Source: Saccharofermentans sp. (GTDB lineage Bacteria > Bacillota > Clostridia > Saccharofermentanales > Saccharofermentanaceae). Taken from it: DNA of 32,374 nt. Every line of letters starts with the position of its first letter. Positions within the stretch are counted from its first letter, which is position 1. Under the pieces are notes generated by a model that worked only from the letters and a program-made list of their open reading frames with translations, ran no database searches and had not been told where the DNA came from. This document shows, in pieces, positions 1 to 32,374 of the stretch. Where the stretch lies: assembly GCA_016292145.1 (NCBI GenBank), contig JAEFBA010000022.1, positions 1-32,374 of the forward strand. Reading direction: 5' to 3'. The translations under genes were made by a program, and so were the position numbers.

Positions 1-72
1 ATTTATATTCCGCCGATTATTATATAGGAAATTATTTTTGAATTAAAGAACGATTACTTATGAACAAATAAA

Positions 73-100
73 ACGACGACCGGTAAATTCCGATCGTCGT
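73..100 (-). terminator. Intrinsic terminator after tRNA-Ser
   Basis: An 11-bp inverted repeat (73-83 with 90-100, one G.U pair when read on the minus strand, 6-nt loop) is followed on the minus strand by a T-rich run (72 down to 61). It lies ten bases beyond the tRNA 3' end and would end the tRNA transcript. Bases 1-72 contain nothing else that I recognise. Confidence 0.8.
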
Positions 101-109
101 TGTAGGTTT

Positions 110-198
110 TGGCGGAGCCGCAGGGATTCGAACCCTGGTGCCCGTGAAGGCAAACGGTTTTCAAGACCGCCTCGTTATGACCGCTTCGATACAGCTCC
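110..198 (-). tRNA. tRNA-Ser(UGA)
   Basis: Read on the minus strand this is a complete type II tRNA. The 7-bp acceptor stem pairs 198-192 with 119-113 (including one G.U), the discriminator is G, and CCA is encoded (112-110). The anticodon loop reads CTTGAAA, giving anticodon UGA for serine UCA codons. The long variable arm is typical of tRNA-Ser, and the T loop GGTTCGAATCC is canonical. It stands alone between parB and the window edge, with its own promoter and terminator. Confidence 0.95.
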
Positions 199-213
199 AT
201 TTAAAGGCACTTA

Positions 214-242
214 ATTATACATACATCAGAACCAGTTTGCAA
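214..242 (-). promoter_or_regulatory. Sigma-A promoter for tRNA-Ser
   Basis: On the minus strand there is a -35 TTGCAA (242-237), a 17-bp spacer and a perfect -10 TATAAT (219-214). This places the transcription start a few bases before the mature tRNA 5' end at 198. Spacing and sequence are near consensus. No transcript data support it. Confidence 0.7.
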
Positions 243-297
243 GTATATCCTTGAAATGTCCTGATCTTATGCTTTTCAATGCCTTCAGCAAACAGTC

Positions 298-1413
298 TTA
301 CTGACCGCACAGGATCTCGATAAGTCTGTCTAAGTCTTCGTTGTTCTTATAATCGATAACGATACGGCCGCGGCCTGTAGCGTTGTCCAGCACCTTGATC
401 TTTGTCTTGGCGCCGAGTTCCTTCTTGAGCTTTGTCTCAACGTCCTTAATGCTAAGAGTGAAGCGGATATCAGGCTGCTCAATGATCTGCTTCTTGGTCG
501 GGTTATCCTGAGCTTCAAGATACTTCTTAACAAGAGCTTCAGCCTGACGTACGTTGAGATCGCGTGTCATGATGACATCAGCTACCTTGCGCTGATCTTC
601 CTTCTCCTTAAGACCGAGGATCGCCTTGGCGTGTCCTTCTGAGAGATCTCCGCGGCTTACGAATTCCTGGAGTGACTCATCAAGGTTAAGGATACGGATC
701 GTGTTTGCGATAGTTGCTCTCGGCTTACCGAGTCTCTTAGCGAGCTGGTCCTGTGTGAGCTTGTGGATCTTAAGAAGATTCTGCATTGCTGCAGCTTCTT
801 CAATAGGGTTTAAGTCTTCTCTCTGAATGTTCTCGATAAGAGCCTGCTCCATTGTCTCTCTGTCCGTAAGATCTCTTACGATTGCAGGGATAACAGAAAG
901 GCCTGCGATACGTGCTGCTCTCCAGCGGCGCTCTCCGGCTACGATCCTGTAGCCGTCGCCCTTGCGCTGAACGATGATGGGCTGGATGACACCGATCTCC
1001 TGAATAGAATTTGCGAGTTCGTTCAATGACTCATCATTGAAGATCTTTCTCGGCTGGCCGTTATTAGGGGAGATGTCATTGATCTTGAGTTCAACAACAG
1101 AATCTCTCTTATTCTCAGGAATGCCGTCAGCTGAAAGGAGTGCGCCGAGACCTCTGCCCATAGCAGTCTTGCTCTCTGATACTGCCTTGATGTTAGCGAT
1201 GGGGCGTGCAGCCTTGGGAGCGGGAGCAGCTTTCTTTACGGGAGCCTTAACAGCAGGCTTCATAGGAGCCTTCTTTGCAACGACCTTTGTAGCTGCCTTC
1301 TTGGGAGCAGCCTTAGCGGATGCTTTCTTTGCTGTGGTCTTTGCTGCAGGTTTCTTTGCTGTAGTCTTCTTAGGTGCAGCCTTTGCGGTTACCTTTTTCT
1401 TTATATTAGCCAT
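298..1413 (-). CDS. parB: ParB/Spo0J chromosome-partitioning protein with lysine/alanine-rich N-terminal tail
   Basis: This is a CTP-dependent DNA clamp that loads at parS and spreads, and ParA uses it to separate origins. Domains seen: the family N-terminal motif GRGLGALLS at residues 86-94; the CTP-binding/hydrolysis domain with GERRWRA near 160-166 and ALIENIQREDLNP near 191-203; a helix-turn-helix (about 219-242) that recognises parS; and a C-terminal dimerisation region. The odd part is residues 1-84, made almost entirely of K, A, P and T in AAPKK/TAKK-like repeats, resembling a histone H1 tail. Ordinary ParB begins near GRGLGALLS, and Met85 could be an internal start. The outer start is preferred because an AAGGAG site precedes it at the end of parA, 10 bp away, and the tail stays in frame. 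It is the second gene of the parAB operon. Confidence 0.96.
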   Translation of the reverse strand: MANIKKKVTAKAAPKKTTAKKPAAKTTAKKASAKAAPKKAATKVVAKKAPMKPAVKAPVKKAAPAPKAARPIANIKAVSESKTAMGRGLGALLSADGIPENKRDSVVELKINDISPNNGQPRKIFNDESLNELANSIQEIGVIQPIIVQRKGDGYRIVAGERRWRAARIAGLSVIPAIVRDLTDRETMEQALIENIQREDLNPIEEAAAMQNLLKIHKLTQDQLAKRLGKPRATIANTIRILNLDESLQEFVSRGDLSEGHAKAILGLKEKEDQRKVADVIMTRDLNVRQAEALVKKYLEAQDNPTKKQIIEQPDIRFTLSIKDVETKLKKELGAKTKIKVLDNATGRGRIVIDYKNNEDLDRLIEILCGQ

Positions 1414-1423
1414 ATCGTTCTCC

Positions 1424-2185
1424 TTATACTCGCTTGATTACTTCTTTTACCAAAGCCTCATAAGCCTTGGCGCCCTTGGAATTCTTATCATAGTCGCAGA
1501 TGGCAAGGCCGTGGCTCGGAGCCTCTGCAAGCCTGACATTTCTGGGGATTACAGTCTTGAAGACTTTGGTTCCGAAGTACTTATCTGTCTCTTCCTTAAC
1601 CTGTCTTGAAAGCTGTGTTCTCATATTGAACATCGTAAGAACAACACCCAGGATCTCAAGATCCGGATTGAGCTTTTTCTTAACGATATTGATCGTATCC
1701 ATGAGCTGGGAGAGTCCCTCTAAGGCATAGTATTCGCCCTGGATAGGGATGACCAGTCTGTCAGCTGCAGTAAGCGCGTTGATAGTCAGCAAACCCAATG
1801 ACGGCGGGCTGTCCAGTATTATGAAGTCATAGGAATCAAGCACAGGCTTGATAGCATTTTTAAGTATCTGTTCTCTGGAAATGACCGTTACGAGTTCGAC
1901 CTCAGCGCCTGCCAGATTGATGTTGGTAGGGCAGATATCTACATTTTCTGCATTGGTCTCATAGATCACTTCTGAGAGAGGTGTCTCATTGATAAGAACA
2001 TCGTAGGCTGTGAGTTCAAGTTCACGCTTGTCGATACCGAGGCCGCTCGTGGCATTTGCCTGAGGATCCATGTCTATCAGGAGGACCTTTTTCTTCTTCT
2101 TACCAAGGAAAGCGGCAAGATTGACAGCGGTTGTGGTCTTTCCGACACCGCCCTTTTGGTTTACAAGTGCAATTACTGTCGCCAT
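1424..2185 (-). CDS. parA: ParA/Soj partition ATPase
   Basis: A Walker-type ATPase that binds nonspecific DNA as an ATP dimer and is released by ParB, so moving replicated origins apart. In Bacillus, Soj also acts on DnaA. The protein is 253 residues, a normal length for chromosomal Soj. The deviant Walker A motif KGGVGKTT with signature lysine lies at residues 10-17, the Walker A' region LLIDMDPQAN at about 35-44, and the Walker B-type LDSPPSLG at about 123-130. The start is fixed by AAAGGAG six bases upstream. It heads the parA-parB operon, with three parS sites just upstream of its promoter, so ParB bound there may affect parA transcription. Confidence 0.97.
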   Translation of the reverse strand: MATVIALVNQKGGVGKTTTAVNLAAFLGKKKKKVLLIDMDPQANATSGLGIDKRELELTAYDVLINETPLSEVIYETNAENVDICPTNINLAGAEVELVTVISREQILKNAIKPVLDSYDFIILDSPPSLGLLTINALTAADRLVIPIQGEYYALEGLSQLMDTINIVKKKLNPDLEILGVVLTMFNMRTQLSRQVKEETDKYFGTKVFKTVIPRNVRLAEAPSHGLAICDYDKNSKGAKAYEALVKEVIKRV

Positions 2186-2234
2186 ATTTAACTCCTTTTA
2201 TAAGTATTCCTATTTCAGATACGCTAATTCTAAC

Positions 2235-2261
2235 ATTATAAATAAGAATAATATATGTCAT
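2235..2261 (-). promoter_or_regulatory. Candidate promoter of parAB
   Basis: On the minus strand a TATAAT (2240-2235) is preceded after about 15 bp by ATGACA (2261-2256). The -10 is perfect but the spacing is short, so only the -10 is convincing. parS1 lies about 23 bp further upstream. Confidence 0.45.
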
Positions 2262-2283
2262 CTTTAATACAATTTCTTCCAAA

Positions 2284-2299
2284 TGTTCCACGTGGAACA
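2284..2299. promoter_or_regulatory. parS site 1
   Basis: A perfect 16-bp palindrome TGTTCCACGTGGAACA. The published Firmicute parS consensus is TGTTNCACGTGAAACA, so this is a fully symmetric version. It is the ParB loading site closest to parA. Confidence 0.95.
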
Positions 2300-2344
2300 T
2301 TTTCATATTCGTCACGTTGGAGAAATTGTTCAGAACTTGTTCAT

Positions 2345-2360
2345 TGTTCCACGTGGAACA
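2345..2360. promoter_or_regulatory. parS site 2
   Basis: Second identical copy of TGTTCCACGTGGAACA, 61 bp from the first measured start to start. Confidence 0.95.
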
Positions 2361-2393
2361 ATCTTACTCTGTTCCCCGGGTCCTTCCCTGGAA

Positions 2394-2409
2394 TGTTCCA
2401 CGTGGAACA
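2394..2409. promoter_or_regulatory. parS site 3
   Basis: Third identical copy of TGTTCCACGTGGAACA, 49 bp from the second, between parA and the gyrB terminator. The whole cluster lies about 5 kb from the putative oriC, the usual distance for origin-proximal parS. Confidence 0.95.
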
Positions 2410-2417
2410 ATTAAAGC

Positions 2418-2453
2418 AAAACGGGTGCCGGAATTGTTCCGAACACCCGTTTT
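2418..2453 (-). terminator. gyrB terminator
   Basis: A 10-bp stem (2418-2427 with 2444-2453), extendable inward by CGGAA/TTCCG pairing, lies about 25 bp past the gyrB stop. The A/T-rich outer pairs give a U-run on either strand, so it could work in both directions. It separates gyrB from the parS cluster. Confidence 0.8.
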
Positions 2454-2475
2454 AAAGGATATGACCCGATTAGTA

Positions 2476-4614
2476 TCAGTTATCGATATTAGCGAGCTTT
2501 GCATTCTCCTGAATGAATTCCTTACGGGGTTCTACCTGGTCGCCCATGAGAAGGTTGAATGTCTCGTCAGCTTCCTGTGCGTCCTTAAGAGTAACTCTTA
2601 ACAGCTTTCTTGTAACAGGATTCATTGTTGTCTCCCAGAGCTGTTCGGAACTCATCTCACCAAGACCCTTGAATCGCTGGATAAGAGGATTGTCCCACTT
2701 ATGTTCGGCCTTGATCTGCTCGATCTCCTTATCGTCATAAGCGTAATATGCTTCATCACCCTTATAGACCTTGTAGAGCGGAGGACATGCGATATAGACA
2801 TATCCGCCTTCAACGAGGGGCTTTAAATATCTGAAGAAGAATGTGAGAAGGAGTGTTCTGATGTGTGAACCGTCGACGTCGGCATCGGCCATGATGATTA
2901 CCTTATGGTATCTGAGCTTTGTCTCATCGAATTCATCACCGATTCCGGCACCCAAAGCCATAACGACAGGCTGGAGCTTCTCATTGGAATATACCTTATC
3001 GATCCTGGCCTTCTCAACGTTGAGCATCTTGCCCCAGAGAGGGAGGATAGCCTGATACTTACGTTCTCTGCCCTGCTTTGCGGATCCGCCTGCGGAGTCA
3101 CCCTCTACGATGAAGATCTCGCAGAACTCTGCCTCATCGCTCTGGCAGTCAGCAAGCTTACCGGGCAATGCATTATTCTCAAATACTGTCTTTCTTCTTG
3201 TAAGTTCTCTTGCTCTCTTTGCAGCGTCTCTTGCTCTGGAAGCAGAAAGGCACTTATCCATGATGAGCTTTGCAATATCAGGATGCTCTTCAAGATAGAT
3301 CTCGAGCTTCTCATATACTGCGCTGTCCACCATAGGTCTGATCTCAGCATTACCGAGCTTACTCTTTGTCTGACCTTCGAACTGAGGATCAGGAAGCTTA
3401 ACTGAGATGATCGCAGCAAGACCTTCTCTTGTATCTTCACCCTGGAGCTTAACGTCGCCGTCCTTAATGAACTTATACTTCTTGGCATAGTCATTAATAG
3501 CTCTTGTCATGGCTGCACGGAAACCAACAAGGTGTGTACCGCCTTCAGGTGTGGCGATATTGTTAGCGTATGTATATACAGTCTCCTGATAGGAGTCATT
3601 GTACTGGAGAGCGATCTCTACGAAGTTATCTCCCTGCTTTGTAGCAAAGTAGATAGGAGGTGTATTAATAGCTTCCTTATGTCTGTTCAGATACTCAACG
3701 AAGGAGATGATACCGCCGTCATAATGGAGGTGCTTCTTGACAGGTTCAGCGCCTCTGTCATCAGTAAGATCGATCGTAACTTCCTTGTTAAGGAAAGCCA
3801 TCTCACGGTAACGTGTGATCATTGAATCGAAGTCGAAAACGATATCCGGGAAGATGGAATTATCAGGGATAAAGTTGGTCTTCGTACCTGTATCTTCCTT
3901 ATCACAGGTGCCTACGATATGGAGCGGAACAGTGGTCTTACCCTTCTCGAATTCGATCTCATAGATGTTGCCGTCACGGCGTACCTGGACCTTCATATGA
4001 TCAGCAAGAGCATTAACTACAGACGCGCCTACGCCGTGCAGACCGCCTGAGATACTGTATGCTCCGCCGCCGAATTTACCGCCTGCATGAAGCACTGTAT
4101 GAACGACTTCAACCGTAGGGATTCCGAGCTTAGGATGGTTACCTACAGGGATACCTGAACCGTTATCCGTAACTGTAACAGATCCGTCCTTCTCAAGTAC
4201 GACATCTATTGTATCGCAGCGTCCTGCAAGTGCTTCGTCAACTGAGTTTGCTACGATCTCATAGATAAGGTGATGAAGACCTCTGAGTGTCGTATCACCG
4301 ATATACATACCGGGACGCTTTCTTACGGCTTCCAATCCTTCGAGGACCTGAATATCATCTTCGCTGTACTCGCTGCTGTTGGATGTATCGAAGCTGTCCT
4401 GATCTCCTTCTGCAGCTAATACGTCAGCCATGGATTCTTCCTTGAAATCCTCAGTTAATGCTCTGGGATTCTCGGCAAGATTCTTAAGCTCGTCATCGTC
4501 ACCCTCTTCTACAGGCTGGAAGTAAAGATCAACCGCGCCGGTAGGGCGGGAATTAGCCTCAGGAGCGGGCTGTGTCTCCTCAAAATTGAAATTCTTCTCG
4601 TCGTTTTCCTTCAT
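2476..4614 (-). CDS. gyrB: DNA gyrase subunit B
   Basis: The ATPase subunit of gyrase, which with GyrA introduces negative supercoils. Numbering here counts from an in-frame TTG at 4653, 13 codons upstream of the chosen start. Seen: the GHKL ATP site with EIVANSVDEALAG (132-144), DNGSGIP (163-169) and GGLHGVGASVVNAL (203-216); the transducer region; the TOPRIM domain with EGDSAGG (517-523) and DADVDG (590-595); and the C-terminal RFKGLGEM (660-667). I chose the ATG at 4614 because AGGAG precedes it by 11 bases, giving 712 residues. About 80 residues before the usual GyrB start are acidic and low-complexity, which is not typical. gyrA is not next to it, unlike in Bacillus; parS follows instead. 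Codons and motifs look like an intact housekeeping gene. Confidence 0.97.
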   Translation of the reverse strand: MKENDEKNFNFEETQPAPEANSRPTGAVDLYFQPVEEGDDDELKNLAENPRALTEDFKEESMADVLAAEGDQDSFDTSNSSEYSEDDIQVLEGLEAVRKRPGMYIGDTTLRGLHHLIYEIVANSVDEALAGRCDTIDVVLEKDGSVTVTDNGSGIPVGNHPKLGIPTVEVVHTVLHAGGKFGGGAYSISGGLHGVGASVVNALADHMKVQVRRDGNIYEIEFEKGKTTVPLHIVGTCDKEDTGTKTNFIPDNSIFPDIVFDFDSMITRYREMAFLNKEVTIDLTDDRGAEPVKKHLHYDGGIISFVEYLNRHKEAINTPPIYFATKQGDNFVEIALQYNDSYQETVYTYANNIATPEGGTHLVGFRAAMTRAINDYAKKYKFIKDGDVKLQGEDTREGLAAIISVKLPDPQFEGQTKSKLGNAEIRPMVDSAVYEKLEIYLEEHPDIAKLIMDKCLSASRARDAAKRARELTRRKTVFENNALPGKLADCQSDEAEFCEIFIVEGDSAGGSAKQGRERKYQAILPLWGKMLNVEKARIDKVYSNEKLQPVVMALGAGIGDEFDETKLRYHKVIIMADADVDGSHIRTLLLTFFFRYLKPLVEGGYVYIACPPLYKVYKGDEAYYAYDDKEIEQIKAEHKWDNPLIQRFKGLGEMSSEQLWETTMNPVTRKLLRVTLKDAQEADETFNLLMGDQVEPRKEFIQENAKLANIDN

Positions 4615-4698
4615 AAATGCAAAAACTCCTATTCTTGACGGCAAATCCGGCAAAGAGCCTGATATTGCTGTATTTGTAACACCGTTATTGGGCTGTTC

Positions 4699-4950
4699 TC
4701 AGAAGCTCCCGGAAGACATCAGTCTGTTTAATAGCAGATTAGCGGAGAGTGAACAAACATATGTTTTATCATCTGTGATCACCAATGACTTGGGTATCTC
4801 TTCAGTCACGTACTGCAGTCTTCCTTGTTCGTCCTCACGGTTGATAAACTCCGTCACGTCCTTCTGGGAAGGGGAGACTGTCTCAAGGTTGACTACACAG
4901 GTAACCGAAGATTTGAGCACTGAAAGATCATTGCCGATATGAATGAACAT
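4699..4950 (-). CDS. remB: RemB-like protein (DUF370)
   Basis: A small 83-residue protein beginning MFIHIGNDLSVL, which matches the DUF370/RemA-RemB family. In Bacillus subtilis the yaaB/remB gene occupies the same place between recF and gyrB, and the related RemA is a DNA-binding regulator of matrix genes; the role of the origin copy is less clear. The start is the ATG at 4950, with GGAGG seven bases upstream; a TTG one codon earlier is unlikely. It is followed by gyrB and probably co-transcribed with it. Identification rests on the N-terminal pattern and on synteny. Confidence 0.85.
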   Translation of the reverse strand: MFIHIGNDLSVLKSSVTCVVNLETVSPSQKDVTEFINREDEQGRLQYVTEEIPKSLVITDDKTYVCSLSANLLLNRLMSSGSF

Positions 4951-4993
4951 CAAAAAGCCTCCAAATCGTCCGGAATCCTCTTCTAACCTATAA

Positions 4994-4999
4994 ATTATA
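4994..4999 (-). promoter_or_regulatory. Candidate -10 box upstream of remB-gyrB
   Basis: TATAAT on the minus strand in the 132-bp AT-rich gap between recF and remB. No good -35 lies at 16-18 bp. A weak AAAAACG/CGTTTTT repeat near 5047-5063 could be a poor terminator for recF. The gap suggests that remB-gyrB has its own promoter. Confidence 0.35.
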
Positions 5000-5082
5000 T
5001 CATAAATGGGAAGAATAATATGTTTATTATAATATAAGAATGGGGCAAAAACGGGCGTTTTTTAGCGTAATTTGTCCTAAAA

Positions 5083-6327
5083 TCAGGCTTCTTTAGTGAT
5101 AATGCCGCCGTCGACCTTATAGAATTCGGTCTTATTTGCGCCCTCTATCGCATCGATCTCTTCGCCGATCATATTCTTATCCGTGCACGTGATGAAGATC
5201 TGGGCACCCTTCATGGCCTGTACAAGGCTTAATCTCCTCGTCTTATCAAGTTCGGAGAATACATCATCCAGAATGAGTATCGGTGTAGAGGAGACGAACA
5301 TCTTGATTATCTCGAGTTCGGAGAGCTTCAATGCGAGCGCTGCAGTCCTCTGCTGGCCCTGGGAAGAGAACTTCTTCATCTCCAGGTCGTCTAATTTGAT
5401 CAGGATGTCATCCCTATGTATGCCGATGGATGAGATATGCTTCTCAATGTCGTAATTACGCACTGATTTCAGCTTGGCAAGGACCAGATCTGAGATAATG
5501 CCCTTTATACGCCCATAATCGCCCTCTGAGAGGCCTTTACCCATATAGTCGTCATATTTACTGTTTTTTGTCAGAAACGTTTCTAAGGCCCCTACAACGC
5601 CAAATACGGTATTGTACTCGATAGAGAGGTTTTCTTTGCCCCCTGAAATGCTTCCGTGATGCTTTGAGGCAGTATCAGAGATCAGCTTAGCGAACCTGTA
5701 GCGCTTTAAGATTATCTCTGCCGAAGATTCAGCCAGAGAAAAGTCCCAGAAATCAAGCTGCTGGTCCGTAAGATCTGATTTAGCATTCGGTTTTATGCTC
5801 TTAAGGAGTGCATTCTTCTGCGCCAGAAGCCTGCTGTAATTGGTCAGAAGATTGAAATAAGAAGGGGATACCTTCGATATCAGCGTATTTAAGAATTTAC
5901 GCCTGAAAGCCGGAGCATTTTTAACGATATTGAGGTCTTCGGGAGCAAAGATAACAATGTTACATATGCCGATATAATCAGAGATCTTATCTACCGGAGC
6001 ATTATCTGCGATAAGGATCCTTCCGGGCCTTCCTGATCTGCTCAAAGAAGACTTTTCGCTGTAATAGCCTGATACAAGATGAACATCGGATCCGTCATCA
6101 TCAGTAAGATCTAAGCCTGCTTTATATTCATTCTCACCGAACTTTATAAGGTCAGAATCCTTGCTGGTCCTGTGCGATGTGATACTTGAAGCAACATAGA
6201 TACCTTCAACGAGATTTGTCTTTCCCTGGGCGTTATTACCGTAAAAGATATTAACAGAAGGCCCGACATCCAAATCGAGCCTTCCGTAATTTCTGAAGTT
6301 TTCTAAATGTATGCTTCTTATGAACAT
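5083..6327 (-). CDS. recF: RecF recombination mediator
   Basis: An SMC-like ABC ATPase that with RecO and RecR loads RecA on gapped DNA. The N-terminal pattern MFIRSIHLENFRNY is diagnostic. Walker A GNNAQGKT is at 30-37, the ABC signature region SSQGQQRT at 321-328, and Walker B LILDD at 351-355 followed by VFSELD. It has 414 residues against about 370 in most species; the extra length seems spread through the middle (roughly 225-285). The start codon overlaps the dnaN stop (TAATG), and no strong ribosome site is visible, so translation is probably coupled to dnaN. Confidence 0.95.
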   Translation of the reverse strand: MFIRSIHLENFRNYGRLDLDVGPSVNIFYGNNAQGKTNLVEGIYVASSITSHRTSKDSDLIKFGENEYKAGLDLTDDDGSDVHLVSGYYSEKSSLSRSGRPGRILIADNAPVDKISDYIGICNIVIFAPEDLNIVKNAPAFRRKFLNTLISKVSPSYFNLLTNYSRLLAQKNALLKSIKPNAKSDLTDQQLDFWDFSLAESSAEIILKRYRFAKLISDTASKHHGSISGGKENLSIEYNTVFGVVGALETFLTKNSKYDDYMGKGLSEGDYGRIKGIISDLVLAKLKSVRNYDIEKHISSIGIHRDDILIKLDDLEMKKFSSQGQQRTAALALKLSELEIIKMFVSSTPILILDDVFSELDKTRRLSLVQAMKGAQIFITCTDKNMIGEEIDAIEGANKTEFYKVDGGIITKEA

Positions 6328-7442
6328 TATCTTCTGATAGGAAGAATAAGATAAATGTACTTCTCACCCTCAACAGGCTTGATAATGCAGGGTCCCTGAC
6401 CGCCGTTAACTTCGACCTTGATCTCTTCATCATCGATATTCTTAAGTACATCAAGAACATATCTTGAATTGAAATCTACATCTATAAGGTCACCTTCAAG
6501 ACTGATCGAGATATTCTCCTGGAGATTACCTCTTGCTGAAGTAGCCTGGACTGTAAGCTCTGAAGGATTATTTGAAAGGAATCTTACAGGGCACTTACGG
6601 TCGTCTGTCATGATGATGAGTGAAGCTCTGTCGACAGCATCAAGGAACTGCTTGCGGTTGATCGTGATGACTGTCTTAGGATTCTTCGTAATGATGGAAT
6701 CGAAATTAATGAACTGGCCTTCGATAAGACGTGAAACCATTCTTACATTGCCGATATCGAATAAGAGATTCTGCATTGATGTGTAGATATTGATCTCAGC
6801 ATCTTCGTCATCACTTAAGATCTTGCTCATCTCGGTAAGAGCCTTACCGGGAACGATATAGTTGATCTTAGGGAAGTCATTGCCCATCTCTTCGCGGTTG
6901 ATAGCCATTCTGAAACCGTCGATAGATACAACGGAAAGAACTGAACCGTCAGATACGATATTGGAACCTGTAAGAACAGGACGTGAATTATCACGTGATA
7001 CTGCGAAGATAGTGTGATTGATCATATTCTTAAGGATCTTCTGACCCATAACGATCTTCTCAGCGCTTGTCTCATCGATCTCAGGGATCTTCGGGAACGG
7101 CTCCGGGTCAAGACCAGCGATCTTGAACTCAGCCTGTCCGCACTTAATAGTTGTCTGGAAATTGCTGTCGGAAATGATATCTACTTCAGGCTCAGGAAGC
7201 TTTCTGATGATATCACCGAAGAACTTTGAATCGATAACAACAGCGCCCTTCTCAGTAACACTTGCTTCCACATCAGCCTCAATACCTGTCTGTAGATCGT
7301 AGCCCGTAAGCTTGATCTTATCGTCGTCTGACGCTTCAATGAGAATGCCGTTAAGGATATTTACTGTACTGTTAGTAGTAACAGCCCTCTGAACTATGGA
7401 TACATTATTAACCAAGTCATCTCTGCTGCATGTGAACTTCAT
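6327..7442 (-). CDS. dnaN: DNA polymerase III beta sliding clamp
   Basis: A ring clamp that tethers the replicative polymerase and binds many partner proteins. The 371 residues and the three-fold repeat architecture fit the family; recognisable pieces are the N-terminus MKFTCSRDDLVNNV, the middle SRPVLTGSNIV and the C-terminal end YLILPIRR. The start was moved to the ATG at 7442, because an AAAGGTGG site lies ten bases upstream and the family begins MKF; an upstream in-frame ATG would add seven unrelated residues. It is followed by recF with overlapping stop and start. Confidence 0.96.
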   Translation of the reverse strand: MKFTCSRDDLVNNVSIVQRAVTTNSTVNILNGILIEASDDDKIKLTGYDLQTGIEADVEASVTEKGAVVIDSKFFGDIIRKLPEPEVDIISDSNFQTTIKCGQAEFKIAGLDPEPFPKIPEIDETSAEKIVMGQKILKNMINHTIFAVSRDNSRPVLTGSNIVSDGSVLSVVSIDGFRMAINREEMGNDFPKINYIVPGKALTEMSKILSDDEDAEINIYTSMQNLLFDIGNVRMVSRLIEGQFINFDSIITKNPKTVITINRKQFLDAVDRASLIIMTDDRKCPVRFLSNNPSELTVQATSARGNLQENISISLEGDLIDVDFNSRYVLDVLKNIDDEEIKVEVNGGQGPCIIKPVEGEKYIYLILPIRR

Positions 7443-7737
7443 ATGAAGGGAGCCACCTTTCATTATTAATAAAATATTTCAAACATTATACACTGAAATA
7501 TATTAAAAATGTATAGTTTAACGGTGTTACAAAACTCGATTTTTAGGACATTTTCGAAAATCCCGATGACCGGCTCTGTAGTATTTAAAGATAGCTCGTA
7601 TTAGCCGTATTATGTTCTGTTCAAATGTTCAAAACCTGCCAAAAGTCCGTCTGTTCAGAGCATTTTTCGAAACATTACAATGTACAAAAGTCATTTGATG
7701 AGTGTTCACAAAAATACCCTTTTGAACATTGTTACAT

Positions 7738-7746
7738 TTATACACA
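7738..7746 (+). promoter_or_regulatory. DnaA box TTATACACA
   Basis: Exact match to the general DnaA-box consensus TTATNCACA, inside the dnaN-dnaA gap. Confidence 0.65.
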
Positions 7747-7785
7747 ACACGTCTACATGAAATCTACAGCAAGTTATGAACAAAA

Positions 7786-7800
7786 GAACAATTATTGTTC
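7786..7800 (-). repeat. AT-rich inverted repeat just after dnaA
   Basis: GAACAATTATTGTTC, seven bases mirrored around one central T, ends 4 bp past the dnaA stop. On the minus strand it is followed by TTTT, so it could be a weak dnaA terminator. Its right arm is also one of the TGAACA-type repeats. The spacing does not match a LexA box (four bases needed between GAAC and GTTC, seven here). Confidence 0.4.
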
Positions 7801-7803
7801 AAA

Positions 7804-9138
7804 TCAGGTAATGTGCTTATAAATCTCTTCAGCCTGCTTTTTGAGTTCAGGATCCTCATCTACGTTGTCGCAGCCGTGCATAACTGTAGTGTGTTTACGG
7901 CCGCCGAAGATCTGTCCGATCTTCTCATATTTTAGTTCCAGATAATCTCTGCAGATGAACATGGCAACATTACGTGCAGTGGATATCTCGGCACTTCTGA
8001 GCTTGGAAGTAAGCTTATCAGGCGTCAGATCGTAGTAATTAGCCACTGCATTGATGACTATATCAGGTGTCAGATACTTCTTATTTCCGCTTACCAGAGG
8101 ATCAACGATCTTTCTTATATCATCTAATGTGAGCTCTCCGTTTGCGAGAGTTACATAAGAGGAAATAGTATTAAAAGCACCATTGAGCTGTCTGATATTG
8201 GTGGTTACGTTCTCGCAGACATAGTCTATTATCTCGTCTGAAAGATTGAAGGACTCGCTCTCGAGCTTGCTTAAGAAGATAGCCTTACGTGTCTCAAAAT
8301 CCGGAGGCTGGACATCGAACATGATGCCGTCCTGGAATCTTGAGGTAAGCCTGCTGTTAAGCTCTGTGAGGTTTGCAGGTGCCTTGTCGCATGTAATGAC
8401 GATCTGCTTTCCTGATTCGATCAGGGCCTCGAAAGTATTAAAGAACTCTGTCTGGACACTGTCCTTGCCGATGAGGAACTGGATGTCGTCAATAAGGAGG
8501 ACATCTACGGTCCTGTATTTATTACGGAATTCCGTGTAATTCTTATTCTGGATGCATGCGATAAAAGCATTCGTGAAGGCTTCACATGTTGTGTAGATGA
8601 CTTTCTTCTCGGGATGCTGTTCGATTATCGCATTGCCTATAGCCTTCATGAGGTGGGTCTTGCCGAGACCGGAGTTGCCCCAGAGGAAGAAGGGGTTTCT
8701 CTGCTTCTGGCCGGGCTTAGCAGCAACAGATACGGCTGAAGCATGTGCAAAACGGTTGCAGTCGCCTACTACGAAGTTCGCGAAAGTAAACTCGCCGTTA
8801 AGTCCTGAAGGAGTAACGACCTCAGTCTTTGCCTGGCTTGCTGCCTTCTTCTCGGAGATTATGGAAGCATTAAGAGCCTTCTCATCGCCCTGAAGGATAA
8901 ACTTAACTGCGCAGGATTTACCGTCGTTAGCTGTCTTAATGGCGGATTCGATGGTCTTATTGAGCTTTTGACCCTTAAGAAGATCCAGAGAATACTCGTC
9001 TCTGGCAGCGAGAACAAGGACATCCTTGTCACAGTGAGCGACCGTCATCTTGCAAAGGATAGAGTCGTAGGTAATGGTATTTATATTTGAATCATACTTA
9101 AGAAGATTGAGAGCATTCTCCCAAACTGAACTCTCCAT
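7804..9138 (-). CDS. dnaA: Chromosomal replication initiator DnaA
   Basis: An AAA+ protein that binds origin boxes and opens oriC. The 444-residue form starts at the ATG at 9138 with GGAGGGG upstream. Numbered from that start: domain I about 1-85; a short linker domain II; AAA+ Walker A GNSGLGKT at 154-161, Walker B LLIDD at 214-218, and sensor regions; DNA-binding domain IV about 355-444 with FGGRKHTTVMHG. Domain IV departs from the usual pattern: the normal ARPRQ is STARN, and the residue before HTT, Asp in Escherichia coli (D433, a known DNA-contact residue) and most bacteria, is Lys. It is transcribed away from sortase-purA. The usual upstream neighbours rpmH and rnpA are absent. Confidence 0.96.
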   Translation of the reverse strand: MESSVWENALNLLKYDSNINTITYDSILCKMTVAHCDKDVLVLAARDEYSLDLLKGQKLNKTIESAIKTANDGKSCAVKFILQGDEKALNASIISEKKAASQAKTEVVTPSGLNGEFTFANFVVGDCNRFAHASAVSVAAKPGQKQRNPFFLWGNSGLGKTHLMKAIGNAIIEQHPEKKVIYTTCEAFTNAFIACIQNKNYTEFRNKYRTVDVLLIDDIQFLIGKDSVQTEFFNTFEALIESGKQIVITCDKAPANLTELNSRLTSRFQDGIMFDVQPPDFETRKAIFLSKLESESFNLSDEIIDYVCENVTTNIRQLNGAFNTISSYVTLANGELTLDDIRKIVDPLVSGNKKYLTPDIVINAVANYYDLTPDKLTSKLRSAEISTARNVAMFICRDYLELKYEKIGQIFGGRKHTTVMHGCDNVDEDPELKKQAEEIYKHIT

Positions 9139-9169
9139 GTAACCCCTCCGTAACAAAAATGACGTGCGT

Positions 9170-9200
9170 TTAACATAATAGCACGGTCAAAGAGTATAAT
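9170..9200 (+). promoter_or_regulatory. Candidate promoter for sortase
   Basis: TTAACA (9170-9175), a 19-bp spacer and a perfect TATAAT (9195-9200). Its start point would fall near 9207, after an in-frame ATG at 9199, which argues that the sortase begins at the ATG at 9247. Confidence 0.5.
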
Positions 9201-9246
9201 GAATATGCAATTTATATTAAAAATCGGTGAAAAATCAGGCAGGATA

Positions 9247-10005
9247 ATGAAACGGATCGACCAGAGGAAGGCTAAAAAAACCAGAAAAACGGCTGTTAAT
9301 GCGGTCATGATAGCAGTTATAGCTTTACTGCTTATAACCGGCGTTGTTCTGATCATGATAGAGCCAATAAAACGCTATAACAGAAAGAAGATCTCGAATG
9401 AAGCCCTTACGGCGATATCAGAGAAGATCGAGGCGACGGAAGAGGTCGAGATTACTTACACGGTCCCTGCAACCGGCAATGAGGTAGCGGGCGAAGAAGA
9501 AGGATACGACATTATAGGCGGCACTGAAGAGACTTCTGAAGAGGCGGATGTTATTTTCGAGGAAGAGCCTGAAGTAAATCCCGGCTCCGGTGAGATGGTC
9601 TCGCTAAGGTCTATCGGGATCCTCTCGATAGGGAAGATCAAGATCAGCTATTCGGTATGGGACGAAGCCACAAAGGTGTCTTTGAGATACGGTCTGGGAC
9701 ACTATCCTGATTCGGTCCTGCCGGGAGAGGCCGGAAATGCGACCATTCTGGGACATAATTACAAAGACGGCACCATGTTCCATAATCTGGGCAAGCTCAA
9801 GAAGGGCGACAAGGTGGTCTTTAAGTCCAAAGACGGCAAGGAAATGACCTTTGTAGTGGAAGAATCGAAGATCATCAACGCAAATGACCTTGGCAAATAT
9901 GTTACGGGCAATATAACCGAAGAAAAGCAGCTGACGCTTGTAACATGCACTTACGAGTACGGCAGAAAAGGCTGGAGAAGGGTAGTAATCTGCAAGTTGC
10001 AGTAA
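9247..10005 (+). CDS. Membrane-anchored sortase (cysteine transpeptidase)
   Basis: Sortases join proteins bearing a C-terminal sorting motif to the cell wall or to pilins. With the ATG at 9247 the product has 252 residues: a basic N-terminus, one membrane helix (about 16-38, AVNAVMIAVIALLLITGVV core), an acidic Glu-rich linker, then the sortase barrel. Catalytic residues visible are His170 in ATILGHNYKDG, Cys234 in TLVTC and an Arg at 244-245 in GWRRVV. The TLVTC form and N-terminal anchor suggest a class C/D/E-like enzyme; I cannot choose. No LPXTG-type substrate is encoded nearby. The start was picked because the promoter -10 overlaps the upstream ATG; its own ribosome site is weak (GGCAGG). 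Confidence 0.9.
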   Translation: MKRIDQRKAKKTRKTAVNAVMIAVIALLLITGVVLIMIEPIKRYNRKKISNEALTAISEKIEATEEVEITYTVPATGNEVAGEEEGYDIIGGTEETSEEADVIFEEEPEVNPGSGEMVSLRSIGILSIGKIKISYSVWDEATKVSLRYGLGHYPDSVLPGEAGNATILGHNYKDGTMFHNLGKLKKGDKVVFKSKDGKEMTFVVEESKIINANDLGKYVTGNITEEKQLTLVTCTYEYGRKGWRRVVICKLQ

Positions 10006-10043
10006 TGCCTTTTTAAAATCCAACACATTTTAAATATTTCTGC

Positions 10044-10049
10044 TATAAT
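10044..10049 (+). promoter_or_regulatory. Candidate -10 box of purA
   Basis: TATAAT in the 100-bp gap between sortase and purA, about 57 bp before the purA start. The -35 is not convincing. No purine riboswitch fold is visible in this leader. Confidence 0.45.
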
Positions 10050-10105
10050 TTGCGCGGGTTTTTATTAAACCTATTAAAGCAATACTGTTTTTGGGAGGAC
10101 CATAT

Positions 10106-11386
10106 ATGGTTACGGCAATCGTTGGCGCTAACTGGGGAGATGAAGGAAAGGGCAAGATCACAGACCTTCTTGCAAGCGAGTCTGACATCGTAATAAGATT
10201 CCAGGGCGGAGCAAATGCAGGACACACCATCATCAACGATCACGGAAGATTCGCTCTCCATCTTATGCCTTCGGGTGTTTGTTACGACAACATCGTAAAC
10301 ATCATCGGCAACGGTGTTGCACTTGATATCCGTAAATTCGTCAACGAATATAACTCATTAAAGGAGCAGGGCTTAAATCCCCACCTTCTGGTATCTGACA
10401 GGGTTCAGGTCGTAATGCCTTACCATGTTGATTTCGATAAATTCGAAGAAGAGAGATTGGGCGGCAAGGCCTTCGGTTCCACCAAGTCCGGTATCGCACC
10501 GTTCTTCTCCGATAAATATGCGAAGATCGGCTTCCAGGTTTCCGAACTTTTCGATGAAGCAACATTAAAGGAAAAGATCGAGAGAGTCCTTGAGATCAAG
10601 AACGCTCTTCTCGTAAACCTCTATCACAAAGATCCCATCAAGGCAGATGAGCTCCTGGCCGAGATGCTCGAGCAGGGAAGACTCATCAAGCCTTTTGTTA
10701 CTAATACTAACGCTTATATCTACGACGCTTTGAAGGAAGGCAAGAACATCCTCCTCGAAGGCCAGCTCGGAACCATGAAGGACCCTGACATGGGTATCTA
10801 CCCGATGGTTACTTCTTCTTCCACATTGGCAGGCTACGGCTGCGTCGGCGCAGGCATCCCGCCTTATGAGATCAAGAAGATCGTTGTTGTTACCAAGGCT
10901 TACTCTTCATCAGTAGGCGGCGGTGCGTTCGTATCTGAGATCCTTGACGAAGCAGTTGCAAAAGAGCTCAGAGACAGAGGCGGCGACAAGGGCGAGTATG
11001 GCGCTACAACAGGACGTCCCAGAAGAGTCGGCTGGTTTGACTGCGTTGCTACACGTTACGGCGTAAGGCTCCAGGGCGGTACGGACGTTGCCCTCACTAA
11101 CCTTGATGTACTTGGTTACCTGGATAAGATCCCTGTCTGCACAGCTTATGAGATCGACGGCGTCATCACAAAGGATTTCCCGAATCCCACACAGCTCGAC
11201 AGATGCAAGCCCGTTATCGAATATCTGCCTTCATGGAAGGGCAAGGGCGATATCAGAGGCCTCACAGAATACGATAAGCTCCCTAAGGAAGCTCAGGATT
11301 ATGTCGAATTTATCGAGAAGGAGATCGGAGTACACATCTCCATCGTTTCGACAGGACCCGTAAGAGAAGAGATCATCAGAAGATAA
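10106..11386 (+). CDS. purA: Adenylosuccinate synthetase
   Basis: Catalyses IMP + aspartate + GTP to adenylosuccinate, the first committed step to AMP. From the ATG at 10106 the enzyme has 426 residues, the normal length. The GTP loop GDEGKGK lies at 11-17 with catalytic Asp12, and catalytic His40 lies in GGANAGHTI. Later motifs include QLGT, the Thr/Arg-rich TTGRPRRVGWFD loop, and NLDVL near the C-terminus. GGGAGG precedes this ATG by seven bases; the TTG at 10091 is rejected. The lipoprotein gene follows after 32 bp with its own strong ribosome site, and guaA is downstream, so both purine branch-point enzymes sit in one arm. Confidence 0.98.
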   Translation: MVTAIVGANWGDEGKGKITDLLASESDIVIRFQGGANAGHTIINDHGRFALHLMPSGVCYDNIVNIIGNGVALDIRKFVNEYNSLKEQGLNPHLLVSDRVQVVMPYHVDFDKFEEERLGGKAFGSTKSGIAPFFSDKYAKIGFQVSELFDEATLKEKIERVLEIKNALLVNLYHKDPIKADELLAEMLEQGRLIKPFVTNTNAYIYDALKEGKNILLEGQLGTMKDPDMGIYPMVTSSSTLAGYGCVGAGIPPYEIKKIVVVTKAYSSSVGGGAFVSEILDEAVAKELRDRGGDKGEYGATTGRPRRVGWFDCVATRYGVRLQGGTDVALTNLDVLGYLDKIPVCTAYEIDGVITKDFPNPTQLDRCKPVIEYLPSWKGKGDIRGLTEYDKLPKEAQDYVEFIEKEIGVHISIVSTGPVREEIIRR

Positions 11387-11418
11387 AGACCCTTCCTTTG
11401 ATTAGGAGGTAATTCACG

Positions 11419-13119
11419 ATGAAGACCGGAAAGAATAAAGCTGTAGTTGTACTAATGACTGCGGCTTTGTTGCTGAGCGCTTTATTACCGGCAGGATGCA
11501 GTCTTCCTAAGGGCAAAAAGGACATTTGGAATGTGGCACAGGAATTCTTCGATGCTTACGCATCAGGAGATGCTGATGCCGTAAAGGCAATGGTCGACGG
11601 GGATATCACCTGTGATTTTGATAAGAGTGACAAAGAAGAGATCCTGCTGAAGATGGCTTCAGAGACCAAGGTCGAAGACGTTACCGATGTCGACGTCGAC
11701 AGCAAGTCCGGTAAGGCTACGGCCAAAGTCACGATCTCATATATCAACGTCAACAGCTTTTTATCCTCCAAAGGAAACGAGAAGACCAAAGAGGACTTCA
11801 TTAAGGCTATCGAAGAATACGACAGAAGGAAGACGAAGGCTTTCTCGTTCGATTTTGTTTTCGATGAATCCGAAGGAAAGTGGCTTGTCGGCAAAAAGTC
11901 CGCAGAGAAATATATTGAATTATTCAATAAAACAGAGAGGATCTATTTATCTTCAGTATCTGCAGACGATGCTTACGATATCTTCAGCAAAGCTTTCGGC
12001 CTTTATGCACAAGGGATATTCGACCAGCCTGTAAGTTCTTTGGATATTAATGATGTAAGGGTTTTCGATAACGATTCTTTCAGCGATCCGATAGTTATTG
12101 AGGGTGCGAAGGAATTCGCAAAGGCGTTCTTCAAATACATAGTAGATCACGGGATAAAGATCGAGCAGGACAGCAAAGATCCTCATAAGGCAACTCTTAA
12201 GGGTTTTGCGCCTTCGAAAAAGGAGATGCTCGATTACCTCTCAAGCGATGACTGCGTGAAAGCGGATTATCTGGTCCGGATCAGGCTGACCAGCGTATCA
12301 AGAAGAGATGTTCAGGGCGAGACGTTAAGAAGCACCATAGATGCCGGATACTATACGGAACTTGCCAAGAGGATCCCTGACATGACGCCTGAGGAATATG
12401 AGGTCGAGCTGATGATCGCTACAGGAACGATCATTGATACCGGTGAGAATTTCGATACTCTGGTTTTCATAAGCAACGGCGGAAAAGCTCTGTCAGTATC
12501 TTCACAAGAACTCGAAGATGCATTTGACTATACTTCCGAGCAGGTATTCAGATGCCGCGAAGAACTCTTGAAGTCATTGCTGGCCTCAGGTGAGATGCCT
12601 AAAGAGAAATACGATGTTTATATGGCTGCACTTGAGAGAGACAGATATGTTGAGTCAGGCGGCAGCGTTCCGGAGTATGAATTCTTAAGAAGAGTCGAAT
12701 GGGAAGGCACTGAGACGTGCAGGAATCAGTCTTCCACGGTAGAAGAATACCTGCCGAATTTCTCTGACGGACAGATCGTATACGGTTTCTCCGATTACGA
12801 TAATGACGGAAAACACATGGAGTATTCCAAGGAGCCGGGCTGGCTTAATACTGCCGGTTACAACATTGACGGTGACAAAGTAACCATAATCCTGAAGTTC
12901 GACCATAAATTTAAGAAGGGCACTAAGCTGATACTGGACTGGTATATTGACGGAGAGTCCATAAGAGATTCCCAGACAATTACCGTAGAAGAAGACGGAA
13001 TGGTCGAGTTCGAATTCACGGTAACCGGAGTAAGTGTAAAAAAATACGGCAAACTGGAGCTGCGTTTATGGGAAGAAGACCATAACCACGTAATATCTTA
13101 TGTTCAGTTATTCTATTGA
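11419..13119 (+). CDS. Lipoprotein of unknown function, copy A
   Basis: 566 residues. The N-terminus has a Lys-rich start, a hydrophobic stretch and LLPAGC, a lipobox-like cleavage site with Cys27 as lipidation residue (Pro at -3 is atypical). Residues about 40-125 (EFFDAYASGDADAVKAMVDG) look like an NTF2/DUF4878-like fold found in many clostridial lipoproteins. The middle repeats a related pattern, and the C-terminus (about 440-566) is a predicted beta domain with an EF-hand-like SDYDNDGK, the conserved PGWLNTAGYN and a final RLWEEDHNHVISYVQL. The next gene has the same layout, so the two are tandem duplicates. An ideal AGGAGGT site precedes the ATG. Function unknown; extracytoplasmic, probably membrane-anchored. 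Confidence 0.85.
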   Translation: MKTGKNKAVVVLMTAALLLSALLPAGCSLPKGKKDIWNVAQEFFDAYASGDADAVKAMVDGDITCDFDKSDKEEILLKMASETKVEDVTDVDVDSKSGKATAKVTISYINVNSFLSSKGNEKTKEDFIKAIEEYDRRKTKAFSFDFVFDESEGKWLVGKKSAEKYIELFNKTERIYLSSVSADDAYDIFSKAFGLYAQGIFDQPVSSLDINDVRVFDNDSFSDPIVIEGAKEFAKAFFKYIVDHGIKIEQDSKDPHKATLKGFAPSKKEMLDYLSSDDCVKADYLVRIRLTSVSRRDVQGETLRSTIDAGYYTELAKRIPDMTPEEYEVELMIATGTIIDTGENFDTLVFISNGGKALSVSSQELEDAFDYTSEQVFRCREELLKSLLASGEMPKEKYDVYMAALERDRYVESGGSVPEYEFLRRVEWEGTETCRNQSSTVEEYLPNFSDGQIVYGFSDYDNDGKHMEYSKEPGWLNTAGYNIDGDKVTIILKFDHKFKKGTKLILDWYIDGESIRDSQTITVEEDGMVEFEFTVTGVSVKKYGKLELRLWEEDHNHVISYVQLFY

Positions 13120-13151
13120 TATATAAAAACAGGATCAAAGGGGAATTAGGG

Positions 13152-14831
13152 ATGAAGATCAATAAGAACGGAATAAGTTCACTTATTCTTGCTGCGGCCA
13201 TGCTGATGACTGCGCTTTTGCCTTCAGGCTGCGCCAGCAGGAAAAACAAAGATATAGTGGAACTTCAGCGCAAGGCCGAAGAATTCATATATCAGTTCGC
13301 CTCAGGAGATGCTGATACTGTGAAGGATCTTGTAGACGGCAGATTCGACTATCAGATCTCATATGCAAAGCAGCACGAGATCATGCTTAAGATAGCTTCG
13401 AAAACAGAGATCGAAGACATAGAGACAATTGAAGTTGACCGTAAGGCCGGCAAGGCCAGGATGAGAACGAAGATCTCTTATATCAACATCCGTGAATTCG
13501 GCAGGGATAAGGATAATCAGAACCTGACCAGGGAAGCGTGCATTGAGAAGGTCGATTCTTATGAGAACAGGGCTTCGGCAAACTTCTCTTTCAGCTTCGT
13601 GCTTGACGATGACGGGAACTGGAAGATAAAGAATACCACGGCTGACAGATACGAAAAAATGTTCAACCAACAGTATTACCTGTCAGTCGTAGCATTGAGC
13701 AAAGACCAGGCAAAGCAGGAATGCAAAAGTGTCTTTGAAAAGCTTGCCAGAGGCGAATTCAACCAGCAGATGTTTAAATTCGACCTCTTTGAGATGGGCG
13801 CTTTCAACACCTGGGGCAGAAGCGTACCGAACATAAAGGATGCCATGACCGAATTTGCGAAAGCATATTTCTCTTTTATGGTGGAACACGGCATTACAGT
13901 CGAAGAGACTGATACGCCGCATCAGTTTAAAGTTACGGGTTATGTTCCTTCGAAGGAAGCTTTGCTCAGCTACTATGCGGGCGACGAGTATGCACAGGAA
14001 AGCTGCATGGCAGAAATTAGGGCGGAGATCGCCGGGAATGACAGCAAGAGACAGGCTGTCTGGGATGATTTTATTGCCGGGATCTACTTCGATCTTGCAA
14101 AGCAGATCCCGAACCTGATGGGCGAAGAATACAGCGTTACCTTTAAAGTCAATGCAAAAGGAGACAAGGTTGAGATCGTATCAAAAACACCGCTTTTCGG
14201 CATTACGACAGACGATATCTTTGCTTGTCCCAAATACGATTTCAATCAGGAGAAGGCAGCCCGCAAGAAGGCCATACAGGCGCTCTTTGATGCCGGCGAA
14301 CTTACCAGGGCACAGTACGACATGTATATGTCCGAGTATAGAAATGACGGCGGCAATTATCCCGGCAGGGATACCGGTAACGAGAATGCTTCTACCGGCA
14401 CGACATCCTGGAAGGGCTCTTCCGAATTTCCGAATCAGGCCGTAAACGTCAAGGAAGTAACACCTGACTGGTCTGACGGAAATCTTATCTACGGCACATC
14501 GGATCCCGACAAAAACGGCATCAGCATGCTTTACAGCAAGCAGCCCGGCTGGCTTAATACGGCAGGATACAATCTGTCAGAAACCGGCATTACCGTTATG
14601 GTCAAATACGACAAGAAGTTTGCCAAGGGAACAGAGCTCGAATTCGATTGGGATATAAACGGAAGCACGCAGCAGTATGCCGTTCCTTTCGTTGTTCCTG
14701 AGGACGGTGCAGACGAGTTTTTCTTCACCATTCCGGCTAAGCTCGTGTCGGCAGGAGACACTGCCGAGTTCAGATTATGGGAGAAGGGTCATGCGCACGT
14801 TATCGCGTATGTAAAACTTACCAAAACATAA
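13152..14831 (+). CDS. Lipoprotein of unknown function, copy B (paralogue of copy A)
   Basis: 559 residues from the ATG at 13152, preceded by AAAGGGG and AGGG; a start at 13116 would put 12 odd residues before the signal peptide. The signal ends LLPSGCAS, Cys27 by this numbering. It shares with copy A the N-terminal ASGDAD motif, the SYINI/REF segment, the IP(D/N)(M/L) segment and the C-terminal block PGWLNTAGYN ... RLWEKGHAHVIAYVKL. The EF-hand-like loop is degraded here (SDPDKNGI). It follows copy A at once, consistent with tandem duplication and divergence. Its partner and substrate are unknown. Confidence 0.85.
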   Translation: MKINKNGISSLILAAAMLMTALLPSGCASRKNKDIVELQRKAEEFIYQFASGDADTVKDLVDGRFDYQISYAKQHEIMLKIASKTEIEDIETIEVDRKAGKARMRTKISYINIREFGRDKDNQNLTREACIEKVDSYENRASANFSFSFVLDDDGNWKIKNTTADRYEKMFNQQYYLSVVALSKDQAKQECKSVFEKLARGEFNQQMFKFDLFEMGAFNTWGRSVPNIKDAMTEFAKAYFSFMVEHGITVEETDTPHQFKVTGYVPSKEALLSYYAGDEYAQESCMAEIRAEIAGNDSKRQAVWDDFIAGIYFDLAKQIPNLMGEEYSVTFKVNAKGDKVEIVSKTPLFGITTDDIFACPKYDFNQEKAARKKAIQALFDAGELTRAQYDMYMSEYRNDGGNYPGRDTGNENASTGTTSWKGSSEFPNQAVNVKEVTPDWSDGNLIYGTSDPDKNGISMLYSKQPGWLNTAGYNLSETGITVMVKYDKKFAKGTELEFDWDINGSTQQYAVPFVVPEDGADEFFFTIPAKLVSAGDTAEFRLWEKGHAHVIAYVKLTKT

Positions 14832-14901
14832 AACTGATGAAGGCGTATGATTTTCGCTAATAAGCAAAAGATTTTCTGTTTTCGCGCGCGTTAAGCAAGA
14901 A

Positions 14902-14907
14902 TATAAT
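14902..14907 (+). promoter_or_regulatory. Candidate -10 box of guaA
   Basis: TATAAT 38 bp before the guaA start in the 113-bp gap after copy B. A -35 (TTTTCG at 17-18 bp) is weak. I see no purine riboswitch core here. Confidence 0.45.
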
Positions 14908-14944
14908 AAACCAATAAGATTTATATGTATCTGGAGGAATTCCC

Positions 14945-16486
14945 ATGGCCAAGGAAATGATCCTCGTCCTCGATTTCGGAGGGCAGTATAACCAGCTCAT
15001 TGCAAGACGTGTCAGAGAGCAGAATGTCTACAGTGAAGTAAGACCATACACCACGAGCATTGAAGAGATCAAGGCACTGAATCCCAAGGGAATCATCCTC
15101 ACAGGCGGCCCTTCCACTGTTTACGAAGACGATGCACCCAAGTGCTCACCCGAACTCTTTAAGCTCGGCATCCCGGTACTCGGTATCTGCTACGGCGCAC
15201 AGCTCATGAATTACCTGCTTGGCGGCGAAGTAAAGTCAGCACCCGTCAGAGAATACGGCCACACCGACGTTAATATCGATACAGAAGCTAAGCTCTTCAA
15301 GGGCGTTCTTCCCAAGACGGTCTGCTGGATGAGCCATACCGTTTATATCGCAAAACCCGCTCCCGGCTTCAAGATCACGGCACATACCGAGGTATGTCCT
15401 GTAGCAGCAGCGGAGAACGTCGAAGAGAATCTCTACTGCGTTCAGTTCCATCCGGAAGTCGTTCATACAGTCGAAGGCACAACGATGCTCGCAAACTTCG
15501 TTAAGGACGTCTGCAAGTGCAAGTGCGACTGGAAGATGGATTCATTCGTTGAGACATCCATTAAGGAGATCCGCGAAAAGGTCGGCTCAGGCAAAGTCCT
15601 CTGTGCTCTTTCAGGCGGCGTTGATTCATCTGTTGCCGCAGTGCTCCTCTCAAAGGCAGTCGGCAAGCAGCTCACATGCGTATTCGTCGACCACGGACTT
15701 CTTAGAAAGAACGAAGGCGACGAGGTAGAAGCAGTATTCGGCCCTGAAGGTCCCTACGATCTCAACTTCATCAGAGTAAATGCCCAGGAGCGTTTCTATT
15801 CAAAGCTCGCAGGCGTAACTGATCCTGAGACAAAGCGTAAGATAATCGGTGAGGAATTCATCAGAGTATTCGAAGAAGAAGCAAAGAAGGTAGGTGCTGT
15901 CGACTTCCTCGTACAGGGCACCATCTATCCTGACGTTATCGAATCCGGCCTCGGCAAGAGTGCCGTTATCAAGTCTCACCACAATGTAGGCGGACTTCCC
16001 GACTATGTTGATTTCAAGGAGATCATCGAACCCTTAAGGCTCCTGTTCAAGGACGAAGTAAGAAAGGCTGGTCTTGAGCTCGGTATCCCCGAGAACCTCG
16101 TATTCCGTCAGCCGTTCCCCGGCCCGGGTCTTGCTATCCGCATCATCGGCGAGGTTACGGCAGAGAAGGTAAAGCTTGTTCAAGATGCAGATGCGATCTT
16201 CAGAAGAGAGATGCAGCTCGCAGGCTTCGACAAGTACGCTAACCAGTACTTCGTAGCACTCACAAATATGCGTTCTGTAGGTTGCATGGGCGACGAGAGA
16301 ACATACGATTACGCATGCCTCCTCCGTGCCGTTACGACCACAGACTTCATGACCGCTGAAGCAGCAGAGCTTCCCTGGTCACTTATCAACAAGGTCACTA
16401 ACAGGATCGTAAACGAAGTCAAAGGCATCAGCCGCGTCTTCTACGACTGCACGGGCAAACCGCCGTCAACGATCGAGCTTGAATAA
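14945..16486 (+). CDS. guaA: GMP synthase (glutamine-hydrolysing)
   Basis: Converts XMP to GMP using glutamine and ATP. 513 residues, full length. The class I amidotransferase domain has the nucleophile Cys82 in GICYGAQL and the dyad His169/Glu171 in QFHPEV. The ATP pyrophosphatase P-loop SGGVDSS is at 223-229, followed by the dimerisation domain with [13 protein letters not shown] and the C-terminal [14 protein letters not shown] lies seven bases upstream. The last four codons form part of the 51-bp block repeated at 29438-29488, so the 3' end of guaA is the integration site of the adjacent elements and may have been restored by one of them. Confidence 0.98.
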
Positions 16487-16525
16487 TTAACGGGGCCCTG
16501 AAAGTCAATAAAATAGGGCGTTTCA
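16475..16525. repeat. Left att-like repeat (guaA end)
   Basis: Starts in guaA codon 510 and runs 39 bp past the stop. In-register, gap-free match to 29438-29488. The longest identical runs are CAATAAAATA and the TTCA/CTGAAAG segments; the crossover core must lie inside one of these. It also contains a short GCCCT/AGGGC hairpin that may serve as guaA terminator. Confidence 0.75.
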
Positions 16526-16543
16526 AGGTTTAAAAGTCTTTCG

Positions 16544-16707
16544 TGATAACGCTATGATAACACCTTGAAGAGATCATTATTTTCAGGTTGAAAGTGGTTT
16601 GCTAGTAAAAAGCTTGATTTTTAGGCACTTCCTCTAGATGGGAAGTGCATTTTTTGCATGAAAAAAGATGAGCTTCCGATAAGTGCATCTTGATAATCTG
16701 ATAACAC
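16544..16707. repeat. TGATAA repeats, candidate integrase arm sites
   Basis: TGATAAC at 16544-16550, TGATAACAC at 16555-16563, TGATAA at 16691-16696 and TGATAACAC at 16699-16707. Element 2 has GGATAA twice with the same 11-bp phase (29507-29512 and 29518-29523) at the same distance from its att block. Position and repetition fit arm-type sites of a tyrosine recombinase. Not proven. Confidence 0.4.
16625..16655 (+). terminator. Terminator downstream of guaA inside the element
   Basis: An 8-bp perfect stem (GCACTTCC 16625-16632 with GGAAGTGC 16641-16648), an 8-nt loop, then ATTTTTT. Element 2 has a hairpin plus T-run in the equivalent place (29578-29610), so it is a shared design that isolates the element from host transcription. 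Confidence 0.85.
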
Positions 16708-16742
16708 TGATACGGCGCGAAAAAATACATATTCAAGATAAA

Positions 16743-16754
16743 GAACATACGTTC
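16743..16754. promoter_or_regulatory. LexA (SOS) box
   Basis: GAACATACGTTC fits the Firmicute LexA/DinR core GAAC-N4-GTTC, including the R-N-R-Y centre. It abuts the -35 of a consensus promoter. A comparable box lies in the matching promoter of element 2, which makes chance less likely. Confidence 0.7.
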
Positions 16755-16783
16755 TTGACAAACAAAAGTTCGGGTTGTAAAAT
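16755..16783 (+). promoter_or_regulatory. SOS-controlled sigma-A promoter
   Basis: Perfect -35 TTGACA (16755-16760), 17-bp spacer and -10 TAAAAT (16778-16783). It faces the zinc-ribbon gene and, through the structured RNA, xis and int. Confidence 0.8.
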
Positions 16784-16825
16784 CGTACACATAGAAATCT
16801 CATTTTTGAATAAGGAGGCATGAAT

Positions 16826-17119
16826 ATGTTTGAAGAATATAGTCCTCAAATTAGAAGAAAACTATATAAATCGTATTATACGTCCCGCGGGAAGAGAAGT
16901 AGAGAGATACGCTGTCCTAAATGCGGATTATTGCTTTGGGTTGCTGTTGGAACAGACCACGGCTTTCTTCAAAAGAAGTGCAGGAAATGTAAATTTCAAG
17001 GTTGGCTTGAAGTTGGACTTCCCAAAAATGAGGGTGCAAATTCAAAAAGACCCCCAGAATTTTATAATGGACCTGAATGTATTAGACTTGGCAAAACTTC
17101 AACTGAAAACTCAGCTTAG
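16826..17119 (+). CDS. Small zinc-ribbon protein
   Basis: 97 residues from the ATG at 16826; AAGGAGG is seven bases upstream of this codon but only one base from the ATG at 16820, so the later one is chosen. Two CxxC pairs, CPKC at 30-33 and CRKC at 52-55, with aromatic residues between, form a likely zinc ribbon. The N-terminus is basic and tyrosine-rich. It is the first gene after the LexA promoter of element 1 and has no counterpart in element 2 within the window. It may regulate excision or bind nucleic acid; I do not recognise a named family. Confidence 0.7.
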   Translation: MFEEYSPQIRRKLYKSYYTSRGKRSREIRCPKCGLLLWVAVGTDHGFLQKKCRKCKFQGWLEVGLPKNEGANSKRPPEFYNGPECIRLGKTSTENSA

Positions 17120-17185
17120 CAAAACCGGATTAGCTACTAATCCTTAAATGCAGCTTTTGTTTACAGTGCAATAAATTTGACTATA

Positions 17186-17300
17186 ACCGAGCAAGCGGAG
17201 CAGGATCCTTAACTTAAGGACTGAAAAGACTATCAAGCGCCGTATGAGTCAGGAGAGAGATTCAAAAGAATCCCTTCTGGCTCATACGGCTTTTTGTTTT
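17186..17300 (+). ncRNA. Structured RNA with terminator upstream of xis-int (element 1 copy)
   Basis: Begins ACCGAGCAAGCGGAGCAGG, then a hairpin CCTTA/TAAGG (within 17207-17219), then AGGACTGAAAAGACTATCAA, and ends in a 14-bp stem (17239-17252 with 17277-17290, one G.U) followed by TTTTTG. Element 2 has the same block at 29906-30097. The primary sequence of the terminal stem differs there but pairing is preserved, which is covariation evidence for a real RNA. It ends about 25 bp before a leader mini-ORF and about 100 bp before xis, so it could act as an attenuator or a trans-acting RNA. Published int-alpA RNA motifs occur in similar contexts; I cannot confirm identity. Confidence 0.65.
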
Positions 17301-17324
17301 CAAATTCATGAGAAAGGAGAAAAA

Positions 17325-17348
17325 ATGAACTTATTCGACACAAGTTAG
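17325..17348 (+). CDS. Leader mini-ORF upstream of xis (MNLFDTS)
   Basis: Seven codons and a stop, preceded by AAAGGAGA, between the RNA terminator and xis. Element 2 has an unrelated eight-codon mini-ORF with an even better ribosome site at the same position. Presence in both suggests translational or attenuation control, but nothing shows that it is translated. Confidence 0.35.
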   Translation: MNLFDTS

Positions 17349-17396
17349 TTTGAAGCAGTATCCGTAAAAACAAATTTTGATGAAAGGAAAAATGTA

Positions 17397-17624
17397 ATGA
17401 ATAACAAAGTACCTATTTTTTTAAGAGCAGCAGAAATAGCAGAGATATTGGGAATTTCACAGCCTGCAGCATACAGAATAATCAGAGATCTCAATACAGA
17501 ACTTCAGCAGAAGGGCTATATGATTCAGATCGGCAGAGTTAACAGAAAGTACTTTGCTGAAAGATATGGTTTGTCTGTTGATGATCTTTCGGATCAGATG
17601 GAACAAATAGAAAGGGGAGCATAA
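17397..17624 (+). CDS. xis: Excisionase-like HTH protein
   Basis: 75 residues with an N-terminal winged-helix/HTH_17-type motif: LRAAEIAEILGISQPAAYRII at about 9-29 (20-residue core RAAEIAEILGISQPAAYRII), followed by a basic wing with GRVNRKYFAERYG. Proteins of this kind (AlpA/Xis-like) bend att DNA and direct the integrase toward excision, or regulate int. It is two bases upstream of int, and the pair is conserved in element 2 (30732-30974) with the same GRVNR(K/R)YF wing. Confidence 0.8.
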   Translation: MNNKVPIFLRAAEIAEILGISQPAAYRIIRDLNTELQQKGYMIQIGRVNRKYFAERYGLSVDDLSDQMEQIERGA

Positions 17625-17626
17625 AA

Positions 17627-18700
17627 ATGCCGGTATTTAAAGATAATCTTCGAGGAACATGGTATGTGATGGCAAGGTATACCGCATATAACGGTGATCA
17701 TAAGCAGAAGTGCAAAAGAGGATTTATTACCAAGAGAGAAGCGATGGCCTGGGAGCGGGAATTTCTTCTCGCTGACAGCGGAAATCTAAACATGCTCTTC
17801 AAGACTTTTGCGGAAGAATATCTCAACGAAATGAAGCCTCGTTTGAAATTGAATACTTTTTTGACAAAAAAAGCAATTTTCAACCGTTATCTGATACCGG
17901 ATTTTGGAATGAGGAGACTCTCTGAGATAACTCCCAAAGATATAAGAGAATGGCAAAACAGTATGCTGAGTCTTAGAGATGAAAATGGAAAACCGTTTTC
18001 AAGTTGCTATCTGAAAACAATTCATAATCAGCTTTCGGCGGCATTCAATTATGCTGTTAAGTTTTATGGTCTTCCTAGAAATCCAGCTGCATTAGCAGGC
18101 AATATGGGAAAAGAAGGAAAGACAGAAATGAAGTTCTGGACTCAGGAAGAATACAGAAAATTCTCTTATGCCATTATGGATAAACCGGCATCATATTATG
18201 CCTTTGAAGTTCTTTATTGGACTGGTATTCGCGAGGGCGAATTGTTGGCGCTGACACCGGGAGATTTTGATTTTGAGGCCAAAACATTACGGATCAATAA
18301 ATCATATCAAAAGTTAAACGGAAAAGATGTGATTACCAGTCCAAAAACTGTAAAAAGCAATCGAATTATTAAGATATCTGATTTCTTATGTGAAGAGATA
18401 AAAGATTATCTGTCTATGTTCTATCAACTTGATGATGACACTAGGATTTTCTCCGTCACAAAACACTTTCTTTTTAAGGAAATGATGAGAGGCTGCAAGA
18501 TCTCTGGTGTAAAGCGTATCAGGATCCACGATCTTCGTCATAGTCATATTAGTCTTTTGATAGACATGGGATTTTCTCCAGTTGCGATAGCGGAAAGAGT
18601 TGGTCATGAGAGTATCCATATCACATACAGATATGCACACTTATTTCCTACTATTCAGGACCAGATGGCAGATAAGCTGAATGAAACAAAGAGGTATTGA
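17627..18700 (+). CDS. int: Tyrosine recombinase (integrase) of element 1
   Basis: 357 residues. An N-terminal arm-binding domain (about 1-50, with KQKCKRGF), a SAM-like core-binding domain (about 55-150), and a catalytic domain with Arg202 (GIREGELL), His301/Arg304 (HDLRHSH), His327 (GHES) and nucleophile Tyr336 (RYAHLF). All five key residues are present, so it should be active. It most resembles the Tn916-type/phage integrases of Firmicutes. GGGGAG lies seven bases upstream. The preceding small gene and the guaA-end repeat indicate that it is the integrase responsible for insertion there. The element 2 integrase has the same length and residue register. Confidence 0.95.
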   Translation: MPVFKDNLRGTWYVMARYTAYNGDHKQKCKRGFITKREAMAWEREFLLADSGNLNMLFKTFAEEYLNEMKPRLKLNTFLTKKAIFNRYLIPDFGMRRLSEITPKDIREWQNSMLSLRDENGKPFSSCYLKTIHNQLSAAFNYAVKFYGLPRNPAALAGNMGKEGKTEMKFWTQEEYRKFSYAIMDKPASYYAFEVLYWTGIREGELLALTPGDFDFEAKTLRINKSYQKLNGKDVITSPKTVKSNRIIKISDFLCEEIKDYLSMFYQLDDDTRIFSVTKHFLFKEMMRGCKISGVKRIRIHDLRHSHISLLIDMGFSPVAIAERVGHESIHITYRYAHLFPTIQDQMADKLNETKRY

Positions 18701-18701
18701 T

Positions 18702-19037
18702 ATGTCACAAAAAGTATACGACGGACACGGACGATGGAGAAACAAGCATGTGACATTCCATATGTCCGAAGAGGAAGCGGAGGAACTCAACCGGGCAGTA
18801 GCTATGTCGGGTCTTAAAAAACAGGATTATCTCATTAGCAGAGTGCTCGAACGGGATATTACAGTGAATCCTAATTCCAGAGTATACAAATTGCTTCTTG
18901 AACAGATGCAGAGTGCTGTATCAGAGTTGAAGAACGCAATAGAAAACAACAAAGACATAGATCCTTATTTGAAGGAGACAGTTTATCTCATGATTGATAC
19001 TTTAACTCAAATGAAAGGAATATCAAAAAATGAATAA
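18702..19037 (+). CDS. RHH/MobC-like relaxosome accessory protein
   Basis: 111 residues from the ATG at 18702 (the int stop TGA is at 18698-18700, and AGAGG serves as ribosome site). The pattern VTFHMSEEEAEELNRAV followed by GLKKQDYLISRVL is that of ribbon-helix-helix MobC-type proteins: a beta strand, then two helices. A conserved C-terminal piece NSRVYKLLLEQ is shared with the truncated gene at 32052 of element 2. Likely DNA binding for mobilization or regulation. It overlaps the next gene by 8 bp, so the two are translationally linked. Confidence 0.7.
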   Translation: MSQKVYDGHGRWRNKHVTFHMSEEEAEELNRAVAMSGLKKQDYLISRVLERDITVNPNSRVYKLLLEQMQSAVSELKNAIENNKDIDPYLKETVYLMIDTLTQMKGISKNE

Positions 19038-20130
19038 AGACAAAAAAATAACTGCCCCGTTAAATGTTGTTGGCGCAACAAAGGAGCAGTCAAATTCAAA
19101 CAACAACTGTATTTTAAAGGAAAATAAGCCGGAAGACAAGATTTCAGGGTCTTTCTTCAGTTTTGGAGAGCTTATGGATGCAGATTTGCCTCGAAAAAAA
19201 GCCATAATTGAGAATCTCTTATATCCGGGAGTTTATATACTTGCGGGTGATCCGAAGGTCGGTAAAAGTTTTCTTGTATTACAGCTTTTGTATGGTGTAA
19301 GCAGAGGTGAACCGATATGGAATCTTGAGGTCAGAAAGGGCCGCTGCCTTTATCTTGCATATGAAGACGGTATGCAAAGATTACAGGATAGAACGGTAAA
19401 AATGTTCGGTGCTGATGCTATGAGCAATGATCTGTATTTCTCTACTGAAGCGATGAAACTTGATAATGGTCTTGAAAAGCTTATTTCTGACTTTATCAAC
19501 AAGGATAATAATCCCTGCCTTATTGTTATTGATACTTTCCAAACGACCAGAACAACAGCTGATTGTCACTATGGAAGTGATTATGAAGATATCAGAAAGC
19601 TCAAATCGCTGACCGTTGATAAAAATGTCTGCATTATTCTGGTACACCATTTCAGAAAAGAGATGGCTGACAACAACTTTGATCGAATTTCCGGTACTAA
19701 CGGTATTTTTGGTGCAGCAGATGGTGCTATAGCTCTTACCAGAAGCAAAGATGCAAGAACAGCTTTTATAGAGATTAGAGGAAGAGATCAGGTTGAGCAG
19801 AGAATTGAGGTTATGAGGAACAAGGAAACTCTAAGGTGGGATTTTGTTAAACGTGATACCGAACCTCTTCTTGAACCGCTCGATCCGGATATTGAAAAGA
19901 TTATTTCATTTATGAATCCGTTGCATACGAAGTGGAAGGGAACGGCTACAGAGTTATGCGAGACCCTGAATCTTCTAACCTCTCCCTATAGGCTCAAGTT
20001 GAAGCTAAATTGCAATGCTGACAGATTGGAATTGAACAACATTACCTTCGAAGCAGTAAAAAGATCTCATGACAGAATCATAGTTCTTTCATACTTCGAA
20101 AAGCGAAGAGTAATGAGAACAATTTCTTAA
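19030..20130 (+). CDS. RepA-like/AAA_25 hexameric ATPase
   Basis: 366 residues. Walker A GDPKVGKS is at 73-80 and Walker B CLIVIDT at 163-169, with VHHFRK near 205-210 as the sensor strand, and ISGTNGIFGAADGAI typical of the RepA/DnaB-like helicase family carried by plasmids and integrative elements. The N-terminal 45 residues are low-complexity. The C-terminus (about 285-366) resembles a small winged-helix replication domain. It probably unwinds the excised circle for replication or transfer. No separate primase or initiator gene is visible beside it. Confidence 0.8.
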   Translation: MNKDKKITAPLNVVGATKEQSNSNNNCILKENKPEDKISGSFFSFGELMDADLPRKKAIIENLLYPGVYILAGDPKVGKSFLVLQLLYGVSRGEPIWNLEVRKGRCLYLAYEDGMQRLQDRTVKMFGADAMSNDLYFSTEAMKLDNGLEKLISDFINKDNNPCLIVIDTFQTTRTTADCHYGSDYEDIRKLKSLTVDKNVCIILVHHFRKEMADNNFDRISGTNGIFGAADGAIALTRSKDARTAFIEIRGRDQVEQRIEVMRNKETLRWDFVKRDTEPLLEPLDPDIEKIISFMNPLHTKWKGTATELCETLNLLTSPYRLKLKLNCNADRLELNNITFEAVKRSHDRIIVLSYFEKRRVMRTIS

Positions 20131-20149
20131 AAATCCGAAGAGTAATAGG

Positions 20150-20221
20150 TTTAGCAAGCATCGTCTGTGTAGCCACACAGACACTTTAAGGGGGATCCCT
20201 TAAACCCCTGGCTTAGCTAAA
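20150..20221 (+). other. Candidate oriT / three-stem cruciform upstream of mobC
   Basis: Three nested pairings in 72 bp: outer TTTAGCAAGC (20150-20159) with GCTTAGCTAAA (20211-20221, one bulged A); GTCTGTGT/ACACAGAC (20163-20182, AGCC loop); TTTAAGGG/CCCTTAAA (20185-20204, GGAT loop). It sits directly before mobC-mobA, where oriT normally lies in MOBP systems. The nick site cannot be placed by eye. A cis-acting RNA is the alternative. Confidence 0.55.
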
Positions 20222-20236
20222 AAGAGAGGTAAGTTT

Positions 20237-20563
20237 ATGGTAAAACGCAACCGAGTAAGAAGCGAAGAAATAAAGTTTTTTGTTACCCCAAAAGAGAAGG
20301 AAGAACTCGATGCGAGAGTGAAAAAGTCAGGACTTACAAGAAGCGAATTTTTAAGAAAAGCTTCCAAGGGAGTCGTAATAAGGGAGAAACCTCAAGCTGA
20401 GGTGACCGATCTCCTGACAGAGCTCTCGCATCTGGGGAACAATGTAAACCAGATAGCACGAAAAGAGAATTCAGGGTACCGTCACAGCACGGAATTCCTG
20501 ATCGACTTGAGAGATGAAATCTACAAGTTGATAACAGAAATCAGAAAGAAGGTAATCTCATAA
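20237..20563 (+). CDS. mobC: MobC relaxosome protein
   Basis: 108 residues. N-terminal ribbon-helix-helix (EIKFFVTPKEKEELDARV, then GLTRSEFLRKAS), then the MobC signature LSHLGNNVNQIARK near 70-83. MobC proteins bind oriT and help the relaxase to open DNA. AGAGGT precedes the ATG. The stop overlaps the relaxase start (TAATG), a typical mobC-mobA coupling. Confidence 0.88.
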   Translation: MVKRNRVRSEEIKFFVTPKEKEELDARVKKSGLTRSEFLRKASKGVVIREKPQAEVTDLLTELSHLGNNVNQIARKENSGYRHSTEFLIDLRDEIYKLITEIRKKVIS

Positions 20564-21918
20564 TGGCAACAACATCTTTATGGAGTATAAGAGGAAATGT
20601 TGTCAAAGTAATCAACTATATCAAGAATCCGAAGAAAACGACACTTCCGGCAGGCATACTGCCGGAGGATGTCTCGGCGGATGAGGAAACTGAGACAGTA
20701 CATGTTTTGGTTGATGCAATCAACTGTTCTGTTAAAAATGCTGCTCAAGACATGAACACACTTAAAGAATACTTTGGCAAGACCGGTGGAATAACCGCAT
20801 ACCATGGGTATCAGTCTTTCGCACCGGAAGATGATATTACTCCTTTACAGGCCCACGATATTGGTATGGAGTTAGCCCAGGAACTCTGGGGTGGAAAATA
20901 CCAAGTTCTGGTTGCTACGCATTTGGATAAAGATAATCACATTCATAATCATTTTGTAATCAATACTGTTCCGATTGATGGTGGTAAGAAATTCTGTCGA
21001 ACAAAACAGGACTATATTGATATGCGGAACTACAGTGATGCTCTCTGTGTGAAATATGATCTTTCTGTTTGCAAAACCTCCGGAAAAGGCAAGAATTATG
21101 GAGAATATAAAGCCGAGCTCGAAGGGAATCCTACTATCAGATCTACAATTAGAGCTGACATTGACAGAGCAATTGCGGCTTCGGGCTTCAACTATGATTT
21201 CTTCGATAATATGAAAAGACTGGGTTATGAAGTATATCTTTATAACAGTAAAGGTGAACCGCTAGTTCATCCTAAGCTTAAACCTTATGGAACTCAAAAA
21301 TGTTTCCGTTTTGATAAGCTTGGCCCTGGATATGATTTTCCGGAGATCAAAGAACGTCTGCGTTCACCTGACAGGATATACGGACGATTATTTCCACCTC
21401 CGCCAAAGAAGATCCGGCGAAGTTTCAGATATCATGAACCAAGGTTCATCTGCTCGTCTTACAGATATTATGGACGTATTCTCAGTATGCAAATCAAAAG
21501 ACCTGGTTATATAAGGCGTATACCATACTATCTTAGGGAAGATATTGCAAAGATAGAGCGTTTTGAAGAAAAACGACGTTTTGTAAGCAATCGAGGACTT
21601 AAATCCTATGAGGATGTTATTTCATATAAGGCTTACTTACAAGAGGAATTATCGTCACTTCGCAAACAAAAAAGAGATCTATATATCAGGGCATCCAAGG
21701 AAGAGAAACTTGGAAACCCGGGATACGCATATATTTTTAGATTATCAGCTAAGGAAAAAAATGAAATGATGCGTGATCTTCGGAAAGAAATCAGACTTTG
21801 TAATGATATTCTTAGTGAGTATATGGAAATCAGAGAAAAGTGTCTGGAACTTAGAATCCTGATTGTGTTTGAGCATCAGGAACAAATAAGAGGACTACAG
21901 CGAAAAAGAGTCAGATAA
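20563..21918 (+). CDS. mobA: MOBP-family relaxase (MobA/VirD2-like)
   Basis: 451 residues. It would nick oriT and stay covalently bound to the transferred strand. Candidate catalytic Tyr19 (VINYIKNP), motif II HGYQSF near 81-86, and the three-histidine motif with His120, His126, His128, His130 and Asn134 (HLDKDNHIHNHFVIN). The C-terminal half is basic and coiled-coil-like, without a fused helicase. All motifs of an active relaxase are present. Because coupling and secretion genes are missing, transfer would need a resident conjugative system. Confidence 0.9.
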   Translation: MATTSLWSIRGNVVKVINYIKNPKKTTLPAGILPEDVSADEETETVHVLVDAINCSVKNAAQDMNTLKEYFGKTGGITAYHGYQSFAPEDDITPLQAHDIGMELAQELWGGKYQVLVATHLDKDNHIHNHFVINTVPIDGGKKFCRTKQDYIDMRNYSDALCVKYDLSVCKTSGKGKNYGEYKAELEGNPTIRSTIRADIDRAIAASGFNYDFFDNMKRLGYEVYLYNSKGEPLVHPKLKPYGTQKCFRFDKLGPGYDFPEIKERLRSPDRIYGRLFPPPPKKIRRSFRYHEPRFICSSYRYYGRILSMQIKRPGYIRRIPYYLREDIAKIERFEEKRRFVSNRGLKSYEDVISYKAYLQEELSSLRKQKRDLYIRASKEEKLGNPGYAYIFRLSAKEKNEMMRDLRKEIRLCNDILSEYMEIREKCLELRILIVFEHQEQIRGLQRKRVR

Positions 21919-21939
21919 TCTTTCTTTTATCCCCGCCGG

Positions 21940-21975
21940 CCGTGACTTGAGGGGTTACGTCTCCTCAAGTCATGG
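21940..21975 (+). repeat. 13-bp stem-loop after mobA
   Basis: CCGTGACTTGAGG (21940-21952) pairs with CCTCAAGTCATGG (21963-21975, one G.U), 10-nt loop. No T-run follows, so it is not a standard terminator. The next 170 bp (to 22150) hold short repeats around TGTTCT and CTCAC but no gene that I can support. Confidence 0.5.
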
Positions 21976-22150
21976 GTGGCAATCCAAGCGGTAGCGCGGA
22001 AGGATTAGAAACGTGCAGTAATGGAGAGTTGTGAAACGGTGAGTGTTCTAAACTCACAGAGTTTTGAATGCTCACTGTTCTCAACTCGTAATGATATTTG
22101 TAGTATTATTATTCTGTGAATATCTAATTTTGAAGTTCGATGTTGTAATG

Positions 22151-22180
22151 TTTACAAAAAGCAAATATCTAATGTATAAT
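22151..22180 (+). promoter_or_regulatory. Promoter of the DUF3800 leader RNA
   Basis: TTTACA (22151-22156), 18-bp spacer, TATAAT (22175-22180). It initiates near 22187, just before the first of three hairpins. Confidence 0.65.
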
Positions 22181-22190
22181 ATCTTCAAGA

Positions 22191-22272
22191 AAGAAGCAGC
22201 AATGCTTCTTGGGCTGACCGAAAGGTCCGGGTCCACCTACAGGCGCTGGGAACCGGCGCCATTTTTATTTTA
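22191..22272 (+). ncRNA. Three-hairpin leader RNA upstream of DUF3800
   Basis: Hairpin 1 AAGAAGCA/TGCTTCTT with GCAA tetraloop (22191-22210); hairpin 2 GACC/GGTC with GAAA tetraloop (22216-22227); hairpin 3 GGCGCTGG/CCGGCGCC with a GAA loop (22242-22260) followed by ATTTTTATTTTA, which looks like an intrinsic terminator 10 bp before the gene. Published comparative surveys describe several DUF3800 RNA motifs in front of DUF3800 genes; this is probably one of them. Which subclass, and whether it is a cis-regulator or a partner RNA, cannot be told here. Confidence 0.75.
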
Positions 22273-22282
22273 TAGGTAAGAT

Positions 22283-22975
22283 ATGACTTCTAAAAAGCAT
22301 GAGAAAATTCTAAGTTGTTTTATAGATGAGACTGGTGATTTCGGCGAGTACGATGCTCGCTGTCCATATTATATGGTTACGGCGGTTCTTCACGATCAAG
22401 ACGAGTCTATAAAAAAACAGCTTGATGGAATAGAACAATATCTTAATGATCTTGGTTATCCGCATCATGCGTTACATGCTGGTCCGCTTATTCGCAGAGA
22501 AGCAGATTATGAAAACATGACAATGGAAGAGAGAAAGAAACTTTTCAATCTTCTTTACAACTTTGCTAGAAAACTTCCTATCCATTTTATCTGTGCAAAG
22601 GTTAAGAAATCAGAATGCCGAGATTCCGATGAGCTTGATGCAAAACTTACAAAAGCAATAATGGCTGCGGTTTCTAATTCAAGAGAATACTGGGATTCTT
22701 TCGATAAGATCATAATCTACTATGATAACGGCCAAAAGGCATTAAAACGCGTTTTGAATATTACTTTTAATAGCCTCTTCTCTGATGTCGAAGTTCGCAA
22801 GGTGCAACCGGCTGATTACAGACTGTTTCAAGTCGCAGATCTGATTTGTACGCTTGAACTTACATTAGCGAAAATTGAGCAGGGTTCATTTTCCAAGACT
22901 GAAGATGCATTTTTCCATGGTGCACATGAATTCAAAAAAGAATACTGGCGAAAGATAAAAACTAAAGAGCTATAA
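22283..22975 (+). CDS. DUF3800 family protein
   Basis: 230 residues. The N-terminal CFIDETGDFGEY is the family hallmark (acidic residues on a first strand, RNase H-like fold proposed), followed by YYMVTAVL, a mid-region acidic IIYYDNGQ and the C-terminal QVADLICTLEL. DUF3800 genes are frequent in mobile and defence islands, and nuclease activity is suspected for the family. The ribosome site is weak (AGGT), consistent with control by the leader RNA. No partner gene is fused or overlapping. Confidence 0.85.
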   Translation: MTSKKHEKILSCFIDETGDFGEYDARCPYYMVTAVLHDQDESIKKQLDGIEQYLNDLGYPHHALHAGPLIRREADYENMTMEERKKLFNLLYNFARKLPIHFICAKVKKSECRDSDELDAKLTKAIMAAVSNSREYWDSFDKIIIYYDNGQKALKRVLNITFNSLFSDVEVRKVQPADYRLFQVADLICTLELTLAKIEQGSFSKTEDAFFHGAHEFKKEYWRKIKTKEL

Positions 22976-23040
22976 GATTTTTAAAATACTTCGTCTTTAA
23001 TAGATTATCAGCGTATTGGATCTGATTCCTATTTTTGTGG

Positions 23041-23090
23041 TTGACAAGTGTATACTAACAGAGTAACATCGAAGTATACAGATGTATACT
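23041..23090 (+). promoter_or_regulatory. BlaI-type promoter and operator
   Basis: Promoter: -35 TTGACA (23041-23046), 17-bp spacer, -10 TAACAT (23064-23069). Operator 1: AGTATACA-GA-TGTATACT (23073-23090), a perfect inverted repeat over the expected start point. A second TGTATACT half-site (23049-23056) lies in the spacer with a degraded left half over the -35. The core TACA/TGTA matches BlaI/MecI operators, so the repressor gene downstream probably controls itself here. Confidence 0.8.
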
Positions 23091-23106
23091 AATTGTGGAG
23101 GCCAGT

Positions 23107-23466
23107 ATGATCAAGTTGTCAGATGCCGAGTGGAAGATCGTAACATGCTTATGGGATAAAGGTTCCATGACTATTGCCGAGCTTACCAAGTTCTTCAGTA
23201 ATGATACGGGTTGGTGCAGAAATGCGATAATCACGCTCCTTAACCGTATGGAGCAGAAAGAAGCTGTTGGCTATACAAGAGAGAACAGAACCCGTCGGTA
23301 TTTTGCCAAGATAGACAGGACCGAAGCAGAACTTGAGGAGACTACTTCGTTTTTGGACAAAGTATATAACGGCAAAGTCGGTCTTATGATTACCAATCTG
23401 ATCAAATCTGAGAAATTATCCAAGGAAGAGATCGAGGAGCTGCATAAGATATTAGAGGAGAACTGA
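23107..23466 (+). CDS. blaI: BlaI/MecI-family repressor
   Basis: 119 residues from the ATG at 23107, with GGAGG five bases upstream (a GTG at 23095 overlaps that site and is rejected). Winged helix: LSDAEWKIVTCLWDKGSMTI at about 3-22 and NAIITLLNRMEQKEAVGY as recognition helix and turn; the C-terminal helices for dimerisation end in EEIEELHKILEEN. Family members are cleaved when the membrane partner senses a signal. It is followed after one base by the M56 gene. The gene symbol is by family; the inducer is not known to be a beta-lactam. Confidence 0.88.
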   Translation: MIKLSDAEWKIVTCLWDKGSMTIAELTKFFSNDTGWCRNAIITLLNRMEQKEAVGYTRENRTRRYFAKIDRTEAELEETTSFLDKVYNGKVGLMITNLIKSEKLSKEEIEELHKILEEN

Positions 23467-23467
23467 T

Positions 23468-25504
23468 ATGCTTCGCTACTTTTTGGGGTTATCTCTGTTA
23501 ACTGCATCAATAATTGCTATCAGATTCTTTGCGGATAAAAAGATCAGCAGGAAGTTTCAGTATGCTTTATGGCTCCTGATACCAATTTACATGTGCATAG
23601 CACCATTTTTTACAATAGATGTTTCGTTGCCGGCAAAAGAAATCATTATTCAAGAACAAGTAATAGAAACATATGAAGTATCGGATGTTAATGCTGTTGA
23701 AGGTATTCCTCTGCCGATACAAAACAGTTCTCCAGATGAATCGGAAGCCGTAGCATCTGAGAAGAAATCTATTGATTGGCCTGTATTGATCCGCAACACT
23801 TCGTTGATATTATCAGGCGCATTGATAGTTGCATTGGCCGTATATAATACAGGTTTTATTCTCTATTGCAAACGGAAAAGACAATTTATAAAACGGGATT
23901 CACAATATGGTCTTAGAGTATTTAAACTGGATCATCCGAGTGCACCGTTCCTGCTAGGGAATAGCATATATCTAAGCAATGAAGTTGCAGAAAGTGATAT
24001 GTCAGCATATGCCATATGCCATGAGTATTGTCACTATAAGCATCTCGATTATGTGTGGATCCTGATCCGTTATATCGTACTGGCGTTGAACTGGTTCAAT
24101 CCACTGATTTGGTATGCATTCAAATTAGTTGACGAAGATTGTGAATTAGCTTGTGATGAAGAAGTCATATTACAGCTTGGCGAAGAAAGGAAGATAGAGT
24201 ACGGGAAGGTGCTTTTAGCATTGCTTACCAGGGAAACTAAACGGAATTTCTATATATCTACAGCTATGAATGGTAAGGGAGAAAGCTTTATGAAAAAGAG
24301 AATAAAGAACATCAAGAATACAGGTAAACACAGTGTTTCTTCGATCATTGTTGCCGGAGTGGCAGCATTGGCTATGGCCGGTTGTTCACTAGTTGACGTT
24401 AATCAAGAGACTGTTGAAGTTTCAGTTCCCTCAACTGATATAGAGCAAAGTGAATCGTCGGATATCTTTGAATCTGTTCAATATATAGGCACATCAGAAT
24501 CATCAGCATATAATGACGGAGATTATTGGAGCCCGTATGGTTATTCATTATCTGATACAAAGTATGATTTTGGCGATTATTATGCTGAGATGCGCTCGTA
24601 TTATTTCGATGGGAACTCACTGGTTCTTTTATATGATGTTGTAAATTGTGATAACGAAAACGATGTTGTTATTACCACGACCACTGAAAAAGTTGAAACT
24701 ATATATTATCTTTCTAATAAGAGTAAAACCGATTCAGAAATAAGATATGGTATGAGAGCGTTGATCACTTTTAATGAGACTCATGAAGCTTGTGATCTGA
24801 TTATTGGTTCAAAAGACTCATCTGAAACATACAATTTACGATTGATAATGTTGGATAAATCAGCTATTCCGGATGTAGACAGTTACAACTCCGAAGAGAC
24901 GGAATTGCTTGATGGCTATTACACGGTATCTATGACATCGGAAGGTGAAGAAGGATCTTGTGCGTTCTATCCATGGACACAATTAGAAGTTGATAAAGAC
25001 TATTTGGCTTCGCTTACCGCAGGGCAGTCATTAGACCTGTCTGAATGGGATGGGTACAATAATGCAACCATAATTGATATGGGAACTATAGGTGTGGAAC
25101 CGTTTGCGTTTGCTGGAACGAACTATACTGGAGAATGCTTTAATATATCAACAGATAAGGGGTATATTAATTTTTGTAAAGTCGATGGATCCGATGCTTG
25201 GAAAGGGTTTACGACTACGGATCATCCATTGATCAAATACTATGATTTGATAAGTGTTGATCTCGCAAACGATTATAAAATATATGATGCATATACGCTT
25301 ATGAAATTACCCTCATCGGAAAAACCTGATATGTCATCTGCTGATTACGCAGCGGTTAAGAATTTTGCAGACACGGCATTGACTGAAGGCTTAACAGATA
25401 CTATCAATGATTTCTTTGATAAATGGCATTTTGACAGATATGATTTCACCGTGATCAAGATCGAAAACAATACGGTTACTGAAGTGTATTTCTGGGCGAA
25501 ATAA
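23468..25504 (+). CDS. BlaR1-like M56 membrane metallopeptidase with novel sensor domain
   Basis: 678 residues. Several membrane helices in the first half (about 1-20, 32-50, 108-133 and 195-215), zinc site HEYCH at 185-189 with Glu226 in CELACDEE, then a further hydrophobic segment SIIVAGVAALAMAG (about 291-304) ending in a lipobox-like AGC. The extracellular part (about 310-678) is acidic and lacks the SxxK and SxN motifs of penicillin-binding sensor domains, so the ligand is unlikely to be a beta-lactam in the usual way. It pairs with BlaI, which it would inactivate by proteolysis. No resistance gene follows; the regulated target may be elsewhere. Confidence 0.85.
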   Translation: MLRYFLGLSLLTASIIAIRFFADKKISRKFQYALWLLIPIYMCIAPFFTIDVSLPAKEIIIQEQVIETYEVSDVNAVEGIPLPIQNSSPDESEAVASEKKSIDWPVLIRNTSLILSGALIVALAVYNTGFILYCKRKRQFIKRDSQYGLRVFKLDHPSAPFLLGNSIYLSNEVAESDMSAYAICHEYCHYKHLDYVWILIRYIVLALNWFNPLIWYAFKLVDEDCELACDEEVILQLGEERKIEYGKVLLALLTRETKRNFYISTAMNGKGESFMKKRIKNIKNTGKHSVSSIIVAGVAALAMAGCSLVDVNQETVEVSVPSTDIEQSESSDIFESVQYIGTSESSAYNDGDYWSPYGYSLSDTKYDFGDYYAEMRSYYFDGNSLVLLYDVVNCDNENDVVITTTTEKVETIYYLSNKSKTDSEIRYGMRALITFNETHEACDLIIGSKDSSETYNLRLIMLDKSAIPDVDSYNSEETELLDGYYTVSMTSEGEEGSCAFYPWTQLEVDKDYLASLTAGQSLDLSEWDGYNNATIIDMGTIGVEPFAFAGTNYTGECFNISTDKGYINFCKVDGSDAWKGFTTTDHPLIKYYDLISVDLANDYKIYDAYTLMKLPSSEKPDMSSADYAAVKNFADTALTEGLTDTINDFFDKWHFDRYDFTVIKIENNTVTEVYFWAK

Positions 25505-25529
25505 CCGATAATCATTTTTAGCCAGGCAG

Positions 25530-25561
25530 GGAGGAAGAATCTTATGGGGAATTCTTCCTCC
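25530..25561. terminator. Bidirectional terminator between convergent operons
   Basis: A perfect 11-bp stem (25530-25540 with 25551-25561), 10-nt loop, followed by TTTATAATT on the plus strand. It serves the M56 gene (+) and the TIR gene (-). Confidence 0.8.
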
Positions 25562-25590
25562 TTTATAATTGCTGATTTTTGAAATACTAT

Positions 25591-26109
25591 TTATTCTGAG
25601 CAGAGTGCGTTTTTAATAGCGAGATAATTCCAATGCTTGATTCCATTTTCATAATAATACCCATTAATATGAGCACCACAATATCTTAATGTTTCGGGGC
25701 ATTTTGATTTAATTACAGCTGCGTAGTTATATATTACTAATATTTTTAGATTATCCCGTTTGGCCTTTTCGCATTCATACTGTATATAGCTTCTGTAATC
25801 TACATTACCACTTCTGTGACAACTTGCATGATAAGGATCGTAGCTGGAACAGTATTGGCAACTGCCTTTTGTTAAACTGGTTGTTTTTTCACCGGCAATC
25901 AAGACAAAAGTTTTAGAAGCGTCTAATCTTTCAGATAAAGATTTTTTGATGCTGCAATATAAGCTGGTATCTCGTGCCTGTGTTAACTCATGAGCATCAA
26001 TAAAGTGGAGTTTAAGATCATTTCTGTTATTCCATTCATAAAGTTTAGCTATTAAGTCTTGATCTCCAGTCCAATCTCCAGCTATGTAGGTTTTTGTGCG
26101 ATATGTCAT
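25591..26109 (-). CDS. TIR-like (ThsB/DUF1863-type) protein
   Basis: 172 residues. The order of segments matches ThsB-type TIR domains of Thoeris defence: strand TYIAGDW (7-13), strand LHFIDAH (34-40), RDTSLYCSIKKSLSERL then strand TFVLIAGEKT (67-76), and YIQYECEKAKRDNLKILVIYN (108-128; YIQYECEKAK holds the conserved Glu region). Such proteins convert NAD into a cyclic or conjugated ADP-ribose signal on phage infection. It has a Cys-rich insert with Cys84, Cys87 and Cys97 (CQYC...SCH) that may bind zinc. It starts by a 4-bp ATGA overlap with the macro gene. No homologue search was possible, so this assignment is by pattern. Confidence 0.75.
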   Translation of the reverse strand: MTYRTKTYIAGDWTGDQDLIAKLYEWNNRNDLKLHFIDAHELTQARDTSLYCSIKKSLSERLDASKTFVLIAGEKTTSLTKGSCQYCSSYDPYHASCHRSGNVDYRSYIQYECEKAKRDNLKILVIYNYAAVIKSKCPETLRYCGAHINGYYYENGIKHWNYLAIKNALCSE

Positions 26110-27197
26110 TTGTTTTTACCTCCTATAGATAATTGATTTGCTGCATCAGTACTAATAACAATAATTATTTTTCCATGAACTGTGGACGATTTATTGATTA
26201 GCTTTCTACTTAATAGATCAAAAGCTTCTTGATATGTAAGGCCTGCTCTAGAACGTCCTGTCCCTAACAATGGTATGTATAGCTCATAACCTTGTCCGTT
26301 AATATCATAAAAGTTCAATAGTTTATCGATAGCTTCTTCAATATATTGTGGGCAACTAACTGCACGATTATTTTCATCAAATATAGAAATTGCTAATAAA
26401 TAAAAGCAAGCATTATCATATACAACAGTTGCAATTGTACCGATAGGATACTCGCCATCATTGTTGCAATTACTATGACGATGTGACAGATCATCTAATA
26501 TTCGTTGCTTAACATCATCCATTTTCATGTTTCTTTTTTTTAGTCGCAATAACCATTCTCCATGAAGGGTTTCTCCTGAAACAAGTGGATTAGTTGTTTT
26601 TTCGAGTTTAGTAGATAGATGCGTGTCAAATTTAGTATTTACCGGTATAACGACAATGGTTTTCCTTTTTCTTCTATTTGCGAATGCATACTTAAAGATA
26701 TCTCCGGTAATTACTCGAATATAGCTGTTACCTCTATTCCAAATCGAAGTTGCTGTATTAGTTGAACTGATGTTATCTATTAGCATCGTTTTAAGCATTA
26801 TTGAGACAAAAAACTCAATATTATCTGAAATTGATAGCAGCAAGGTTTTCTCTGATTCAGAGAATGAAGTGTCGTTTGATAATTGACTTGTAAATAAATT
26901 ACGCAATTCTGGAAAGCGATTCTCGTTGATATACCTTTTATAAAAATCAGAAGAGGCCTCAATAAACTCAGGTAATCGTTCATTGTTAATTGATGCCTTA
27001 ACCAAAACAGGCGGTAGATTAATATGATTATTTACGATCTTGCTTGTGTAAGATTTGTCAAAGTAGAGTGATTCTTTACCATTTTTCATTTTCAGATCGC
27101 AAGTGTCTACGATACAGCTTATTGCTTCATTTAGAAGTTTTTCGTAGCTGCATTTTGCATATGGTTTCATAAGTCTTAGCCATTCGCCATAATTCAT
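26106..27197 (-). CDS. Macro-domain protein, candidate Thoeris type II-like effector
   Basis: 363 residues. The C-terminal macro domain (about 159-352) fits the DUF6430/ThsA-macro pattern: RVITGDIF, VIPVNTKFDTHLS (183-195), LHGEWL, YPIGTIATV, FYLLAISIFDENNRA and the ligand loop PLLGTGRSRAGLTYQEA (309-325). In described type II Thoeris this domain binds a TIR-made ADP-ribose derivative and is fused to membrane helices. Here residues 1-150 are predicted soluble helices with no clear membrane segment, so the effector part is different and unrecognised. GAGGA lies seven bases before the ATG. It is the first gene of a two-gene operon with the TIR gene. Confidence 0.75.
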   Translation of the reverse strand: MNYGEWLRLMKPYAKCSYEKLLNEAISCIVDTCDLKMKNGKESLYFDKSYTSKIVNNHINLPPVLVKASINNERLPEFIEASSDFYKRYINENRFPELRNLFTSQLSNDTSFSESEKTLLLSISDNIEFFVSIMLKTMLIDNISSTNTATSIWNRGNSYIRVITGDIFKYAFANRRKRKTIVVIPVNTKFDTHLSTKLEKTTNPLVSGETLHGEWLLRLKKRNMKMDDVKQRILDDLSHRHSNCNNDGEYPIGTIATVVYDNACFYLLAISIFDENNRAVSCPQYIEEAIDKLLNFYDINGQGYELYIPLLGTGRSRAGLTYQEAFDLLSRKLINKSSTVHGKIIIVISTDAANQLSIGGKNK

Positions 27198-27237
27198 AAT
27201 ATTTCCTCATAGTTTTTCTATAGCATAACAAATTGTC

Positions 27238-27255
27238 TGTCCCGATAATGGGACA
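27238..27255. promoter_or_regulatory. Inverted repeat upstream of the macro/TIR operon
   Basis: TGTCCC (27238-27243), a 6-bp centre GATAAT, and GGGACA (27250-27255). It lies 41 bp before the macro start in the divergent gap and could be an operator. No assigned regulator. Confidence 0.45.
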
Positions 27256-27262
27256 ATTTTCA

Positions 27263-27317
27263 CAAGCTTTCAACTTTCAACCCAAGCTTTCAACTTTTGT
27301 TCAACCTCTGTTCAACC
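27263..27317. repeat. Short direct repeats in the divergent gap
   Basis: CAAGCTTTCAACTT at 27263-27276 and 27283-27296 (20-bp period) and GTTCAACC at 27299-27306 and 27310-27317. TTCAAC recurs four times in 55 bp. Iteron-like; it may be protein-binding sites for the divergent cargo operons. Confidence 0.5.
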
Positions 27318-27350
27318 ATGCTAAAACGACGTTTAAACACACTGCAGATA

Positions 27351-27380
27351 TTCTGAACTCATAAATCTGAGAGATCAGAA
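27351..27380 (+). promoter_or_regulatory. Leader hairpin before the DUF4417 gene
   Basis: Nested pairing TTCTGA/TCAGAA (27351-27356 with 27375-27380) and CTCA/TGAG (27358-27361 with 27368-27371), ending about ten bases before the AAAGGAGG ribosome site. It may modulate translation of the DUF4417-toxin operon. Confidence 0.35.
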
Positions 27381-27403
27381 ATCTTTTAAAGGAGGATTCG
27401 AAA

Positions 27404-28129
27404 ATGGATCCCAAAGAAAATTTATCTGTAAGAGCGGGCTGTAAGGATGTATGGAATGCTTTTATGTTGCAGGGTGCTTCATTTTCTGAAAATGATATTC
27501 CGCTTTGTCCTACAACAGCAAATGAAATACCCTCAAGACTAATATCGTATGAAGAAGCAAAACATATACATAACTGCGAGTTAGAACGAGGCAATGCCAA
27601 CTACAAGGTTAATGCTTTTGTGCATTTCTACATTGATGATCAGGGGTTTGATGGAAAGAGGACAAGTATATGGACTTACCCTGACGTTGCTGAGAAGGTT
27701 TTATGTCATTATGACGGTATCATTGCCCCTGACTTTTCGACTTATTTGGATTTCCCTGATCCGTTGAAAAGATGGAATTACTACAGAATGAATAGTTTTG
27801 GTTATTGGTACGGTTCCACAGGGCATCAGGTTTATTGCAATGCCAGATGGGGTGCAAAAGACACCTGGAACTACTGTTTTGATGGAATCAGATCAGGTGA
27901 TCCTGTAGCAATTGGAACTGTTGCCAGCGGATTAAGAAGATTAGTTAATCGACCTTTATTTGAAGAAGGACTTTTTGAACTCGTCGCGAGAAAGCATCCT
28001 CCGTTTATTCTTGTATATGGTTCGGCAAACTATAAATGTTTTGATGCTATTAGGGAACAAGGTGTCAAGATTATCTCGTTTCCAAGCCAGACTTCCGAAG
28101 CATATTTGAGGAGGAAGTCTTATGAGTAA
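27404..28129 (+). CDS. DUF4417 family protein
   Basis: 241 residues. The family pattern is clear: FIDDQGFDG-like start of the core (VHFYIDDQGFDG), YDGIIAPDFSTYLDFP near 104-119, NYYRMNSFGYWYGSTGHQVY, then NYCFDGIRSGDPVAIGT and the terminal strand PPFILVYGS. DUF4417 genes are common on Firmicute phages and integrative elements, and their activity is not known to me. An AAAGGAGG site gives the start. It overlaps the next gene by 8 bp, so it is translationally tied to the deaminase gene. Confidence 0.85.
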   Translation: MDPKENLSVRAGCKDVWNAFMLQGASFSENDIPLCPTTANEIPSRLISYEEAKHIHNCELERGNANYKVNAFVHFYIDDQGFDGKRTSIWTYPDVAEKVLCHYDGIIAPDFSTYLDFPDPLKRWNYYRMNSFGYWYGSTGHQVYCNARWGAKDTWNYCFDGIRSGDPVAIGTVASGLRRLVNRPLFEEGLFELVARKHPPFILVYGSANYKCFDAIREQGVKIISFPSQTSEAYLRRKSYE

Positions 28130-28619
28130 ATCATATAGTTATTTGTTTTCTGGTACTAGAGGTTCTGTAACACATGATAAGTCTGTGATTAAGTCTGTTT
28201 CACACGGCAAACTTAAGTCTTGGGCCAAACATAAAATGGAAACGCTGAAGGGAAAAGCAAAGAGCAGTTTTAATACTGCATGCATAGTCTATGATGAAAC
28301 TACAGGAAAGTGTTATTATGGCAGAAACGGAGGTTACAACGCAGAGGGCTATGAGAAGAATCCAATACTGTTCGGTGATGATACACATGAAGGTATCCTT
28401 CCAAAGAACTCTCTTAACAAATTTCCTGTAGGAAATTGTGCTGAAGTTGATGCAATAAACAATGCATTAAATGATGGAGCTCAATTAAAGAATTTGCATA
28501 TTACAACGATCAATGCAACAAAGAAAAAATTCGGCACGTATAAACCTTCATGCGAAAACTGTAAACATACATTTAAAGGTAAGGTTAAAGAAAACTACTC
28601 AGGTTGGGTAGAAGACTAA
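28122..28619 (+). CDS. Deaminase-fold toxin (polymorphic-toxin type)
   Basis: 165 residues. The C-terminal half shows the cytidine-deaminase-like zinc site: NCAEVDA (Cys106, catalytic Glu108) and PSCENC (Cys144, Cys147), with FNTACIVYDETTG as the first strands. The N-terminus MSKSYSYLFSGTRG is a short leader I associate with clostridial secreted toxins, with no signal peptide. YwqJ-type toxin deaminases act on nucleic acid or nucleotides of competitors. It is followed by a 179-residue acidic gene, fitting a toxin-immunity pair. A housekeeping CMP/dCMP deaminase is less likely, since the spacing and N-terminus differ. Confidence 0.7.
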   Translation: MSKSYSYLFSGTRGSVTHDKSVIKSVSHGKLKSWAKHKMETLKGKAKSSFNTACIVYDETTGKCYYGRNGGYNAEGYEKNPILFGDDTHEGILPKNSLNKFPVGNCAEVDAINNALNDGAQLKNLHITTINATKKKFGTYKPSCENCKHTFKGKVKENYSGWVED

Positions 28620-28637
28620 TAATAGGAGATTCATATT

Positions 28638-29177
28638 ATGAATGATAGATTTAATAGAATATCAATGAACGGTAGAATGGCATATGTAATCATGTGTGTT
28701 GAAGCATATTTGAAAAATGTATATCCGGACAGGGATTGGAAACTGGTAGCTTCAGCTATGTGGAAGGCTACAAACAATAACTGGGGCGATTGGACAGATT
28801 TATACTGTGGTTTTATCCCGGAAGTATTATTTCAATATGATAATTACGATGAAGATGACCTTGGATCCTCATATGCTGAAGCCGAATTTAACACTCTGAA
28901 GAACTTGTATTCCGGAATTACTGAAGGTAGAGAAGATGATCCTACTGACGAGTTAAATTATGTGTTGAACAAACCACTGGAGATGGCTATGGTATATGAA
29001 GGTACCGGAATAGGTGATGGCAGTGAATCGGTTGAAATAATAAACAGTCTTGAAGAGGTTCTAATAAAGCACCAGATTGCTTTGCCTGATCATAATAAGA
29101 TTTCGTTCTCTTCCATCGAAGAGCTTAATGGCTGGGGAAATGATTTTGATGGAGAATATCTGTCAATTATTCTATAA
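28638..29177 (+). CDS. Probable immunity protein for the deaminase toxin
   Basis: 179 residues, strongly acidic, no signal peptide or membrane helix. The N-terminal half is helical (RMAYVIMCVEAYLKNVYPDR in pieces, then WKLVASAMWKATNNNWGDW), a pattern I have seen in immunity proteins next to toxin genes, but I cannot give the family number. It follows the deaminase gene by 18 bp with AGGAGA upstream. Function is inferred from position and charge. Confidence 0.55.
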   Translation: MNDRFNRISMNGRMAYVIMCVEAYLKNVYPDRDWKLVASAMWKATNNNWGDWTDLYCGFIPEVLFQYDNYDEDDLGSSYAEAEFNTLKNLYSGITEGREDDPTDELNYVLNKPLEMAMVYEGTGIGDGSESVEIINSLEEVLIKHQIALPDHNKISFSSIEELNGWGNDFDGEYLSIIL

Positions 29178-29194
29178 TTTGAGGAGAAATAAGT

Positions 29195-29250
29195 CATTAG
29201 TTCGAATAGGGATTGCTTATCCCTGTCCCCCTCAGAACCGTCCACTATCG
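29195..29250 (-). pseudogene. Possible group II intron 3' end remnant
   Basis: Read on the minus strand the segment contains ACGGTTCTGAGGGGG, followed by a small hairpin GGGAT/ATCCC and CTATTCGAA, similar to the domain V 3' half, domain VI and end of bacterial group II introns. The matching 5' half of domain V is not visible and no reverse transcriptase remains. Low-confidence relic. Confidence 0.3.
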
Positions 29251-29323
29251 TCTACAATTGTCTGTCATAGAGTGCAGAGAGCTTTTTGTCCATATCTGCC
29301 CTCAAGTGTTATCACGGTGATAA

Positions 29324-29404
29324 CCAGATGATATTGAAGCTGAAAAACAGTTGAGAGAAAAACGTGTTTTTGATAAAATCAGCACAACATCTAGAGGAAA
29401 ATAA
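29324..29404 (+). pseudogene. Possible 26-codon gene tail
   Basis: An open stretch ending TAA whose codons read like the charged C-terminus of a real protein (IEAEKQLREKRVFDKI core), with no start and a stop immediately upstream. It could be the remnant of a mobilization or regulatory gene cut off at the element boundary. Between 29178 and 29437 I see no intact gene. Confidence 0.25.
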
Positions 29405-29437
29405 AAGGCCTAACCACAATATAAGCTTTATCTTAGC

Positions 29438-29488
29438 GAACTCGAATAGTTGACGAGGTTCTGAAAGCCAATAAAATAAGGCATTTCA
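29438..29488. repeat. Second att-like repeat
   Basis: 51 bp in register with 16475-16525. It even preserves a pseudo-guaA end (codons for Glu-Leu-Glu and a stop, GAACTCGAATAG), though upstream codons do not match guaA. All ten differences are transitions, as expected for the 3' end of guaA from a different host lineage carried on an element. Confidence 0.75.
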
Positions 29489-29577
29489 GAGATTTGAGTT
29501 CATCTCGGATAAGATTTGGATAATAGGGAAGAATAACCAATTATTCCAAGTAGCAACAGGTTAACAGATTATACAAG

Positions 29578-29610
29578 CACTGCCGGTTTACAAGATCGGC
29601 AGTGTTTTTT
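29578..29610 (+). terminator. Terminator at the left end of element 2
   Basis: CACTGCCG (29578-29585) pairs with CGGCAGTG (29597-29604), followed by six T. Equivalent in place to 16625-16655 of element 1. Confidence 0.85.
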
Positions 29611-29632
29611 GTTGACTGTATATATCAGGACA

Positions 29633-29658
29633 CAAGATCCTCTGTCGGTCGGATCTTG
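29633..29658. repeat. Perfect 8-bp inverted repeat
   Basis: CAAGATCC and GGATCTTG with a 10-nt loop, not followed by T. With CCGT/ACGG (TTAT loop) at about 29699-29710, it is one of several hairpins between the att block and the SOS promoter of element 2. No gene is visible from 29489 to 29905. Confidence 0.4.
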
Positions 29659-29749
29659 AAAAATGAATATAAAACCTACGGTGCTGAGATGGTATAGACC
29701 GTTTATACGGACTGAAAAAGCAAACTATATAAACTGGATGAAATAGATA

Positions 29750-29778
29750 TTGACAGAACAAATGTTCGATGATAATAT
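29750..29778 (+). promoter_or_regulatory. SOS-controlled promoter of element 2
   Basis: Perfect -35 TTGACA (29750-29755), 17-bp spacer, -10 TAATAT (29773-29778). A LexA box GAACAAATGTTC (29756-29767) fills the spacer. It faces the structured RNA and xis-int. Confidence 0.75.
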
Positions 29779-29905
29779 GCACTTGCAACATCAGATCGAC
29801 AGATATTCCTCATAGGGATTGATAGTCATCGGAGCAAAGTTGTGGAATCGAGCTCAACGATCTAAAACAAAGCTATATTACAAGAGAATAGAACCACCAA
29901 CTTAA

Positions 29906-30097
29906 ACCGAGTAAGCGGAGCAGGCCCTCCATTAGGACTGTAAAGACTACCAAGCACCGTAATAGTTGAGAGAAGGACATTTTCCTTTTCAGTTTGTGCG
30001 AACAGAACAGGATCCTCTACAAGGACTGAAAAGCTGTAAAGCACTGTATAGAACTGGAAGATGTGATCCATCTACTCAGCTACTACGGTGCTTTTTT
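29906..30097 (+). ncRNA. Structured RNA upstream of xis-int (element 2 copy, with internal repeat)
   Basis: The core ACCGAGTAAGCGGAGCAGG, hairpin CCT/AGG, and AGGACTGTAAAGACTACCAA match element 1. The terminal stem AGCACCGTAATAGTTGAG (from 29953) pairs with CTCAGCTACTACGGTGCT (30075-30092) through about 16 pairs with one A/C mismatch, then TTTTTT. The long loop holds a second copy of the core motif (30008-30048, CAGGATCC...AGGACTGAAAAG) enclosed by CAGTT/AACTG. Stem sequences differ from element 1 but pairing is retained. Confidence 0.65.
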
Positions 30098-30628
30098 ATT
30101 GCTCTCTTTGTTGGTGATTCAGAGGAAGGAATAAATATCCTTCGCGAACATTGACAAATGAATAGCAAACCGTGAGGTACGTTCACTTGTATCGGCGTTA
30201 AAATACCAAGCCAAGTTGACTCCGAACCCGCGATGACCGGTCGAAAGATCGAGAGCGATAAGGCGGATGAGTCAGAATCAGGGTTGCAACCTGAGGGAGG
30301 CGATGACAGATACAAAGTGGGGATACTTCTGTGATGAGCAGCGGGGCGTATTAGTCACCGGGGTGAGTTTCTCCAATACTCTTCCCATGTTTTCGTAGTC
30401 AGCAATGCGAGAGCCTTACGGGTTTAACTTTTTTCTGGATAAGGCGGAGCAAAACTACAGCATTATTCGCTATCTGTGTTGATTTTCAGACTGTTTATGT
30501 TGAATTCCAGGCTTCTTTTGAATTAGGTCTTTCGTTTTGCCCTCTCCCATTCCTTAAGGGTGAAGAGACAAGTAGTTCTTTTTTTGAGTCTTAAGGTTTT
30601 ACAGAAATACAACAAGGAGGTATCACAC
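30098..30628. other. 531-bp gene-free stretch with predicted RNA stems
   Basis: No supported ORF. Stems seen: CGGTC-GAAA-GATCG (30238-30251) inside CCGC/GCGG (30228-30231 with 30263-30266); TCAGG/CCTGA (30278-30294); GTATT/AATAC (30348-30379) enclosing TCAC-CGGG-GTGA (30355-30366). The rest to 30628 is T-rich. Element 1 has nothing comparable. It could be a non-coding RNA, or a decayed intron or insertion. Confidence 0.4.
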
Positions 30629-30655
30629 ATGACCATACCAAGACCGCCGACATAG
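30629..30655 (+). CDS. Leader mini-ORF upstream of xis (MTIPRPPT)
   Basis: Eight codons and a stop with an ideal AAGGAGG eight bases upstream, followed by an AAGCAT-GAAA-ATGCTT hairpin (30685-30700) before xis. The Pro-Arg-Pro-Pro run could stall ribosomes. It is positioned like the mini-ORF of element 1. Confidence 0.45.
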   Translation: MTIPRPPT

Positions 30656-30731
30656 CGGAAAACACATCAGTAACTCTTAGGCCGAAGCATGAAAATGCTT
30701 GAAATCACAACAATTATAAGGAGCAATAAAA

Positions 30732-30974
30732 ATGTTAACTAATGTAAGTACAAACAACAACATCTTTATCAGAGCAGACGAAGTCGCTCAGGTATTAAAT
30801 GTATCCGTTCAGACAGGTTACAAGATCATAAGAGATCTTAACAAGGAACTTCAGAAAAAGGGTTTCGTTGTACAGACCGGCAGAGTAAACAGACGCTATT
30901 TCGAAGCCAGATACGGCATATCCGGAATGGAGTTTACCGGTGATGGTCAGATTGCATCAGAAGGAGGGATTTGA
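30732..30974 (+). CDS. xis: Excisionase-like HTH protein of element 2
   Basis: 80 residues. HTH IRADEVAQVLNVSVQTGYKI at about 13-32, then the same basic wing GRVNRRYFEARYG as the element 1 protein. AAGGAG precedes the start. It ends one base before the int ATG. The role is as for the element 1 copy: likely control of excision direction. Confidence 0.8.
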   Translation: MLTNVSTNNNIFIRADEVAQVLNVSVQTGYKIIRDLNKELQKKGFVVQTGRVNRRYFEARYGISGMEFTGDGQIASEGGI

Positions 30975-30975
30975 T

Positions 30976-32049
30976 ATGTCAGTACACATAGACAAGCGTA
31001 CTGGAAAATGGTTCTCAATGGTTTATTACGACGATATTTATGGTAACCGCAAACAGAAGTGTAAGAGAGGTTTTAAGACCAGGAGACAAGCACTTGATTG
31101 GGAATCTGAATTTCTTAAGTCGGACAGCGGGGAATCAGATATGCGCTATGAAACATTCGTAGAAAACTATATGAATGCTATCAGTCCTCACTTGAAGGAA
31201 GATAGCATCATAACGAAAAAGAATATTTTCAGATGCCACATATTACCGTACTTCGGGAAGCGAAAACTTAATGAGATCGAGCCGATTGATGTAGCTAACT
31301 GGCAAAGGGAGATTATGAGAAAGGAGGGAGCTAACGGCAAGCCGTTATCTTCAGTGTTTCTCAAGACGATTCACAATCAGCTTTCAGCATCGTTTAACTT
31401 CGCAGTGAGGTTTTATCACCTTCCCAAGAATCCGGCAGCAATCGCAGGAAACATGGGAAAAGAAGGTGGTAGGGAAATGCTTTTCTGGACGAAAGATGAG
31501 TATACGAGATTCTCGCAAGCAATCATGGATAAACCAATGTCCTATTACGCGTTTGAGATGCTTTACTGGACAGGGATGCGTGAAGGGGAACTCCTGGCGC
31601 TCACACCTGACGATTTCGACTTAGAAGCCAAGACTGTGAAGATATCAAAAACATATCAGAAGATCAATGGCAAGGAGCTTATTACAACACCTAAGACGGC
31701 CAACAGCAACCGCACGGTAACGATGCCGGACTTTCTTTGCGAAGAGATGAAGGAGTATCTGCAATTTATTGACGGTATAAAGGGTATTGAGAGGATTTTC
31801 CCGGTATCAAAGTATTTTCTTCTCCATGAGATGAAAAGAGGATGTGCAGTTGCAGGTGTAAAGCGGATTCGTATACACGATATAAGACACAGTCATGTAA
31901 GTCTTCTTATCGATATGGGATTCACGCCGGTAGCAATCGCTGCAAGAGTCGGACATAAGAGCATTGATATAACCTTCCGATATGCGCACCTTTTCCCGTC
32001 AGTCCAAGGAGAACTTGCCAACAAACTTAATAGTGTAAAGGAGTACTGA
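30976..32049 (+). CDS. int: Tyrosine recombinase (integrase) of element 2
   Basis: 357 residues from the ATG at 30976 (AAGGAGGG upstream; an earlier in-frame ATG at 30940 lies inside xis and is rejected). It has the same register as the element 1 integrase: Arg202 in MREGELL, HDIRHSH with His301 and Arg304, GHKS with His327, and RYAHLF with Tyr336. The two proteins are colinear without gaps, with long identical stretches in the catalytic domain and more variation in the arm-binding domain. This supports the same target type (guaA end) with different arm sites. Confidence 0.95.
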   Translation: MSVHIDKRTGKWFSMVYYDDIYGNRKQKCKRGFKTRRQALDWESEFLKSDSGESDMRYETFVENYMNAISPHLKEDSIITKKNIFRCHILPYFGKRKLNEIEPIDVANWQREIMRKEGANGKPLSSVFLKTIHNQLSASFNFAVRFYHLPKNPAAIAGNMGKEGGREMLFWTKDEYTRFSQAIMDKPMSYYAFEMLYWTGMREGELLALTPDDFDLEAKTVKISKTYQKINGKELITTPKTANSNRTVTMPDFLCEEMKEYLQFIDGIKGIERIFPVSKYFLLHEMKRGCAVAGVKRIRIHDIRHSHVSLLIDMGFTPVAIAARVGHKSIDITFRYAHLFPSVQGELANKLNSVKEY

Positions 32050-32051
32050 TC

Positions 32052-32374
32052 ATGAAACAGAAAGAAAATAAAGATCACAACAGATACAGGAATGTAAATG
32101 TGGGATTCAGAGTAACGCCGCAGGAGGCAGATGAGATCCACAGAGCAGCACTGCTTTCCGGTATGAAGAAGCAGGACTATATCCTGAAGCGCTTGAGGAA
32201 CCATGAGATCGTGGTCGTTCCGAATTCAAGACTGTATAAGCTGATAATTGAACAGACGGAATATCTTGCTACGGAACTCGGGAAGCTTATCAGATCCGGC
32301 AAGAAGATAGATCCGGAACTTAAGGCGACTGTGGAACTCCTGGTCACGACACTTAATGGTATGAAGGGAGATAC
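32052..32374 (+). CDS. RHH/MobC-like protein of element 2 (truncated by window end)
   Basis: Open from the ATG at 32052 to the last base; 107 codons are visible. It matches the element 1 gene at 18702: VGFRVTPQEADEIHRAALLSG, split here as VGFRVTPQEADEIHRAAL then GMKKQDYILKRL, NSRLYKLIIEQ, and KKIDPELKATVELLVTTL. This is a ribbon-helix-helix plus helical tail. Its place directly after int is conserved between the two elements. Confidence 0.75.
   Translation, partial: MKQKENKDHNRYRNVNVGFRVTPQEADEIHRAALLSGMKKQDYILKRLRNHEIVVVPNSRLYKLIIEQTEYLATELGKLIRSGKKIDPELKATVELLVTTLNGMKGD

Follow-up and report, generated by a model that had tools for sequence, protein, structure and literature searches.

Putative TTWTGAACA DnaA boxes at the predicted replication origin of a Saccharofermentans-type rumen bacterium, and an accompanying Asp-to-Lys change in DnaA

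Both the DnaA box and the protein residues that recognize it are taken to be almost universal, and programs that locate origins look for TTATNCACA with few mismatches. An essential initiator and its set of sites are hard to change one at a time. Have both changed in the lineage studied here? The question is raised by a window of 32,374 nucleotides (the whole stretch of DNA that was analysed) from a Saccharofermentans-type rumen MAG, whose genus consists of uncultured gut bacteria and whose nearest relatives by DnaA are MAGs from rumen and gut that bear the names Saccharofermentans or Ruminococcaceae. Its dnaA-dnaN gap holds a cluster of TGAACA sites, which an earlier note had read as shifted DnaA boxes. 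The open-licence literature yielded nothing on the origin of this genus or on TTNTGAACA boxes. On the comparisons given below, the region from 7464 to 7803 is very probably oriC and the TGAACA sites its DnaA boxes, in a lineage-specific form, TTWTGAACA, that replaces TTWTCCACA. The box shift, from the TTATCCACA type to TTATGAACA, and the change from Asp to Lys in DnaA seem to have evolved together.

The genes on the minus strand lie in the order parB, parA, gyrB, recF, dnaN, dnaA. dnaN (6327 to 7463, minus strand) was recognized from its open reading frame and from the order dnaA-dnaN-recF-gyrB, and served as the query with which the gaps of relatives were bounded. The intergenic region between dnaN and dnaA (7464 to 7803) has a GC content of 30%. 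Both skews, GC and AT, reverse their sign within the interval from about 7 to 9 kb of the window. In a relative with 400 kb on one contig (G017), cumulative GC skew reaches its minimum at 88,402, dnaA lies at 87,259 to 88,590, and the densest 300-bp window of TGAACA starts at 88,611, 209 bp from the skew minimum. Thus, in this lineage at least, skew maps the origin to this locus, and the refuting outcome named in the earlier note, a skew origin elsewhere, did not arise. Like other origins of the dnaA-dnaN type, the region adjoins both genes at the GC-skew switch and, for the shifted consensus, contains several boxes in both orientations at a higher density than the rest of the genome. Next to the last boxes, a block reading ACATAATA-GGCTAATA-GAGCTA-CTTTAAATACTAC (7570 to 7617, minus strand) is conserved in the alignment of close relatives. 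It is AT-rich and lies at the expected place of a DnaA-trio or unwinding element; no clear trio was seen in it, and it might be an unwinding element or a diverged DnaA-trio. Elsewhere in the window, beside guaA, two similar tyrosine-integrase genes (17627 to 18700 and 30940 to 32049) flank relaxase-like genes (20237 to 21918); judged from its open reading frames, the segment from 17627 to 32049 resembles a mobile element that has integrated near the origin.

All seven TGAACA sites that had been listed between 7618 and 7804 were found at their positions and on their strands, inside the dnaA-dnaN gap. Four are strict matches to TTNTGAACA (7626 to 7634 and 7703 to 7711 on the minus strand, 7720 to 7728 and 7774 to 7782 on the plus strand), and the other three have a TGAACA core but weaker flanks (two are ATTTGAACA, one is CTCTGAACA). 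Their conservation was counted in the dnaA-dnaN gaps of 26 close relatives. Directly after the dnaA stop codon, putative box 1, ATTTGAACA (7796 to 7804, minus strand), has its TGAACA (7796 to 7801) in 25 of the 26; canonical gaps of the same family show TTTTCCACA or TTATCCACA at the same place. Its inverted partner 22 bp away, putative box 2, TTATGAACA (7774 to 7782, plus strand), has TGAACA (7777 to 7782) in 12 of 26 and TGCACT, TGAACT or TGCACA in the others, and the corresponding partner lies at +23 in canonical relatives. TGAACA is invariant (26/26; 7723 to 7728) in putative box 3, TTTTGAACA (7720 to 7728, plus strand), and nearly so (25/26; 7703 to 7708) in putative box 4, TTGTGAACA (7703 to 7711, minus strand). 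Putative box 5, also TTTTGAACA (7626 to 7634, minus strand), keeps it in 23 of 26 (7626 to 7631), and the weaker putative box 6 in tandem with it, ATTTGAACA (7618 to 7626, minus strand), in 12 of 26 (7618 to 7623). At the CTCTGAACA site (7652 to 7660, minus strand), TGAACA (7652 to 7657) is present in 2 of 26; thus this site was not counted as a box, and is probably neither functional nor conserved. For its part, a weak box-like 9-mer, TTTTGTACA (7681 to 7689, minus strand; TTTTATACA in most relatives), occupies a conserved place in the alignment, which suggests a role for it.

The single classical box noted earlier, TTATACACA, is indeed present at 7738 to 7746 (plus strand). It is a degenerate site, kept in classical form in 2 of the 26 relatives and reading TTGTATACA, TTATAAACA, TTGTACACA, TTGTGAACA and so on in others. 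Over the gaps of the 26 relatives, mean identity was 0.91 in the TGAACA columns versus 0.81 in the rest of the gap (Mann-Whitney p = 4.6e-4, with columns that are not independent). The sites retain the TTWT of the classical consensus at positions 1 to 4 (in Lys433 genomes T1 0.66, T2 0.88, W3 0.84; T4 is fixed by the search pattern), and the conserved ones read AACA, not CACA, at positions 6 to 9. The putative boxes differ from TTWTCCACA at two positions, with G in place of C5 and A in place of C6. The region would work like a canonical oriC without conforming to the classical box consensus.

What of the protein that would read these sites? dnaA (7804 to 9156, minus strand) has 450 codons from a TTG, the Met at codon 7 being the more likely start. 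Its product matches Pfam Bac_DnaA and Bac_DnaA_C and B. subtilis DnaA (8btg, E=7e-86), and has the AAA+ ATPase and the domain IV helix-turn-helix of a DnaA; in place of the Asp433-His434 signature it carries Lys-His. The recognition helix reads GGRKHTTV versus the canonical GGRDHTTV. The lysine is Lys421 (codon AAA, 7894 to 7896, minus strand), to which the Asp of 8btg aligns; residue 76 of a domain IV model lies at residue 433 of E. coli 1j1v by aligned range. The model (pLDDT 87) resembles DNA-bound 1j1v (Z 16.8, 89 residues) and Mycobacterium 3pvp (Z 15.7), and predicts that the lysine sits at the start of the recognition helix. By DnaA comparison, Glu411 (codon GAG, 7924 to 7926, minus strand) is the equivalent of E. 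coli Pro423, and the Arg399 equivalent, Arg387, is retained. Asp433 is reported to be highly conserved among bacteria (PMC8235120), and P423, D433 and others to be conserved in all Firmicutes (PMC7561715). The rarity of Lys433 was gauged with a DNA pattern for F-G-x-x-Lys-His-x-Thr. Among about 378-391 genomes of the class its only matches in DnaA proteins were those of this genus, and among 397-398 genomes of the phylum the window was the only match, at a sensitivity of about one half, since the Asp version of the pattern detects 51 of 99. Three further matches in other class genomes lay outside DnaA and were discarded as chance hits.

The association of box type with residue 433 (E. coli numbering) was followed through 154 distinct dnaA-dnaN gaps of the order, from four families; loci with identical gaps were merged across two genome collections, and near-identical strains may remain. 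TxyACA sites were scored if T stood at position 1 or 2, with the reversed pattern as control. At least three TGAACA per gap were present in 53 of 57 Lys433 gaps and 6 of 9 with Thr or Ser, but in none of those with Asp (0/49), Asn (0/33) or His (0/6). Asp433 gaps carry TTWTCCACA or TCAACA instead. Genomes with Lys433 and Thr435 averaged 4.32 GA-type sites per gap (control, 0.11), those with Pro423 and Asp433 3.1-3.5 CC-type sites, and those with Asn433 and Ala435 2.3 TA, 1.6 CA and 1.4 TC sites. The top 6-mer was TGAACA (z 36) in 25 divergent Lys433 gaps and TCCACA (z 51) in 42 Pro423/Asp433 gaps. In the members of the genus that keep Asp433 (L121-L123), the sites are TCAACA. One of these, L123 (G113:C10:10615-11961), has one internal TGA reported in its dnaA, a sequencing error or a real change. 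In one family (f2; L074-L077, L144-L165), whose DnaA has Asn433 and Ala435, the gaps abound in TTAACA, TCAACA and TTCACA, which adds a third box type to the order. One locus (L070, G051) breaks a simple residue rule: it keeps Pro423 and Asp433 (GNRDHSTV), yet has eight TCAACA and one TCCACA with a T flank. The His433/Glu423 lineages keep TCCACA, and with these and L070 as exceptions a strict rule by which residue 423 sets box position 6 was dropped. A second DnaA-like protein, 39% identical and with a C terminus lacking GGRxHTTV, is encoded at L092 (G008:C5:83431-84474) and is possibly a diverged paralogue.

Does residue 433 cause the shift? The sequence case that it does is moderate, and the cause unproven. 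Tentatively, residue 433 may set box position 5 (Asp with C; Lys, Ser or Thr with G; Asn plus Ala435 with T), which would give the initiator and origin of this genus at least some orthogonality to the canonical pair; on this tentative reading, the Asn433 type (TTAACA/TCAACA), the third in the same order, would represent intermediate steps. The chemistry could fit, as lysine could donate to G and aspartate accept from C. A maximum-likelihood tree was built from 42 DnaA bodies lacking domain IV; on it, G or C at position 5 splits perfectly by Lys/Thr/Ser (27) versus Asp (13). On the same tree an independent-pairs test found one contrast and was without power, and the phylogeny yields only one or two independent switches; thus, the association could reflect shared history. 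The choice between two separate gains of Lys433 and a return to Asp in L121-L123 hinges on the uncertain place of L067/L068 in the tree.

With a single independent contrast, there is a serious possibility, somewhat short of an even chance, that the TGAACA sites are DnaA boxes whose switch was driven by other parts of domain IV, such as the change from Pro423 to Glu, or by joint drift, with residue 433 a bystander. Position 423 changed in the same lineages. TGAACA also occurs in Thr/Ser433 genomes, so that Lys is not strictly required for it. In Epsilonproteobacteria box position 5 became T while residues 433-434 are described as a conserved pair (PMC5043019), and the published contact of Asp433 is with box position 7 (PMC8235120), which is unchanged here and thus weighs against a causal Lys433. 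A bystander role is, however, at odds with the pattern within the genus, where C5 (TCAACA) goes with the Asp433 clade and G5 with the Lys433 clades, position 423 being non-proline in both.

Whatever drove the switch, flanks and layout point to DnaA as the reader of the sites. The flanks [G/C]TTWT are common to TGAACA (Lys433) and TCCACA (Asp433/Pro423) sites, with A depleted at position 0 and W at position 3 in both kinds; T1 and T2 are 0.79 and 0.84 in canonical TCCACA sites, against the TGAACA values given above. The box directly after the dnaA stop codon is TGAACA in 43 of 57 Lys433 gaps, and canonical gaps of the same family have TCCACA at +8 after the stop in 7 of 26. An inverted partner follows 22 bp on (once 23) in 15 of the 43 and 23 bp on in all seven canonical cases. 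Swapped controls gave zero in both directions. L123, with Asp433, has TTTTCCACA at +7 and TAATCAACA 22 bp beyond. Given the common flanks, the common layout and the confinement to the gap, we read the TGAACA sites as DnaA boxes. The comparison of gaps among relatives that the earlier note had proposed thus supports its shifted boxes, through equal flanks, equal layout and a matching change in the recognition helix, binding itself being what we infer.

Other proteins also bind at bacterial origins. The TGAACA sites could on that account belong to another origin regulator while DnaA continues to use a small number of classical or degenerate boxes, such as the weakly conserved classical-like site that persists at 7738 to 7746. 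This we consider very improbable: the TGAACA sites are flanked as DnaA boxes are and laid out like the boxes of canonical relatives, their distribution tracks DnaA residue 433, and the classical box persists in 2 of 26 close relatives. Moreover, in Lys433 genomes the sites are absent upstream of dnaA (0 per kb in 350 bp), and no incA-like DnaA boxes of the TTNTGAACA type were found upstream of dnaA in 19.8 kb.

The earlier note's reading would not survive equal motif density elsewhere, and the counts show TGAACA concentrated in the gap. The genome has 1528 TGAACA in 2.70 Mb, so that 0.106 are expected in 187 bp versus the 7 seen (Poisson P = 2.7e-11). TTNTGAACA occurs 118 times (83 for the reversed control pattern), giving 0.015 expected in the 340-bp gap versus 4 seen (P = 2e-9), and no second comparable cluster was present among the 100 of its 118 matches listed. 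In Lys433 genomes, the density of the motif was 8.33 per kb in gaps, 0.01 within dnaA and 0.09 over the initial kb of dnaN. A chance cluster in AT-rich DNA, for which the low GC content of the gap might speak, has a negligible probability and is refuted by dinucleotide shuffles of the gap (mean 0.51 TGAACA, maximum 4; 0 of 5000 reaching 7) and by the recurrence of at least three TGAACA in 53 of 57 Lys433 gaps. Outside the origin, TGAACA pairs with 11-bp spacing were observed in the window at 2327 to 2346 (downstream of gyrB) and 27298 to 27317. A second TTTTGAACA cluster, in a relative (G007, C5:100388-100528), was rejected, as it consists of 33-bp repeats coding for a PFVQNNN protein repeat.

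Taken as the DnaA boxes of this origin, the sites suggest the following mechanism. DnaA domain IV would bind each box through its usual helix-turn-helix, Arg387 reading the TT half, which is conserved, from the minor groove, and the N terminus of the recognition helix reading the ACA half. Through the changes of Asp433 to Lys and of Pro423 to Glu (Lys421 and Glu411 in the window), GA may have replaced CC as the preferred bases at box positions 5 and 6. Multiple DnaA molecules would assemble on the box array and melt AT-rich DNA towards dnaN.

If so, the true boxes of this genus would rank as weak in finders that use TTATNCACA. Canonical, switched and intermediate forms, the last being TCAACA with Asp433, are all represented in the order, and thus the path of change is testable. 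For laboratory work on DnaA recognition, the locus also suggests an initiator-origin pair whose specificity is altered.

In comparison with known systems, the region shares with the canonical oriC (TTWTNCACA; E. coli, B. subtilis and C. difficile) the dnaA-dnaN gap, several boxes in both orientations, the skew minimum at the site, the TTWT half and ACA end of the box, and the domain IV fold of 1j1v. It differs in positions 5-6, GA here versus CC or NC there, and in its DnaA, which has Lys433 and Glu423 in place of the Asp and Pro reported to be conserved throughout the Firmicutes (PMC7561715). As in the oriC of Epsilonproteobacteria (Helicobacter and Arcobacter), a lineage-specific change at position 5 accompanies changes at the N terminus of the recognition helix (PMC5043019); there, however, position 5 is T, CACA is kept and the Asp/His pair is described as conserved, whereas here the box has G5 and A6 and Asp433 is replaced. 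In Thermotoga maritima, too, the box (9-mer ACCTACCAC) diverged together with domain IV residues (PMC10316083, PMC7561715), but that box is wholly different, while here the shift amounts to two bases in the classical frame.

Follow-up and report, generated by a model that had tools for sequence, protein, structure and literature searches.

Attenuators and leader RNAs that work through an intrinsic terminator (e.g., the T-box, riboswitch, BglG/SacY, and TRAP systems) have a structured 5' domain, followed by the terminator, upstream of the regulated genes. The phage antitermination sites, viz., lambda nut and HK022 put, are portable RNA elements placed before several mobile-DNA operons. In type III toxin-antitoxin systems, a structured RNA with a terminator (ToxI) lies upstream of a MazF-fold toxin; the Rfam pemK RNA (RF02913) is placed upstream of a PemK/MazF-type gene; and the Mu Com translational regulator is a small zinc-ribbon protein with a CxxC...CxxC pattern. 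How the integrative elements of gut Clostridia are kept silent and how their excision is decided are, to our knowledge, largely unknown.

We analyzed a stretch of 32,374 nt from Saccharofermentans sp. (GCA_016292145.1, contig JAEFBA010000022.1, positions 1 to 32,374, forward strand), hereafter the window, which carries two copies of a structured RNA. Like the intrinsic-terminator leaders, this RNA has a structured 5' domain running into a terminator upstream of genes, and it shares with nut and put its portability between mobile-DNA operons. It differs from the former in that no antiterminator hairpin competing with the terminator was identified upstream of it, in matching no described family in sequence or structure, and in occurring in mobile-element operons, often after a gene for a zinc-ribbon protein. 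It differs from the latter in that it includes the terminator itself and in that no N-, Q-, or Nus-type factor was identified. No family of Rfam 15 covers it, as judged from the whole window and 13 homologous loci at the gathering threshold and from the two window copies at permissive thresholds; the best sub-threshold match is a eukaryotic microRNA model lying on the terminator stem, and the int-alpA motif, proposed for comparison in the first-pass annotation, gave no match. Nor did searches of the open literature on RNA motifs near integrases, attenuation and leader peptides of ICEs, antitermination, or int-alpA yield a description. A large survey (Fremin and Bhatt 2021, PMC8040213) lists 28 candidates located close to integrase, sortase, or phage domains, and the present RNA may be among the unnamed candidates of such surveys. 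The family appears to be undescribed, while a leader with an intrinsic terminator is of a kind already known.

Two copies of one RNA in the window

Both copies end in a long intrinsic terminator and lie upstream of a xis-int pair, with the following features:

16743..16783, +, predicted promoter of copy A: LexA-type box GAACATACGTTC (16743-16754) abutting TTGACA (16755-16760), 17-nt spacer, TAAAAT (16778-16783)
16820..17119, +, gene for a small zinc-ribbon protein (CPKCG...CRKC), co-directional and 62 nt before copy A
17182..17301, +, copy A, structured RNA with intrinsic terminator (fold, covariance models)
17197..17234, +, helix P1 of copy A: GGAG (17197-17200) with CUAUC (17230-17234), one bulged base (covariation)
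17201..17223, +, helix P2 of copy A: CAG (17201-17203)/CTG (17221-17223) and CCTTA (17207-17211)/TAAGG (17215-17219) (fold, comparison)
17239..17295, +, intrinsic terminator of copy A: 14-bp stem (17239-17252/17277-17290) and T tract (17291-17295) (fold, covariation)
17397..17624, +, xis-like HTH gene after copy A
17627..18700, +, tyrosine integrase after copy A (PF00589, E 2.8e-18; PF14659, E 2.7e-18; PF14657)
29750..29778, +, predicted promoter of copy B: TTGACA-17-TAATAT, LexA-type box GAACAAATGTTC (29756-29767) inside the spacer
29902..30100, +, copy B, structured RNA (fold, covariance models)
30000..30092 (about), +, second, partial unit nested in copy B (own model match), using the terminator 3' arm of the outer unit
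30732..30974, +, xis-like HTH gene after copy B
30976..32049, +, tyrosine integrase after copy B, 61% identical to the copy A integrase

The conserved blocks that the first-pass annotation had noticed are present in both copies, reading ACCGAGCAAGCGGAGCAGG...AGGACTGAAAAGACTATCAAGC at 17186-17238 in copy A and ACCGAGTAAGCGGAGCAGG...AGGACTGTAAAGACTACCAAGC at 29906-29955 in copy B. A BLASTN search with copy A recovers copy B (82% identity, E 2e-8); the two share a block of 50 nt, and their flanks are unalignable. Copy A folds at -45.6 kcal/mol against -25.4 kcal/mol for its dinucleotide shuffles (z -6.07), and copy B at -67.1 against -43.2 kcal/mol (z -5.99); both are far more stable than shuffled sequence, and no shuffle equals either copy. 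In copy B, P1 is formed by GGAG (29917-29920) and CUACC (29947-29951), and the outer terminator arms lie at 29953-29970/30075-30092. The annotation's further claim, that the terminal stem changes its letters and keeps its pairing, holds for both copies (GCCGTATGAGTCAG/CTGGCTCATACGGC at 17239-17252/17277-17290 in copy A; AGCACCGTAATAGTTGAG/CTCAGCTACTACGGTGCT in the copy B arms). The greater length of copy B is due to a second, partial unit within its terminator loop (CAGGATCCT...AGGACTG; P1 ACAG 30002-30005/CUGU 30034-30037; fold z -3.4), the 5' arm of which can likewise pair with the 3' arm used by the outer unit. This nested unit is matched on its own by the covariance model R1 (43.5 bits, E 9.7e-8) and at 33.9 bits in a further model search. 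Copy A scores 122.8 bits with R1, which was built from copy A, and 83.8 bits with R3, which also includes it.

A direct repeat of about 58 bp occurs at 16474-16531, at the 3' end of guaA, and at 29437-29495, before the second module; these are probably attachment sites, in which case guaA is the site of two tandem integrative elements. Genes for a TIR-like ThsB and a macro-domain ThsA, a Thoeris-type anti-phage defence pair, lie on the reverse strand at 25591-27197, between the xis-int modules. The region also contains a known DUF3800-XI RNA (RF02975; 22210-22245) directly upstream of a DUF3800 gene at 22283, and a gene with a YwqJ-like deaminase domain followed by a small gene with no family match (28122-29177), possibly a toxin-immunity pair.

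Covariation, homologs, and distribution

Covariance models retrieved about 25 further sites in mobile elements of Clostridia, including the Ruminococcus albus plasmid pRUMAL02. BLASTN in related genomes gave the first relatives, from the same genus; model R1 (4 sequences) widened the set within the genus, R2 (9 sequences) extended it to the order and class, and R3 (16 sequences) added members from two more families, from a phage clone and the R. albus 7 plasmid pRUMAL02, and from two viral contigs located by pattern. Matches of R1 and R2 under about 30 bits and opposite-strand matches on the palindromic terminator stem (L102-L107, L122, L134, L135, L137) were set aside as chance or symmetry. 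When viral contigs were scanned for exact occurrences of the 19-nt 5' block, all 7 matches proved to be chance, lying in coding sequence with no similarity downstream. In an even draw of the class, 8 of 391 genomes have a strong match, and among 398 genomes drawn from the phylum the sole match at E <= 1e-5 is the window's own genome; the family is therefore sparse and, within this sampling, limited to Clostridia.

P1 is a 4-bp stem, GGAG/CUNYC, with one bulged base. In a 16-sequence alignment (A7), compensatory changes back both P1, in which two of the four pairs change on both sides with 100% pairing retained (GC/GU/AU and AU/GC exchanges), and the terminator (GC/AU/GU and other exchanges). 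Altogether 97% of cells are paired and 5 pairs show double-sided change; no shuffle out of 500 attains the observed covariation score, and sliding the structure by 1-3 columns lowers the paired fraction to 30-49% of cells. An earlier alignment of 9 sequences gave a similar outcome. These counts are not independent events, the sequences being related and the alignments having been built around the structure tested. The compensatory changes exceed both the shuffled and the slid controls, as is seen in a conserved structured RNA and in line with the first-pass expectation of covarying homologs. P1 is intact at 23 of the 24 parsed sites, and the P2 hairpin forms at all 24 with unrelated sequences (e.g., CCTTA/TAAGG, TTTGAG/CTCAAA, TCAGAT/ATCTGA, GCAAA/TTTGC, and GACC/GGTC). 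A further 5' hairpin, CCG/CGG, is unsupported as a conserved helix: it competes with P1, and its outer pair is broken in L017.

All full-length members have the terminator stem and T tract, and this GC-rich hairpin with its T tract upstream of a co-directional gene is one of the features expected of an intrinsic-terminator attenuator. The inverted repeats near int or mob genes might instead suggest a DNA site bound by a recombinase, excisionase, or relaxase. We regard this as very improbable: G-U pairs are tolerated in P1 and in the terminator, the element keeps one orientation with respect to the gene after it, its T tract is conserved, and the attachment-like repeats of the window lie elsewhere (the 58-bp repeats above). 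A simpler alternative is that the RNA merely terminates the operon upstream, i.e., that of the zinc-ribbon gene, the rest being inherited decoration with no regulated readthrough. At most sites a stop codon immediately precedes the strong stem and T tract, and an RNA that follows the zinc-ribbon gene could just end that operon. However, a terminator has no need of a conserved, covarying P1 or of the fixed single-stranded motifs CAAGC and AAGCGGAG 5' of its stem. Orphan sites also follow promoters immediately and precede recombinase, mob, or Xre genes, and in copy B no gene separates promoter and RNA, bar a possible frame of 21 codons with a TTG start. We accordingly hold plain termination to be unlikely. 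Upstream of copy B, at 29840, a TTG-started frame ends in PPT-stop, as does a nine-codon frame (MTIPRPPT-stop; 30629-30655) with a strong Shine-Dalgarno sequence 77 nt before the copy B xis gene.

Promoters, genes, and modules around the RNA

Both predicted promoters have the form TTGACA-17-TAnnAT with a perfect GAAC-N4-GTTC LexA-type box, 3 such boxes being found in the window against 0.48 expected. A predicted LexA box at the promoter is what an SOS-controlled operon would carry, and since both copies lie downstream of one, the "SOS promoter" of the first-pass annotation is plausible. Copy A is preceded by its LexA-box promoter and then the zinc-ribbon gene, and followed by xis and int; at copy B the RNA comes directly after the promoter. 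Among the homologs, the RNA is always upstream of, and co-directional with, an element gene. The downstream genes are varied: xis-int; sigma-like/PemK/xis/int; a serine recombinase (L144); a MobC-relaxase operon (L146); RepA-like AAA_25-xis-int (L151, L152); and an Xre gene directly after the promoter (L155-L157). The fullest modules run from a LexA/S24-type repressor, an ImmA/IrrE protease, and the zinc-ribbon gene through the RNA to a sigma-like gene, a pemK RNA where detected, a PemK/MazF-like gene, xis, and a recombinase. In the 5' region of two modules (L089 and L090), another conserved non-coding stretch (GGAATTTCGCAAAAGCAG(T/C)AATGCTCGTGCGTTT...) precedes the small ORF before ImmA. Only one of 63 genome loci with related integrases has the RNA (L022, with an integrase 97% identical), which rules it out as a fixed companion of the xis-int pair. 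In the window the RNA lies upstream of xis-int, as the first-pass annotation has it, but it is a portable leader rather than one specific to xis-int.

The stop codon of the zinc-ribbon gene lies 6-84 nt before the RNA start at 17 of 27 sites. A profile of the protein, in which the window protein is itself a row, finds it in its own genome with E 7e-32. In the class draw, the protein occurs in 9 genomes, the RNA in 8, and both in 7, an overlap that is biased, as RNA-linked sequences went into the profile. One locus, L184, came up solely through the protein search, and there the RNA follows the gene with a score of 51.9 bits. The protein resembles Mu Com in its small CxxC...CxxC form and in weak matches to PHROG 6417 ("translational regulator") and Pfam Zn_ribbon_Com. 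It differs in that these matches fall below the cut-offs and the sequence is otherwise dissimilar, and RNA binding is a candidate property only. Six orphan-RNA genomes (G024, G080, G378, G585, G586, G312) gave no match to the gene, so that, unless it is divergent there or lost from incomplete assemblies, the protein cannot be a universal effector, and we reject it as an obligatory partner in the strong form. It is still the leading candidate for a factor acting on the RNA, an identification that we make tentatively.

The PemK/MazF-like genes raise the possibility of an RNA antitoxin of a type III-like pair, as L142, L143, L145, L147, and L149 have the order RNA, terminator, PemK/MazF-like gene, and copy B is a tandem with its nested second unit. 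Such a role is most doubtful. In ToxI systems the RNA is directly upstream of the ToxN-type toxin gene; here the PemK gene is about 0.7-1.1 kb on, beyond the sigma-like gene, and none lies between either window copy and xis-int or after the orphan copies. Moreover, several modules have their own pemK RNA before the PemK gene (about 0.9 kb downstream of the present RNA in L120 and L127-L129), which differs from it in sequence and structure. In the window, a sub-threshold pemK RNA match (24.9 bits vs a cut-off of 34.8) lies at 30322-30390, after copy B and before xis. It adjoins no PemK gene and is possibly a decayed remnant of a full module.

A possible second layer in complete modules and a proposed mechanism

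In many modules the T tract is followed by a segment (a') complementary to the 5' end of the RNA and an adjacent one (b'') complementary to the terminator 5' arm. The divergent modules L169-L171 have wholly different letters and keep the pairing (GAUCAUAA/UUAUGAUC, GGUCAA/UUGACC), cognate a/a' pairings ranking first. As the order is a-b-a'-b'', these pairings would form a pseudoknot of readthrough transcripts. The first-pass annotation had suggested an attenuator or a small RNA, and these segments, together with a length of about 110 nt and a terminal intrinsic terminator, could point to a terminated transcript acting in trans to control excision. However, the complementary stretch belongs to the transcript itself and runs in the same 5'-3' order, which gives a crossing pairing in cis and makes a contiguous trans duplex impossible; it is missing beside both window copies; and a gene always comes after the RNA on the same strand. 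We therefore see little likelihood in a small RNA, slightly less than in plain termination, and retain the attenuator as the better half of that guess. In copy A neither a' nor b'' does better than shuffles in the pairing test, and copy B has no complementary segment beside the RNA, for which reason the long-range pairing is rejected as a general feature. We found no strand able to open the terminator ahead of its formation, b'' lying downstream of it.

At most module sites there follows a hairpin with a Shine-Dalgarno sequence and a short open frame ending in Tyr-Pro-stop (e.g., MLLKWQCYIAEYP, MFYTIWQCQIAKYP, MRLWQTYIDSYP, and MYTVYWQSAIARYP), with the consensus M..W(Q/L)xxxAxYP-stop. Such leader peptides with a Shine-Dalgarno sequence are found downstream of the RNA in L142, L143, L145, L147, L149, L153, L154, L162, L163, L164, L169-L171, L184, and L185, and resemble the Trp...Pro-stop layout of TnaC. 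In several modules the TATCCGTAATCTCC region shows complementarity to the GGAGATTACGG of the gene that follows, as judged by eye without statistics; a stop-codon region able to pair with the next Shine-Dalgarno sequence is a candidate translational attenuator. Copy B has no Tyr-Pro-stop frame, and copy A retains a possible ...KQYP-stop trace and an MNLFDTS frame.

Taken together, the conserved sequence, covarying structure, terminator, position between a LexA-box promoter and genes for recombination or transfer, and recurrence in unrelated contexts lead us to favor, with some reserve, a cis-acting portable transcription attenuator in SOS-type operons that would keep excision and transfer genes off until readthrough. 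Under this proposal, the LexA-type promoter would start the transcript, and the polymerase would meet a compact, sensor-like fold, the P1 clamp around hairpin P2, the 3' strand of which runs straight into the terminator (CUAUC followed by AAGC, the bases of which are able to extend the stem). Most transcripts would end at the T tract by default, so that xis and int would stay low even with the promoter firing. A factor acting on P1-P2 or on the terminator would then allow readthrough and turn excision on; as the 3' strand of P1 abuts the terminator, a factor holding or melting P1 could change the folding of the latter. The RNA would thereby probably decide whether excision or transfer genes are read.

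A broader and considerably more tentative reading is that of an undescribed portable antitermination system of Clostridia mobile elements, in which the polymerase would pass terminators before excision, mobilization, and recombinase operons through the action of the zinc-ribbon protein, or of a host signal, on the P1-P2 RNA. In complete modules, this might be followed by a second layer comprising the covarying long-range pseudoknot, in which a' pairs with the 5' end and b'' with the terminator arm, and the TnaC-like Tyr-Pro-stop leader peptide, the stop-codon region of which would pair with the Shine-Dalgarno sequence of the sigma-like gene. If this reading is true, excision would depend on DNA damage and ribosome stalling together. 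The P1 clamp, the terminator, the zinc-ribbon protein, and the leader peptide are testable parts, for which R. albus 7 with its plasmid pRUMAL02 offers a named, sequenced carrier strain. A single portable RNA with a built-in terminator before excision, mobilization, recombinase, and repressor genes would constitute a common control point for horizontal transfer.
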